Source of the DNA: Prescottella equi
Lineage (GTDB): Bacteria > Actinomycetota > Actinomycetes > Mycobacteriales > Mycobacteriaceae
Reading direction: 5' to 3'
Assembly (NCBI RefSeq): GCF_002094305.1
Contig: NZ_LWTX01000001.1
Location: 1 to 64,000, forward strand
Length of the DNA: 64,000 bases
The notes under the pieces are model-generated. The model was not told the origin of the DNA and ran no database searches. It saw only the letters and a program-made list of their open reading frames with translations. Below are positions 1 to 64,000 of this stretch, one piece after another (the first letter of the stretch is position 1; the number at the start of each line of letters is the position of its first letter). The position numbers were made by a program, and so were the translations under genes.

Positions 1-7778
<7,778 letters not shown>

Positions 7779-7782
7779 ACGG

Positions 7783-7826
7783 ACACCGGTGGCCGCTCCT
7801 TCCTCGGGAGGAGCGGCCACCGGTGT
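7783..7826. terminator. Bidirectional terminator between the NRPS and lipase genes
   Basis: A perfect 18-bp inverted repeat (7783-7800 and 7809-7826) with an 8-nt loop begins 5 nt after the NRPS stop. It lies between two convergent genes and would serve both. There is no clear U-tract, as is usual in actinobacteria. Confidence 0.85.
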
Positions 7827-7857
7827 GTTCACCCCGTCGACGGCGGCCGGGGACCCG

Positions 7858-8790
7858 TCAGCAGGGGACCGCGCCGGGCAGGCTCGGGTCGAGCGCGCGC
7901 CTGACCAGGAAGATCGAACGCGGATCGTCGAGCAGTCCCACGTGCGAGACGTTCGCCGCCGGGCAACTGTCCTGGATCCACTCGTTGAGGACGGACGACC
8001 CGGGGCCCGGGACCAGGAACGACCCTTCGGGCGGCGTGACGACCGTGTCGCTCCGGGACGCGATGACCCGGTAGTCGACACCCGGCACGGTTTCGTGGCC
8101 GGCGTTGAGGGCGGCGAGGAACTTCGATCCGATCATCTGCTGGTACGAGGCGAGCCCGAAACCCAGACCGGCGAGCCATTCGTTGGTCGGCTCGTCGGTG
8201 AGTCGAAGCGACGTGAAGGCGTCGACGAAGGTCTGCAGACCGCCGAACGTCGTTCCGTGCGTCGTGGGGCCGAGCATCACCAGCCTGCGGATCTTGTTGC
8301 GTGACGGATCGCTCGGATCCGCGCCGCCCTCGAACCGCAGGTACTGCCGCGTCATCGTCCCGCCCTGGGAATGGCCGACGACGTCCACCTGTGCGGCGCC
8401 GGTCCGGGCCCGCACCGCATCGACGAAGCCCGCCAGCTCACGGGCCGAGGCACGGATGTCACCGCGACCCCACGCGCCCGTCGCCAGGCCGTAGTCCAGG
8501 GCGAAGACGCAGTATCCCTCGCGTTGCAGTGCGGGGGACAGTGCGCCCCAGCTGCCCATGTCCATGCCGGTGCCGTGGACGAGGATCACCGGGCGTGGGT
8601 GCCTTGCGCCGGGGCGGCAGTTCCAGTCGTTGGCGCCGGGGGGAGGGGCGGACGTCAACGCCCCCGGCAGGTCGGCCCGGCCCGGTCCGGGATCTGCTGT
8701 CGCGGCGGGCGGTGGGAAACCGAGTGCGCCGAAGAGGACCACGGCCGCGGCGGCGAGGAATTTCGCTGCCGGGCGCCGCCGAAAAGCCAT
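7858..8790 (-). CDS. Secreted alpha/beta-hydrolase lipase (class 2 lipase type)
   Basis: Protein of 310 residues with a signal peptide: MAFRRRPAAKF, then a hydrophobic Ala/Val/Leu stretch ending in PPPAATADP. The mature part has the lipase oxyanion HGTGMDMGSWG, the nucleophile elbow GHSQGG and a late acid/His region (SRSDTVV, NVSHVGLL), as in secreted actinobacterial triacylglycerol lipases of the Lipase_2 family. Two Cys pairs probably form disulfides. The start at 8790 is chosen because AGGAG precedes it by 8 nt and the signal peptide then begins properly; an upstream in-frame ATG at 8832 would add 14 residues. It follows the exporter genes on the same strand after a 170-nt gap. Substrate is unknown; it may act on a lipid or on the peptide product. 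Confidence 0.85.
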   Translation of the reverse strand: MAFRRRPAAKFLAAAAVVLFGALGFPPPAATADPGPGRADLPGALTSAPPPGANDWNCRPGARHPRPVILVHGTGMDMGSWGALSPALQREGYCVFALDYGLATGAWGRGDIRASARELAGFVDAVRARTGAAQVDVVGHSQGGTMTRQYLRFEGGADPSDPSRNKIRRLVMLGPTTHGTTFGGLQTFVDAFTSLRLTDEPTNEWLAGLGFGLASYQQMIGSKFLAALNAGHETVPGVDYRVIASRSDTVVTPPEGSFLVPGPGSSVLNEWIQDSCPAANVSHVGLLDDPRSIFLVRRALDPSLPGAVPC

Positions 8791-8886
8791 GCGGATGCTC
8801 CTGGAGAACAGAAAAGGGGAGGGATGAAGCACAGCGGACGGAAACCCAACCCTCTGAACTCACTGAAACAAATATCAGACGAAGCG

Positions 8887-8916
8887 CACATTCGCCCTCC
8901 GGGGAGGGTGAACGTG
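8887..8916. terminator. Hairpin after the exporter operon
   Basis: Imperfect inverted repeat 8887-8899 / 8904-8916 with a 4-nt loop (one mismatch, one possible G-U pair). It lies 45 nt beyond the stop of the last exporter gene on the minus strand and may end that transcript. An AT-rich stretch at about 8866-8882, unusual here, may hold the lipase promoter. Confidence 0.5.
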
Positions 8917-8960
8917 AGGTGTATTGCGGACGGCCCGTACCGAGCCGGAGGCGAACGCGC

Positions 8961-9833
8961 TCAGCCGGTTGCGGCCGCGCGCCGGTAGCCCTTGATCGCC
9001 GGATACACGAACACGGCCATCATGCCGAACGACCACGCCAGGGTCTGCAGCACGGGTTCGAGGATCGGACCACCCATCGCCAGCCCGCGCATCGCATCGA
9101 TCGCGCACGACATCGGCTGCGCCGCCACCACCGGCTGCAACCAGGTCGGATACGCCATGACGGGCACGAAACCCGAGTTGAAGAACATCAACAGGGTGCA
9201 GCCGATCGACACGAGTTCGACCAGCGGCGCGTCGCCCGACACCGTGGCCAGCGCGGTCACCATCATCGCGAAGCCCATGCCGAAGATCACCGGCAGGATC
9301 ACCAGGAACACACTCGGCAGGAATCCCTGCGTCAGCCGGAATCCGAGGAAGACACCCACCACGAGGATGACGATCGTGGTGATGGTCACGCGCACGGCTT
9401 CCGCCATCATGCGGCCCACCAGGCCGGCGGCCCGATGGATCGGCAGCGTCCAGAAGCGCGACAGCAGGCCGTTCTTGCGTTCGGCCCGCAATCCGACGGC
9501 GCTGACGATGGAACCGAACATGGCACCGATCAGGATGATCATCGGAACCTGACCGTAGACGGCGGGTTGTCCCGTCGCTGCCGTCACGGTGTTGCCGATG
9601 ACGATCCGGAACATCACGAGGGTGAGGGCCGGATAGAGCAGCGCCTGGATCATCGTGGAAGGGTCCCGCGACCAGCGCTTGAGGAGACGTCGGCACTGGA
9701 CGGTGCTGTGCACCCACAACGCCTTGGGGGACGACTCCGGCCACGCCTCGGTGGGCGGCGGGAAATCGATGGAGGAAGCAGACGCCCGCGCCACTCGGCT
9801 CGACGTCATCGTGCGTTCCGGGGATTCACTCAT
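8961..9833 (-). CDS. DrrC-like ABC-2 exporter permease
   Basis: Membrane subunit of 290 residues in the ABC-2 family. It has about six hydrophobic segments after a soluble N-terminus of about 40 residues, and the family pattern ERKNGLLSRFWTLPIHR between the second and third segments. It would form the translocation channel with the adjacent permease, driven by the ATPase two genes upstream. Its ATG overlaps the stop of the preceding permease by 4 nt (ATGA at 9830-9833), so the two are translationally coupled. Two different permeases plus one ATPase is the arrangement of the DrrABC exporters (daunorubicin; mycobacterial phthiocerol lipids). Confidence 0.88.
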   Translation of the reverse strand: MSESPERTMTSSRVARASASSIDFPPPTEAWPESSPKALWVHSTVQCRRLLKRWSRDPSTMIQALLYPALTLVMFRIVIGNTVTAATGQPAVYGQVPMIILIGAMFGSIVSAVGLRAERKNGLLSRFWTLPIHRAAGLVGRMMAEAVRVTITTIVILVVGVFLGFRLTQGFLPSVFLVILPVIFGMGFAMMVTALATVSGDAPLVELVSIGCTLLMFFNSGFVPVMAYPTWLQPVVAAQPMSCAIDAMRGLAMGGPILEPVLQTLAWSFGMMAVFVYPAIKGYRRAAATG

Positions 9834-10693
9834 TTGCGCCTCATACTCGCCCACACGGCCAGTGGCGCGAAGACCACGACCAGACCCACACACCACGCGA
9901 CGGCCGGAAAGAGCGACGACGCGGTGACCCCGCCCTCGGCCATGTCCCGCATCGCGAACGAGAACTGCGAGATCGGCTGGTTGCGCACGAACGGCCGGAT
10001 CCATTCGGGGAACCCGGTCTCCGGGACGAAGCCGCACGACAGCATGCCGAGGATCAGCTGCGGCAGCGCGAGCGCCTGGGACGTCGCCTCCGGGGACTTC
10101 GCCAGGGTGCCGATCGCGTCCGCACCCAGCGACAGCGCCACACTGATGGACAGCGCCAACGCGCAGAACAGCGCTGCCTGCGCCGCGCCCGCGCTGAATC
10201 GGAAACCGATGGCGTAGCCGTACGCCAACGCCGCCACGAGGGTGATCACAGACCGGACGAGGGCGCGGGTCATGCGCGAGAGCAGTGGCACGGGTCCCGC
10301 GACGGGCATCGTCTTGAGTCTCGTCGTCAGGCCGAGCAGCGACTCCACCGAGGCGACCTGCGACGCCGAGATGGCCGTGAAGGCCATCGCCTGCAACACG
10401 ATGATCGGCATGAGGAACTGCGCGTAGTCGACGCCCTGGAGCTTCATCACGAACCGCAGCGGCAGATAGAAGCCGACGGTGAAGATCAGCGGCGCGATCA
10501 CCGCGACCGCGAGCTCGCCGGTCTTCACCATCGTCTTGAGGCTGCGGCCGGTGAGCGCGAGCCACTGCTGGAACCCGTTGGGGTCCGGACGCCGGTGCGA
10601 GCCGACGCGCTTGGCCGGAACCGCCACGGAAGCCCGCTCGGAGGCTGCGGAAACCGCCAGCCTCTTCGCCGCGCTGTTGGCCCCAGAGGTCAT
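9830..10693 (-). CDS. DrrB-like ABC-2 exporter permease
   Basis: Membrane subunit of 287 residues, a distant paralogue of its downstream neighbour. A basic cytoplasmic N-terminus of about 60 residues is followed by about six membrane segments. TTRLKTMPVAGPVPLLSR occupies the place of the family pattern, and CGFVPETGFPEWIRPFVRNQPIS is the conserved loop before the last segments (shown here in part as a landmark). The start overlaps the ATPase stop by 4 nt (10690-10693) and the stop overlaps the next permease start by 4 nt, so all three subunits are made in coupled fashion. Confidence 0.88.
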   Translation of the reverse strand: MTSGANSAAKRLAVSAASERASVAVPAKRVGSHRRPDPNGFQQWLALTGRSLKTMVKTGELAVAVIAPLIFTVGFYLPLRFVMKLQGVDYAQFLMPIIVLQAMAFTAISASQVASVESLLGLTTRLKTMPVAGPVPLLSRMTRALVRSVITLVAALAYGYAIGFRFSAGAAQAALFCALALSISVALSLGADAIGTLAKSPEATSQALALPQLILGMLSCGFVPETGFPEWIRPFVRNQPISQFSFAMRDMAEGGVTASSLFPAVAWCVGLVVVFAPLAVWASMRRK

Positions 10694-11661
10694 CGCTCGG
10701 CCCCCGGAGCGGAATGACCGGTCAGGGAGAGGAAGACGTCGTCGAGGGACGGCCGGCGCAGCGCGATGTCGGCGAGCTCGATGCCCGCCGCGTCCAGGCG
10801 GCGCAGCGCCTCGGACAGCGTGGCGGCGCCGTCGGGGGCCGGCACGGACACGCGATCGGCGCCTTCGGCGATCTCGGTGCGGATCTCGTGCGGAACCAGA
10901 TTGCCGAGCGCGTGGATCGCCCACGGCAACTTCTGCGGATCCAGCGGGACGACCTCGCAGTAGCTGCCGCCCGTGCGCTCCTTGAGCTGATCGGCGGTGC
11001 CCTCCGCGATGACGGTGCCGCGGTCGATGACGATGATGTTGTCGCTGAGCAGGTCCGCCTCCTCCAGGTACTGCGTGGTCAGCAGCACCGTGATGCCCTG
11101 TTCCTTGAGGGTGTCGACGAGCGCCCACACACCCTGGCGGCTGCGCGGATCGAGTCCGGTCGTCGGCTCGTCCAGGAACACGACCTCCGGGCGCACGACC
11201 AGTCCGCACGCGATGTCGATGCGCCGGCGCATGCCGCCGGAATAGCCGCGGACCGGGCGCTTGCCCGTGTCGAGCAGATCGAACTCGGTGAGCAGATCCT
11301 GCGCCCGCTGCTTCGCGGAGGCGCGATCGAGCCCCATCAGACGCCCGAACAGTTCGATGTTCTCCCGGCCCGACAGCGTCTCGTCGAGCGCTGCGTACTG
11401 GCCCGTCATCATGATCGAACGGCGGACGTCGGCGGCGTGCGTGACGACGTCGTGTCCCGCGACCAGCGCACGGCCCCGGTCCGGTCGCAGCAGCGTCGAC
11501 AGAACCTTCACGGTGGTCGTCTTGCCGGCGCCGTTGGGGCCGAGGATGCCCAGAACCGTCCCGCGCTTGGCTTCGAAGCTGACGCCCTGCAGAGCCTTCA
11601 CCTCGCCGAAGGACTTGTGGACGTCGTCGACGAGCACGGCTGCGTCCTGGAATATTGGCAT
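10690..11661 (-). CDS. DrrA-like ABC exporter ATP-binding protein
   Basis: ATPase of 323 residues. Walker A GPNGAGKTTT lies near residue 42, the signature YSGGMRRR near 140, Walker B VVFLDEPTTGLDPRSR follows, and the switch region is TTQYLEEAD. The C-terminal extension of about 100 residues is typical of the DrrA family. ATG 11661 is preferred over the GTG at 11667, because GGAG sits 5 nt before the ATG and would overlap the GTG. As first gene of a three-gene operon opposite an NRPS gene, it probably powers export of the peptide product or gives self-resistance; that link is inference from position. Confidence 0.92.
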   Translation of the reverse strand: MPIFQDAAVLVDDVHKSFGEVKALQGVSFEAKRGTVLGILGPNGAGKTTTVKVLSTLLRPDRGRALVAGHDVVTHAADVRRSIMMTGQYAALDETLSGRENIELFGRLMGLDRASAKQRAQDLLTEFDLLDTGKRPVRGYSGGMRRRIDIACGLVVRPEVVFLDEPTTGLDPRSRQGVWALVDTLKEQGITVLLTTQYLEEADLLSDNIIVIDRGTVIAEGTADQLKERTGGSYCEVVPLDPQKLPWAIHALGNLVPHEIRTEIAEGADRVSVPAPDGAATLSEALRRLDAAGIELADIALRRPSLDDVFLSLTGHSAPGAER

Positions 11662-11738
11662 CGACACTCCGCTAGTTCACCTGGGTTGGATGGCTCTCCG
11701 CCATTCGGGGGCCAAGGGGCCGTCCTCCGTCGACGTGT

Positions 11739-11783
11739 ATTCCCGCCGCTGCCGGGGAATGTTACCCGCGTGGCGGCCGCCAC
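11739..11783. promoter_or_regulatory. Palindromes upstream of the exporter operon
   Basis: The 197-nt gap before the ATPase gene holds an inverted repeat ATTCCC-N10-GGGAAT (11739-11760) and a perfect 14-bp palindrome (11770-11783). Both lie 80-120 nt upstream of the start, where an operator would be expected. No regulator is assigned; the GntR gene next door is a candidate. Confidence 0.35.
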
Positions 11784-11858
11784 AAGCCGTCCACGGCCCG
11801 GCGCACCGTTCGTCCACCGCGTCCGAGTTCCCGGCCGGCGACGCGCCTGACCAGGCGA

Positions 11859-12545
11859 TCAGTCCCAGATTCCGATCGTTTCCAGGTGTCGAACCAGACG
11901 CTTCGCGCCGTCGTCGAAATGGGCGCGGGTCTCGTCCGCGACGCCGGCGTGGTCCCGAGCGGCGAGGGCCGCGACGAGCCGCGCGTGGCTGGCCACGGCC
12001 TCGTCGCCCCACTCGCGATCGGCCGAATAGAAGTGGACCGGGGTGTAGCGGGTGGCGCCGAGCAGGAACCACGACAACTTCCGGGCCCCTGCCAAACGAT
12101 TGATGATCCGGTGGAAGGCGAACTCGAGTTCCTCGATCCGGACGGCGTCCCCGAGTTCGACGGCCTGCCGCAGCCGATCGTTGATCGCGGTCAGCTCGGC
12201 GAGCGCCTCGTCGTCGACGTGGTCGACGGCCCGTCCGGCCAACTCCTCGGCGATCCGGCCCTGCAGCCAGAAGACGTCGTTGACGTCGTCGCGGCTCAGC
12301 GGGGCGACGACATAGCCGCGGTGGGGGACCAGCTCCACGAGTCCCTCGCCCCGCAAGGTCAGCAGAGCCTCGCGGACGGGGGTGACACTCACGCCGAGTT
12401 CGGCCGCGGTCTCGTCGAGGCGGATGAACTCGCCCGGGCGCACGCCGCCCGACATGATCACATTGCGCACGTGCACCGCGACGTCGTCGGACAACTGGGG
12501 ACGGCGTCGGAGATTACCCGTCGACCGGGCTGCGGGCGGGGCCAT
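11859..12545 (-). CDS. GntR-family regulator with FCD ligand domain
   Basis: Transcription factor of 228 residues. The N-terminal winged helix (about 20-85) contains the GntR pattern LGVSVTPVREALLTLRGEGL followed by VELVPHRGYVV. The all-helical C-terminal half is an FCD domain, with EFAFHRIINRLAG and SHARLVAALAARD supplying the usual metal/ligand histidines. Such proteins often respond to organic acids, acyl compounds or sugars; the ligand here is unknown. The start at 12545 has GAGGAG 6 nt upstream. It is on the same strand as the hotdog-fold gene 148 nt upstream and the exporter downstream. Confidence 0.9.
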   Translation of the reverse strand: MAPPAARSTGNLRRRPQLSDDVAVHVRNVIMSGGVRPGEFIRLDETAAELGVSVTPVREALLTLRGEGLVELVPHRGYVVAPLSRDDVNDVFWLQGRIAEELAGRAVDHVDDEALAELTAINDRLRQAVELGDAVRIEELEFAFHRIINRLAGARKLSWFLLGATRYTPVHFYSADREWGDEAVASHARLVAALAARDHAGVADETRAHFDDGAKRLVRHLETIGIWD

Positions 12546-12693
12546 GACTTCTCCTCGGCAGGACGCGTGCCCGCTTCGTCCGCGGGTCCCGGCCGGGGCC
12601 GGTAGGGGCCGCTGGTGTGATGCGTGCAACAAAATCGGATCGGATCAAATATATCGGGTCCGGGTTCGCTCGCCCTCACGGCGCAGCGCTCGG

Positions 12694-13173
12694 TCAGGCG
12701 GGCGTCACCCAGACGGTGATGTCGGCGTGCACGACCTCCGTGCCGGCGCGGTCGCGGATCGACACCGGGATGGTCAGTTCCGTTCCCTCGGTGACGGTGT
12801 CGAAGTCGGGGATCCGGTCGAGGGTCGCGATCGCGCGCAGCCGGGACTGTGCCTTCGCGAGGTAGCGGACGTTCATCGCCTTGGGGATCCACCGATGACC
12901 GACCGGCACGGTCGCCTCCGCGAGCATCCCCATGGCCGCCTCGGCGAGATTGCAGGCCGCGATCGCGTGGAAGGTGCCGATGTGGTTGTGCACACCCCAC
13001 CATTTCGGCGCGGTCACCTCGCAGTGTCCGGGCTCGAGCCGGTCGACGGTCGGAAGCACCGTCGCGAAGTACGGCACTCGCACACACATGCCGAGGGAGA
13101 ACAGCGCGCGCCCGAATCCGTTGGCGGGCAACTTCTGCCAGCTTCGGTACGTGGCGGTGGGGGTCGATGTCAT
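12694..13173 (-). CDS. Hotdog-fold protein, DUF4442 type (thioesterase-like)
   Basis: Protein of 159 residues matching the DUF4442/PaaI-like hotdog pattern: GVHNHIGTFHAIAACNLAEAAMG carries the conserved HN, G and central-helix residues (longer than a single motif; key residues His, Asn, Gly, His). Members are thought to hydrolyse acyl-CoA or bind acyl groups. The start at 13173 is chosen over an ATG 18 nt upstream, because the upstream one falls inside the operator palindrome. Regulation is probably by a TetR-type repressor at that palindrome; the substrate is unknown. Confidence 0.75.
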   Translation of the reverse strand: MTSTPTATYRSWQKLPANGFGRALFSLGMCVRVPYFATVLPTVDRLEPGHCEVTAPKWWGVHNHIGTFHAIAACNLAEAAMGMLAEATVPVGHRWIPKAMNVRYLAKAQSRLRAIATLDRIPDFDTVTEGTELTIPVSIRDRAGTEVVHADITVWVTPA

Positions 13174-13180
13174 GGCGGAG

Positions 13181-13200
13181 ATCTTACTCACGAGTAAGAT
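13181..13200. promoter_or_regulatory. Candidate TetR-type operator (ATCTTACTC-AC-GAGTAAGAT)
   Basis: Perfect 9-bp arms around a 2-nt centre, 8 nt upstream of the hotdog-fold start. The TTACT-AGTAA core resembles operators of actinobacterial lipid-metabolism TetR regulators. The low GC of this element in a GC-rich region makes chance unlikely. Confidence 0.6.
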
Positions 13201-13249
13201 GGCTGGGTCGGATTCGGCCGCTGACCTCGGAAGTCCGAGCGACTGCGAT

Positions 13250-13278
13250 TTGATCTCGAGGGTCGGCTACGGCATACT
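13250..13278 (+). promoter_or_regulatory. Probable promoter of the rpsJ (S10) operon
   Basis: TTGATC (13250-13255), a 17-nt spacer, then CATACT (13273-13278) match sigma-A type elements. It gives a leader of about 370 nt before rpsJ. Confidence 0.5.
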
Positions 13279-13658
13279 GATCGGGTTGCCTTGACTGGGA
13301 CGCGCTCCGTTGCGACCCGAGTCGGGCTGGATGAAAGTCGAGTATCGGGACGAAGTGCCTGGTCACGACGATGCAAGACGGAAGCAGTACCCAAAGTTTG
13401 CGCCCCTCGCGGGTGCATCCGGTGCGGTTCTCGCGGCTCCTGGGAAGGGATTTCCGGGGCCGGGGAATGAGCGACAGGGCGACACGCCCGACCGCGTGGA
13501 CCGGAGAACCATGACACATGAACAGCGGCAGCGGATCGAGTGATGTCTCGATCGCGAGTGTGTGTTGTTCGTGTCGTGTTTCAGCCGAGGGCTGTGCAGA
13601 CGAGGTAGTCCCCGGCTCGTTCGGGTTCTACGAAACGCGGCAAGAAAAGGACACAAGC
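13279..13658 (+). other. Long untranslated leader of the S10 operon
   Basis: About 370 nt without a convincing gene. It contains several G/C runs able to pair and a 10-codon open frame (ATG at 13511, stop at 13543) that could be a leader peptide. In other bacteria S10 leaders mediate feedback by L4, but no known L4 leader could be recognised by eye. Confidence 0.45.
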
Positions 13659-13964
13659 GTGGCGGGACAGAAGATCCGCATCAGGCTCAAGGCCTATGAC
13701 CACGAGGCGATCGACGCGTCAGCGCGCAAGATCGTCGAGACGGTGACCCGTACCGGGGCACGCGTGGTCGGCCCGGTGCCGTTGCCTACCGAGAAGAACG
13801 TGTACTGCGTCATCCGCTCGCCGCACAAGTACAAGGACTCGCGCGAGCACTTCGAGATGCGTACTCACAAGCGGCTGATCGACATCCTCGACCCGACGCC
13901 GAAGACGGTCGACGCGCTCATGCGCATCGACCTTCCGGCCAGCGTCGACGTGAACATCCAGTGA
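13659..13964 (+). CDS. rpsJ: 30S ribosomal protein S10
   Basis: Protein of 101 residues, the normal length, beginning [18 protein letters not shown] after the start and ending SVDVNIQ. S10 is a head protein of the small subunit and also the NusE antitermination factor. Start is GTG 13659 with AAAGGA 8 nt upstream; a longer in-frame reading from 13518 has no family support. First gene of the S10 cluster. Confidence 0.97.
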
Positions 13965-13992
13965 GCTTGGGAAGACGCAGCGGAGATATCAA

Positions 13993-14646
13993 ATGACTAA
14001 TCAGATCAAGGGAATCCTGGGCACCAAGCTCGGCATGACCCAGGTCTTCGACGAGAACAACCGGGTCGTTCCGGTCACCGTCGTCAAGGCCGGGCCGAAC
14101 GTCGTCACCCAGATCCGTACCGAAGAGCGTGACGGCTACAGCGCCGTGCAGCTGGCGTTCGGCGCCATCGACCCGCGCAAGGTGAACAAGCCCACCTCGG
14201 GCCAGTTCGCCAAGGCCGGCGTCACCCCGCGTCGCCACGTCGTCGAGCTCCGCGTCGCCGACACCTCGGAGTACGAGGTCGGCCAGGAGCTGACGGCCGA
14301 GGTGTTCGAGGACGGCGCATACGTCGACGTCACCGGCACCAGCAAGGGCAAGGGCTTCGCCGGCACCATGAAGCGTCACGGCTTCGCCGGCCAGGGCGCC
14401 TCGCACGGCGCACAGGCTGTCCACCGTCGCCCGGGTTCCATCGGTGGCTGTGCCACCCCCGGTCGCGTGTTCAAGGGCATGCGCATGTCGGGCCGTATGG
14501 GCTCCGACCGCATCACGACGCAGAACCTCTCGGTCCACAAGGTGGATGCCGAGAACGGTCTGCTGCTGATCAAGGGTGCGATCCCGGGCCGCAAGGGTGG
14601 CCTCGTGATCGTCAAGACCGCAGTGAAGGGTGGTGCTTCGGCATGA
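13993..14646 (+). CDS. rplC: 50S ribosomal protein L3
   Basis: Protein of 217 residues with [14 protein letters not shown] at the N-terminus and the conserved central loop [19 protein letters not shown] that reaches toward the peptidyl transferase centre. It nucleates early assembly of the large subunit. The stop overlaps the rplD start by 4 nt. Confidence 0.98.
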
Positions 14647-15308
14647 CCGAGACCGCAACCAAGCTGACCCTCGACGTCAAGGCCGCCGGTGGCAAGACCA
14701 ACGGCACCGTCGATCTCCCCTCCGAGATCTTCGACGCGACCGCGAACATCGCTCTGATGCACCAGGTCGTCGTCGCGCAGCTCGCTGCGGCACGTCAGGG
14801 CACGCACTCCACCAAGACCCGCGGCGAGGTCCGCGGTGGTGGCAAGAAGCCGTACCGCCAGAAGGGCACCGGCCGCGCACGTCAGGGCTCGACCCGTGCG
14901 CCGCAGTTCGCCGGCGGTGGCACCGTCCACGGCCCGCAGCCGCGCGACTACTCGCAGCGCACCCCCAAGAAGATGAAGGCTGCCGCTCTGCGTGGCGCCC
15001 TCTCCGACCGGGCCCGCAACGAGCGCATCCACGTCATCACCGAACTGGTCGCCGGGCAGGTCCCGTCCACCAAGACGGCGAAGTCGTTCCTGGGCGAGCT
15101 GTCCGACCGCAAGAAGTTCCTGCTGGTCGTCGGCCGCGAGGACATCGCCGCGTGGAAGAGCGTCCAGAACCTGGACGGCGTGCACCCCATCGCACCCGAC
15201 CAGCTCAACACCTACGACGTGCTCAACAGCGATGACGTCGTGTTCAGCCTCGAGGCTCTGAACACCTTCATCGCGGGCCCGGCCAAGAACGAGGAGGAGA
15301 GCAAGTGA
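14643..15308 (+). CDS. rplD: 50S ribosomal protein L4
   Basis: Protein of 221 residues. It carries the exit-tunnel loop ([20 protein letters not shown] region, key Gly/Lys/Arg residues) and the [17 protein letters not shown] segment. ATGA overlap with rplC and GTGA overlap with rplW give tight coupling. In Gram-negative bacteria L4 also represses its own operon; that role is not shown for this group. Confidence 0.98.
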
Positions 15309-15610
15309 CCACCATCGCCGACCCCCGCGACATCTTGCTGGCCCCGGTCATCTCCGAGAAGTCCTACGGACTGATCGAGGAAGGCACCTACACCTTCCTG
15401 GTGCACCCGGACTCGAACAAGACGCAGATCAAGATTGCCGTCGAGAAGGTCTTCGGCGTCACCGTGACCAGCGTCAACACCGCCAACCGTCAGGGCAAGC
15501 GCAAGCGGACCCGCTTCGGTTACGGCAAGCGCAAGGACACCAAGCGCGCGCTCGTGACCCTCTCGGCCGACAGCAAGCCCATCGAGATCTTCGGAGGCCC
15601 GGTCGCGTAA
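15305..15610 (+). CDS. rplW: 50S ribosomal protein L23
   Basis: Protein of 101 residues starting at GTG 15305, with the family signature [13 protein letters not shown] near the N-terminus. It lies at the tunnel exit and is the docking point for trigger factor and SRP. The C-terminal part has the usual basic [20 protein letters not shown] loop. Confidence 0.97.
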
Positions 15611-15650
15611 GCGTCTGGGACTTGACGAGATATAGAGGACGAGAAGACTC

Positions 15651-16484
15651 ATGGCAATCCGTAAGTACAAGCCGACTACCCCGGGCCGCCGCGGCTCGAG
15701 CGTCTCGGACTTCGCCGAGATCACTCGGTCGACGCCCGAGAAGTCGCTCATTCGCCCGCTGCACGGTCGCGGTGGTCGTAACGCCCACGGTCGCATCACC
15801 ACCCGTCACAAGGGTGGCGGTCACAAGCGCGCCTACCGGTTGATCGACTTCCGTCGCAACGACAAGGACGGCGTGCCGGCCAAGGTCGCTCACATCGAGT
15901 ACGACCCCAACCGCACCGCTCGCATCGCGCTGCTGCACTACGCAGACGGCGAGAAGCGCTACATCATCGCCCCCAAGGGCCTGGTGCAGGGCGCTCCGAT
16001 CGAGTCCGGCGCAGGCGCCGACATCAAGCCGGGCAACAACCTGCCGCTGCGCAACATCCCCACCGGTACCACGATCCACGCTGTGGAGCTGCGTCCGGGC
16101 GGCGGTGCCAAGATGGCCCGCTCCGCCGGCGCCAGCATCCAGCTGCTGGGCAAGGAAGGCACCTACGCCACGCTGCGTATGCCGTCCGGTGAGATCCGTC
16201 GCGTCGACGTGCGCTGCCGCGCCACCGTCGGCGAGGTCGGCAACGCCGAGCAGTCGAACATCAACTGGGGCAAGGCCGGCCGCATGCGCTGGAAGGGCGT
16301 CCGCCCGACCGTCCGTGGTGTCGTCATGAACCCGGTCGACCACCCGCACGGTGGTGGTGAGGGTAAGACCTCCGGTGGTCGCCACCCGGTCAGCCCCTGG
16401 GGCAAGCCCGAGGGCCGCACCCGCAAGAACAAGGCGAGCGACAAGCTCATCGTCCGTCGTCGCCGTACCGGCAAGAAGCGCTAG
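15651..16484 (+). CDS. rplB: 50S ribosomal protein L2
   Basis: Protein of 277 residues. It has the [14 protein letters not shown] segment (with the His needed for peptidyl transferase activity) and the basic C-terminal [10 protein letters not shown] 40-nt gap separates it from rplW, the widest in this half of the cluster, but no hairpin was seen there. Confidence 0.98.
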
Positions 16485-16502
16485 TCAAGGAGGGAGTGAA
16501 GG

Positions 16503-16780
16503 ATGCCACGCAGCCTGAAGAAGGGCCCGTTCGTCGATGACCACCTCCTTGCGAAGGTGGACGTGCAGAACGAGAAGGGCACCAAGCAGGTCATCAAGAC
16601 CTGGAGCCGTCGTTCCACGATCATTCCGGACTTCATCGGTCACACGTTTGCCGTCCACGACGGACGCAAGCACGTTCCGGTGTTCGTTTCGGATTCGATG
16701 GTTGGCCACAAGCTCGGAGAGTTTGCACCGACCAGGACGTTCAAGGGCCACATCAAGGACGACCGGAAGAGCAAGCGTCG

Positions 16781-16784
<4 letters not shown>
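16503..16784 (+). CDS. rpsS: 30S ribosomal protein S19
   Basis: Protein of 93 residues beginning [15 protein letters not shown], with the signature [19 protein letters not shown]. It binds 16S rRNA in the head with S13. AGGAGGGA lies upstream of the ATG. Its stop overlaps the rplV start by 4 nt. Confidence 0.97.
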
Positions 16785-17982
<1,198 letters not shown>

Positions 17983-17985
17983 CGC

Positions 17986-18402
17986 ATGTTGATCCCGCGC
18001 CGGGTCAAGCACCGCAAGCAGCACCACCCGAGCCGTTCGGGTGCCGCCAAGGGCGGTACCCAGGTGGCCTTCGGTGAGTACGGCATCCAGGCTCTCGAGC
18101 CCGCCTACATCACCAACCGGCAGATCGAGTCCGCTCGTATCGCCATGACTCGCCACATCAAGCGTGGCGGCAAGATCTGGATCAACATCTTCCCGGATCG
18201 CCCGCTCACCAAGAAGCCTGCCGAGACCCGCATGGGTTCCGGTAAGGGTTCGCCGGAGTGGTGGGTCGCGAACATCAAGCCCGGACGGGTCATGTTCGAG
18301 ATGAGCTACCCGAACGAGGAGATCGCCCGCGAGGCCCTGCGCCGCGCGATGCACAAGCTCCCGTGCAAGTGCCGGATCGTGACGAGGGAGGAGCAGTTCT
18401 GA
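17986..18402 (+). CDS. rplP: 50S ribosomal protein L16
   Basis: Protein of 138 residues beginning [14 protein letters not shown], with [15 protein letters not shown] and a C-terminus rich in Lys and Cys ([14 protein letters not shown]). It organises the A-site region of 23S rRNA. Its TGA shares one base with the rpmC ATG. Confidence 0.97.
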
Positions 18403-18638
18403 TGGCAACCACCAGCCCTGCTGCAGAGCTCCGCGAGCTGACCGACGAAGAACTGGTCACCAAGCTCCGCGAGGCGAAGGAAGAACTGTTCAACCTTCGC
18501 TTCCAGATGGCAACCGGCCAGCTGGACAACAACCGCCGGCTGCGCACGGTCCGTCACGAGATTGCGCGCATCTACACCGTCCTGCGTGAGCGCGAGCTCG
18601 GCCTGGCCGCTGGTCCGGACGCAGGTGACGCCGCATGA
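18402..18638 (+). CDS. rpmC: 50S ribosomal protein L29
   Basis: Protein of 78 residues with the L29 helical hairpin: [20 protein letters not shown], then [15 protein letters not shown] and the [11 protein letters not shown]-type signature. It sits beside L23 near the tunnel exit. The start at 18402 uses a TGATG junction with rplP; an open reading further upstream runs through rplP in another frame and is not real. Confidence 0.97.
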
Positions 18639-18925
18639 GCGAGGATAAGGCAGTGAGCACCAACAGCACCGAAGATCGCGGCAGCCGCAAGGTCCGCACC
18701 GGTTACGTGGTCTCCGACAAGATGGAGAAGACCATCGTGGTCGAGCTGGAGGACCGGGTGAAGCACCCGCTCTACGGCAAGATCATCCGTCGGACCACCA
18801 AGGTCAAGGCGCACGACGAGAACGGCACCGCCGGCATCGGCGATCGCGTGCAGCTGATGGAGACCCGTCCGTTGTCGGCCACCAAGCGCTGGCGTCTGGT
18901 CGAGGTCCTCGAGAAGGCCAAGTAA
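18635..18925 (+). CDS. rpsQ: 30S ribosomal protein S17
   Basis: Protein of 96 residues with the OB-fold signature [20 protein letters not shown] and [14 protein letters not shown]. The first 17 residues are a polar extension common in actinobacteria. The ATG overlaps the rpmC stop by 4 nt. It ends the S10 part; a 170-nt gap follows. Confidence 0.97.
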
Positions 18926-18947
18926 GAGCCGAAGAGTGTATCCAGTA

Positions 18948-18992
18948 CGATGGTGGGGTTGCCCTGTGAAAGCAGTGGTGGCCCCACCATCG
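18948..18992 (+). promoter_or_regulatory. Hairpin in the rpsQ-rplN spacer
   Basis: Perfect 11-bp arms (18948-18958 and 18982-18992) with a 23-nt loop, starting 22 nt after rpsQ. TACGAT at 18946-18951 could be a -10 element for the spc genes. The hairpin may be a partial terminator, processing site or regulatory structure at the S10/spc boundary. Confidence 0.5.
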
Positions 18993-19095
18993 GCGGGTAC
19001 GGACCGCGCGCGTCGGGTCGGAAATCTGCCGCGCACGACCCGGTGATTCGCGTGTGAACCACCAGGTCGAAACAAGCCAGGTCAAGGAGAAGTAA

Positions 19096-19464
19096 GTGAT
19101 TCAGCAGGAGTCGCGACTGCGCGTCGCCGACAACACGGGTGCCAAGGAGATTCTCTGCATCCGCGTTCTCGGTGGCTCGTCTCGTCGCTACGCCGGGATC
19201 GGCGACATCATCGTCGCCACCGTCAAGGACGCAACCCCGGGTGGAAACGTGAAGAAGGGTGACGTCGTCAAGGCCGTCGTCGTCCGCACCGCCAAGGAGC
19301 GTCGTCGTCCGGACGGTTCCTACATCAAGTTCGACGAGAACGCTGCCGTCATCATCAAGGCGGACAACGATCCTCGCGGCACTCGCATCTTCGGCCCCGT
19401 CGGCCGTGAGCTGCGCGAGAAGAAGTTCATGAAGATCGTCTCGCTCGCCCCGGAGGTGCTGTGA
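19096..19464 (+). CDS. rplN: 50S ribosomal protein L14
   Basis: Protein of 122 residues, the exact family length, beginning [18 protein letters not shown] from GTG 19096, with [15 protein letters not shown]. It forms an intersubunit bridge and binds the silencing factor RsfS. AAGGAGAA precedes the start. First gene of the spc part. Confidence 0.98.
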
Positions 19465-19781
19465 TGAAGGTGCACAAGGGTGACACCGTGCTGGTCATCG
19501 CCGGCAAGGACAAGGGCGCGAAGGGCAAGGTCATCCAGGCCTACCCCGCGACCAACAAGGTCCTCGTCGAGGGCGTCAACCGCATCAAGAAGCACACCGC
19601 GGTTTCTGCGAACGAGCGTGGCGCCTCCTCGGGCGGCATCGTGACGCAGGAAGCTCCGATCAACGTCTCGAACGTCATGGTCGTCGACTCGGACGGGAAC
19701 CCGACTCGCGTCGGCTACCGCACCGACGAGGAGACCGGCAAGCGCGTTCGCATTTCCCGGAAGAACGGGAAGGACATCTGA
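19464..19781 (+). CDS. rplX: 50S ribosomal protein L24
   Basis: Protein of 105 residues with the KOW motif [20 protein letters not shown]. The start is ATG 19464, sharing one base with the rplN stop (TGATG). GTG 19461 directly before it would only add one residue and overlap rplN more. It initiates large-subunit assembly. Confidence 0.97.
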
Positions 19782-19782
19782 C

Positions 19783-20349
19783 ATGACCTCCACCGAGAAC
19801 AAGACCCAGCCGCGCCTGAAGGCCCGCTACCGTGCGGAGATCAAGGACGCGCTGAACGCTGAGTTCGATTACGCGAACGTCATGCAGATCCCCGGCCTGG
19901 TCAAGGTTGTCGTCAACATGGGTGTCGGCGACGCCGCCCGTGACGCCAAGCTGATCAACGGCGCGGTTGCCGACCTGACCCTGATCACCGGTCAGAAGCC
20001 GGAGATCCGGAAGGCCCGCAAGTCCATCGCGCAGTTCAAGCTGCGTGAGGGCATGCCGATCGGCGCGCGCGTGACGCTGCGCGGCGACCGCATGTGGGAG
20101 TTCCTGGACCGTCTCGTGTCCATCGCGCTGCCCCGTATCCGCGACTTCCGCGGCCTGTCGGGCAACCAGTTCGACGGCAACGGCAACTACACGTTCGGCC
20201 TCAACGAGCAGTCGATGTTCCACGAGATCGACGTGGACAAGATCGATCGTCCGCGCGGTATGGACATCACCGTCGTGACCACCGCCACCAACAACGAAGA
20301 AGGCCGTGCGCTGCTCAAGCACCTCGGCTTCCCGTTCAAGGAGAACTGA
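19783..20349 (+). CDS. rplE: 50S ribosomal protein L5
   Basis: Protein of 188 residues with [16 protein letters not shown] and [14 protein letters not shown]. It binds 5S rRNA with L18 and contacts the P-site tRNA. It begins 1 nt after the rplX stop. Confidence 0.98.
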
Positions 20350-20353
20350 GCCC

Positions 20354-20539
20354 ATGGCTAAGAAGGCACTGGTCAACAAGGCCAACAAGAAGCCGAAGTT
20401 CGCGGTGCGCGCGTACACCCGCTGCCAGAAGTGCGGACGTCCGCACTCCGTGTTCCGCAAGTTCGGCCTGTGCCGAATCTGCGTTCGCGAGATGGCGCAC
20501 GCCGGCGAGCTGCCGGGCGTTCACAAGAGCTCCTGGTAA
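20354..20539 (+). CDS. rpsZ: 30S ribosomal protein S14, zinc-binding short form
   Basis: Protein of 61 residues with four Cys in two CxxC pairs (24/27 and 40/43) forming a zinc ribbon, so this is the C+ type. Ends GVHKSSW as usual. The start at 20354 follows the rplE stop by 4 nt; the longer open frame begins inside rplE. Actinobacteria often carry a second, zinc-free S14 elsewhere under Zur control; none is in this window. Confidence 0.97.
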
Positions 20540-20619
20540 GCGAACCAACGAAGACTTCCGTCCCGCACCCGCGGGAACGGTGAAGTAAAGAACCACTTCG
20601 TTGTAGGCCCACGATCGGG

Positions 20620-20659
20620 CCGGGCCCGTTCCTCCGAGTGATCGGGGGAGCGGGCCCGG
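20620..20659 (+). terminator. Strong stem-loop between rpsZ and rpsH
   Basis: 17-bp stem (20620-20636 / 20643-20659) with two G-U pairs and a 6-nt loop, 80 nt after rpsZ and 50 nt before rpsH, inside an operon that must be read through. It may be an attenuator, processing site or S8 target rather than a full terminator. Confidence 0.65.
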
Positions 20660-20709
20660 ACTCCGGTGTTGCATGGGAACCCCAACGAGAAAGGTGCACA
20701 GGTCAACTC

Positions 20710-21108
20710 ATGACCATGACTGATCCGATCGCAGACTTCTTGACGCGTCTGCGTAATGCCAACTCGGCGTACCACGACGAGGTGAAGCTGCCGCACTCGA
20801 AGATCAAGGCGAACATCGCCGAGATCCTCAAGCGCGAGGGCTACATCGCCGACTACCGCACCGAGGATGCCGAGGTCGGCAAGACGCTGATCGTCGACCT
20901 CAAGTACGGCCCGAGCCGCGAGCGCAGCCTCGCCGGCCTGCGCCGAGTCTCGAAGCCCGGTCTGCGCGTGTACGCGAAGTCCACCAACCTGCCCAAGGTC
21001 CTGGGCGGCCTCGGCGTGGCCATCATCTCCACGTCGTCCGGTCTGCTCACCGATCGTCAGGCGGCCAATCAGGGTGTGGGCGGGGAAGTCCTCGCCTACG
21101 TCTGGTAA
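20710..21108 (+). CDS. rpsH: 30S ribosomal protein S8
   Basis: Protein of 132 residues beginning [19 protein letters not shown] and ending in the conserved [13 protein letters not shown] and GGEVLAYVW. It binds the central domain of 16S rRNA and in E. coli represses the spc operon. ATG 20710 is used, with GAAAGG upstream; ATG 20716 is an alternative. Confidence 0.97.
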
Positions 21109-21122
21109 GAGAGGCCACCACT

Positions 21123-21662
21123 ATGTCGCGTATTGGAAAGATTCCGGTCGCCGTCCCCGCGGGCGTCGACGTGACCATCGACGGCCAGGACGTCGCGATC
21201 AAGGGACCCAAGGGTTCGCTGTCGCTGACCGTGTCCGAGCCGATCTCGGTCGCCAAGGGTGAGGACGGTGCCCTGCTGGTCACCCGTCCCGACGACGAGC
21301 GTCGCAGCCGTGCGCTGCACGGTCTGTCGCGCACCCTGGTGCAGAACATGATCACCGGTGTCACCGCTGGTTACACCACCAAGATGGAGATCCACGGTGT
21401 CGGTTACCGTGTGGCGCTGAAGGGTCAGGACCTCGAGTTCGCCCTCGGCTACAGCCACCCGGTCCCGATCGAGGCTCCGGAGGGCATCACCTTCGCTGTC
21501 GAGTCGCCGACCAAGTTCTCGATCTCCGGCATCGACAAGCAGAAGGTCGGCCAGATCGCGGCCAACATCCGCCGCCTGCGCAAGTCCGACCCGTACAAGG
21601 GCAAGGGCATCCGCTACGAGGGTGAGCAGGTCCGTCGCAAGGTCGGAAAGACGGGTAAGTGA
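21123..21662 (+). CDS. rplF: 50S ribosomal protein L6
   Basis: Protein of 179 residues beginning [16 protein letters not shown], with the C-terminal signature [14 protein letters not shown]-type segment ([19 protein letters not shown]). It lies near the factor-binding site of the large subunit. It starts 14 nt after rpsH. Confidence 0.98.
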
Positions 21663-21663
21663 T

Positions 21664-22071
21664 ATGAGCCAGACTGCAAATCAGAAAGCCAAGCGGATCC
21701 CGCTGGGCAAGGACGTGTCCACCACGCGTCGTCTGTCGAAGGCGCGTCGTCACTTCCGTCTCCGCAAGAAGGTCTCCGGCACCCCCGAGCGTCCCCGTCT
21801 CGTGGTGAACCGTTCGTCGCGGCACATCCACGTGCAGCTGGTGGACGACCTGGCCGGCAAGACCCTGGCCGCTGCGTCGACCATCGAGGCCGACGTGCGT
21901 GCGCTGGAGGGCGACAAGAAGGCTCGCGGTGCCAAGGTCGGTCAGCTGATCGCCGAGCGTGCCAAGGCTGCCGGCGTGGAGGCCGTGGTCTTCGACCGCG
22001 GTGGCCACACCTACAGCGGCCGCATCGCGGCCCTGGCGGACGCCGCACGCGAAGGCGGGTTGAAGTTCTGA
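21664..22071 (+). CDS. rplR: 50S ribosomal protein L18
   Basis: Protein of 135 residues with [20 protein letters not shown] and [20 protein letters not shown]. It carries 5S rRNA to the ribosome. The start at 21664, 1 nt after the rplF stop, is chosen because upstream in-frame codons lie inside rplF. Confidence 0.97.
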
Positions 22072-22102
22072 TGACCAACATTACTAACGGAAGGAATGCC
22101 TG

Positions 22103-22744
22103 ATGCCGGGACGTCAAAGGCGTGACGGCGGAAGCGGACCCGCCGGACAGAATGGCCCGAACCAGGGCGACAACCGCGGTGGCCGTGATCGTCGGGACAA
22201 CCGTCGTGACAACGCCGCCGAGAAGTCGAACCACATCGAGCGCGTCGTCTCCATCAACCGCGTCTCGAAGGTCGTCAAGGGTGGTCGTCGCTTCAGCTTC
22301 ACCGCTCTCGTGATCGTCGGCGACGGCAACGGACTCGTCGGTGTCGGCTACGGCAAGGCCAAGGAAGTTCCCGCGGCCATCCAGAAGGGCGTCGAGGAAG
22401 CTCGCAAGAACTTCTTCCGCGTGCCGCTGATCGGTAGCACCATCACTCACCCCGTCCAGGGTGAGGCGGCTGCCGGCGTCGTCATGCTGCGTCCGGCCAG
22501 CCCCGGTACCGGTGTCATCGCCGGTGGCGCGGTGCGTGCCGTGCTGGAGTGCGCGGGTGTCTCCGACATCCTCGCCAAGTCGCTCGGTAGCGACAACGCC
22601 ATCAATGTTGTGCACGCGACGGTTGCCGCCCTCAAGGGTCTGCAGCGTCCGGAAGAGGTTGCAGCCCGTCGTGGCCTGCCCCTCGAGGACGTTGCCCCTG
22701 CCGGCATGCTCCGCGCTCGTGCACAGGCTGGGAGCGTGAAGTAA
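22103..22744 (+). CDS. rpsE: 30S ribosomal protein S5
   Basis: Protein of 213 residues with an N-terminal Arg/Asp/Gly/Asn-rich extension of about 40 residues, then the double-stranded RNA-binding segment [21 protein letters not shown] and the GRGY-type loop [15 protein letters not shown]. It shapes the mRNA entry and affects decoding fidelity. It shares one base with rpmD (TAATG). Confidence 0.97.
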
Positions 22745-22923
22745 TGGCACAGCTCAAGGTCACCCAGGTCAAGAGCACCATCGGCACCAAGCAGAACCAG
22801 CGGGACAGCATGCGCACCCTCGGACTGAAGGGCATCCGTCAGTCCGTCGTCCGCGAGGACAACGCGCAGAACCGTGGTCTGATCAACGTGGTGCGCCACC
22901 TCGTCACGGTTGAGGAGGTCTAA
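22744..22923 (+). CDS. rpmD: 50S ribosomal protein L30
   Basis: Short gene of 59 residues: [20 protein letters not shown], then [15 protein letters not shown], ending HLVTVEEV. It fits the L30 pattern (KSxIG, LGL, NxG). It begins at ATG 22744 on the last base of the rpsE stop and ends 2 nt before rplO. Confidence 0.96.
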
Positions 22924-22925
22924 CC

Positions 22926-23366
22926 ATGACCATCAAGTTGCACCACCTGCGTCCTGCTGCCGGAGCCAAGACCGACAAGACTCGCGTCGGTCGCGGTGAG
23001 GGCTCGAAGGGCAAGACCGCCGGTCGCGGTACCAAGGGCACCAAGGCTCGCAAGAACGTCTCGGCCGCCTTCGAGGGTGGACAGATGCCGCTTCACATGC
23101 GTCTGCCCAAGCTCAAGGGCTTCAAGAATGCGTTCCGCACCGAGTACCAGGTCGTCAACGTCGGCGACATCGCCCGTCTGTTCCCCGAGGGTGGACAGAT
23201 CGGCGTTGCCGAGCTCGTCGCCGCGGGCGCGGTTCGCAAGAACCAGCTCGTGAAGGTGCTCGCCGAGGGCGAGATCGCGGTTGCCGTCCAGGTCACCGCG
23301 AACAAGTTCTCGGGCGCTGCCAAGGAGAAGATCGCCGCTGCCGGTGGTACCACCACCGAGCTGTGA
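22926..23366 (+). CDS. rplO: 50S ribosomal protein L15
   Basis: Protein of 146 residues beginning [20 protein letters not shown], with the Gly/Lys-rich [12 protein letters not shown] stretch and a C-terminal [15 protein letters not shown] signature. A late assembly protein. It ends the uninterrupted spc run; a strong terminator follows. Confidence 0.97.
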
Positions 23367-23384
23367 TCTCGCTCGTCTGATCGC

Positions 23385-23432
23385 AAGAATGGCCGCAACA
23401 CCGTCCCTCGGGGTGGTGCTGCGGCCATTCTT
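23385..23432 (+). terminator. Terminator after rplO
   Basis: Outer 13-bp perfect arms (23385-23397 and 23420-23432) with further pairing inside, 19 nt after the rplO stop. This separates the ribosomal genes from secY-adk-map. Confidence 0.85.
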
Positions 23433-23471
23433 CGTTCAGCGGCCTTCTCGGCGAGGCATACTGGTGGCCGG

Positions 23472-23526
23472 ACAGCCCGGGACTGGGCTGTAATTTCATG
23501 TGTCACTGTTAGAGTTCTAGAGTTCT
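23472..23526 (+). promoter_or_regulatory. secY leader: small hairpin and tandem AGAGTTCT repeat
   Basis: A 7-bp hairpin (23472-23478 / 23485-23491) is followed by an AT-rich stretch and a perfect tandem repeat of AGAGTTCT at 23511-23518 and 23519-23526. This lies between the rplO terminator and secY, where the secY promoter must be. The -35/-10 elements could not be fixed. Confidence 0.4.
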
Positions 23527-23588
23527 GCAATCCCACCGGACGGACCAATAGGTTCGCTTCCCTGTCAGTCGTGCGCCCAGGAGGATCT

Positions 23589-24911
23589 TTGCTTTCCGCC
23601 TTTGTCTCGGCCCTCAGGACGGTAGACCTGAGGCGGAAGATCCTCTTCACACTCGGTCTGGTCGCCCTGTATCGCCTCGGCGCGACGCTGCCGTCCCCGG
23701 GCGTCGACTACGGAAACGTCCGTGCCTGTATCGACCAGGTCTCCGGCGGTGAGTCGGCCGGCATCTACTCGCTGATCAACCTGTTCTCCGGCGGCGCGCT
23801 CCTGCAGCTGTCGGTGTTCGCGATCGGCATCATGCCGTACATCACGGCGAGCATCATCGTCCAGCTCCTCACTGTCGTCATCCCCAAGTTCGAGGAACTC
23901 CGCAAGGAGGGCCAGTCGGGCCAGGCGAAGATGACGCAGTACACGCGCTACCTCTCGATCGCGCTCGCGATCCTGCAGTCGACCGGCATCGTTGCGCTCG
24001 CTGCGCGCGGCCAGTTGCTGCAGGGCTGTAGCCAACCGATCATCGCGGACGAGAGCGTCTTCGGGTTGATCATCATCGTGTTGGTGATGACGGCCGGCGC
24101 TGCGCTCGTCATGTGGTTCGGTGAGCTCATCACCGAACGCGGTGTCGGCAACGGCATGTCGCTGCTGATCTTCGCCGGTATCGCCTCGCGCATCCCGTCC
24201 GAGGGCAAGGCCATCCTCGACAGCCGTGGCGGCCTCACCTTCGCACTCGTGTGTGTCGCCGCACTGGCGATCATCGCGGGCGTCGTGTTCGTCGAGCAGG
24301 GTCAGCGCCGGATCCCGGTGCAGTACGCCAAGCGCATGGTCGGTCGCCGCATGTACGGCGGATCGTCCACGTACCTGCCGCTCAAGGTCAACCAGGCCGG
24401 CGTCATCCCGGTGATCTTCGCGTCGTCGCTGCTGTACCTGCCGAACCTCATCGCGCAGCTCACCGGCGCCAACACGAGCACGGATCCGAGCTGGTGGCAG
24501 CGGTTCATCAACGAGTACCTGGTGAACCCGGCCAACCCGGTCTACATCCTGATCTACTTCGGCATGATCGTCTTCTTCACCTACTTCTACGTCGCGATCA
24601 CCTTCAATCCGGAGGAACGCGCGGACGAGATGAAGAAGTTCGGCGGCTTCATCCCGGGCATCCGTCCGGGTCGCCCGACCGCCGACTACTTGAACTACGT
24701 ACTGAGCCGTATCACTCTGCCGGGTGCGATCTATCTCGGCACCATCGCGGTCCTGCCGAATCTGTTCCTCGACATCGGCAATTCGGGTGGTGTGCAGAAC
24801 CTGCCGTTCGGTGGCACCGCGGTGCTGATTATGGTCAGTGTGGGCCTCGATACCGTGAAGCAGATCGAGAGCCAGCTCATGCAGCGAAACTATGAAGGGT
24901 TCCTCAAGTGA
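23589..24911 (+). CDS. secY: Protein translocase subunit SecY
   Basis: Membrane protein of 440 residues with ten hydrophobic segments. It forms the channel for Sec export and membrane insertion. Signatures include [20 protein letters not shown] (plug/TM2 region) and the cytoplasmic loops with [15 protein letters not shown]. The start is TTG 23589, because AGGAGG lies 4 nt upstream and the resulting [18 protein letters not shown] matches mycobacterial SecY. GTG 23571 would place the ribosome site inside the coding region. The stop overlaps the adk start by 4 nt. Confidence 0.96.
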
Positions 24912-25453
24912 GACTTGTCCTCCTTGGTCCTCCCGGTGCCGGTAAGGGCACCCAGGCCGCGATTCTGTCCGAGAAGTTGGGTGTTCCGCACATCTCCACC
25001 GGAGATCTCTTCCGCGCGAACATCGGGCAGGAGACGCCGCTGGGGCTCGAGGCCAAGAAGTACCTCGATGCGGGCGATCTCGTCCCGAGCGAGATCACGA
25101 ACAACATGGTGAAGGCCCGCGTCGCCGAACCGGATGCCGCCAACGGCTTCCTGCTGGACGGTTTCCCGCGCACGGTCGATCAGGCGAAGGCCCTCGAGGG
25201 CATCCTCGAGGGGCTCGGCGCCAAGCTCGACGGTGTGCTGGCGTTCGACGTCGACGACGAGGTCGTCGTCGAACGGATGCTCGCCCGCGGTCGCGCCGAC
25301 GACACCGAAGACGTGATCCGTAACCGCATGCGCGTCTACCGCGAGGAGACGGCACCGCTGCTCGATTACTACGCCGGCCAGATCGTCACCGTCGACGCCG
25401 TCGGCGCTGTCGAAGAGGTCAACGCCCGCGCCCTGGCCGCGCTGGGGAAGTAA
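24908..25453 (+). CDS. adk: Adenylate kinase
   Basis: Enzyme of 181 residues making 2 ADP from ATP and AMP. It has P-loop [10 protein letters not shown], the AMP-binding HISTGDLFR and [12 protein letters not shown], and the short lid form without zinc ligands. The start is GTG 24908 in a GTGA overlap with secY, and the stop shares one base with map (TAATG). Confidence 0.97.
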
Positions 25454-26256
25454 TGGCTTTCGGCCGCAAGCGCAAGGTTGTTCCGTTCCGCACGGCGGGT
25501 GAGCTCGACGCCATGGCGGCGGCGGGCGCGATCGTCGGCGCCGCCCTCGTGGCGGTGCGGGACGCGGCCAAGCCCGGTGTCAGCACCCTCGAGTTGGACC
25601 GGGTCGCGGAATCGGTGATCCGGGACGCCGGCGCTGTGCCGTCGTTCCTCGGTTACCACGGTTTCAGCGGCTCGATCTGCTCGTCGGTCAACGATCGCGT
25701 CGTGCACGGCATCCCGTCGGCGGACGACATCCTGGTCGAGGGTGACCTCGTGTCGATCGACTGCGGAGCGATCCTCGACGGTTGGCACGGCGACTCGGCA
25801 TGGACGTTCGGTGTCGGCGAACTCAGTGAGGCGGATGCGCAGCTGAGTGAGGCGACGCGGCTGTCGATGGAGGCGGGGATCGCGGCGATGGTCGAGGGCA
25901 ACCGCCTCACCGATGTCTCCCACGCCATCGAGCTCGGCACGCATGCCGCGGAGAAGCTGCACGGCAGGTCCTACGGGATCGTCGACGGCTACGGGGGGCA
26001 CGCGATCGGCCGCGAGATGCACATGGATCCGTTCCTGCCGAACGAGGGAGCGCCCGGCAAGGGTCCGCACCTCGTCATCGGGTCGGTTCTCGCGATCGAG
26101 CCGATGCTCACGCTCGGCACGTACGAGACCGAGGTGCTCGGCGACGACTGGACCGTGGTGACCACGGACGGCAGCCGCGCCGCGCACTGGGAGCACACGG
26201 TCGCGGTGACCGAGGACGGTCCAAGGATCCTCACGCTTCGGCCCGGGGACAACTGA
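25453..26256 (+). CDS. map: Methionine aminopeptidase, type I
   Basis: Enzyme of 267 residues that removes the initiator Met from new proteins. The pita-bread fold is visible: [12 protein letters not shown] (His), [20 protein letters not shown] (two Asp metal ligands), [12 protein letters not shown] (His) and IEPML (Glu). There is no N-terminal SH3-binding extension. Coupled to adk; the secY-adk-map order is standard. Confidence 0.97.
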
Positions 26257-26288
26257 GCAGAGCTCACCCACAACACCGAGCAAGAGCA

Positions 26289-26322
26289 CCGAGCGGGCAG
26301 CGAGCAGTCGCTGCCCGCTCGG
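26289..26322. terminator. Terminator between map and dtd
   Basis: Perfect 15-bp stem (26289-26303 / 26308-26322) with a 4-nt loop and TTTT shortly after on the plus strand. It separates two convergent genes. Confidence 0.9.
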
Positions 26323-26340
26323 CGTTTTCGTGTCCCGGGG

Positions 26341-26778
26341 TCATCCCTCCAACAGGACTGTCACCGGTCCGTCGTTGACGAGGCTCACCTGCATGTGTTC
26401 GCCGAACCGGCCGACCTCGACGGTGGCGCCGAGCTCGCGCAGTGCGTCGCCGAATGCGGCGACGAGTGGTTCGGCGACGGCGCGGGGCGCGGCCGCGGAC
26501 CACGACGGCCGCCGGCTCTTGCGGGTGTCTGCAAGGAGGGTGAACTGGCTGACCACGAGAATCGGCGCGTCGACGTCGGACGCGGACTTCTCGCCGTCGA
26601 GGATGCGCAGCCGCCACACCCGTCGGGCGAGGTTCGCGGCGGCGACAGGATCGTCGTCGTGGCCGACGCCGAGGAGGACGAGCAGACCCTGCCCGTCGTC
26701 GGCTGGTGAGATCCGGGCGACTTCGTCGCCGTCCACCGCGACGGCTGCCGACGTGACTCGCTGGACGAGGGCGCGCAT
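26341..26778 (-). CDS. dtd: D-aminoacyl-tRNA deacylase
   Basis: Enzyme of 145 residues that frees D-amino acids (and glycine) from tRNA. It begins [17 protein letters not shown] and has both active-site motifs: [17 protein letters not shown] and [10 protein letters not shown]. It is convergent with map and divergent from infA. Confidence 0.95.
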
Positions 26779-26828
26779 GTGAGGGGGTCACTCCTTCGGG
26801 TCGAGGCCGAGGCGACTCGGGGTCGCAT

Positions 26829-26857
26829 TTGGCCTGGTCGGCAAATGCCGGTAGGAT
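26829..26857 (+). promoter_or_regulatory. Promoter of infA
   Basis: TTGGCC (26829-26834), a 17-nt spacer and TAGGAT (26852-26857) form a good sigma-A promoter. The spacer holds the palindrome CGGCA-AA-TGCCG (26840-26851), which could be a repressor site. A leader of about 145 nt follows. Confidence 0.65.
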
Positions 26858-27008
26858 GGAAAAACGGTGCGCCCTGCGTATCGGTTGTTTGCGTGTCCGA
26901 CCTCGCGTCGGAGTGGCGTTCTCGGCCGGCAATTGGAGCCACCGCTGTAGCGGATACCGGTGACGGTAACCGATGCACCCATACGCCACTCAACGGATCG
27001 CGGAGGAC

Positions 27009-27230
27009 ATGGCTAAGAAGGACGGGGCCATCGAGGTCGAGGGACGAGTTGTCGAGCCGCTGCCCAATGCGATGTTCCGCATTGAGCTGGAGAACGGCCA
27101 CAAGGTCCTCGCACACATCAGCGGCAAGATGCGTCAGCACTACATTCGCATCCTTCCCGAGGACCGCGTGGTCGTGGAGCTTTCGCCCTACGACCTGTCG
27201 CGTGGACGCATCGTTTACCGCTACAAGTAA
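27009..27230 (+). CDS. infA: Translation initiation factor IF-1
   Basis: Protein of 73 residues, the exact family length: [20 protein letters not shown], then the OB fold ending [16 protein letters not shown]. It occupies the A site during initiation. The start at 27009 follows GGAGG closely; the upstream in-frame ATG 26973 would add 12 residues unlike the family. Confidence 0.98.
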
Positions 27231-27234
27231 AAGC

Positions 27235-27260
27235 TTCCCCGGCCACACCCGGCCGGGGAG
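27235..27260 (+). terminator. Hairpin between infA and rpmJ
   Basis: About 10-bp GC-rich stem (core CCCCGGCC 27237-27244 / GGCCGGGG 27251-27258) with a 6-nt loop, 4 nt after the infA stop. It may end part of the infA transcripts or act as an mRNA stability element. Confidence 0.6.
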
Positions 27261-27307
27261 AACTATGTCTGCCCTCGGGTGGACAGACAACAGGAGATCA
27301 GACGCAC

Positions 27308-27421
27308 GTGAAGGTTCAGCCTAGCGTCAAGAAGATCTGCGAGAAGTGCAAGGTGATCCGCCGCAACGGGCGCGTCATGGTGATCTGCGAGAACCTGCGT
27401 CACAAGCAGCGTCAGGGCTAG
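27308..27421 (+). CDS. rpmJ: 50S ribosomal protein L36
   Basis: Very short gene of 37 residues beginning [18 protein letters not shown] and ending RHKQRQG. Cys11, Cys14, Cys27 and His32 form the zinc site, so this is the zinc-containing form. Start GTG 27308 with AGGAGA upstream. Confidence 0.96.
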
Positions 27422-27485
27422 TCCCAGCAGCACAGCTTCTTCGAGATCTGCTTGGCAACAAGCAAAAGAAGACCTCTCAGCACCA

Positions 27486-27550
27486 ACCGGTACCCGGGCT
27501 CAGCACGTTCACGGGCAGGTACCGGTCCACCCCCGGCACGGAGGCCGGGG
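27486..27550 (+). promoter_or_regulatory. Structured leader before rpsM
   Basis: The 210-nt spacer between rpmJ and rpsM holds two hairpins: 9-bp perfect arms ACCGGTACC/GGTACCGGT (27486-27494 / 27518-27526) and a 7-bp GC stem (27531-27537 / 27544-27550). This is where other bacteria place the S4 autoregulation site of the alpha operon. Whether this RNA binds S4 is unknown. Confidence 0.5.
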
Positions 27551-27631
27551 CCCCACTGCGATCGGAACGCAGAGTCTTATGCGCAGGGGACGGACTGGGA
27601 GCAGACCTCCGCACACCGATAGGAATGCCAC

Positions 27632-28000
27632 ATGGCACGTCTCGCAGGTGTTGATCTTCCCCGCGAAAAGCGCATGGAGATCGCACTGACCTACATCTAC
27701 GGCATCGGCCGTACCACCTCCAAGGAGATCCTGGCTGCCACGGGTGTCAACCCGGACCTGCGCAGCAAGGACCTCACGGACGAGGATCTCGCCAAGCTCC
27801 GCGAGTACATCGAGGAGTCGGTGAAGGTCGAGGGTGACCTGCGCCGCGAGGTGCAGGCGGACATCCGCCGCAAGATCGAGATCGGCTGCTACCAGGGCCT
27901 GCGCCACCGCCGTGGTCTGCCCGTGCGTGGACAGCGCACCAAGACCAACGCTCGCACCCGTAAGGGTCCGAAGCGCACCGTCGCAGGAAAGAAGAAGTAA
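27632..28000 (+). CDS. rpsM: 30S ribosomal protein S13
   Basis: Protein of 122 residues: [20 protein letters not shown], the H2TH region, and the C-terminal [20 protein letters not shown] signature. It bridges the subunits in the head. It shares one base with rpsK. Confidence 0.98.
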
Positions 28001-28413
28001 TGCCTCCCAAGTCACGTAGCACCGGTCCGAAGAAGACCCAGAAGGCGCGTCGCAGGGACAAGAAGAACGTCCCGCACGGTGCCGCTCACATCAAGAGCAC
28101 CTTCAACAACACGATCGTGTCGATCACCGACCCGGCCGGCAACGTCATCTCCTGGGCGTCGTCGGGCCACGTGGGCTTCAAGGGCTCGCGCAAGTCGACG
28201 CCGTTCGCTGCTCAGCTCGCCGCCGAGAACGCTGCCCGCAAGGCGCAGGAGCACGGCGTCAAGAAGGTCGACGTCTTCGTGAAGGGCCCGGGCTCGGGCC
28301 GCGAGACCGCGATCCGCTCGCTGCAGGCTGCCGGCCTCGAGGTCGGCACCATCTCCGATGTCACCCCCCAGCCGCACAACGGCTGCCGTCCGCCCAAGCG
28401 GCGTCGGGTTTAA
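28000..28413 (+). CDS. rpsK: 30S ribosomal protein S11
   Basis: Protein of 137 residues with [20 protein letters not shown] and the C-terminal [13 protein letters not shown]. It lines the platform near the mRNA exit. It starts on the last base of the rpsM stop (TAATG). Confidence 0.98.
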
Positions 28414-28439
28414 GTAGCGGGAAGGATAGGTAAAAGAAC

Positions 28440-29045
28440 ATGGCACGTTATACCGGACCCATCACCCGCAAGTCGCGTCGTCTGCGCGTCGACCTCGTCG
28501 GAGGCGACCAGGCATTCGAGCGGCGTCCTTACCCGCCGGGCCAGCACGGCCGCGCGCGCATCAAGGAGAGCGAGTACCTGCTCCAGCTGCAGGAGAAGCA
28601 GAAGGCACGCTTCACCTACGGCGTCATGGAGAAGCAGTTCCGCCGCTACTACCAGGAGGCGGTCAACCGCCCCGGCAAGACCGGTGAGAACCTGCTCCAG
28701 ATCCTGGAGTCGCGTCTCGACAACGTCGTGTACCGCGCCGGCCTCGCCCGTACCCGCCGTCAGGCGCGTCAGCTGGTCACGCACGGTCACCTTCTCGTGA
28801 ACAACAAGAAGGTCGACATCCCCAGCTACCGCGTCTCGCAGTACGACATCATCGATGTCCGCGAGAAGTCGCTGGCGACCCTGCCGTTCCAGGTTGCTCG
28901 TGAGACCCAGGGCGATCGCCCGATCCCGGGTTGGCTGCAGGTCGTCGGTGGACGCCTCCGCATCCTGGTGCACCAGCTCCCCGAGCGTGCGCAGATCGAG
29001 GTTCCGCTGCAGGAACAGCTGATCGTCGAGTACTACTCGAAGTAA
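28440..29045 (+). CDS. rpsD: 30S ribosomal protein S4
   Basis: Protein of 201 residues. The S4 RNA-binding domain is RLDNVVYRAGLARTRRQARQ with HGHLLVNNKKVDIPSYRV. The N-terminal part lacks the zinc Cys cluster, so this is the zinc-free form. It starts small-subunit assembly and in some bacteria represses this operon. Confidence 0.97.
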   Translation: MARYTGPITRKSRRLRVDLVGGDQAFERRPYPPGQHGRARIKESEYLLQLQEKQKARFTYGVMEKQFRRYYQEAVNRPGKTGENLLQILESRLDNVVYRAGLARTRRQARQLVTHGHLLVNNKKVDIPSYRVSQYDIIDVREKSLATLPFQVARETQGDRPIPGWLQVVGGRLRILVHQLPERAQIEVPLQEQLIVEYYSK

Positions 29046-29053
29046 GGCGTGAT

Positions 29054-29128
29054 ACCCGGGAGTGGTCGGTAACGGCCGCTCCCGGGTCCCAAGCCTTTCC
29101 CATCGTGGGCGTCATATAGCGGACGCCC
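29054..29128 (+). promoter_or_regulatory. Two hairpins in the rpsD-rpoA spacer
   Basis: A 9-bp stem (29054-29062 / 29079-29087) and a 7-bp stem (29107-29113 / 29122-29128) occupy the 100-nt gap. They could tune rpoA output relative to the ribosomal genes. The AGGAGG before rpoA is left free. Confidence 0.45.
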
Positions 29129-29145
29129 GTACAGGAGGAAATCCA

Positions 29146-30210
29146 ATGCTCATTTCTCAGCGACCCACGCTGACCGAAGAGGTCATCGCTGAAAACCGCT
29201 CGAAGTTCGTCATCGAGCCCCTCGAGCCAGGCTTCGGGTACACCCTCGGCAATTCGCTGCGCCGCACCCTGCTGTCGTCGATTCCCGGCGCTGCTGTCAC
29301 CAGCATCCGCATCGACGGCGTCCTGCACGAGTTCACCACCGTTCCCGGTGTGAAGGAGGATGTCACCGACATCATCCTGAACCTCAAGGGCCTGGTCGTG
29401 AGCTCCGAAGAGGACGAGCCGGTCACCATGTACGTCCGCAAGCAGGGCCCCGGGGTCGTGACTGCGGGTGACATCGTTCCGCCGGCAGGCGTCACGGTCA
29501 ACAACCCGGATCTGCACATCGCCACCCTGAACGACAAGGGCAAGCTGGAGATCGAGCTCGTCGTCGAGCGCGGTCGCGGCTATGTCCCCGCCGTCCAGAA
29601 CAAGGCGTCCGGCGCCGAGATCGGCCGTATCCCGGTCGACTCGATCTACTCGCCGGTGCTCAAGGTCACCTACAAGGTGGAGGCGACTCGCGTCGAGCAG
29701 CGCACCGACTTCGATCGGTTGATTCTCGACGTGGAGACCAAGAACTCCATCACCGCTCGGGACGCGCTCGCTTCGGCGGGCAAGACCCTGGTTGAGCTCT
29801 TCGGCCTGGCCCGTGAGCTGAACGTCGAAGCAGAAGGTATCGAGATCGGACCCTCGCCTGCCGAGGCCGATCACATCGCTTCCTTCGGACTCCCCATCGA
29901 GGATCTGGACCTGACGGTTCGTTCCTACAACTGCCTCAAGCGCGAGGGTGTTCACACCGTCGGCGAGTTGGTTGGTCGTACCGAGTCCGACCTGCTGGAC
30001 ATCCGCAATTTCGGACAGAAGTCCATCGACGAGGTGAAGGTCAAGCTGCATTCGCTCGGCCTCGCCCTCAAGGACAGCCCTGCATCCTTCGATCCCACCA
30101 CCGTTGCCGGCTACGACGCCGCCACCGGGACGTGGAGTGACACGGATGCCGGTTCCTTCAGCGACGCTGACGGCACCGACCAGGACTACGCCGAGACCGA
30201 ACAGCTGTAA
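29146..30210 (+). CDS. rpoA: DNA-directed RNA polymerase subunit alpha
   Basis: Protein of 354 residues. The N-terminal domain (about 1-230) has [20 protein letters not shown] and dimerises to hold beta and beta'. The C-terminal domain (about 245-315) with [19 protein letters not shown] binds UP elements and activators. A variable acidic tail ends in AETEQL. The start is 29146 with AGGAGG upstream. Confidence 0.98.
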
Positions 30211-30265
30211 CCCGTATCACCCGGCACATGGGCAAATGTGCTGGGCGAGCCTCAGAGGAGCTCCA

Positions 30266-30808
30266 ATGCCCAAGCCCAAGAAGGGTGCCCGCTTCGGCGG
30301 GTCGGCGTCGCACCAGAAGGCGATCTTCGCCAACCTGGCGACTGCTCTCTTCGAGCACGGCCGAATCACCACCACGGAGGCCAAGGCCAAGGCCCTGCGT
30401 CCGTACGCCGAGAAGCTCGTGACCAAGGCCAAGGGTGGAACCCTCGCCGACCGTCGCGAGGTTCTCAAGGTCATCCGCAACAAGGACGTCGTGCACGGCC
30501 TGTTCGCGGAGATCGGCCCGTTCTACGCCGACCGCGATGGTGGCTACACCCGCATCATCAAGACCGTCCCCCGCAAGGGTGACAACGCTCCGATGGCGAT
30601 CATCGAGCTCGTCAAGGAGAAGACCGTCACCTCCGAGGCGGATCGCGCTCGCCGCGTTGCCGCTTCGCAGGCTGCCGAGGAGAACGTGGTGGAGGCCGTC
30701 GAGGCCGACGCCACCGAGGCCGAGGTCGAGAACGCCGACGCCGTGGTCGAGGGTGTCGAGAACGAGACCGCGACTGCAGCAGACGCCGACGAGGCCAAGA
30801 AGGACTAG
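30266..30808 (+). CDS. rplQ: 50S ribosomal protein L17, acidic tail
   Basis: Protein of 180 residues. The first 120 are the conserved L17 fold ([20 protein letters not shown], ending IIELVKEK). The last 55 form an acidic Glu/Ala/Asp tail, found in related actinobacteria and absent from E. coli L17; its role is unknown. It ends the alpha cluster. Confidence 0.97.
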
Positions 30809-30813
30809 TCCTC

Positions 30814-31704
30814 TTGGTTTCGGCACATGCTGAATCGAACGAACCCGCCGCTCCCTCCGGGGACGGCGGGTTCGTTCGATTGCGGCTCGACATCTCTTAC
30901 GACGGCACGGACTTCTCGGGCTGGGCGCGTCAGCCCGGCCGACGCACGGTGTGCGGCGAGATCGAGGAGAAGCTGAGTGCGATCGTCCGCACCCCGGTGC
31001 TGCTGACGGTGGCCGGACGCACCGACGCGGGTGTCCACGCGAGTGGTCAGGTGGCGCACGTCGACGTGCCGGCCGACATGATTCCCGAGGAGCCGTCGCG
31101 GCTCGTTCGCCGGCTGGCCCGGTTCCTGCCCAGAGACGTTCGGGTCAAAGCCGTTTCATTCGCCCCGGAGCATTTCGACGCACGGTTCTCGGCGATCCGG
31201 CGGCACTACGAGTACAGGTTGACCACGGCGCCGTACGGCGCCGAGCCGTTGCGCGCCCGGGACACCGTCGCGTGGCCCAAGGACGTCGACGTCGACGCGA
31301 TGCGGGAGGCGTCGTCGCGGTTGCTGGGTCTGCACGATTTCGCGGCGTTCTGCAAGCGTCGCGAGGGTGCGACGACGGTTCGCGAACTGCAGCGCTTCGA
31401 CTGGGAGCAGTCGGGTCACGAACTCACTGCCTTCGTGAGCGCGGACGCCTTCTGTTGGTCGATGGTGCGGAGTCTGGTCGGTGCCGCGCTCGCGGTCGGC
31501 GAGGGCCGCCGCACAGTCGAGTGGATGGCGGGGCTGCTCGCCGAGCGCGTGCGGGCGAGTGCCGTCGCGGTCGCTCCGGCGCACGGGCTTTCACTGATCC
31601 GGGTCGACTACCCGGCCGACGAGGACCTCGCCGCCCGCAACGAAGCCACCCGGGAGATGCGTAGTGCGATCGATCCGGGCGGCTCCGGCTGTTGCGGCGA
31701 CTGA
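30814..31704 (+). CDS. truA: tRNA pseudouridine synthase A
   Basis: Enzyme of 296 residues (or 274 from the later start) making pseudouridine at tRNA positions 38-40. It has [19 protein letters not shown], the catalytic [16 protein letters not shown] (first Asp), and the late SFCWSMVR-type segment ([13 protein letters not shown]). The start is uncertain: TTG 30814 has AAGGA upstream, but codons 7-23 would lie in a terminator-like 18-bp stem; TTG 30880 at the end of that stem is the alternative. The C-terminus ends in GCCGD. Confidence 0.93.
30833..30881 (+). terminator. rplQ terminator overlapping the truA 5' end
   Basis: Perfect 18-bp stem (30833-30850 / 30864-30881) with a 13-nt loop, 24 nt after the rplQ stop. 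One of the longest perfect stems in the window. It lies inside truA if the first TTG is used. Confidence 0.85.
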
Positions 31705-31710
31705 CGTCCG

Positions 31711-32853
31711 TCAGCCCGCGAGTTGGCGGGCGATGACGAGTCGCTGAATCTGATTGGTGCCCTCGAAGATCTGGGTGATCTTGGCTTCGCGCATGTACCG
31801 CTCGACGGGGAAGTCCTGCGTGTAGCCGTATCCGCCGAACACCTGGACAGCGTCGGTGGTGACCTTCATGGCTGCGTCCGTCGCGACGAGCTTCGCGACG
31901 GACGCGTTGCGGGAGTAAGGGAGTCCGGCGTCGCGCCGGCGGGCGGCATCGATGTACGTGGCGCGGGCCGAGTCGACCGCGGCGGCCATGTCGGCCAGGA
32001 CGAACCCGAGCCCCTGATGGTCGATGATGCGCTTGCCGAATGCCTTGCGCTCCTTGGCGTATGCGACGGCATCGTCGAGCGCGCCCTGCGCCAGGCCGAC
32101 GGCGACGGCCGCGATGCCCAGACGCCCGGAATCGAGGGCGCTGAATGCGATGGGCAGGCCCTGCCCGGTCTTGCCGATGAGCCGCTCGGCCGGGACGAAC
32201 GCGTCGTCGTAGTGCGCGGCCGTCGTCGGTACGGCGCGCAGTCCCATCTTCTCCTCGGGTTTGCCGAAGCCGAGTCCCTCGGTGTCCTTCGGGACCAGGA
32301 AGCACGAGATGCCGCGAGCCCCGTCGTCGCTGGTGCGGGCGAACAGGGTGTAGAAGTCGGCACGGCCACCGTTGGTGATCCACGCCTTGCTGCCGTTGAT
32401 GCGGAAGCCGCCGTCCACCTCGGTGGCCCGGCACGTGAGCGCCGCGGCGTCGGAGCCGGCCTGCGGTTCGGACAGGCTGTAGGCGCCGATGGTCTCGCCG
32501 CCGAGCATGTCGGGCAGCCACTTCGACTTCTGCTCGTCGGTGCCGTGGGTCGCGAGCGCGAAGCACGACAGGCTGTGCACGCTGGTGGCGACGGCCACGG
32601 CTGCCCAGCGTGCCGCGATCTCCTCGAGAACCTGGAGGTAGACCTCGTAGGGCTGCGCGCCGCCGCCGAACTCCTCGGGGTAGGGGAGGCTCAGCAGTCC
32701 GGCACGCCCGAGTGCGGGGAAGACGCCGTCGGGGAACGTCTCGGTCTTCTCGTGCTCGTCCACGATCGGCGCCAGCACCTTGTCCGCGACGTCACGGGTG
32801 AGGTCGATCAGGTCGTGGGCTTCCTGGGTGGGCAGCAGGCGTTCGACGGGCAC
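31711..32853 (-). CDS. Acyl-CoA dehydrogenase
   Basis: Flavoenzyme of 380 residues, normal length, making enoyl-CoA from acyl-CoA. Signatures: AYSLSEPQAGSDAAALTC, KAWITNGGRADFYTLFARTS for FAD and substrate, and MREAKITQIFEGTNQIQR with the catalytic Glu, as in short- and branched-chain enzymes. Start GTG 32853 has GAGGAG 7 nt upstream. It is divergent from a TetR gene and convergent with truA (6-nt gap). Chain-length specificity cannot be read by eye. Confidence 0.93.
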   Translation of the reverse strand: MPVERLLPTQEAHDLIDLTRDVADKVLAPIVDEHEKTETFPDGVFPALGRAGLLSLPYPEEFGGGAQPYEVYLQVLEEIAARWAAVAVATSVHSLSCFALATHGTDEQKSKWLPDMLGGETIGAYSLSEPQAGSDAAALTCRATEVDGGFRINGSKAWITNGGRADFYTLFARTSDDGARGISCFLVPKDTEGLGFGKPEEKMGLRAVPTTAAHYDDAFVPAERLIGKTGQGLPIAFSALDSGRLGIAAVAVGLAQGALDDAVAYAKERKAFGKRIIDHQGLGFVLADMAAAVDSARATYIDAARRRDAGLPYSRNASVAKLVATDAAMKVTTDAVQVFGGYGYTQDFPVERYMREAKITQIFEGTNQIQRLVIARQLAG

Positions 32854-32904
32854 GGTGGTCTCCTCGCGGATTGACTCAGCTTCGAAAAGTAGTACTGAAA
32901 GCGA

Positions 32905-32914
32905 TACTGCAGTA
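32905..32914. promoter_or_regulatory. Candidate operator between acyl-CoA dehydrogenase and TetR genes
   Basis: The 72-nt divergent gap holds a perfect 10-bp palindrome TACTGCAGTA with related half-sites AGTACTG (32891-32897) and ATACTG around it. This suits binding by the divergent TetR protein, with control of both genes. Confidence 0.6.
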
Positions 32915-32925
32915 CCGTCTGGCGT

Positions 32926-33495
32926 ATGGCAACCCCGGTGAAGATGACGGCCAGACGCCTCGCGCTGTTCGACGCGCTGGTGGCCCTGATCCTCGACGAG
33001 GGGTTCGCGCATCTCACGCTCGACGACCTGGCGGCGCGGCTGCACTGCTCGAAGTCCACGCTGTACCGCCTTGCGGACAGCAAGGAACAGTTGGTCCGCG
33101 CTGCCACGGTCCATTTCTTTCGCGGAGCCACCGAACAGGTCGAGGCGAGCGTGGCCGGTGCGGTGGACGCCCGGGACCGCATCCGCAGGTACCTCGAAGC
33201 GGTGGGCGAGCAGCTACGTCCGGCGTCGCCGCGGTTCATGGAGGACCTCGCCGCCGATCCAGCAGTGCGTGAAGTGTACGAGCGCAACACGCGGTTCGCG
33301 GCCAGGCGCGTCCAGGAACTCATCACCGAGGGGGTTGCGGCGGGGGAGTTGCGGGACGCGCACGCCGCCTTCGTCGGGGACGTCGCCGCCGCCGCGATGG
33401 TGCGGATTCAGCAGCGCCAGGTGGCGGCCGCGACCGGTCTGGACGACGCCCAGGCGTACGAGGAATTGGCGATCCTGCTGACCTGTGGACTCTGA
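32926..33495 (+). CDS. TetR-family transcriptional regulator
   Basis: Protein of 189 residues. The N-terminal DNA-binding domain includes LTLDDLAARLHCSKSTLYRL (helix-turn-helix, about 28-48), and the rest is a helical ligand domain. Head-to-head with the acyl-CoA dehydrogenase gene, so it most likely represses it and itself and responds to an acyl-CoA. A non-standard Leu replaces the usual aromatic in the YRLADSKEQL turn. Confidence 0.92.
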   Translation: MATPVKMTARRLALFDALVALILDEGFAHLTLDDLAARLHCSKSTLYRLADSKEQLVRAATVHFFRGATEQVEASVAGAVDARDRIRRYLEAVGEQLRPASPRFMEDLAADPAVREVYERNTRFAARRVQELITEGVAAGELRDAHAAFVGDVAAAAMVRIQQRQVAAATGLDDAQAYEELAILLTCGL

Positions 33496-33534
33496 TCGGG
33501 CGCTCTAGGATCGAACCCGGAAGGGAGCGATCCG

Positions 33535-34089
33535 ATGGAATGGGAACATCCGCTACGACTCGAGGTGATCGTCGGTAGTGTCCGCGTCCAGCGGTTCGCC
33601 CCCGTCGTCGCCGACTGGTTCGTGGATCGGGCCCGGGCCCGCGGGGAGTTCGACACGGCGGTGCTCGATCTCGCCGACGCGTCGCTCCCACAGGATCTTT
33701 CGCGCACCCGCGAAGTCGACGACTTCACCGAGCGTATCGGGAACGCGGACGCGTTCGTCGTCGTGACGAGCGAGTACAACCACGGCTATTCGGCGGCGCT
33801 CAAGACCGCACTCGACACCGTCAAGTACGAGTGGCGCGCCAAGCCCATCGGTTTCGTCGCGTACGGAGGCATGTCGGGAGGGCTGCGGGCAGTGGAGCAA
33901 CTGCGTCAGGTGGTGGCGGAACTGCACATGGTCTCGGTCCGCGAAGCCGTCAGTTTCCATCAGGCGCGCAAGCACTTCGACCCGGCGGACGGCGCTGCGA
34001 ACGATGCCGCCGGGCGGATGCTCACACAGTTGGCGTGGTGGGGGGATGCGCTACGCACGCGGCGCGGGCACGTGCCCTATCCGGGCTGA
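33535..34089 (+). CDS. NADPH-dependent FMN reductase family protein
   Basis: Flavodoxin-like protein of 184 residues with the FMN phosphate loop GSVRVQRFAP (about 14-23), the conserved SEYNHGYSAALKTALD and GGMSGGLRAVEQLR. Such enzymes reduce FMN or quinones with NAD(P)H. GGGAG precedes the ATG by 9 nt. It follows the TetR gene by 39 nt and may share its transcript. It converges on eccE with a 3-nt gap. Confidence 0.9.
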   Translation: MEWEHPLRLEVIVGSVRVQRFAPVVADWFVDRARARGEFDTAVLDLADASLPQDLSRTREVDDFTERIGNADAFVVVTSEYNHGYSAALKTALDTVKYEWRAKPIGFVAYGGMSGGLRAVEQLRQVVAELHMVSVREAVSFHQARKHFDPADGAANDAAGRMLTQLAWWGDALRTRRGHVPYPG

Positions 34090-34092
34090 GTC

Positions 34093-35742
34093 TCAGTGCG
34101 CGCCGACGAGCCGTGACGGGCGCGGACGTCCGAGGAAGGCGGTCTCGGACGAGATCGTCACGAGCGCCAGGTCGATGCTGCGGCCTCCCGTCGTGAGGAT
34201 CACGCGGTCACCGGACGCGCCGGGTTGCAGTATCGATACGTCGACCGTTGGGGCCGTTGCCGACGCGGGCGCAGCGGTGGGCTGGACATGGACGGTCGTG
34301 ACGCCCGGCCGGGCGGGCGGAGCCGGGGGTCCGTCTACGACGAGAGTGTCGAATCCGGTCTCGGCCCCGGCGGATCCGTGAGCGAGCCGAAGTCGTTTGG
34401 GCGCGCCGATCGCCTCGACCAGTGTCGTCCACGCATGAGGTCTGTCGGTGTGGACCAGTACCCGCGCACCGGTCCCCACGGCCCGGAACACCACCTGCTG
34501 CGCCAGGTACAGCTCGCCGTCGACCAGTACGTCGCGCACACCTGGACCGGACAGCCGGATGGCGACGGCGTGGCCCTGGGCGTCCGAACCGACGAGTTGC
34601 CCGCAACCGGCCACCGGCAGGTGCAGGCGGTCGAGGTGGGCCGGGTCGGTTGCGCGCAGGGGAGTGAGGTGGTCGAGATCCGGGGACGAGACCGGCAATT
34701 GCGCGACGAGAGCGTCGCGGTGGCGGCCCTGCATCGAGATCAGGCCCGGGTGCCGCAGACCTCGGGACGGCACCGCACGGGTGGTGGTCCGGAACGCGGC
34801 ACCGACGAGTACCGAATCCTTGTCTGCGGCGGGACGCAGGCGCACCGTGACGGTCGTCCCGACGCCGGGGTGCGCCCACACCGCGGTGAGCAGTTCGCGG
34901 CTGAGATGCCGGGGATCGATCGAGTTGCCGGTGTTGCACAGGCCCTGGAGCGGGACATGGGACCACTGCTGGTCCATCGTGTCGGGGTGGACGCCGCGAC
35001 AGATGAGCGCGGCCGCCGACTCCACGTCGGTCGCGGGCAGGATGCGCGAGGCGTAGCCGGCGTCGCCGAGCGCCCGGACGACGCGTCGTGCGGCGACGGC
35101 GACGGTGCGTGCGGCACCCTCCTCACCGCCGCCGCGGCGCGCGACCGATGCGCCGTCGGCGGCGGCGTCGAACCGGAGCGCCACCCACACGGTGCGGCGG
35201 GCGACGGCGGGAAGCGGACCGACCAGGTTGTCGTACACCTCGGCGGCCGGAGTGCCGGTGACGGCGCGACTCCCGTGGGCCACGATGTCGATTCCGCCGA
35301 GCGTGACGTCGTGCTGATTCAGGCACGATGCCAGCGCCGCGACGGGGAGGTGGTCGGGAGAGTCGACGCGCTCACGCGTCACCCGGGTCCAATGACCTGA
35401 CGGGGGAAGCAGTTCGACGACAGCGACGACCTGGCCGGCGATCCAGTGCAGGCCGACTGTCTCGCTCGCGGCGTGGAAGTCGGTGGTGCGTCCGATCGTC
35501 GGTCTGCGGGTGCCGATCAGGCCCAGCACAGTCCCGATCCACGCCACCGCGAACCGGCCACCGACGCGAGTGAACAGTGCGCCGCCGACCACGGCGGCTG
35601 CGACGACCGCGGCCCACGACGGAACCCCCACGAGCAGTGCGAGCAGACACACGGCCGCGCCGACCGACTGCGCGACCACGACGGTCGTCATCAGTGCTGC
35701 GGCAGCCGTGTACGGACGGCGTCCGGCACGGAAATGGTCCAC
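34093..35742 (-). CDS. eccE: Type VII secretion membrane protein EccE
   Basis: Protein of 549 residues with two N-terminal membrane segments (about 10-75) and a large soluble part, matching EccE: HDVTLGGIDIVAHGSR, RTVWVALRFDA and ARRVVRALGDAGY. In ESX complexes EccE sits at the edge of the membrane ring. Start GTG 35742 has GGGAGGA 5 nt upstream. It is divergent from eccB and convergent with the FMN reductase. M. tuberculosis ESX-4 lacks eccE, while M. abscessus and other relatives keep it, so this is the fuller form of the system. Confidence 0.88.
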   Translation of the reverse strand: MDHFRAGRRPYTAAAALMTTVVVAQSVGAAVCLLALLVGVPSWAAVVAAAVVGGALFTRVGGRFAVAWIGTVLGLIGTRRPTIGRTTDFHAASETVGLHWIAGQVVAVVELLPPSGHWTRVTRERVDSPDHLPVAALASCLNQHDVTLGGIDIVAHGSRAVTGTPAAEVYDNLVGPLPAVARRTVWVALRFDAAADGASVARRGGGEEGAARTVAVAARRVVRALGDAGYASRILPATDVESAAALICRGVHPDTMDQQWSHVPLQGLCNTGNSIDPRHLSRELLTAVWAHPGVGTTVTVRLRPAADKDSVLVGAAFRTTTRAVPSRGLRHPGLISMQGRHRDALVAQLPVSSPDLDHLTPLRATDPAHLDRLHLPVAGCGQLVGSDAQGHAVAIRLSGPGVRDVLVDGELYLAQQVVFRAVGTGARVLVHTDRPHAWTTLVEAIGAPKRLRLAHGSAGAETGFDTLVVDGPPAPPARPGVTTVHVQPTAAPASATAPTVDVSILQPGASGDRVILTTGGRSIDLALVTISSETAFLGRPRPSRLVGAH

Positions 35743-35854
35743 GGTTCCTCCCCGATACCTGAACCAGACGGAGCGATCGGTCGTCCGCCGAAGAGTGCTT
35801 TCGAGCGAACTGTACTGTGTGGACCCGAAGCGTGCGCCTCGTGGGGGAGGAAAC

Positions 35855-37327
35855 ATGGCTGCACAGCCGACTACTCGATGGCAGGTGAGCGGATATCGAT
35901 TCCTGGTCCGCCGTATGGAGCATGCGCTCGTCCGCAAGGACGTACGCATGCTGTCCGATCCGATGCGGTCGCAGTCGCGCGCCCTGGGGGTGGGGATCGT
36001 CGTGGCGTGTCTGGTGCTGGCCGGATGCGCGGCCCTGGCACTGTTCCGCCCGCAGGACAAGATCGGCAACGCGACGATCGTCGTCGGAAAGGACTCGGGC
36101 GCAATGTTCGTCGCGGTGAACGATGCGCTCCATCCCGTGCTGAACCTGGCGTCCGCGCGGCTGATCGTCGGTGAGGCGGCGAAGCCGGTGACGGTGTCGG
36201 AGTCGGAGATCGAGTCCCGGCCGCGAGGCGCGTTGGTCGGCATCCCGGGCGCCCCGTCGGCGCTCCCCGCCGGTTCGCCGGACGGGCAGCCGTGGACGGT
36301 GTGCGACACGGTGACCGCCGACGGGACCGGCTCTGTCACAACCACGGTGGTCGTCGGTGAGCCGTCGTGGAGTGATCGGGTCGGACCGCTCGGATCCGAT
36401 CGTGCGCTGCTCGTCTCGCACGGCGCCGACACCTACCTCGTGTACGACGGCCGTCGCGCACCGATCGACCTGCGGGACCGCGCAGTGACCCGCGCACTCG
36501 GACTCGAAAGCGCGCAGCCCCGCCCGATCGGTCGGGGACTGCTCAACGCGATTCCGGAGACTCTCCCGATCACGCCACCGCAGATCGAGTCCCGGGGATC
36601 TGCACCGAACTATCAGATCGCCGGGCGGACCGTCGGATCCGTCGTGAAACTGATGCGCGGCGACGACGTCCGCTACTACGTGGTTCTCCGGGACGGCGTG
36701 CAGGAGATCAGTGCCGCCACAGCGCTTCTCATCCAGTTCGCCGATTCCCAGGGGCAGTCGGAAATGGCGACGATCAGCCCCGACGCGCTGGCCAGGGCTC
36801 CTTTGGCGGACGTGCTCGACGTGTCGACCTTCCCAGCTGTCCCGCCGCGGCTCGCGGACCCGGCTGCCGACCCGGTCGGCTGCCTGACCTGGACTCCGCA
36901 GGGCGCAGCCCAGGGCGACGACTCCGGCCGCGTCGAAGCGGCTCTCACGCTGGCGGCGGGACGCTCGCTGCCGATCCCCGACGATGCCCGCACGGTCCGG
37001 TTGGCGCAGGCCGACGGGTCCGGCGATCACGCTGATTTCGCCTACCTGCGTTCGGGTGCCGGCGGGTTCGTGCAGACGACGGGCCTCGAGTCCGGCAGCG
37101 CGCGAAAGGGCGGACTGTTCTTCGTCGCCGACACGGGCGTCCGGTACGGGGTCGAGAACGCCGATGCAGCGAAGGCACTGGGGTTCGAGGTTCCAGGTGC
37201 TCCGGCGCCGTGGCGGATCGTCGAATTGCTCGCTCCCGGTCCCACTCTCGGCAAGTCCGCGGCGCTGGTCGCGCACGACGGCGTGTCGGCCGACACCGAT
37301 CCGGCGCCGGTGGCTGCGGGCAACTAG
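35855..37327 (+). CDS. eccB: Type VII secretion protein EccB
   Basis: Protein of 490 residues with the conserved N-terminus QPTTRWQVSGYRFLVRRMEH, a single membrane segment (about 42-64) and a large extracytoplasmic domain with repeats and two Cys (VCDT, VGCLTW) likely paired. EccB forms the outer-facing part of the ESX ring. ATG 35855 follows GGGGGAGG. The stop is 4 nt inside the convergent mycP gene. Confidence 0.95.
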   Translation: MAAQPTTRWQVSGYRFLVRRMEHALVRKDVRMLSDPMRSQSRALGVGIVVACLVLAGCAALALFRPQDKIGNATIVVGKDSGAMFVAVNDALHPVLNLASARLIVGEAAKPVTVSESEIESRPRGALVGIPGAPSALPAGSPDGQPWTVCDTVTADGTGSVTTTVVVGEPSWSDRVGPLGSDRALLVSHGADTYLVYDGRRAPIDLRDRAVTRALGLESAQPRPIGRGLLNAIPETLPITPPQIESRGSAPNYQIAGRTVGSVVKLMRGDDVRYYVVLRDGVQEISAATALLIQFADSQGQSEMATISPDALARAPLADVLDVSTFPAVPPRLADPAADPVGCLTWTPQGAAQGDDSGRVEAALTLAAGRSLPIPDDARTVRLAQADGSGDHADFAYLRSGAGGFVQTTGLESGSARKGGLFFVADTGVRYGVENADAAKALGFEVPGAPAPWRIVELLAPGPTLGKSAALVAHDGVSADTDPAPVAAGN

Positions 37328-38712
37328 TCGTGTCGTGACGCCCGACGGCGGAGCGGCAGCGACGCGAGCACGCAGAGGACGGCGAGTGTGACGATCCCAC
37401 CGGTCGCGGCCAGCGCCACCGTGCGGGGCCGACTGTCGGGTGGTCGCGGCGGCTGCGGTGCCGGGAGCTGTGCCGACGCGAACGCCGGTTCCGTGGCGGC
37501 GTCGTCGGGCAGATCGGCCGTGACCGCGGCAACCGGGTCGACGACACCGCGTCCGACGAACGGATTCCAGCCCTCGGCCGGAGCGTGCGCGGTGGCCTCG
37601 ATCCGGGCGATCACCTGCTGCGCGGTCAGTTGCGGATACCTGGCGCGCACGAGTGCCACCGTCGCGGACACGAGAGGCGCCGCGAAACTGGTTCCGACGA
37701 AGGGCATCTGCTGCCCTTGACCGTTGGACCAGCTGCGCGTCTCGCCGGCGCCGTCGGGTGAGAGCGAGACGATGCCGGTGCCGGGCGCCGCCACGTCCAC
37801 CCACGGGCCACCGAGAGTGAATTCGGATGCCGCGCCGTCCGGGTCGACGGATCCGACCGTGAGTACGTAGTCGTCGTACCACGCTGGAGTCGCGATGGTG
37901 GCCACCGAATCCCACGGGTCCGCGCCGGGATCGAGTGGGTCGGTACCAAGATTCTGGGCCGTGCAGCCGCCGGAGCGGAAGTTCCCCGCTGCCGCGACGA
38001 CCACCGCATTCTTCACGGTGGCCGCGTAGTGCACCGCGGCGCCGAGAGACTGGTCCGCGATGCCGTCGGAGGCCGACCGGCACGCCACTTCGGAAATGTT
38101 GACGACCGTGGCGCCGTTGTCGACCGCCTGCCGGATCGCCATCGCCATGGTCTGGGTGTTGCCGTATCCGGATGTGTTCTGGACGTCGTTCGGATCGTCC
38201 CGTCGGCGGGTTTCCGAGAAGTTGGCGCTCGACTGGCGGATCGTCATGATCCGGGCGTCGGGGGCGCCGCCCGCGAACCCCGACGTCGGTGTGGGTGCGG
38301 CGGCGATGAGACCGGCCACGATGGTTCCGTGTGCGTCACAGTCGCCGGTACCGTCGCCCGTCGACACGTAGTCGCCGCCCGGAATCAGGCCGGGTAGGCG
38401 GGGATGCCGAGCCACGCCGGTGTCGATCACCGCCACGGTCTGACCGGCCCCACGGGTGAGCGGCCACACCGTGTCGAAGCTCATCGTGCGCTGCGGCAGA
38501 GGAACATTCGGTTCGTCGGCCGACGCCGTCGCCGCCGCGCACGAGTTGCGCTGCTCGGTGGGCGCGAGGGGAGCGGGGCGCGCAGCACCCGGAAGCCTGC
38601 CCGGGTCGATCGGTGACGGGACGACCGCGGACCCGACTCCGCCGAGAGACATCGTGGCGACGGCGAGGAGGGAGACGATCGTCGCCGAGCGCGCGGCGGA
38701 GCGCATCCGCAT
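37324..38712 (-). CDS. mycP: Mycosin (subtilisin-type protease MycP)
   Basis: Serine protease of 462 residues with a signal peptide (about 1-30), the catalytic triad Asp97 (VAVIDTGV), His128 (DAHGTIVAG) and Ser342 (GTSFAAPLVSA), the oxyanion Asn244 (AAAGN), and a C-terminal membrane anchor (ALAATGGIVTLAVLCVLASL). Mycosins stabilise the ESX complex and may process substrates. The start overlaps the eccD stop by one base (TGATG at 38714-38710). Confidence 0.95.
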   Translation of the reverse strand: MRMRSAARSATIVSLLAVATMSLGGVGSAVVPSPIDPGRLPGAARPAPLAPTEQRNSCAAATASADEPNVPLPQRTMSFDTVWPLTRGAGQTVAVIDTGVARHPRLPGLIPGGDYVSTGDGTGDCDAHGTIVAGLIAAAPTPTSGFAGGAPDARIMTIRQSSANFSETRRRDDPNDVQNTSGYGNTQTMAMAIRQAVDNGATVVNISEVACRSASDGIADQSLGAAVHYAATVKNAVVVAAAGNFRSGGCTAQNLGTDPLDPGADPWDSVATIATPAWYDDYVLTVGSVDPDGAASEFTLGGPWVDVAAPGTGIVSLSPDGAGETRSWSNGQGQQMPFVGTSFAAPLVSATVALVRARYPQLTAQQVIARIEATAHAPAEGWNPFVGRGVVDPVAAVTADLPDDAATEPAFASAQLPAPQPPRPPDSRPRTVALAATGGIVTLAVLCVLASLPLRRRASRHD

Positions 38713-40187
38713 CACAGCCCGCGAACGGCGACGAAGAGCCCGGACACCCAGCACGCGAGCGGTACCACGGCGGCGATGGCCGCGTAGTCGACGATCTCGG
38801 CGGCGCGGCGCTGCACCGGAGAGAACGTCCGTTGCGGGACGACGACTCCGAGCACGAGAGCCGCGACGACCAGCAGTGCTGTCGTCGCGAACAGCGGGAG
38901 GGCCGCGCTCGGGACGACCACTGCCGTCGCGACCGCCAGCAGCATCAGCACCGCACTGCCCCCGGAGATGAGAGGGACGGCTTGTTCGGCGGAACTGTAC
39001 GTCCGTCCTCGGAACATGAGTACCGTGGCCGCAGCAACAGCCAGAGACGTTCCGGGCCAGTATATTCCGTCGGACGCGCTCGGAGCCGACGCCAGCAGGG
39101 CCCCGGTCACGGTCAGCAGAGTCCACCCCGCGACCAGGCCGGTGAGGTAGCGCCGGGCGTGCTCGGCGCGCCGCTCGACCGTCGCGAACGAGGGCAGGCT
39201 CCGGGCGTCGTCCGGGTCTTCCTCGGTGGGGTCCAGCGATGTGCCCGGTGCCGGCACCGGAGGCAGCGGCAGTTTCGCGAGCATCATCGCGATCCGCGGT
39301 GCGAAGACGAGTCCGAACAGGGCCCCGCCGACGAGCATCGCTCCGACCGACCGCGTCGACTGGTCGGTGAGGACAGCGACGAGCGCGGCGAGCGACCCGA
39401 GCAGGGAGACAGACGCGGCCGTCGTGAACACGGCGTGCCCGACACCTGCGGCACGCAGGGCCACCACCGCGCAGGCGCCGACCATGACGAGCCCGAGCAA
39501 CGTGTCCGGTGGCAGGTCGTCGCCGGGGATGAAGAGGGCGCCGGCCGCGAACGCGATCGGCAGCGCCGCCGCGCCGAGCGTGAGTGCCGCGCCCGCGTCG
39601 TCGTACACCCGGCCGGCCACCGCTCCGGCGACGAGGAACGCCACGACCATCGCGAATGCGGCAACGGCCCCGATCACCGACGCGGTGGCGCCCTCGGTGC
39701 GGAGCAGCACGAACGCCCCGGCCGTGGCGGCGGCGACGGCGATCGCGGAGCCCGTCAGGCGCGCGATCCGCGGTGTCCAGGGATGCGCGTGGCCGGTATC
39801 GGCGACCGCGACGTTGTACATGACGTCGTCGAACAGTGGCGGTGGCGGGCTGGCCTCCACCGAGTCGAAGACGAGGAGTTCGCCGTCGAGGACGCCGTGT
39901 TCCTGGAGGGTCGAGGCCGGTGACAGCGGCGGGCTGCCCACCCTGGAGAGCACCCATCGGGTCGGGTGGAGACGGTCGCCGGCGACGTCGAAGTCGTTGG
40001 CGGCACTGTGCTTCTCCACCAGGTCGGCGATCCCGGGTACCAGCAGCTCGACCGGCACCGAGTTGGGAAGCGCGAGGTCGATCTGGCTGTGCGGTGTGAG
40101 GATCGTCAGCCGGCACAGGTCGGCGGCGCCACGTGGTCGGGCGCCTGTCGTACCGCCGGTCGTCTGGTCGGCGCGCAGCACAGTCAC
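38712..40187 (-). CDS. eccD: Type VII secretion integral membrane protein EccD
   Basis: Protein of 491 residues. It has an N-terminal ubiquitin-like domain (CRLTILTPHSQIDLALPNSV onward) then about 11 membrane segments. EccD dimers line the central channel of ESX complexes. Start GTG 40187, with a G-rich ribosome site 7 nt upstream, removes 37 unlikely residues from the longest reading. It is divergent from eccC and coupled to mycP. Confidence 0.95.
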   Translation of the reverse strand: MTVLRADQTTGGTTGARPRGAADLCRLTILTPHSQIDLALPNSVPVELLVPGIADLVEKHSAANDFDVAGDRLHPTRWVLSRVGSPPLSPASTLQEHGVLDGELLVFDSVEASPPPPLFDDVMYNVAVADTGHAHPWTPRIARLTGSAIAVAAATAGAFVLLRTEGATASVIGAVAAFAMVVAFLVAGAVAGRVYDDAGAALTLGAAALPIAFAAGALFIPGDDLPPDTLLGLVMVGACAVVALRAAGVGHAVFTTAASVSLLGSLAALVAVLTDQSTRSVGAMLVGGALFGLVFAPRIAMMLAKLPLPPVPAPGTSLDPTEEDPDDARSLPSFATVERRAEHARRYLTGLVAGWTLLTVTGALLASAPSASDGIYWPGTSLAVAAATVLMFRGRTYSSAEQAVPLISGGSAVLMLLAVATAVVVPSAALPLFATTALLVVAALVLGVVVPQRTFSPVQRRAAEIVDYAAIAAVVPLACWVSGLFVAVRGL

Positions 40188-40414
40188 GATCGTTCCCCCC
40201 GGAATCTGCGATTCGGATCCCCATCCGAACAGCTCTTTTCGCGAACACCCGCACTGTACCGGCTGCGCCGGGCCGGCTCGACCACACCTCTGCGCCACCT
40301 GTCGGGGTCGTGCGGTAGTTTCCTGTTCGCGAGTCCGGAGCCCGTGGGGGGTTACCCGGTGCGATGGAAGCGTCGCGCCGGGCGGGGGATGCGCAGTCTT
40401 CTAGGGGTGGAAGC

Positions 40415-43400
40415 ATGGGCACTGTACGTTTCGTGCGCAAGGCGCGTCGGGAGTCGCCGCGCGCACCGGGCGGCGAGGTGAGTCTGCAGACGCCTCCCGA
40501 GATCCCCCGGGCCACCCCCGGCAACCTGATGACCAAGCTGCTTCCGCTGGTCATGGTCGCGGCGATGGTGGGAATGGTCGCCCTGATGTTCACGTCGGGG
40601 ATGGCGGCGAGTCCGATGTCGCTGCTCTTCCCGGTGATGATGCTCGTGTCGACACTCGGCATGCTCGCCGGATCCGGACGGGGCGGGGGAGCGAAAGCCG
40701 GTGAGACCAACGAGGACCGCAAGGACTACCTGCGCTACCTCGACCAGTTGCGGCGCGACGCTCTCGACACGGGCAGACAACAGCGTGAGGCGCTCGAGTG
40801 GAGCCATCCCGATCCCGACATGCTCTGGACGCTGTCGGGCGCCTCGCGGATGTGGGAGCGCAGGATCGCCGACACGGACTTCTGCCACGTCCGGGTGGGC
40901 CGCGGCAGCCAGCGGCTTGCCACCCGTCTCATTCCGCCGGAGACGGGGCCGGTAGAGGATCTCGAACCCGTCTCGGCGGTCGCGCTCAGACGCTTCGTTC
41001 GGGCTCACTCGGTGGTCGCCGAGTTGCCGACCGCGGTGTCGCTGCGCGGATTCGCGGCGATCGGCATCGACGGGGACCGGGCGGCAGCGCGGGATCTCTC
41101 GCGCGCGATGCTGCTGCAGCTGTGCACGTTCCACGGTCCGGATCTGCTGCAGGTCGCCGTGGTGTGCGGACCCGACACCCGCAGCGAGTGGGACTGGGTG
41201 AAATGGCTTCCGCACGCGCAGCACTCCGACAGCGTCGACGGGCTCGGCCCGTCCCGCATGATCTACGGCTCCGTCCTGGAACTCGATGCCGCCCTGGGCG
41301 GGCAGCTGGCGATGCGCGGACGATTCTCCCGAACGGCGTCACCGGTGCAGGGAGTTCCGCAGGTCGTGGTCGTGGTCGACGGCGGCATCCTCGCGGGCGA
41401 CATCGCGATGGTCACCGACGGTGGGCTCGACTCGGTGACCGTCCTCGACCTCAGCGGCTACTGCCCCCGACTGACGGCCACGCGTGGACTGCAATTGGTC
41501 GTACAGGACGGTGCGCTCGGAGCCCGCAGCGCCGCGGGCGTGGAGACCTTCGCGGTCGCGGACGCACTCACCGCGCGTGAGGCTCTGTCCGCCGCGCGAC
41601 GCCTCGCGCCCTATCGGCTCGCGGCGGTCGCCGTGGCAGACGGGAGCGGTGACGGCGACGGTCCGGTCGCGGCCGGATGGAGTCGACTCCTCGGACTCGG
41701 CGACGTGGATCGATTCGATCCCGCCCGGGCTTGGACACCCCGTCAGGGACGGGACCGGCTCCGAGTGCCGATCGGCGTCGGCGTGGACGGCAGCCCTGTC
41801 GAACTCGACCTCAAGGAAGCTGCCCAGAACGGAATGGGTCCGCACGGACTGTGCATCGGCGCAACGGGTTCGGGCAAATCCGAGTTCCTGCGCACACTCG
41901 TGCTGGGCCTCCTCGCGACCCATTCGCCGGAGGCGCTGAACCTGGTTCTGGTCGACTTCAAGGGCGGCGCCACCTTCCTGGGGCTGGACAAGGCCCCACA
42001 CGTCGCCGCGGTCATCACGAATCTCTCCGAGGAGATCGCGATGGTCGACCGGATGCGGGATGCGCTCGCGGGCGAGATGAATCGCCGGCAGGAGTTGCTG
42101 CGGGCGGCAGGCAATTTCGCGAACGTCACCGATTACGAGAAGGCCCGCGCCGCAGGTGCCGACCTGGCGCCGCTGCCCGCCCTGTTCATCGTGGTCGACG
42201 AGTTCTCCGAGTTGTTGAGTCAGCAACCCGAGTTCGCCGACCTCTTCGTTGCGATCGGTCGACTCGGGCGATCTCTGCAGATGCATCTGCTGCTCGCGAG
42301 TCAGCGACTCGAGGAGGGCAAGCTTCGCGGCCTGGACAGCCACCTGTCCTATCGAATCGGACTGAAGACGTTCTCGGCCAACGAATCACGCACCGTCCTG
42401 GGCGTCCCGGACGCCTACCATCTGCCGGCGACGCCGGGCGCCGGCTACCTGAAGTGCGACTCCGCGGAGATCGTGCGGTTCCAGGCGTCGTACGTGTCCG
42501 GGCCGTACGAGCGGGAGCGGACGCTCGGCACAACAGGCAGTGCGGCGCCGACCGAGGACCTCCGGCCCCGATTGTTCACCGCGGAACCTGTCGCGCTGCC
42601 TGCCTCCGACGCACCCGTCGTCCAGGCCATCCCGGACGCGCCGCCCGAGGCGGAATCCGACACGAGGTCGCTGCTCGAGGTGCTGGTCGACAGGATCCGG
42701 AACTGCGGTCCGGCCGCGCACGAGGTGTGGCTGCCGCCGCTCGACACTTCACCCACGCTCGACCGGTTGTTGCCGCACACCGAGTCCGGGCTTCCGGCTC
42801 CCGCCGCCGAGGCGCTGCGGGCGCCGATCGGCATCGTCGACCGTCCGTTCGATCAACGCCGCGACGTGCTGTTCGCCGATCTCGCCGGATCGACCGGCAA
42901 TGTCGCGGTCGTCGGTGGACCGCAGTCGGGCAAGTCGACCATGCTGCGGACGCTGATCCTGTCGATGGCCGCGACGCATTCGCCGCGCGAGGTTCAGTTC
43001 TACTGCCTCGATTTCGGTGGTGGCACCCTCGCCGGGCTGTCCGGGCTGCCGCACGTCGGGTCCGTGGCGAACCGTCTCGACGTGGACCTCGTGCGGCGCA
43101 CGGTCGCCGAGATCGCGACCGTGGTCCGCAGACGTGAACGCCGGTTCCGCGAACTGGGTATCGAGTCGATGGCGGAGTTCCGCCGTCGACGCAGGGACGG
43201 CAGTGACGGTCCGGACGGGCTCTCCCGGGATCCGTTCGGGGACGTCTTTCTGGTCGTGGACGGCTGGCCGAGTATCCGCCAGGACTTCGAGGCGCTCGAG
43301 GCGCAGATCGCCGCGCTCGCCGGGCAGGGGCTCTCGTTCGGAGTCCACGTCGTACTGGCGACGCCGCGGTGGGCCGACATCAGGCCGGCGCTCAAGGATC

Positions 43401-44410
43401 AGCTCGGCACGAGGATCGAACTGCGTCTGGGAGATCCGACGGACTCCGACATCGGGCGGGCGAAGGCGATGCTGGTTCCCGCGGGACGCCCGGGACGCGG
43501 CATGACGCGCGACGGGCTGCATCTGCTGGCGGCGCTACCGCGACTGGACGGTGTGGCCCGGAGCGAGGACCTCGGCGTGGGCGTTGCCGACGCGGTGGCG
43601 CGGATCGAGGCGCTGCATCCCGGTGAGTCGGCTCCGCCCGTCCGCATGCTGCCGGAACGGGTTCCGCGTACCGATCTGCTGTCGGCGTCGGCCGGGCGCT
43701 GGCCCGAGGAGGGGCCGTGCCTGTCCGTTCCGATCGGCATCGACGAGGCGGAACTCGCTCCCGTACGTCTCGACCTCTCCGAGCAACCACATTTCCTGGT
43801 GTTCGGCGACAGCTCGTGCGGCAAGACGACGTTGTTGCGCGGAATCTGCCTCGGACTGATGGAATCGAACACTCCGCAGCAGGCGAAGCTGATCATCGGC
43901 GACTATCGCCGAACGTTGCTCGGCGTCGTGGAAGGCGATCACCTCGCGGGATACGCGGCTTCCGAAACGACTTTCACCACGATGATGAACGACCTCGCCG
44001 GAATCCTCGCGAGCCGGATGCCGGGCCCGGACACCACGCAGCAACAGTTGCGTGAACGGTCGTGGTGGTCGGGTCCGGAGATCTACGTCGTGGTGGACGA
44101 CTACGACCTCGTGGCTACGTCCAGCGGGAATCCGCTCACGCCGCTGATCGATTACCTCGCGCACGCCAAGGACCTCGGTTTGCACGTGATCATCGCGCGT
44201 CGATCCGGCGGTGCGTCCCGGGCACTGTACGAACCTGTCATTGCCCGGATCCGAGACCTGATACCCGCCGGCCTCGTCATGAGCGGGAACCGCGACGAAG
44301 GCAACCTCGTCGGAGCGGTTCGTCCGTCCGAGATGCCACCCGGTCGCGGCACCTTCGTGACCCGCCGCGGAACCTCGCTCGTCCAGGTCGCATGGTTGCC
44401 CCCGTTGTGA
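40415..44410 (+). CDS. eccC: Type VII secretion ATPase EccC (fused)
   Basis: Protein of 1,331 residues with two N-terminal membrane segments (about 40-90) and three FtsK/SpoIIIE ATPase domains: Walker A GATGSGKS near 482, GGPQSGKS near 834, GDSSCGKT near 1131. Only domain 1 shows a full Walker B with acidic pair (FIVVDEFSEL); domains 2 and 3 read LVVDGWPS and VVVDDYDL, as expected if substrate binding replaces hydrolysis. ATG 40415 is preferred over 40364 because MGTVRFVRKARR fits the family start. It drives secretion and recruits WXG substrates. Confidence 0.96.
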   Translation: MGTVRFVRKARRESPRAPGGEVSLQTPPEIPRATPGNLMTKLLPLVMVAAMVGMVALMFTSGMAASPMSLLFPVMMLVSTLGMLAGSGRGGGAKAGETNEDRKDYLRYLDQLRRDALDTGRQQREALEWSHPDPDMLWTLSGASRMWERRIADTDFCHVRVGRGSQRLATRLIPPETGPVEDLEPVSAVALRRFVRAHSVVAELPTAVSLRGFAAIGIDGDRAAARDLSRAMLLQLCTFHGPDLLQVAVVCGPDTRSEWDWVKWLPHAQHSDSVDGLGPSRMIYGSVLELDAALGGQLAMRGRFSRTASPVQGVPQVVVVVDGGILAGDIAMVTDGGLDSVTVLDLSGYCPRLTATRGLQLVVQDGALGARSAAGVETFAVADALTAREALSAARRLAPYRLAAVAVADGSGDGDGPVAAGWSRLLGLGDVDRFDPARAWTPRQGRDRLRVPIGVGVDGSPVELDLKEAAQNGMGPHGLCIGATGSGKSEFLRTLVLGLLATHSPEALNLVLVDFKGGATFLGLDKAPHVAAVITNLSEEIAMVDRMRDALAGEMNRRQELLRAAGNFANVTDYEKARAAGADLAPLPALFIVVDEFSELLSQQPEFADLFVAIGRLGRSLQMHLLLASQRLEEGKLRGLDSHLSYRIGLKTFSANESRTVLGVPDAYHLPATPGAGYLKCDSAEIVRFQASYVSGPYERERTLGTTGSAAPTEDLRPRLFTAEPVALPASDAPVVQAIPDAPPEAESDTRSLLEVLVDRIRNCGPAAHEVWLPPLDTSPTLDRLLPHTESGLPAPAAEALRAPIGIVDRPFDQRRDVLFADLAGSTGNVAVVGGPQSGKSTMLRTLILSMAATHSPREVQFYCLDFGGGTLAGLSGLPHVGSVANRLDVDLVRRTVAEIATVVRRRERRFRELGIESMAEFRRRRRDGSDGPDGLSRDPFGDVFLVVDGWPSIRQDFEALEAQIAALAGQGLSFGVHVVLATPRWADIRPALKDQLGTRIELRLGDPTDSDIGRAKAMLVPAGRPGRGMTRDGLHLLAALPRLDGVARSEDLGVGVADAVARIEALHPGESAPPVRMLPERVPRTDLLSASAGRWPEEGPCLSVPIGIDEAELAPVRLDLSEQPHFLVFGDSSCGKTTLLRGICLGLMESNTPQQAKLIIGDYRRTLLGVVEGDHLAGYAASETTFTTMMNDLAGILASRMPGPDTTQQQLRERSWWSGPEIYVVVDDYDLVATSSGNPLTPLIDYLAHAKDLGLHVIIARRSGGASRALYEPVIARIRDLIPAGLVMSGNRDEGNLVGAVRPSEMPPGRGTFVTRRGTSLVQVAWLPPL

Positions 44411-45804
44411 CGTCACGGTCCGTCGTGGTCCACCTCGGCGTCGACACCGTGTGGGTCGGGACGGCCACCGGCGTCGACGCGTCTGCGGACGAGGAGCTGC
44501 GCGAGTGCGTGGATGCGATCGACGACGAGTTCGTCGACTCGGCACAACACGTTCGGCCGACCGTCGAGGCGCTCGCATCCGTGATCGCGCGGGCTGTCAG
44601 GAAGGTCTCGGAGCGAGACGGATTCGTCGACGTGATGACGATTCTCCATCCGTCGCACTGGGGACGGACCCGTCGTGGCGTGCTCGGCGCCGCTGCGCGA
44701 CGATCCGCGAACGAGGTGGAGACCCTGCCGATCGCGCTCGCGGTTCCCGCGCCGACCAGTTCGGGGGCATGGATCGTCGTCGAGTGTGCCGAGACGACCA
44801 CCACCGCCGTTGCCGTTCGCCCGGGCCCACAGGGCACGTCTGAGATCACGGCCTGCGCGTTCGCGCCGAGCACCGGAGTGCTCGATCTCGAACCCGGGGC
44901 CGATGCCAGTGCCAGTGCCGGTGCCAGTGCCAGCGCCGGTACCGACGCCGCTCCCGATACCGGAATCGAGGTCGGTTCGGCGTGGATCGCGGTGGTGAAC
45001 GAACTGATCGACGAGGTGAGTGGGGACGAGGGCGCCGGGCCCGTGTGCGTCGTCGGCCCATCCGCCGAGACGGTCGCCCGTCTGCTGTCGACCGACGCCG
45101 GCCGCGACGTGCGGGTGGTGCCGGAACCAGCGCTCGTCGCCTGCCGCACCGCGTCCTCCCAGTCGGGTGCAGGTTCAGGTTCTGGCTCAGATGCGTCCGA
45201 GCCGGCACGGCGATCGTGGGTCGATCAGGTGCCGCGTCCGGAGCCGGTGCGCCCGACCGGTAGGTCCGTCGTCATCGGGGCGTCACTCGCGGCGGTGGCA
45301 CTGCTGCTCGCGGTGGGGTCGATGCTCGCCGTGCGGTACACACGCGGATCGGAGTCTCAACCCGCCGCCGCGCCTCTGCAGCGCGTCGAGATCGGCAGGG
45401 CGAGTACCGAACTGCCCGATTCGTGGCAGATTCGGGGTGACCGATCCGGCCGGCTGGACCTGGTGCCGGACGACGGCCGCGACGGCCGGATCGTGGTGTT
45501 GCCCACCGAACTCGCCGTCGGCTCCGCCTGGGATTCGGTGGTGCGCGGGCTCGAACGCAAGATCGGCGAGCGTGGGGCCGCGGGACCATTCTCCGATTTC
45601 GCCGCGGACGTCGAGTTCGGCGGGCGGCGGTCCGCCGCGTACGTCGAGGCACCCGCCGACGGATCGCGGGTGCGTTGGTACGTGCTGTTGGAAGACGACG
45701 TGCAGGTGAGCGTGGGTTGTCAGTACCGCGATGCCGGGTGGGAGGCGATCGCCGACGATTGCGAGCAGGCGGTTCGCGCCGTGACGGTCGCTTCCGCGCG
45801 GTGA
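44407..45804 (+). CDS. Type VII secretion-associated protein (Rv3446c family)
   Basis: Protein of 465 residues. The N-terminal half (VVVHLGVDTVWVGTATG) resembles an actin/Hsp70-like fold start, and one membrane segment (VVIGASLAAVALLLAVGSML) is followed by an outside domain of about 150 residues. Between the halves are Ala/Ser-Gly repeats (from about 44,905) and Gly-Ser repeats. It occupies the slot between eccC and the esx pair found in ESX-4 loci. GTG 44407 overlaps eccC by 4 nt; ATG 44392 in frame is an alternative. Function unknown. Confidence 0.8.
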   Translation: MTSRSVVVHLGVDTVWVGTATGVDASADEELRECVDAIDDEFVDSAQHVRPTVEALASVIARAVRKVSERDGFVDVMTILHPSHWGRTRRGVLGAAARRSANEVETLPIALAVPAPTSSGAWIVVECAETTTTAVAVRPGPQGTSEITACAFAPSTGVLDLEPGADASASAGASASAGTDAAPDTGIEVGSAWIAVVNELIDEVSGDEGAGPVCVVGPSAETVARLLSTDAGRDVRVVPEPALVACRTASSQSGAGSGSGSDASEPARRSWVDQVPRPEPVRPTGRSVVIGASLAAVALLLAVGSMLAVRYTRGSESQPAAAPLQRVEIGRASTELPDSWQIRGDRSGRLDLVPDDGRDGRIVVLPTELAVGSAWDSVVRGLERKIGERGAAGPFSDFAADVEFGGRRSAAYVEAPADGSRVRWYVLLEDDVQVSVGCQYRDAGWEAIADDCEQAVRAVTVASAR

Positions 45805-45986
45805 ATCCGTGTCCGGCGAAGGCGTTCGAAAAAGTCTCGGGACGAATGGAACCGAATTCACCTGTCGCTGCGTCGAACCATATGTAGGCGCGAACTGGTA
45901 GAGGCCGAGGCCGGCTGTGGTTGTTTCACGGGGGGCTGACCCGGGCCGGGGCGCGGAAACGCGAAAACGATTCCGAAGGAGTCAGA

Positions 45987-46301
45987 GTGAGCGATCAGAT
46001 GAAGACCACAGTCTCGACCATGGAGGACACGTCGCGTCGCGTCGGCGACGTGCGCGAGGAGATCGCCGGGCTCCTCGGGAACCTCCGGTCGGAGGTGGAC
46101 GGGATTCGCGGGGCATGGGAGGGGTCGGCAGCGATCGCGTTCCACAGCCTCATGGAGCGCTGGGACGGCAGCGCCAAGAAGCTCAACGATGCGCTCCAGG
46201 CGATCGGCGAGAACATCAAGTCCAACAGCGTCACGTTCGATACGACGCAGCAGGACCACACGGCGTCGCTCAACAACGTCGCCGGCAGCCTGAACATCTG
46301 A
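45987..46301 (+). CDS. esxU: WXG100 protein, EsxU-like
   Basis: Small helical-hairpin protein of 104 residues with the turn motif W44-E45-G46. It should pair with the next gene product and be the ESX-4 substrate. No Tyr is present, so there is no YxxxD/E export signal. GTG 45987 follows GGAG by 6 nt. A 180-nt gap upstream probably holds its own promoter. Confidence 0.9.
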   Translation: MSDQMKTTVSTMEDTSRRVGDVREEIAGLLGNLRSEVDGIRGAWEGSAAIAFHSLMERWDGSAKKLNDALQAIGENIKSNSVTFDTTQQDHTASLNNVAGSLNI

Positions 46302-46341
46302 TTTCGATCCCCGGATCACAGTCACAGAGGAGCAGCAGCAC

Positions 46342-46623
46342 ATGATGCGTTATTCGTTCGGCCAGATCGAGGCGCTCCAGCTTCGAATCGACGCCCTCCA
46401 GAAGGAGATGAACGGGAAGCTGGGCGATCTCAAGAGTTCGATCGCCCCGATGGTCGCGGAGTGGGACGGCGCTGCGTCCGCCGCGTACCAGGAGCACCAG
46501 GCCAAGTGGGACGCGGCCGCCGACGAGCTCAACCAGATCCTCGACGCCGTGGGCCGTGTCGTCGGCCAGGGCAACGCGGACATGCAGCAGGTGAACACCG
46601 CCGCTGCCAACAGCTGGGCGTAG
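46342..46623 (+). CDS. esxT: WXG100 protein, EsxT-like
   Basis: Helical-hairpin protein of 93 residues with W41-D42-G43 between helices. It lies 40 nt after esxU, with GAGGAG before the start, and is expected to form a heterodimer with it. The C-terminus has no YxxxD/E motif either (ends AAANSWA), unlike EsxB. Confidence 0.92.
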   Translation: MMRYSFGQIEALQLRIDALQKEMNGKLGDLKSSIAPMVAEWDGAASAAYQEHQAKWDAAADELNQILDAVGRVVGQGNADMQQVNTAAANSWA

Positions 46624-46643
46624 CCTCCGCACTACGCCTGAAT

Positions 46644-46680
46644 CGTGTGCCCCGACGTAGGAGAGACGTCGGGGCACACG
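46644..46680. terminator. Terminator after esxT
   Basis: Perfect 15-bp stem (46644-46658 / 46666-46680) with a 7-nt loop, 20 nt after the esxT stop. It closes the ESX-4 transcript before rocD. Confidence 0.9.
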
Positions 46681-46788
46681 TGCGTACCCGGCATTTTCCG
46701 TCGAGAACCATTGTCGCCGTAGCCCGGTCGGCGGATACTGACGTGATCCGAATGCGGTGGCGCGTCGCGCCGGACCGGGAGGCGGATC

Positions 46789-48030
46789 ATGACGGTAGGA
46801 CGAGAGACCGAAGCCGGGCTGGTACCGGTGACCGAGGAGACACGCGCCGCGCTCGCCCGAGCCGACGCGCACAGCGCCCACAACTACAGCCCCCTCCCGG
46901 TGGTGATCGAATCCGGTTCCGGCGCCTGGGTGCGGGGCATCGACGGTGTCGACTACCTCGACGTACTGGCGGGGTATTCGGCGTTGAACTTCGGGCACGC
47001 GCACCCCGCTCTCGTCGCGGTGGCCCGCGAGCAGCTCGGTCGCCTCACCCTCACCAGTCGCGCGTTCCAGCACGATCGGTTCGCCGACTTCTGCTCCGAC
47101 GTCGCGCGGCTGTGCCGGAAGGACGCGGTGTTGCCCATGAACACCGGCGCGGAGGCCGTCGAGACGGCGCTCAAGCTCGCGCGTAAGTGGGGTTACGAAG
47201 TCAAGGGCGTCGAGCACGATCGTGCGGAGATCATCACGTTCCGCGGCAACTTCCACGGCCGCACCATCGGAATCGTCGGATTCTCGACCGATCCCGACGC
47301 ACGCGACGGATTCGGCCCCTTCCCTTTGGGGTTCCCCTCGGTCGAGTACGGCAACAGCGTCGCGCTGGCGGACGCGATCACCGAGAACACCGTCGCGGTC
47401 CTCGTGGAGCCGATCCAGGGCGAGGCCGGAGTCCTGGTTCCACCCGACGGCTTCCTGGCCGCGGTCCGGAAGCTGTGCGACGAACACCGCCTGCTGATGA
47501 TCGCCGACGAGATCCAGAGCGGTCTCGGGCGAACGGGGCTCACGTTCGCGTGCGATCACGAATCGGTCGTGCCGGACGTCTACGTGCTCGGCAAGGCACT
47601 CGGTGGTGGGCTCGTGCCGGTGTCGGCGGTCGTCGCGAACCGGGACGTCATGGGGGTGATCCGTCCGGGTCAGCACGGCAGCACGTTCGGCGGCAACGCC
47701 CTCGCGTGCGCGGTCGGCAGCGCGGTGGTGCGACTGCTCGAGACGGGGGAGTACCAGCAGCGCAGCCGCGAGCTGGGGGAGTACCTGCACCGGTTGCTGT
47801 CGGCGTTGCCCGCGGACCGGGTGTCCGAGGTGCGAGGACGCGGACTGTGGGCGGGTGTGCAGTTGGCGCCCGGGCAGCCGTCCGCGCGAGTGATCTGCGA
47901 GCGTCTGCTGGCCCGGCGTGTGCTGGCGAAGGATGCGCACGAGGGAACGATTCGGATCGCGCCGCCCCTGGTCGTCTCTCGGGCCGACCTCACCTGGGCG
48001 GTGGACCGGCTGGCCGATGCGCTCGGCTGA
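46789..48030 (+). CDS. rocD: Ornithine aminotransferase
   Basis: PLP enzyme of 413 residues moving the delta-amino group of ornithine to 2-oxoglutarate, giving glutamate semialdehyde. It has HNYSPLPVVIESGSG, MNTGAEAVETALKLAR, the Asp in LMIADEIQSGLGRTG and the PLP lysine in YVLGKALGGG. Full length. It sits alone between the esxT terminator and the rplM promoter, a place empty in M. tuberculosis, so it is an insertion relative to that order. Confidence 0.93.
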   Translation: MTVGRETEAGLVPVTEETRAALARADAHSAHNYSPLPVVIESGSGAWVRGIDGVDYLDVLAGYSALNFGHAHPALVAVAREQLGRLTLTSRAFQHDRFADFCSDVARLCRKDAVLPMNTGAEAVETALKLARKWGYEVKGVEHDRAEIITFRGNFHGRTIGIVGFSTDPDARDGFGPFPLGFPSVEYGNSVALADAITENTVAVLVEPIQGEAGVLVPPDGFLAAVRKLCDEHRLLMIADEIQSGLGRTGLTFACDHESVVPDVYVLGKALGGGLVPVSAVVANRDVMGVIRPGQHGSTFGGNALACAVGSAVVRLLETGEYQQRSRELGEYLHRLLSALPADRVSEVRGRGLWAGVQLAPGQPSARVICERLLARRVLAKDAHEGTIRIAPPLVVSRADLTWAVDRLADALG

Positions 48031-48042
48031 CGCGAGGGCTTT

Positions 48043-48119
48043 TTGACCCTGCCGGTCCCGAGCCGGTAGTCTTCTACGTCGGCGTGTCATCTCTCGCTGC
48101 GCATCCGTGTGCGGAGAGA
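48043..48119 (+). promoter_or_regulatory. Promoter and leader hairpin of rplM-rpsI
   Basis: TTGACC (48043-48048), an 18-nt spacer and TAGTCT (48067-48072) make a strong sigma-A promoter just after rocD. An imperfect hairpin at 48090-48119 follows in the 140-nt leader and may be a ribosomal-protein regulatory structure. Confidence 0.65.
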
Positions 48120-48216
48120 AATGGTCCCCGGGTCTCAACTGGCCGCCGAGGACCACCCGTGCCTTTGCGCGAGGCACGCCAGGCCAGCAGCAGAAACGAA
48201 CAGACGAGGAAGTTCT

Positions 48217-48660
48217 GTGCCTACGTATTCCCCGAAGGCCGGAGACGTGACCCGTACCTGGCACGTCATCGACGCCACTGACGTGGTGCTCGGTCGCCTT
48301 GCCGTGCAGGCAGCCAACCTGCTCCGCGGCAAGCACAAGCCCACCTTTGCACCCCACGTTGACGGCGGCGACTTCGTCGTCATCATCAACGCCGACAAGG
48401 TTGCCATCAGCGGCAACAAGCGTACGGACAAGTTCCTGTACCACCACTCCGGACATCCGGGTGGCCTGAAGTCCCGTTCGGTCGGCGAGGTTCTCGAGAA
48501 GAACCCGGATCGCCTCGTGGAGAAGGCCGTCACCGGCATGCTCCCCAAGAACAAGCTGGGCCGCGCCATCGCGGGCAAGCTGAAGGTCTACGCAGGCCCG
48601 ACTCATCCCCACGCCGCGCAGCAGCCGGTTCCGTTCGAGATCAAGCAGGTCGCCCAGTGA
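48217..48660 (+). CDS. rplM: 50S ribosomal protein L13
   Basis: Protein of 147 residues: [20 protein letters not shown], then [18 protein letters not shown] and the signature [23 protein letters not shown] 48217 has GAGGA upstream and gives the mycobacterial N-terminus; the longer reading runs back through the leader. Overlaps rpsI by 4 nt. Confidence 0.97.
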
Positions 48661-49163
48661 GCAACGAAGACTTCAACGAGGCCGTCGAGGTCGCGGCTGA
48701 CGAGATCACCGAGTACACCTCGGAGTCCGAGGCCGCCGAGGTCTACGAGGCTGCTCCGCAGGCTCCGATCGTGATCGATCGCCCGGTCCAGACCGTCGGT
48801 CGTCGCAAGGAGGCGGTCGTCCGCGTCCGCCTGACCCCCGGCACCGGTGAGTTCAAGCTCAACGGCCGCACCCTCGAGGACTACTTCCCGAACAAGGTGC
48901 ACCAGCAGCTGATCAAGGCTCCGCTGGTTCTGGTCGAGCGCGCCGAGTCGTTCGACATCACCGCACTGCTGACCGGTGGCGGCCCCTCGGGTCAGGCCGG
49001 CGCGCTGCGTCTCGCCATCTCCCGTGCCCTGATCGAGGTCACCGCCGAGGATCGCCCCGCGCTCAAGCGCGCCGGCTTCCTGACGCGTGACGCTCGCGCG
49101 GTCGAGCGCAAGAAGTACGGCCTGAAGAAGGCCCGCAAGGCATCTCAGTACTCCAAGCGCTGA
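48657..49163 (+). CDS. rpsI: 30S ribosomal protein S9
   Basis: Protein of 168 residues. An acidic N-terminal extension of about 38 residues precedes the S9 fold ([20 protein letters not shown]). The C-terminal tail [10 protein letters not shown] reaches the P-site tRNA. GTG start in a GTGA overlap with rplM. Confidence 0.97.
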
Positions 49164-49169
49164 TGTGTC

Positions 49170-49199
49170 GCCGGAGCCGGCATTCGTGCCGGCTCCGGC
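49170..49199 (+). terminator. Terminator after rpsI
   Basis: 13-bp GC-rich stem (49170-49182 / 49187-49199) with a TTCG loop, the stable UUCG tetraloop in RNA, 6 nt after rpsI. A second stem (49217-49225 / 49249-49257) follows in the glmM leader. Confidence 0.9.
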
Positions 49200-49305
49200 A
49201 CCTGTTCTTCCACGAGAGCAGGCGTTCGAAGAGCTCATTCGCTTCCGGACGCCTGCTTTCGTGTTTCACCTGAATGCTCGCCGGGATCTGGAGGGGTCGG
49301 AATCT

Positions 49306-50643
49306 ATGGGTCGTATGTTCGGCACGGACGGTGTGCGGGGCTTGGCGAACGCCGAGTTGACCGCCGAGTTGGCGTTGAAGGTTGCCGCCGCAGCAGCGGA
49401 GGTTCTCGCGCCCCCCGGACCGGCGTCGGAGCGACCTGTCGCGGTCGTCGGCCGCGACCCGCGCGCCAGCGGTGAAATGCTCGAGGCCGCGGTCACCGCC
49501 GGACTCACCGCAGCCGGTGTCGACGTCGTGCTCGTCGGAATCCTCCCGACGCCGGCCGTTGCGTACCTGACCGGTGAATACGGCGCCGCGCTCGGGGTGA
49601 TGATCTCGGCGTCGCACAACCCGATGCCCGACAACGGCATCAAGATCTTCGCTGCCGGCGGCCACAAACTCGACGACGAGATCGAGGACCGGATCGAGGC
49701 CGCGATCGCTGCCGGGCCCCGCCGTCGGCCCATCGGCGCCGGTATCGGCCGCGTCGACGTAGCGTTCGACGCCACCAGTCGGTACCTCGCCCATCTCGCC
49801 AATGCGCTCGACATCCGCCTCGACGGACTGACCGTGGTCGTCGACTGCGCGCACGGCGCCGCATCGACGGTCGCCCCCGAGGCGTACCGCGCCGCCGGCG
49901 CGACGGTGATCGTGATCAACGGTGAACCCGACGGTGTGAACATCAACGACGGCTGTGGTTCGACCCACCTGGAGGGGCTGCAGCGGGCAGTCGTCGAACA
50001 CGGTGCCGACCTCGGCCTGGCCCACGACGGCGATGCCGACCGCTGCCTGGCCGTCGACGCGTCGGGGGCCGTCGTCGACGGTGACGCGATCATGACCGTC
50101 TTGGCGATCGGCATGCACGAATCCGGCGAACTCGTGCGGAACACTCTCGTCGCCACCGTCATGAGCAACCTCGGTCTGCACATCGCGATGCGTGAGGCCG
50201 GAATCGAGTTGCGGACCACCGCGGTCGGCGATCGCTACGTGCTCGAGGAACTGCGCGCGGGGGGTTTCAGCCTCGGCGGCGAGCAGTCGGGGCACGTCGT
50301 GCTCCCGGGCCACGGAACCACGGGGGACGGCGTCCTGACCGGTCTGCGGTTGATGGGACGGATGGCGAGCACGGGTGAGCCCCTCGCAGCGCTCGCGGGG
50401 GCGATGACCTCGCTGCCTCAGGTTCTGATCAATGTCCGGGTCGCGGACAAGGCTGCCGTCGCCGCCGCCCCGCAGGTGCTGTCGGCGATCGAGACTGCCG
50501 AGACCGAACTCGGTGACACGGGCCGGGTGCTGTTGCGTCCGTCCGGCACCGAGCAGCTGGTGCGGGTCATGGTCGAGGCCGCGGATCTGGATGTGGCGCA
50601 GAGGATCGCGGAGACCCTCGCGGGGCACGTGGCGTCGGTCTGA
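49306..50643 (+). CDS. glmM: Phosphoglucosamine mutase
   Basis: Enzyme of 445 residues converting glucosamine 6-phosphate to 1-phosphate for UDP-GlcNAc. Active-site phosphoserine loop [14 protein letters not shown], metal loop DGDADRC, and the C-terminal phosphate loop [15 protein letters not shown]. Start 49306 with GGAGGGG about 10 nt upstream. It works in the same pathway as glmS 3 kb away. Confidence 0.97.
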
Positions 50644-50716
50644 CGGAACCGTACGGCCACCTCCTGCGTCGAACTGGGCATAAGAGTCCAGATCGACAGC
50701 GCGGAAGGTGGAACCG

Positions 50717-51019
50717 ATGGCAGACGTGGTCTCGATCGACGTCGCGAGGGTACGGGCAGCGGCTCGGTCGCTGCAGGCGAGTGCGGAGGGATCCAGCGGT
50801 CTCGTCTGGCAGGTAGGCCAGTGCCGGTTCGTCAACGGTCTGGGTGATCCGGGCAGGGAACGCGCGATCCGTGAGGGCTACCTGCGGCTTGCCCGGGCGA
50901 TCGGCGCGTTCTCGACGGGGTCGTCGGCCCTTGCGCGAGGACTCGTCGAAACGGTCGACGCCTACGACGGCCGGGACACCGCGAACGCCGGCAACGTCGT
51001 GTCGCTCGGGGCGCTGTGA
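50717..51019 (+). CDS. Small helical protein with YxxxD motif, Rv3440c-like (possible type VII substrate partner)
   Basis: Protein of 100 residues, predicted as two helices (about 5-25 and 48-80) with a break around 35-47. The helix end is followed by Y83-D-G-R-D87, a YxxxD type VII export signal in the expected place. It has no WxG turn. ATG 50717 is chosen over GTG 50708. Its TGA shares one base with the next start, so the two proteins are made together. The M. tuberculosis order glmM-Rv3440c-Rv3439c matches. Function unknown. Confidence 0.7.
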   Translation: MADVVSIDVARVRAAARSLQASAEGSSGLVWQVGQCRFVNGLGDPGRERAIREGYLRLARAIGAFSTGSSALARGLVETVDAYDGRDTANAGNVVSLGAL

Positions 51020-52653
51020 TGGAAGCCCTGTCGAGGGCCGCCGCTGACGGGCTGCAGTTCTTCGCGACCTTCGTTCCCCGGGCGGCTTTCGTGGCCGAGC
51101 GGGCGGGCACAGGGGACACGTTCCCGGCCTACGACGAGATCGAGGCACGCTACTTCGAGCAGAACGACATCCGACTCGACGCCCTGGCCGCCGACATCGA
51201 TGTCGTGACACGGGTGGCGGCAGACATCGACCAGCGGTGCGACGACCAGGAGCGGGTGCGTACCGCCGTCGCCGAGGCATGGCAGGGGCACACGTCCGAT
51301 GCCGTCGACGCGCATTTCGCCGGACACCTCGAGCGGGCGGCCCGCCTGCAGCAGGACCTGGCCGATTTGCGATGTGCGCTGGCCGAGGCCGACCGTGTGC
51401 TGCGGGAAGCGGCTGCACGCAAGGCGGAGTGGGTCGCGAGTCTCGACCCGACTCGTGCCTGCGGCCGCACCGTCGCGGAGGTCGACCGAATCGTCGAGAA
51501 CGCCGCGAGCTTCGGCACGGCGGCGGACGATGCCGCGAACTGGGCGGTGGAAGTGTTCCTCGCCCGGATCCGCGACACCACAGCGGAATTCGTCGACCTG
51601 TGCGATGCCACGGAATCCACGGTCGACGCGGTGTTCCGGAACCTCGACGCTGCATTCTGCGCTGTCGACGACAGCGCGTTCCGGGCGCCGGCGGGATTCG
51701 AAGAGATCTGTACCGGCATCGCGGCGCCTGCGCCACAGCCGTGCCCGCAGCCGTCGTCGACACCCACCACGACCCCGGCGTGCGCCACAGTCTCCGAGCC
51801 CTCTACGCCCTCCGTGCCATCGCCCACCAGTAGTCTGGCCGGCCTGACGTGCGCCGGGACGGGAGTCGCCGCAGCCCGGACGGCCGGAACGGCGCCGACT
51901 GCACCTGCCGGCGTCCTGCCGTCGATGCCCACTCCCGGCGTCACGATCAGAGCGGCCGAGACGGGGGTATCGGTCGGAACGGGCGGCTCGCTCGCGATCG
52001 ACGGCGCGGTCCGTGCTGCGGGTGCGATCGTCGGCGCGGTGGCCGAGATGGCACTCGGCATCGTGGGTGACGTGGTGGTCGAGCTGTCGGAGTCGGTATG
52101 CGAGACCGGGAGTGTCCCGGAGCCGGGCCCGGAGCGACAGGACGGGTGCGGGTGCGATTGCGAGTGCAGTTGCGGCACCGGGACACCCGAACCCGAACCG
52201 CCTGCGCCGGCACCGGAACCAGGGCCGACGACCTCGGAACCAGCGTCGACGAGTCCGGAGCCGGCACCGGAACCTCAGTGTCCCGAACCCACGGCTGCTG
52301 CTCCTGCCGAGACGGTCGCTGAGCCGGCACCGGAGCCGGAATGCGAACCCGAGCCGGAATGCGAACCCGAACCCGAGCCGCCCGCGCCGGCCGCCTACTG
52401 CGTACCGGGGCCGGAACAGTCGGGGCCCGAACCGTCGGCCCCCGAACAGGCGGCCCCGGAACAGGCGGCAGGGCAATCCGACTCCGGCGGGACCGTTCCT
52501 GGAGCGGGATCCAATCCGGTCCGCGGCAGCAGGACACCGGCACCGGCGCCCGTCGTCGCCGGCGCCGTCGAACCGACCCTCGCCGAGGTGGGCCCACCGG
52601 CCCCCGAAGGCGATGATCAGGGAGTCGCGCTCGCCGAGGCCGGCGCGATGTGA
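51019..52653 (+). CDS. WxG protein with Pro/Glu- and Cys-rich C-terminus, Rv3439c-like (possible type VII substrate)
   Basis: Protein of 544 residues in three parts. Residues 1-225 are helical with W88-Q89-G90 at a turn, as in WXG/PPE-type proteins. Residues 235-360 are Pro/Thr/Ala-rich with one hydrophobic stretch (about 325-355) that could enter a membrane. Residues 361-510 are tandem Pro-Glu units with a dense Cys knot near 377-385 (alternating CxC) and about 19 Cys in total. ATG 51019 couples it to the previous gene. No enzyme motif is seen. Export by ESX-4 is inference from signals and position. Confidence 0.65.
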   Translation: MEALSRAAADGLQFFATFVPRAAFVAERAGTGDTFPAYDEIEARYFEQNDIRLDALAADIDVVTRVAADIDQRCDDQERVRTAVAEAWQGHTSDAVDAHFAGHLERAARLQQDLADLRCALAEADRVLREAAARKAEWVASLDPTRACGRTVAEVDRIVENAASFGTAADDAANWAVEVFLARIRDTTAEFVDLCDATESTVDAVFRNLDAAFCAVDDSAFRAPAGFEEICTGIAAPAPQPCPQPSSTPTTTPACATVSEPSTPSVPSPTSSLAGLTCAGTGVAAARTAGTAPTAPAGVLPSMPTPGVTIRAAETGVSVGTGGSLAIDGAVRAAGAIVGAVAEMALGIVGDVVVELSESVCETGSVPEPGPERQDGCGCDCECSCGTGTPEPEPPAPAPEPGPTTSEPASTSPEPAPEPQCPEPTAAAPAETVAEPAPEPECEPEPECEPEPEPPAPAAYCVPGPEQSGPEPSAPEQAAPEQAAGQSDSGGTVPGAGSNPVRGSRTPAPAPVVAGAVEPTLAEVGPPAPEGDDQGVALAEAGAM

Positions 52654-52661
52654 GGCCGGGA

Positions 52662-53546
52662 TCAGCCGCCGAGCAGTCGTCCGGCCTGGGTGCCCGCGCG
52701 GTGCGCGGCGAGTTCACGCGGATCGAGAGGGTGACCGTCGTGCTCGGCGTCCTCGCGGACGGCGGGATGCGTGCCGGGGAAGTGGGCGTCGGTGTCGGCG
52801 AACGCGGAGTACGCCTTGTCGCCGGTGAGCCGGTGCAGCAGGAAGCCGGTCAGCATGGCGCGCGTCACGCGCTGCGTCCGCCGCTCCGATCCGCCGACTC
52901 CGAGGAAACCGAGCAGGCGGCGCCCCTCGACGAGTCCGGAGTCGGATGCCTTGTCGACGACGCGCAGCAGCGTCGATCCTCGCCAGGCGTCGTCGAGAGC
53001 GAGGGCGTCGCTGTTCAGGGAGTCGACGTCCTTCGCGCCGGCGAGGATCAGTCCCGCGGCGGAGACCCGGCCCGCGGCGACCGCCGAGGACGGTGCCGTC
53101 GGCGAGGGGAACAGCGCGGCGACGGCCTTGATCGTCGTGTGCTGCGCCGCCGCGAGGACGGCGGCCCCGGCCCCCATGCCGTGCCCGGCGACGGCGAGGC
53201 GTTCCGGTTGCACGCTGATCCGGCCGGAGCCCAGCCGGACACCGGTGCAGATGTCGAGGGCTGTGACGAGATCGGCGGCGAGTCCGAGATGTGAGGGAAC
53301 CGGCCCACGTTCGGTGCCCGGTGCGGCGACGACGATTCCCCACGACGCGAGGTGTTCGAAGGTGCCGGCGTAGTTGTCGGGACCCACCATCCAGTCGTGA
53401 CCGAAGGCGACGGCGGGCAGGTTGAATCCCTCGGCGGGTGTGTAGACGACGCCGGGCTGTCCTGCGAGCGCGAGGTCGCCGCGCAGCACCTTGTGCGGGC
53501 CACGCTTGGACAGCTTGGATACCAGGGATTTAGGTGTCTGCGCCAC
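52662..53546 (-). CDS. Alpha/beta hydrolase-like protein without catalytic Ser (Rv3438-like)
   Basis: Protein of 294 residues with a dienelactone-hydrolase-like fold: LPAVAFGHDWMVGPDNY, then the elbow G121-H-G-M-G125, where Gly123 replaces the nucleophile Ser or Cys. It may be a pseudoenzyme or binding protein. The longest reading would begin at 53615, overlapping the divergent glmS start, so GTG 53546 is preferred; no clear ribosome site is visible. It converges on the WxG gene with an 8-nt gap. Confidence 0.7.
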   Translation of the reverse strand: MAQTPKSLVSKLSKRGPHKVLRGDLALAGQPGVVYTPAEGFNLPAVAFGHDWMVGPDNYAGTFEHLASWGIVVAAPGTERGPVPSHLGLAADLVTALDICTGVRLGSGRISVQPERLAVAGHGMGAGAAVLAAAQHTTIKAVAALFPSPTAPSSAVAAGRVSAAGLILAGAKDVDSLNSDALALDDAWRGSTLLRVVDKASDSGLVEGRRLLGFLGVGGSERRTQRVTRAMLTGFLLHRLTGDKAYSAFADTDAHFPGTHPAVREDAEHDGHPLDPRELAAHRAGTQAGRLLGG

Positions 53547-53613
53547 GGGTGTGACGTTATCCGATCGCAGACCGAGTTCGCTCCACACGGTCGCCCAAGT
53601 ACCCTGGTGAACC

Positions 53614-55476
53614 ATGTGCGGAATCGTGGGGTACGTAGGCCACCGCCAGGCTCTGGATGTCGTGGAGAAGGCGTTGCAGCGGATGGAATACCGCGGCTAC
53701 GACTCCGCCGGCGTCGCGATCCTGGACGGCAAGGGGGGCTTGGCGACCGAGCGCAAGGCAGGACGTCTCGACAATCTGAAGGCAGAGCTCGACGAGATCG
53801 GACGGGACTCGTTCGTCGGCACTACCGGCATGGGACACACGCGGTGGGCGACGCACGGCAAGCCCACCGACCGCAATGCGCATCCGCATCGGGATGCCAG
53901 CGGTCGGTTCGCCGTCGTGCACAACGGCATCATCGAGAACTTCGCTCCTTTGCGCGGTGAACTCGAGGCCGCGGGCGTCGATCTGCTCAGTGACACCGAC
54001 TCCGAGGTTGCCGTCCATCTCGTCGCCAAGGCGTACGAGTCGGGGCCCACCGCGGGTGACTTCCTGCAGAGCGCGCTGGCGGTGCTGCGCCGGCTCGAGG
54101 GTGCGTTCACGCTGGTGTTCACGCACGCCGACCACCCCGACATGATCATTGCGGCGCGTCGGTCGACTCCGCTCGTCGTCGGTGTCGGCGACGGCGAGAC
54201 CTTCGTCGGCTCCGACGTCGCGGCGTTCATCGAGCACACCCGGGACGCGGTCGAGCTCGGCCAGGACCAGGTGGTGGTGATCACCGCGGACGGCTACTCG
54301 ATCAGCGACTTCGCGGGCAACGAGCAGCAGGGCCGTCCCTTCCGGATCGACTGGGACCTGCAGGCCGCCGAGAAGGGTGGCCACGACTACTTCATGCTCA
54401 AGGAGATCCAGGAGCAGCCGCAGGCCGTCGCCGACACCCTGCGTGGCCACTTCGTCGATCGCACGATCGTGCTCGACGAGCAGCGGCTGTCCGATCAGGA
54501 ACTGCGCGACGTCGACAAGGTGTTCGTCGTGGCGTGCGGTAGCGCGTACCACTCGGGTCTGCTCGCGAAGTACGCGATCGAACACTGGACGCGGCTTCCC
54601 GTCGAGGTCGAGCTCGCGAGCGAGTTCCGCTACCGCGACCCGGTGCTGGATCGCTCCACGCTCGTCGTCGCGATCTCGCAGTCGGGTGAGACGGCGGACA
54701 CGCTCGAGGCCGTCAAGCACGCGAAGGACCAGAAGGCCCGGGTGCTGGCGGTCTGCAACACCAACGGTGCGCAGATTCCCCGCGAGGCCGACGCCGTCCT
54801 CTACACGCGGGCCGGTCCGGAGATCGCCGTGGCCTCCACCAAGGCCTTCCTCGCCCAGGTGACCGCGAACTACCTGGTGGGGCTGGCGTTGGCGCAGGCG
54901 CGCGGCACGAAGTACCCGGACGAGGTGGCCCGGGAGTACGCCGATCTCGCGGCGATGCCGGGCCTGGTGTCCCGTGTCCTCGAGACGGTCGAGCCGGTGC
55001 GTGCGCTGGCCCGGCAGTTCGCGGACTCGTCGGCGGTGCTGTTCCTGGGCCGCCACGTGGGCTACCCGGTGGCGCTCGAGGGTGCGCTCAAGCTCAAGGA
55101 GTTGGCGTACATGCACGCGGAGGGCTTCGCGGCCGGTGAGCTCAAGCACGGCCCGATCGCGTTGATCGAGGAGGGCCTGCCGGTCATCGTCGTGATGCCG
55201 TCGCCGAAGGGGCGTGCGGTGCTGCACTCGAAGCTGGTGTCGAACATCCAGGAGATCAAGGCGCGCGGCGCGACGACGATCGTCATCGCGGAGGAGGGCG
55301 ACGAGGCGGTGCGGGCGCATGCCGACCATCTCATCGAGATCCCGGCGGCGCCGACGCTGCTGCAGCCGCTGCTGTCCACGATTCCGCTGCAGGTTTTCGC
55401 GGCGGAGGTCGCGGTCGCCCGCGGGCTGGACGTGGACAAGCCGCGCAACCTCGCGAAGTCCGTCACCGTCGAATAG
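53614..55476 (+). CDS. glmS: Glucosamine-6-phosphate synthase (isomerizing)
   Basis: Enzyme of 620 residues making glucosamine 6-phosphate from fructose 6-phosphate and glutamine. Cys2 (MCGIVGYVGHRQALD) is the glutaminase nucleophile. The glutaminase domain (1-240) is followed by two SIS domains (VVACGSAYHSGLLAK, SQSGETADTLEA) and the C-terminal AKSVTVE. TACCCT at 53599-53604, only 10 nt before the ATG, and no good ribosome site suggest a leaderless or near-leaderless transcript. Confidence 0.97.
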   Translation: MCGIVGYVGHRQALDVVEKALQRMEYRGYDSAGVAILDGKGGLATERKAGRLDNLKAELDEIGRDSFVGTTGMGHTRWATHGKPTDRNAHPHRDASGRFAVVHNGIIENFAPLRGELEAAGVDLLSDTDSEVAVHLVAKAYESGPTAGDFLQSALAVLRRLEGAFTLVFTHADHPDMIIAARRSTPLVVGVGDGETFVGSDVAAFIEHTRDAVELGQDQVVVITADGYSISDFAGNEQQGRPFRIDWDLQAAEKGGHDYFMLKEIQEQPQAVADTLRGHFVDRTIVLDEQRLSDQELRDVDKVFVVACGSAYHSGLLAKYAIEHWTRLPVEVELASEFRYRDPVLDRSTLVVAISQSGETADTLEAVKHAKDQKARVLAVCNTNGAQIPREADAVLYTRAGPEIAVASTKAFLAQVTANYLVGLALAQARGTKYPDEVAREYADLAAMPGLVSRVLETVEPVRALARQFADSSAVLFLGRHVGYPVALEGALKLKELAYMHAEGFAAGELKHGPIALIEEGLPVIVVMPSPKGRAVLHSKLVSNIQEIKARGATTIVIAEEGDEAVRAHADHLIEIPAAPTLLQPLLSTIPLQVFAAEVAVARGLDVDKPRNLAKSVTVE

Positions 55477-55485
55477 TCCGACGCC

Positions 55486-55526
55486 TGCTCGGTGTGGTCG
55501 TCAGACCACCACGACCACACCGAGCA
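55486..55526. terminator. Terminator between glmS and the cupredoxin gene
   Basis: Perfect 16-bp stem (55486-55501 / 55511-55526) with a 9-nt loop, 10 nt after glmS. Its right arm is coding sequence for the Val-rich end of the convergent cupredoxin gene. Confidence 0.88.
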
Positions 55527-55872
55527 TGTCCGGGTGCAGAGAGCACGTGTAGTCGTACGTCCCCGGCTCGGTGAACGTGAACTGCCACGTGCCGGTCTTC
55601 AGCAGCGGGCTGCGCAGGACGGACTCGGCGCTTCCCAGTCCGACGACGTCGTGCGGGACGCCGCGGTCGTCGAACACCCAGGTCACGGTCTGGCCGGCCT
55701 GGATCGTGATCGACGCGGGCGAGTAGGTCATGTTCTTCACCTCGACGGTGAGTGCTTTGTCCGTGCCGCCCGGAAGGTCTGCCGGAGCATCGCCTCCCGC
55801 GTCGGAGCTGCACCCGGAAAGGGTTGCAGCCAAAGCGATTCCGATGGCCATCGCGGTTGCCCGTGCTTTCAT
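55501..55872 (-). CDS. Cupredoxin-family lipoprotein
   Basis: Protein of 123 residues with a lipoprotein signal (LSGC, Cys21) and a plastocyanin-like domain. Type 1 copper ligands are His74 (VPHDVVG), Cys110, His113 and Met116 (YTCSLHPDM). It probably carries electrons or copper at the outer face of the membrane. ATG 55872 begins the signal peptide; the longer reading crosses the divergent gene region. Confidence 0.88.
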   Translation of the reverse strand: MKARATAMAIGIALAATLSGCSSDAGGDAPADLPGGTDKALTVEVKNMTYSPASITIQAGQTVTWVFDDRGVPHDVVGLGSAESVLRSPLLKTGTWQFTFTEPGTYDYTCSLHPDMLGVVVVV

Positions 55873-55946
55873 GCAATTCAGCGTAGTCTGACGGCGAGTG
55901 TGTCCTCCCACACCTGTACCGACCTCGAATCGCACGAGGAGTTGCC

Positions 55947-56722
55947 ATGCCTGCCCGTGAATCCGCGCCGCTCGGCGCCCTTGCTGGATCGACCTGCAGT
56001 CGTCCGACATCGACCGCGCCACCGCCTTCTACGACGCTCTCTTCGGATGGACCCACGAGGGGTCTTCCGAGGAGTACGGCGGCTACGTGATGTTCCTCGC
56101 CGGCGGGAAGCCGGTGGCCGGAGCGATGCCCGGGCAGGCCGGGAACCCGTACGTGGACGTGTGGACGACCTACCTGGCAACGGCCGATGCGGACGCGACC
56201 GCCGAGGCCGTTTCGAAGGCCGGTGGCCAGGTGATGATGGAGCCGATGACGGTTCCGCGGCAGGGGCGGATGGCGATGTTCCGGGACGCGTCGGGTGGCG
56301 TCGTGGGTGTGTGGCAGCCGGGCGAACACAAGGGTTTCGGGATGATCGGCGAGTCCAACACGCCCGCGTGGTTCGAGTTGGTCAGCAAGGACTACGACGC
56401 CGCGCTGCCCTTCTATCGGGACGTGTTCGGATGGGATCTGGCCACCCTGAGCGACAGCGACGAATTCCGCTACTCGACAGGCCGATTCGACGGTGAGGAC
56501 CTGGCGGGGATCTTCGATGCGAGCAAGGCGCTGCCGCCCGAGGTGCCGTCGCACTGGCAGATGTTCGTGCAGGTCGACGACACCGATGCCGCGATCGCGC
56601 GGGTCGTCGACCTCGGCGGTGAGGTCCTCACCCAGCCGTGGGACACCGAGTACGGCCGGATGGCGCAGGTGGCCGATCCGAACGGTGCCCGGTTCATGAT
56701 CTCCGGCCCGGTGGCGGCCTGA
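55947..56722 (+). pseudogene. Two-domain glyoxalase/VOC family gene with a single-base frameshift
   Basis: ATG 55947 has GAGGAG 6 nt upstream, but after about 11 codons the frame must shift to reach the conserved body. Adding one C to the CCC run at 55978-55980 restores WIDLQSSDIDRATAFYDALF and a 258-residue protein like mycobacterial TB27.3 (Rv0577). In the body frame there is a stop at 55958-55960 and the first start is only at 56087, losing half of domain 1. Either the gene is broken or the base is a sequencing error. Domain 2 (WFELVSKDYDAALPFYRDVF) is intact. Confidence 0.8.
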
Positions 56723-56727
56723 CGGAG

Positions 56728-58191
56728 ATGCGGAACTATTACACGGCGCAGCAGGTCAAGGCCGCGGAGGCGCCGCTGCTGGCGAGCCTGCCCGACGGCA
56801 CGTTGATGGGCCGCGCAGCCCACGGGTTGGCGCGGGTGGCGGCGGGTGAGTTGCGGGCGCGGACCGGCGGCGTGGTGGGCCGCCGCGTCACGCTGCTCGT
56901 CGGCTCCGGCGACAACGGCGGCGACGCGCTGTGGGCGGGCGCGCTGTTGCGCCGGCGCGGCGTCGCGGTCACCGCGGTCCTGTTGAATCCGGACCGCGCG
57001 CACCCGGCGGGCCTGGCGGCGCTGCAGGCCGCGGGTGGGCGGGTCTCGCCCGACCCGGGCGATCCCGATCTGGTGCTCGACGGCATCGTCGGCATCTCCG
57101 GGACCGGACCGCTCCGTCCCGCCGCGGCCGCGATCGTCGCGCAGCTCGACGCCCCGATCGTGGCGGTGGACCTGCCGAGTGGCGTCGACCCGGACACCGG
57201 GGCGGTGGACGGCCCCGCGGTGACGGCGGCGGTCACCGTCGCGTTCGGGGCGCTCAAGCCCGTGCACGCGCTCGCCGCCGCGCGCTGTGGACGCGTCGAA
57301 CTGGTGCCCATCGGCCTCACACTCCCCGAAGCAGACCTGCAGGCACTCGATCCGTGGGAGGTCGGCCGGTTGTGGCCGGTGCCGCATGCGGCGGACGACA
57401 AGTACACGCAGGGCGTCGTCGGGGTCGTCGCGGGGAGCCGGCGGTATCCGGGCGCGGCGGTGCTGTCGGCCGGCGCGGCGGTCACGGCGACGGCGGGAAT
57501 GGTGCGCTACGCCGGCCGGGCGGCGGACGAGGTCGTCGGGCACTGGCCCGAGGTGGTGGCGGCGCCGTCACCGGCGGAGGCCGGGCGGGTGCAGGCGTGG
57601 GTGGTCGGCCCCGGGATCGGCACCGACGACGCCGCGTTCGAGGAGTTGCGGACCGTGCTCGACTCCGACGTTCCGGTGCTGGTCGACGCCGACGGTCTGA
57701 ATCTGCTCGCGAAGCACCCCGATCTCGTCCGGCACCGCGCCGCGCCGACCCTGTTGACTCCGCACGCCGGCGAGTTCGAGCGGCTCACGAGCGTCGCACC
57801 GACACCCGACCGGGTCGCGGCGGCGCGTGCTCTGGCCGCGGAATGGGGCGTGACGGTCCTGCTCAAGGGGCGAGCAACGGTGATCGCGGAGCCGTCGGGC
57901 CGGGTGCTCGTCAACGACGCGGGCAGTTCGTGGGCCGCGACGGCGGGTTCGGGGGACGTCCTGTCCGGCATCGTCGGTGCGCTGCTGGCCACCGGACTCG
58001 AACCGTCCCTGGCCGCCGCCGCGGGTGCACGGGCGCATTCGCTCGCGGCCAATCTGGGAGCTTGGGAGGGCTCCGACGAGACGGGGGACGCGGGGCTCGC
58101 GCCCATCTCGGCGTCGACGTTGCTCGCGCATCTGCGGTCGGCGATCCGGATCCTGCGAGTGTTCCCGAGCTCACATGTGTCTCGATCGTGA
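56728..58191 (+). CDS. nnrD: Bifunctional NAD(P)H-hydrate repair enzyme (epimerase/dehydratase)
   Basis: Protein of 487 residues. The N-terminal epimerase domain (1-210; GSGDNGGDALWAGALL) and C-terminal dehydratase domain (GVVAGSRRYPGAAVLSA, LLTPHAGEFERL, TAGSGDVLSGIVGALL) repair damaged NADH/NADPH hydrates. It starts 5 nt after the VOC gene, with GGAG almost touching the ATG, so translation is probably coupled. Shown as one fused gene, as in M. tuberculosis Nnr. Confidence 0.93.
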   Translation: MRNYYTAQQVKAAEAPLLASLPDGTLMGRAAHGLARVAAGELRARTGGVVGRRVTLLVGSGDNGGDALWAGALLRRRGVAVTAVLLNPDRAHPAGLAALQAAGGRVSPDPGDPDLVLDGIVGISGTGPLRPAAAAIVAQLDAPIVAVDLPSGVDPDTGAVDGPAVTAAVTVAFGALKPVHALAAARCGRVELVPIGLTLPEADLQALDPWEVGRLWPVPHAADDKYTQGVVGVVAGSRRYPGAAVLSAGAAVTATAGMVRYAGRAADEVVGHWPEVVAAPSPAEAGRVQAWVVGPGIGTDDAAFEELRTVLDSDVPVLVDADGLNLLAKHPDLVRHRAAPTLLTPHAGEFERLTSVAPTPDRVAAARALAAEWGVTVLLKGRATVIAEPSGRVLVNDAGSSWAATAGSGDVLSGIVGALLATGLEPSLAAAAGARAHSLAANLGAWEGSDETGDAGLAPISASTLLAHLRSAIRILRVFPSSHVSRS

Positions 58192-58249
58192 CTGGTCGGG
58201 TTCTACCCGTGCAGGAGTTTCCTCCTGACGAGTGGCAGGATCGAAGTTC

Positions 58250-59476
58250 GTGACCACTACCGCGCAGGAGCCCGACACCGCCCCGACCCAGACGAGCGCC
58301 CCCGTGGCGGCGAATACGCCTCCATCTGCGGCGGCGCCTCAGGCGGAAGCGGTGATCGACCTCGACGCGGTGGCCCACAACATCGGCATCCTGCGTGAGC
58401 ACGCGGGCGGCGCCACGGTCATGGCGGTCGTCAAGGCCGACGCCTACAACCACGGTGCCGTACCGGTCGCGCGGGCTGCGTTGGCAGCCGGTGCCGGAGA
58501 ACTCGGTGTCACGACGCTTGCCGAGGGACTCGAACTCAAGAACGCCGGCATCACCGCACCCGTGCTGTCGTGGCTGCACACCGCGGACTCGGACTTCGCC
58601 CCCGCGGTCGCTGCCGGGGTGGAACTGGGGCTGTCGTCGCCGCGGCACCTGGCTGCCGTCGCCGCGGCGGCCCGTCAGGTCGGCACCGCCGCGACCGTGA
58701 CGGTCAAGGTCGACACCGGCCTCAACCGCAACGGTGTGTCCCGCGAGGAGTGGACCGACTTCCTGAAGGATCTCGCGCGCGTCGAGGCAGAGGGCGCGGT
58801 CCGCTTCAAGGGCGTGTTCTCCCACCTCGCGCACGCGGACGAGCCGCACCACCCGGTCATCGACGACCAGCGCGAGCGTTTCACGAGTGCCCTCGAGGAC
58901 GCCGAGCGCATCGGTCTGGTCCCTGAGGCGGCGCACCTGTCGAACTCGGCGGCCACCCTCACCCGTCCCGACCTGCGGTTCGACATGGTTCGGCCCGGAA
59001 TCGCGATATACGGACTGTCCCCGGTTCCGGACCTGGGGACGTTCGGCCTGCGGCCGGTCATGACGTTCCGATCGAGGGTGGCACTGGTGAAGAAGGTGGC
59101 GGCAGGAGAGGGCGTCTCCTACGGGCACACGTGGGTGGCGCCGCACGACACGACGGTGGCGTTGCTTCCGGTCGGCTACGCGGACGGGATCCCGCGCGCG
59201 CTGGGCGGTCGTTTCGAGGTGTGGCTCGGCGACGATCGGCGTCCCGGAATCGGCCGGGTCTGCATGGACCAGGTGGTCGTCGACCTCGGACCGGACGGCG
59301 CGGGAGTCCGGGAGGGCGATACCGCGGTCTTCTTCGGCGACGGTGACGGTGACCGCGGCGTGCCCCACGCGCAGGACTGGGCGGACGCGCTCGACACCAT
59401 CCACTACGAGGTGGTGACGTCGGTACGGGGCCGGACGATCCGGACCTATGTCGGAGGCCCGGGCGGCCGGTCATGA
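58250..59476 (+). CDS. alr: Alanine racemase
   Basis: PLP enzyme of 408 residues making D-alanine for peptidoglycan. PLP lysine in [13 protein letters not shown], catalytic Tyr in [10 protein letters not shown]. The first 30 residues are a Thr/Pro/Ala-rich tail before [15 protein letters not shown] 58250 has AGGA 9 nt upstream; GTG 58232 in frame is less likely. Overlaps the hydrolase gene by 4 nt. A small CAGGAG/CTCCTG hairpin (58212-58227) just upstream could mask ribosome binding. Confidence 0.95.
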
Positions 59477-60567
59477 ACATTCTGAACCGGCTCGGGCTGT
59501 TCGGTGGGGTGGCGGGCGTCGCGGCGATCGGGACGCTCGCGGGGCTCAATGCGGTGAAGGCGGCGACGACCCGCCGCGGCCCGGAGATCTACGCGTCCGA
59601 GGACTTCACGGTGTTCTCCCGTGACCGCAGTCGCGTCGTCACCACGGAGGACGACGTACCGCTCCTGGTCCGCGAGGTGGGGCCCGCCGACGCACCGCTC
59701 ACGGTGATCTTCGTGCACGGGTACTGCCTGCGGATGGAGTCGTGGCATTTCCAGCGGACTCAGCTCGCGCACCGGTGGGGGGACTCGGCTCGGATGGTGT
59801 TCTACGACCAGCGGGGACACGGCGAATCCGGGACGCCGACCGTCGAGAGCTGCACCATCGCGCAGTTGGGCCGCGACCTGGCGGCCGTCGTCGAGGCGAC
59901 GGCCCCGTCGGGCCCGGTCGTCCTGGTCGGTCATTCGATGGGCGGCATGACGATCCTGGCGATGGCCCGTCAGTTCCCGGAGCTGTTCGACGACAGGGTG
60001 ATCGGTGTCGGACTGCTCGCCACCACGGCGGCCGGTCTGAACAAGTCGGGACTCGGCCGCAACCTGAACAACCCGGTGATCGACGCCTTCCGTCTCGCGG
60101 TGCGGACCGCGCCCGGCATCGTGCAGCAGGCCCGCGGCGCGGCCCGCGCGATCATCTCGCCGATCCTGCGGGCGGCGTCGTACGGCACGGAGGTGAGCCC
60201 GCGGCTGGTCGAGTTCTCCGACGGCATGCTCAGTGACGTCTCGGTCGTGACGGTGGTCAACTTCCTCGAATCCCTCGAGTTGCACGACGAATCCGAGGCC
60301 CTGCCGGTGCTGGGCGACGTTCCGGCGCTGGTCCTGTGCGGCGACGCCGACATGATCATCCCGTTCTCCAGCTCGAAAGCGCTCGCCGCGGGATTGTCCC
60401 GCGCCGAGCTGGTGCGGGTGCGGGACGCGGGCCATCTCGTGGAGCTCGAGTTCCCGCAGGTAACCTCCGATGCGATCGATCGGCTGGTCCGGCGCGCCGT
60501 GTCGAGACGCGAGGATCGCGAGAATGCGGCGCTGGTGGGTGGACTGGAGCGAACAGATGTCGGCTGA
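59473..60567 (+). CDS. Alpha/beta hydrolase
   Basis: Protein of 364 residues with an N-terminal hydrophobic segment ([20 protein letters not shown]) that may anchor it, oxyanion [10 protein letters not shown], nucleophile GHSMGG, acid in CGDADMIIP and His in [11 protein letters not shown]. Triad complete; substrate unknown. It is wedged between alr and tsaE, which adjoin directly in M. tuberculosis. ATGA overlap with alr and 11-nt overlap with tsaE mean one transcript. Confidence 0.88.
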
Positions 60568-61069
60568 CACGCGAACCGGACGTGGCGAGGCGACCCTGCC
60601 GACGACCGCGGACACCGAGGCGCTCGGACGCGCGCTGGCGGCCGACCTGGGGGCGGGCGACCTGGTCGTGCTCGACGGTCCGCTCGGCGCCGGCAAGACC
60701 GCGTTGACCCGAGGCATCGCCGCCGGTCTCGGGGTCGAGGGACGCGTGACGTCCCCGACGTTCATCATCGCGCGAGAGCACCGGCCCGGCCCACGCCCGG
60801 ACGGCGGTACCCCGGTCGCACTGGTCCACGTCGACGCCTACCGGTTGAACGAGGCGGTGGCCTCAGATGCCGCCGTGGACATGCACGACCAGCTCGACGC
60901 GCTCGACCTCGACACCGATCTGGCGTCGGCCGTCGTCGTCGTCGAGTGGGGCGAGGGTGTGGTCGAGCATCTCGCCGATCGGCACCTGCGGGTGCGGCTG
61001 CGGCGGGAACCGGAGTCGGATGTCCGTACTGCCGTGTGGGAGTGGGTCTCCGGTCCCGCCGTTCGCTGA
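60557..61069 (+). CDS. tsaE: tRNA t6A biosynthesis ATPase TsaE
   Basis: Protein of 170 residues with P-loop DGPLGAGKTALTRGIA, SPTFIIAREH and the late VVVVEWGEGV motif. It powers the TsaB-TsaD-TsaE cycle that makes threonylcarbamoyl-adenosine at tRNA position 37. ATG 60557 lies inside the end of the hydrolase gene, with GGAG 7 nt upstream. Confidence 0.93.
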   Translation: MSADTRTGRGEATLPTTADTEALGRALAADLGAGDLVVLDGPLGAGKTALTRGIAAGLGVEGRVTSPTFIIAREHRPGPRPDGGTPVALVHVDAYRLNEAVASDAAVDMHDQLDALDLDTDLASAVVVVEWGEGVVEHLADRHLRVRLRREPESDVRTAVWEWVSGPAVR

Positions 61070-61073
61070 TCCG

Positions 61074-61952
61074 TCAGCGGCGCACCCCGTCGATACCGCG
61101 CACCTTGCGGTACGGATGCGCGTCGACCTCCGACAACATGTCGGCGATCAGCTTCTCGTAGGGCTTGTTGCGCCGGGCGGCGGCCATGAGCAGGCGAGTC
61201 GCGCGGGCGGCGCCGCCGAGGCTCATCGGGCGGCCGGCGACACCGAACATCGTGCGCGCCCACTCGGGCAGCAGCGCGATGATGCCGTCCTGGATCACCA
61301 CCGACGACGCGACCTTGATCGGGTTGCCCTTCAGCGTCGGCTTGCGTAGCGCGACGGTGGCCTCGGCCGCCGGCAGCGTGACCGCCAGCCAGTCCACTTG
61401 ACCGTGGATGTAGTCGTCGAGTTCGGCATGTGTCGAGGCCAGCGTGGACGGGTCGATGCCGACGAGTTCGGCCGCCTTGTGCTGCTCGACGACGAAGCGG
61501 TCGCGTTCGGCCGCCGTGAGGCTCGGCCCGTACATCTCGGAGCTTCGCAGGATGCCCCACACCAGCGTGTTGTGGGTCCACACGAGCCAGTCCGGCTCGT
61601 CGGCGACGAGGACCCGGCCGGTGCGCTCGTCGGTCCACTTGGCGTGACGGTGCATGCGCCGCACGGCTTCACCGGCGGCGAAAGCGTGCGCGGTGTCCCC
61701 GAAGACCGTGGTGTCGAGGTATTTGACGGTGCGCGCGGCGCGGCCGGCAGCGTCGCCGTAGTTGGCGGAGACCTTGCTGAACAGCGTCATCATGTCGGGG
61801 TTGAGGGTCTGCAACAGAATGCCGCAGACGGCGCCCAGGGAGGACGCCGGATCGGCGAACAAGCGCCAGGTGACGCTGTCCGGTCCGAAGAGCCCGTCGT
61901 CCTGACGGGCGGACGATGTCTGCTGTTCGAGATCTTCGACTGCCCCACTCAT
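61074..61952 (-). CDS. MpaB/latex-clearing oxygenase-like protein (DUF2236)
   Basis: Protein of 292 residues, all helical, with family landmarks VTWRLFADPASSLGAV, FGDTAHAFAAGEAVRRMHRH, LVWTHNTLVWGIL and MYGPSLTAAERDRF. Conserved His may bind heme, as in the family. It lies in antisense inside the tsaE-tsaB interval, with its stop 4 nt from the tsaE stop, so it is an insertion into the t6A cluster relative to M. tuberculosis. Substrate unknown. Confidence 0.85.
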   Translation of the reverse strand: MSGAVEDLEQQTSSARQDDGLFGPDSVTWRLFADPASSLGAVCGILLQTLNPDMMTLFSKVSANYGDAAGRAARTVKYLDTTVFGDTAHAFAAGEAVRRMHRHAKWTDERTGRVLVADEPDWLVWTHNTLVWGILRSSEMYGPSLTAAERDRFVVEQHKAAELVGIDPSTLASTHAELDDYIHGQVDWLAVTLPAAEATVALRKPTLKGNPIKVASSVVIQDGIIALLPEWARTMFGVAGRPMSLGGAARATRLLMAAARRNKPYEKLIADMLSEVDAHPYRKVRGIDGVRR

Positions 61953-62000
61953 TTCGCCACCTTTCCTGGTCCCCCGGCTGCCCGGTGGGGCATTGGTCGA

Positions 62001-62017
62001 GATATTCCCGAAATATC
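62001..62017. promoter_or_regulatory. AT-rich palindrome GATATT-N5-AATATC
   Basis: Perfect 6-bp arms in the divergent gap between the MpaB-like gene and tsaB. Strongly AT-rich against the background. It may be an operator or promoter of the MpaB-like gene, 48 nt upstream of its start. Confidence 0.45.
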
Positions 62018-62114
62018 ACATTTGCACCAAGACGACGCGCCGGAACGGCGATCGAAAGCCCGCTGGTCGGCCGGCTCGGGGGAGCCCCGTGGAGTGCGAG
62101 TAGCCTGGTACATC

Positions 62115-62768
62115 GTGCTTGTGCTTGCCATCGACACCTCCACCCCTGCGGTCACTGCGGGAGTCGTGCGCTTCGACCCAGAGTCCGCCGACGCCCCGCG
62201 GTCGCTCGCGACCCGGGCCACTGTCGACGCCCGCGCACACGCGGAGGTCCTGACGCCGCAGATCCTCGAGTGCCTGGCCGAGTCGGGCTACGCCCCGGCC
62301 GATCTCGACGCCGTCGTCGTCGGCGTCGGTCCCGGGCCGTTCACCGGACTGCGGGTGGGGATGGCGACGGGTGCCGCGTTCGGCGACGCGCTCGGCATCC
62401 CGGTCCACGGCGTGTGCAGCCTCGACGCGATCGCCGCGGATGCCGCGGACGGCCGGGACCTGTTGGTGGTCACCGACGCCCGTCGGCGCGAGGTGTACTG
62501 GGCGCGATACTCGCAGGGGAAGCGCGTCGAGGGGCCCGAGGTGATCAAGCCGTCCGACCTGGACGGCGAGCCGTCGCAGGTGATCGCCGGGTCGGCCTCG
62601 CACGTGGATCTGTTCGATCTGCCGGTGCTGCCGGTGGAGACGCCGTCGCCCGCCGGGCTGGTCGCGGTCGCGGCGCAGGCACTGCGAGTCGGGGTGGAAC
62701 CGGAACCGCTGGTCCCGCTGTACCTGCGCCGACCGGACGCGGTGGAGTTGGCGGACCGGCGCAAATGA
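62115..62768 (+). CDS. tsaB: tRNA t6A biosynthesis protein TsaB
   Basis: Protein of 217 residues with [16 protein letters not shown] and [16 protein letters not shown]; an inactive TsaD homologue that scaffolds the complex. GTG 62115 is preferred; TAGCCT at 62101-62106 lies 8 nt before it, and no ribosome site is visible, so the transcript may be leaderless. GTG 62121 is an alternative. Stop overlaps rimI by 4 nt. Confidence 0.92.
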
Positions 62769-63262
62769 GTTTTCGTATCGTCCCGCTCGCCGACACCGAC
62801 GCCGACCGGTGCGCGGAACTCGAGCAGGTGCTGTTCCCGGGCGACGACCCGTGGAGCGCGGACGCGTTCCGCTCGGAGCTCGCGGGCGGTCACAACCACT
62901 ACTTCGCGGCGCGCGACAGCAGCGACGCTCTGATCGGTTACGCCGGGGTGTCGCTGCTCGGGACGAGCATCACACCGGAGGCCGAGGTGCACACCATCGG
63001 TGTCGATCCGACGGTGCAGCGCGGCGGGGTCGGCGGGGCGTTGCTCGGCGAGCTGCTGCGGGTGGCGGACAAGTGGGGCGGGCCGGTGTTCCTCGAGGTC
63101 CGCACCGACAACGAGCCGGCGATCGCGCTGTACCGGCGCGAGGGCTTCGAGATCGTCGGCACCAGGAAGCGGTACTACCAGCCGAGCGGCGCGGACGCAT
63201 TCACGATGCGCCGCCCGGCACCGACCGACGCCGACGCCGCGCAGCGGCAGGGCAAGGAGTGA
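62765..63262 (+). CDS. rimI: Ribosomal protein alanine acetyltransferase
   Basis: GNAT enzyme of 165 residues with [20 protein letters not shown] (acetyl-CoA loop) and [19 protein letters not shown]. It acetylates the N-terminus of S18 in E. coli and other proteins elsewhere. Coupled to tsaB by ATGA. Order tsaB-rimI-tsaD is standard. Confidence 0.92.
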
Positions 63263-63267
63263 CGGCC

Positions 63268-64000
63268 ATGATCGTGATGGGGATCGAGAGTTCGTGCGAC
63301 GAGACCGGTGTCGGCATCGTTCGGTGGAACTCCGACGGTAGCTGCGAACTCCTCGCCGACGAGGTGGCGTCGAGCGTCGACCAGCACGCCCGATACGGCG
63401 GTGTGGTGCCGGAGGTGGCGTCGCGCGCGCACCTCGAGGCGATGGTGCCGACCATGAAGCGCGCCCTCGCGGCCGCGGAAATCGACAAGCCCGACGCGAT
63501 CTGCGTGACGATCGGCCCCGGGCTGGCCGGCGCGCTGCTGGTCGGGGTGGCCGCGGCCAAGGCGTACGCCGCGGCGTGGGGTGTGCCGTTCTACGCCATC
63601 AACCACCTCGGCGGTCACGTCGCGGTCGACACCATCGAGCACGGGCCGATGCCGCCGTGCGTGGCGCTCCTCGTCTCCGGTGGGCACACGCACCTGCTGC
63701 ACGTGGAGGAGTTGGGGCGCAAGCCGATCGTGGAACTCGGCACGACCGTGGACGACGCCGCCGGTGAGGCGTTCGACAAGGTTGCGCGCCTACTCGGTCT
63801 CGGCTTCCCGGGCGGCCCGGCGCTGGATCGTCTCGCGCAGCAGGGCGACCGGAACGCGATCGTGTTCCCGCGCGGCATGACCGGCTCCCGCGACGCGCGT
63901 CACGACTTCTCGTTCTCGGGCCTCAAGACCGCGGTTGCGCGGTTCGTCGAGGCGAAGCAACGTGCGGGCGAAGAGGTTCCGGTCGCGGATGTCGCGGCGG
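63268..64000 (+). CDS. tsaD: tRNA t6A transferase TsaD, 3' partial
   Basis: First 244 residues of an enzyme usually about 340 long; it runs off the window. It starts [17 protein letters not shown] with the metal-binding NHLGGH motif and the [10 protein letters not shown] and SGLKTAV segments. It transfers the threonylcarbamoyl group to A37 of tRNA. ATG 63268 has GGAG 8 nt upstream; GTG 63259 in frame is an alternative. Confidence 0.95.

What the first reader, a model, noticed from the sequence alone, without database searches (positions are those of the whole stretch)
50717..52653. Coupled YxxxD / WxG protein pair after glmM: a split type VII export signal
Protein 1 (100 aa) carries Y83xxxD87 after its second helix and no WxG. 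Protein 2 (544 aa) carries W88-Q-G90 and no C-terminal YxxxD. Their stop and start share a base. This is the signal layout of PE/PPE pairs, yet neither protein is PE or PPE. They sit 4 kb from ESX-4, whose own WXG100 proteins lack YxxxD/E. M. tuberculosis keeps the same two genes (Rv3440c, Rv3439c) in the same place. Hypothesis: an ancestral ESX-4 substrate pair with a Pro/Glu/Cys-rich surface domain.
Basis: partly seen in the sequence, partly recalled or inferred. Interest (0 to 1): 0.82.

Follow-up and report, generated by a model that had tools for sequence, protein, structure and literature searches.

The report
ESX-4 export pair with conserved tail
Two overlapping genes next to a bacterial protein-export machine (ESX-4) look like paired cargo for it: each carries half of the export signal, they have the same type of switch as the machine, they tend to break or vanish where it is lost, and the larger protein ends in a conserved tail that may report back to the regulator that turns the machine on.

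Summary
P1 (50717-51019, 100 aa, Y83xxxD87, no WxG) and P2 (51019-52653, 544 aa, W88xG90) share one base, 4 kb from ESX-4. The pair follows glmM in many Mycobacteriaceae; in Mycobacterium the P2 profile matches 241 of 248 genomes.

P1 is EspC/EsxB-like: its YxxxD aligns with EsxB's. P2's N-terminal domain is WXG100-like.

(1) Where ESX-4 is lost the pair is often deleted or broken (G011, G253, G275, several Mycobacterium). Three apparent exceptions remain (G332, G392, G419).
(2) A SigM-type site (GGAAC-N17-CGTC) precedes P1 in 60 of 65 pairs (1.7% of random windows); such a site also precedes the ESX-4 WXG100 genes in 36 of 61 loci.
(3) P2 ends, after a Pro-rich linker, in a conserved tail (LAEAGPL-COOH type; 57 of 65). 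Its M. tuberculosis counterpart Rv3439c is reported as Ppr2, a binder of the PDZ domain of Rip1, the protease that controls SigM.

Best reading: an Esp-type heterodimeric ESX-4 substrate, possibly closing a Rip1-SigM feedback loop.

The parts
45848..45874 (+). SigM-type (ECF) promoter-like site upstream of the ESX-4 WXG100 genes: GGAACCGAATTCACCTGTCGCTGCGTC
   Evidence: present in all 12 loci of the window's genus scored (36 of 61 loci overall)
45987..46301 (+). ESX-4 WXG100 gene 1 (WEG; no YxxxD/E)
   Evidence: Pfam PF06013 70.5 bits; translation; start codon read
46342..46623 (+). ESX-4 WXG100 gene 2 (WDG; no C-terminal YxxxD/E)
   Evidence: Pfam PF06013 55.2 bits; sequence
40364..44410 (+). 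eccC (ESX-4 ATPase, EccCa + EccCb domains)
   Evidence: TIGR03924 and TIGR03925 above cut-offs
44422..45804 (+). Rv3446c-type T7SS-associated gene
   Evidence: TIGR03931 108.7 bits, cut-off 47.6
38712..40298 (-). eccD
   Evidence: PF19053 and PF08817
37324..38718 (-). mycP (mycosin); start approximate
   Evidence: TIGR03921
35483..37327 (+). eccB (true start probably further in)
   Evidence: PF05108 591 bits
34093..36432 (-). ORF containing eccE (match is residues 248-584, so the gene is shorter)
   Evidence: TIGR03923 244.9 bits
49165..50643 (+). glmM, upstream anchor gene
50645..50670 (+). SigM-type (ECF) promoter-like site in the glmM-P1 gap: GGAACCGTACGGCCACCTCCTGCGTC
   Evidence: strict motif in a 190-nt window at the P1 start in 60 of 65 distinct pairs, against 207 of 12456 random windows
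50717..51019 (+). P1, EspC/EsxB-like small partner (100 aa)
   Evidence: PF10824 matched by 18 of 31 family members at E<=0.01, best 3.3e-9, the window's own P1 not among them (16.1 bits); profile match to EsxB E 4e-4
50963..50977 (+). codons of Y83-DGR-D87, the YxxxD export motif of P1
   Evidence: aligned on EsxB YSRAD
51019..51019 (+). base shared by the P1 stop and the P2 start
51019..52653 (+). P2, large partner (544 aa), counterpart by position of Rv3439c/Ppr2
   Evidence: synteny; the correspondence to Rv3439c rests on recalled gene order
51019..51699 (+). P2 helical N-terminal domain (residues 1-227), WXG100-like
   Evidence: PF06013 E 2.5e-4, below the cut-off; profile vs EsxB E 1.1e-5 at WRG
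51280..51288 (+). codons of W88-Q-G90 (WxG)
51991..52098 (+). conserved hydrophobic/amphipathic segment, about residues 325-360
   Evidence: alignment; Kyte-Doolittle maximum 2.05 at residue 336
52147..52173 (+). Cys cluster, residues 377-385 (seen in the window's genus)
52579..52593 (+). first LAExG motif (LAEVG, residues 521-525)
52630..52650 (+). conserved C-terminal tail LAEAGAM-COOH, residues 538-544
   Evidence: 57 of 65
52662..53615 (-). hydrolase gene, downstream anchor
   Evidence: PF12740
53614..55476 (+). glmS, downstream anchor (name from recall of gene order; product not tested by a family search)
   Evidence: synteny

Best explanation
P1 and P2 form an Esp-type heterodimeric substrate of the ESX-4 type VII secretion system. 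P1 is an EspC/EsxB-like hairpin giving the YxxxD half of the signal; P2 brings the WxG half on its helical N-terminal domain, followed by a disordered Pro-rich linker and a conserved C-terminal tail. They are transcribed from a SigM-type ECF promoter of the same kind as the one before the ESX-4 WXG100 genes, so cargo and machine are made together. Shown here: sequences, motif conservation, synteny, promoter-like site, frequent co-loss with ESX-4, tail conservation. Inferred: pairing, recognition by EccC, transcription by SigM, export into the envelope. More speculative (about 0.25): once outside, the P2 tail meets the PDZ domain of the site-2 protease Rip1 and tunes release of SigM, closing a feedback loop on ESX-4.
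For: P1 profile matches EsxB over its full length with YxxxD on YSRAD; 18 of 31 P1 members match PF10824 EspC; P2 domain matches EsxB at WRG and WXG100 in 9 of 31 members. YxxxD/E kept in 52 and WxG in 55 of 65 distinct pairs. The pair follows glmM in distant genera. Natural losses: in G011 the 20-kb stretch lacks eccB, mycP, eccC, the Rv3446c-type gene and both WXG100 genes, has no P2, and its P1 remnant reads YPRQN, whereas the same-genus G004 keeps them all (no EccC match in G011 at E<=1e-100); G253 and G275 lack eccC and both pair genes. In Mycobacterium, P2 is weak or absent in 15 of 24 genomes without an EccC4 match against 3 of 224 with one (Fisher 2e-15); for those 15 the lack of EccC4 was confirmed with every candidate scored. 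Promoter-like site in 60 of 65 pairs and, in all 12 loci of the window's genus, before both P1 and the WXG100 genes. SigM is known to induce ESX-4 genes (PMC10117145, PMC8593097 passages). The same signal split is described for EspC/EspF versus EspA/EspE (PMC6107294 legend). Rv3439c is reported as Ppr2, a Rip1-PDZ binder (PMC6963305 passage); Rip1 controls SigM (PMC10449499 passage).
Against: No secretion or interaction data; complex prediction could not be run. The window's P1 scores below Pfam's EspC cut-off (16.1 vs 23.5) and its P2 below the WXG100 cut-off (19.3 vs 27.3); in the PDB profile search two designed coiled coils outscore EsxB. G332, G392 and G419 carry P1 and P2 though no EccC4 match was found; six more EccC4-negative genomes (G345, G351, G384, G401, G420, G540) also have a P2 match, G540 having eccC4 pieces in two frames. 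One search scored only two candidates per genome, and L140, L141 and L143 show the glmM neighbourhood only. G440 has EccC4 but no P2 match; G411 likewise, but has no glmM match either. In 13 of 65 pairs P1 lacks YxxxD/E; two of these (L068, L074) have lost WxG as well and still keep the P2 tail. Covariation of the two half-signals (Fisher 2e-4) is not decided by a tree-aware test: only 3 supported independent pairs. Mycobacterium tails lack the final Leu/Met, though the Rip1 binding was reported there, so the PDZ role of the tail is uncertain. EsxU and EsxT are reported as ESX-4 substrates in M. abscessus (PMC9401124 passage), so ESX-4 can have other cargo.
Confidence: 0.7

Rival explanations
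1. P2 (Ppr2) is a non-exported or otherwise exported Rip1 adapter; the WXG100-like fold is an inherited scaffold and the tail is the working part. Loss with ESX-4 reflects loss of the shared SigM regulon.
For: Two-hybrid binding of Rv3439c to the Rip1 PDZ domain (PMC6963305); tail kept in lineages whose half-signals are altered (L068, L074); G332, G392 and G419 keep the pair though EccC4 was not found.
Against: Rip1's PDZ domain is thought to face outside the cytoplasm (recalled), so P2 would need export; P1 with its EsxB-type signal would be unexplained; no Sec-type N-terminus is apparent (Kyte-Doolittle maximum of the first 40 residues 1.05).
Confidence: 0.13
2. The pair is an ESX-4 accessory factor (chaperone, adaptor or regulator at EccC) rather than cargo.
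For: Gene neighbourhood, the same promoter type and co-loss fit an accessory role equally well.
Against: The layout is that of known substrate pairs (EspC/EspA, EspF/EspE in PMC6107294) and a long disordered extension is unusual for a chaperone (inference).
Confidence: 0.12
3. The pair belongs with glmM/glmS (amino-sugar supply) and only happens to sit near ESX-4.
For: Found downstream of glmM in the loci inspected, also where no ESX-4 gene was found in about 15 kb upstream (L140, L141).
Against: It has its own ECF promoter-like site, is missing or decayed where ESX-4 is missing while glmM and glmS stay (L024, L106, L107), and bears type VII signals.
Confidence: 0.04

Closest known systems
EspC/EspA and EspF/EspE substrate pairs of ESX-1
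   Same: A small partner with YxxxD/E and a large partner with WxG plus a variable C-terminal part; 18 of 31 P1 relatives match the EspC family PF10824; split described in PMC6107294 (legend).
   Different: Linked to ESX-4, not ESX-1; SigM-type promoter-like site; conserved C-terminal tail; P2 matches no EspA_EspE model at E<=1.
PE/PPE pairs (e.g. PE25/PPE41; example recalled)
   Same: Adjacent genes, split YxxxD/WxG signal.
   Different: No PE or PPE family match for either protein at E<=1.
EsxA/EsxB and EsxU/EsxT (WXG100 pairs)
   Same: P1 aligns full-length with EsxB including its YxxxD; P2 residues around 50-130 align with the WXG100 fold.
   Different: P2 is 544 aa with a linker and tail; the window's own ESX-4 WXG100 pair lacks YxxxD/E and does not match P1 or P2 by profile.
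Ppr2 / Rv3439c of M. tuberculosis
   Same: By gene order (Rv3441c glmM, Rv3440c, Rv3439c; recalled) P2 is its counterpart; Rv3439c is named a Rip1-PDZ interactor (PMC6963305, one passage).
   Different: No type VII role or ESX-4 link was seen for it: of the six papers holding Rv3440c or Rv3439c I saw one passage in three and the listing of the other three. Its sequence could not be fetched by name here.

Membership tests
EspC-type T7SS small partner (PF10824) | score over the curated Pfam cut-off | tested here: not met
   window P1 16.1 bits vs 23.5; 18 of 31 relatives match at E<=0.01, best 3.3e-9
EspC-type T7SS small partner (PF10824) | about 100 aa, YxxxD/E near the C-terminus, no WxG | tested here: met
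   52 of 65 distinct relatives keep YxxxD/E
WXG100 superfamily (P2 N-terminal domain) | profile match with WxG at the turn | tested here: inconclusive
   19.3 bits vs cut-off 27.3 for full P2; 9 of 31 members E<=0.01; EsxB structure sequences E 1.1e-5; no hhalign match to the window's own WXG100 pair
PE/PPE | PE or PPE domain match | tested here: not met
   no match at E<=1
T7SS heterodimeric substrate | split signal on adjacent, overlapping genes | tested here: met
   the two genes overlap in most relatives
T7SS heterodimeric substrate | physical heterodimer | not testable with these tools
ESX-4 substrate | export depends on EccC4 | not testable with these tools
   needs a secretome of an eccC4 mutant
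ESX-4 substrate | genetic dependence on ESX-4 (lost when ESX-4 is lost) | tested here: inconclusive
   for: G011, G253, G275; 15 of 24 EccC4-negative vs 3 of 224 EccC4-positive Mycobacterium genomes have weak or no P2; against: 9 of the 24 keep a P2 match, three of them (G332, G392, G419) with P1 and P2 seen in the locus
SigM regulon | GGAAC-N16/17-CGTC type promoter (consensus recalled) | tested here: met
   60 of 65 pairs
SigM regulon | transcription depends on SigM | not testable with these tools
   needs transcript mapping with and without sigM
PDZ ligand | conserved extreme C-terminus with a hydrophobic last residue | tested here: inconclusive
   core kept in 57 of 65; last residue L or M in 47 of 65; the eight Mycobacterium tails end Q, E, G, S or R
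Sortase substrate (LPXTG/LAXTG) | Thr at position 4, then a membrane anchor and charged tail | tested here: not met
   no Thr at that place in the tails printed, and the protein ends there

The most novel reading that the evidence does not exclude
ESX-4 reports its own activity. SigM makes the machine and the P1-P2 pair; ESX-4 exports the pair; the exported P2 tail binds the PDZ domain of the site-2 protease Rip1 and changes cleavage of anti-SigM, so that export of this cargo tunes SigM and hence ESX-4 itself. This would be a secretion-coupled feedback loop through intramembrane proteolysis; none was seen in the papers looked at here (search listings and the passages read).
Probability: 0.22. 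Interest if true: 0.92.

Novelty: new variant of a known kind. Interest (0 to 1): 0.72.

Why it matters
What ESX-4 exports is poorly settled. PMC10117145 (passages) notes that M. [quoted passage not shown] abscessus, where EsxT has an HxxxD/E-type motif (PMC9401124), and ESX-4 has been tied to EsxE/EsxF and toxin export in M. tuberculosis (PMC8593097). A conserved pair with the full split signal and a SigM-type site beside ESX-4, with a P2 match in 241 of 248 Mycobacterium genomes (230 of them at E<=1e-30), gives a concrete further candidate. It also joins two facts that were apart: Rv3439c as a Rip1-PDZ binder, and SigM (controlled through Rip1) as the switch of ESX-4, which M. smegmatis turns on at cell contact during DNA transfer (reviews, passages).

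Tried and rejected
Single-protein search with P1 reached only its own genus (13 of 61 genomes); profiles were needed. The first profile A1 found 60 of 301 family genomes; the wide A4 profile hits 228 of 301 but includes EspC paralogues, so orthology was judged by the glmM neighbourhood at the loci fetched. A6 was too diverse for a collection scan; A7 worked (29 named loci). Profile comparison of P1 and P2 with WXG100 proteins of the window's genus gave nothing. Covariation of YxxxD with WxG looked strong (Fisher 2.2e-4) but the tree-aware test had only 3 supported independent pairs (63 of 65 rows) and decides nothing. A search for EAGx-hydrophobic ends in the window's genome gave 3 matches including P2 (control: 3 forward, 7 reverse), so no second tail-bearing protein is established. 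The motif GGAAC-N15..18-CGTC is not enriched in the whole window (7 vs 7.2 expected); only position and conservation make it meaningful. Sortase-type reading of LAEAG/LPQVG rejected. No paper on secretion of the pair was seen (searches); the primary Ppr1/Ppr2 paper and two SigM papers are not held. Of the 82 loci given to, 10 gave no pair (L024, L063, L106, L107, L109-L113, L115); L063 is the same contig as L075 and was lost for want of glmM. From the 72 pairs, L116 (spurious, genus g3) and six duplicates were dropped, leaving 65. The four EccC4-negative genomes that one search does not list were inferred by comparing its list (G509, G511, G514, G540). Of the 14 eccC-negative family genomes, five loci were inspected (G011, G253, G275, G070, G120); G120 proved to have a divergent eccC at 37% identity, so it is not a loss; G070 shows neither ESX-4 nor pair. 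G001 has no glmM match, so its missing pair is uninformative. G209, missed by A4, has a divergent pair beside an intact eccC.
Full report
1. The observation. P1 (50717-51019) is 100 aa with Y83-DGR-D87 and no WxG; P2 (51019-52653) is 544 aa with W88-Q-G90. The genes share base 51019. Neither window WXG100 protein has a C-terminal YxxxD/E.

2. What the proteins are. The window's P1 alone is below the Pfam cut-off for EspC (16.1 vs 23.5 bits), but 18 of 31 relatives match EspC at E<=0.01 (best 3.3e-9), and a profile of 31 relatives matches EsxB (CFP-10) over its full length at E 4e-4, with the P1 YxxxD on EsxB YSRAD. Two designed coiled-coil chains score higher in that table, a sign that part of the score is helical composition. 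P2 residues 54-130 match WXG100 weakly (19.3 vs 27.3 bits); 9 of 31 relatives match at E<=0.01 and the profile hits EsxB at E 1.1e-5 on its WRG turn. hhalign against six WXG100 sequences of the window's genus found nothing. No PE, PPE or EspA_EspE match exists for either protein at E<=1. No Sec-like N-terminus is evident; the most hydrophobic 19-residue stretch of P2 starts at residue 336 (2.05). P2 227-544 is 19% Pro, 17% Ala, 11% Glu. The Cys cluster at 377-385 was seen only in the window's genus (against the sequences).

3. Conservation and place. Of 13 same-genus genomes besides the window's own, 12 have P1, each directly after glmM; P2 follows in 11 of 12, one of them frameshifted. Outside the genus the first P1 profile brought the count to 60 of 301 family genomes and a wider one to 228 of 301, including EspC paralogues. 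At the loci fetched the pair lies downstream of glmM, 12 to 3600 bases away, mostly with the hydrolase and glmS genes behind it. In genus g50, taken as Mycobacterium from the 106 PE domains of one member, the P2 profile matches 241 of 248 genomes, 230 of them at E<=1e-30. In 65 distinct orthologous pairs, 52 P1 keep YxxxD/E and 55 P2 keep WxG; both are kept in 49, both lost in 7, only Y lost in 6, only WxG lost in 3.

4. Natural experiments. In G011 (L024), of the window's own genus, the 20-kb stretch shows no eccB, mycP, eccC, Rv3446c-type or WXG100 gene, while the aminotransferase, rplM, rpsI, glmM, hydrolase and glmS remain; P2 is gone, the P1 remnant reads YPRQN, and the P1 promoter site is gone too; the genome has no EccC match at E<=1e-100. 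The same-genus G004 (L021) keeps all of them. G253 and G275 (genus g23) show no eccC and neither pair gene, only eccE and, in G275, WXG100 fragments; G275 still has a promoter-like site after glmM with no gene behind it. G301 has neither an eccC nor a P1 match, but is 74% complete and has no glmM match. In Mycobacterium, P2 is weak (E>1e-30) or absent in 15 of 24 genomes without an EccC4 match (E<=1e-200) and in 3 of 224 with one (Fisher 2e-15, not corrected for relatedness). The 15 were re-tested with every candidate scored and none has an EccC4; the other nine (G332, G345, G351, G384, G392, G401, G419, G420, G540) rest, which scored two candidates per genome. Of the three positives with weak or no P2, G427 ends at a contig edge, G411 has no glmM match, and G440 has ESX-4 and a P1 piece but no P2 match. 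G389 and G424, single-contig 3.27 Mb genomes (leprosy-bacillus-like by size, recalled), have no ESX-4 at the locus beyond one WXG100 fragment and hold P1 and P2 only as pieces, the P2 pieces in different frames; M. leprae is reported to have lost ESX-4 (PMC4791881 passage). Against: G332, G392 and G419 hold P1 and P2 in the locus with no EccC4 found, and G540 has eccC4 pieces in two frames with the pair in place. So dependence is strong but not shown to be absolute.

5. A shared kind of switch. The strict site GGAAC-N15..18-CGTC, recalled as the SigM-type consensus, occurs 7 times in the window against 7.2 expected, yet one copy lies at 50645-50670 in the 73-base glmM-P1 gap and one at 45848-45874 upstream of the WXG100 genes. 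In relatives it stands in a 190-nt window at the P1 start in 60 of 65 pairs, with a 17-base spacer in 59 of those 60, against 207 of 12456 random windows of the same loci. In the 350 nt upstream of the first WXG100 gene it is present in 36 of 61 loci scored, including all 12 of the window's genus; it was not found there in the remaining 25. The spacer bases differ between species, so the site is probably kept by selection (inference). Published work has SigM overexpression inducing esxU, esxT and other ESX-4 genes (PMC8593097 and PMC10117145, passages). An M. abscessus gene called a WXG100 family type VII target, MAB_3747c, rises with esxT, esxU and sigM on PQS treatment (PMC11768086, passages); that it belongs to this pair is a guess from gene numbers.

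6. The tail. After an unalignable linker, P2 ends mostly in L-x-E-A-G-x-[L/M]; in the eight Mycobacterium loci it ends LPQVG-[Q/E/G/S] (seven) or LPKAGR (one). By one pattern 57 of 65 fit; the eight misses include two Nocardia-type sequences, one near-miss (AAEAGPL) and two cut by a frameshift or a contig end. The last residue is Leu or Met in 47 of 65. A conserved free C-terminus at the end of a disordered linker suggests a peptide ligand (inference). A review states that Rv3439c is Ppr2, a two-hybrid partner of the Rip1 PDZ domain, beside Ppr1 (PMC6963305, one passage; the primary paper, cited, is not held and was not read). Rip1 regulates SigM through cleavage of RsmA (PMC10449499, passages). 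That Mycobacterium lacks the hydrophobic last residue is a point against a classical PDZ ligand.

7. Mechanism. Shown: sequence layout, conservation, promoter-like site, frequent co-loss, tail. Inferred: SigM makes ESX-4 and the pair; P1 and P2 pair so that Y83xxxD87 and W88xG90 form one signal; EccC takes it and ESX-4 exports it. Speculative: the exported P2 tail meets the Rip1 PDZ domain, thought to lie outside the cytoplasm (recalled), and adjusts SigM release.

8. Known versus new. It works like ESX-1 Esp pairs, where EspC, EspF and EspJ carry YxxxD/E and EspA, EspE and EspK carry WxG (PMC6107294 legend; that paper calls Esp proteins ESX-1 specific). Membership in EspC is not met for the window protein by score; 18 of 31 relatives match at E<=0.01. 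New here: the link to ESX-4, the promoter-like site, the co-loss and the tail. The full-text searches run here showed no paper linking Rv3440c/Rv3439c to ESX-4, but most hits were seen only as listings and most subscription papers are not held.

Noticed in passing
G000:C17:24215-24502 (L104) and G000:C1:157678-157965 (L105), outside the window: Two more EspC-like proteins with YDATD, each followed by a large ORF with WxG (WDG, WTG); the second has its own GGAACC...CGTC site just upstream. They look like further type VII substrate pairs.
   Followed up: partly
46789-48030: A class III aminotransferase gene sits between the ESX-4 WXG100 genes and rplM in the window and in relatives of its genus and of g23; it stays where ESX-4 is gone (L024, L106, L107).
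   Followed up: no
L055, L059, L076 and similar (g6 and named Rhodococcus/Rhodococcoides loci): Here one of the ESX-4 WXG100 proteins does carry YxxxD/E (27 of 105 ORFs), so the motif may have been lost in the window's genus and in Mycobacterium.
   Followed up: partly
L055-L061, L063, L072: P2 of these genera has an extra stretch of about 55 similar residues (GHxARIAL...SFELRIGPxGLP), perhaps a small beta domain, before the tail; no Pfam match there in five P2 tested.
   Followed up: no
L107:13800-13825: In G275, which lost ESX-4 and the pair, a promoter-like site remains directly after glmM with no P1 or P2 gene found behind it.
   Followed up: no
34093-36432: The window's ESX-4 locus includes eccE (TIGR03923), a component that PMC4791881 ascribes to the later ESX clusters rather than to ESX-4 (passage).
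   Followed up: no
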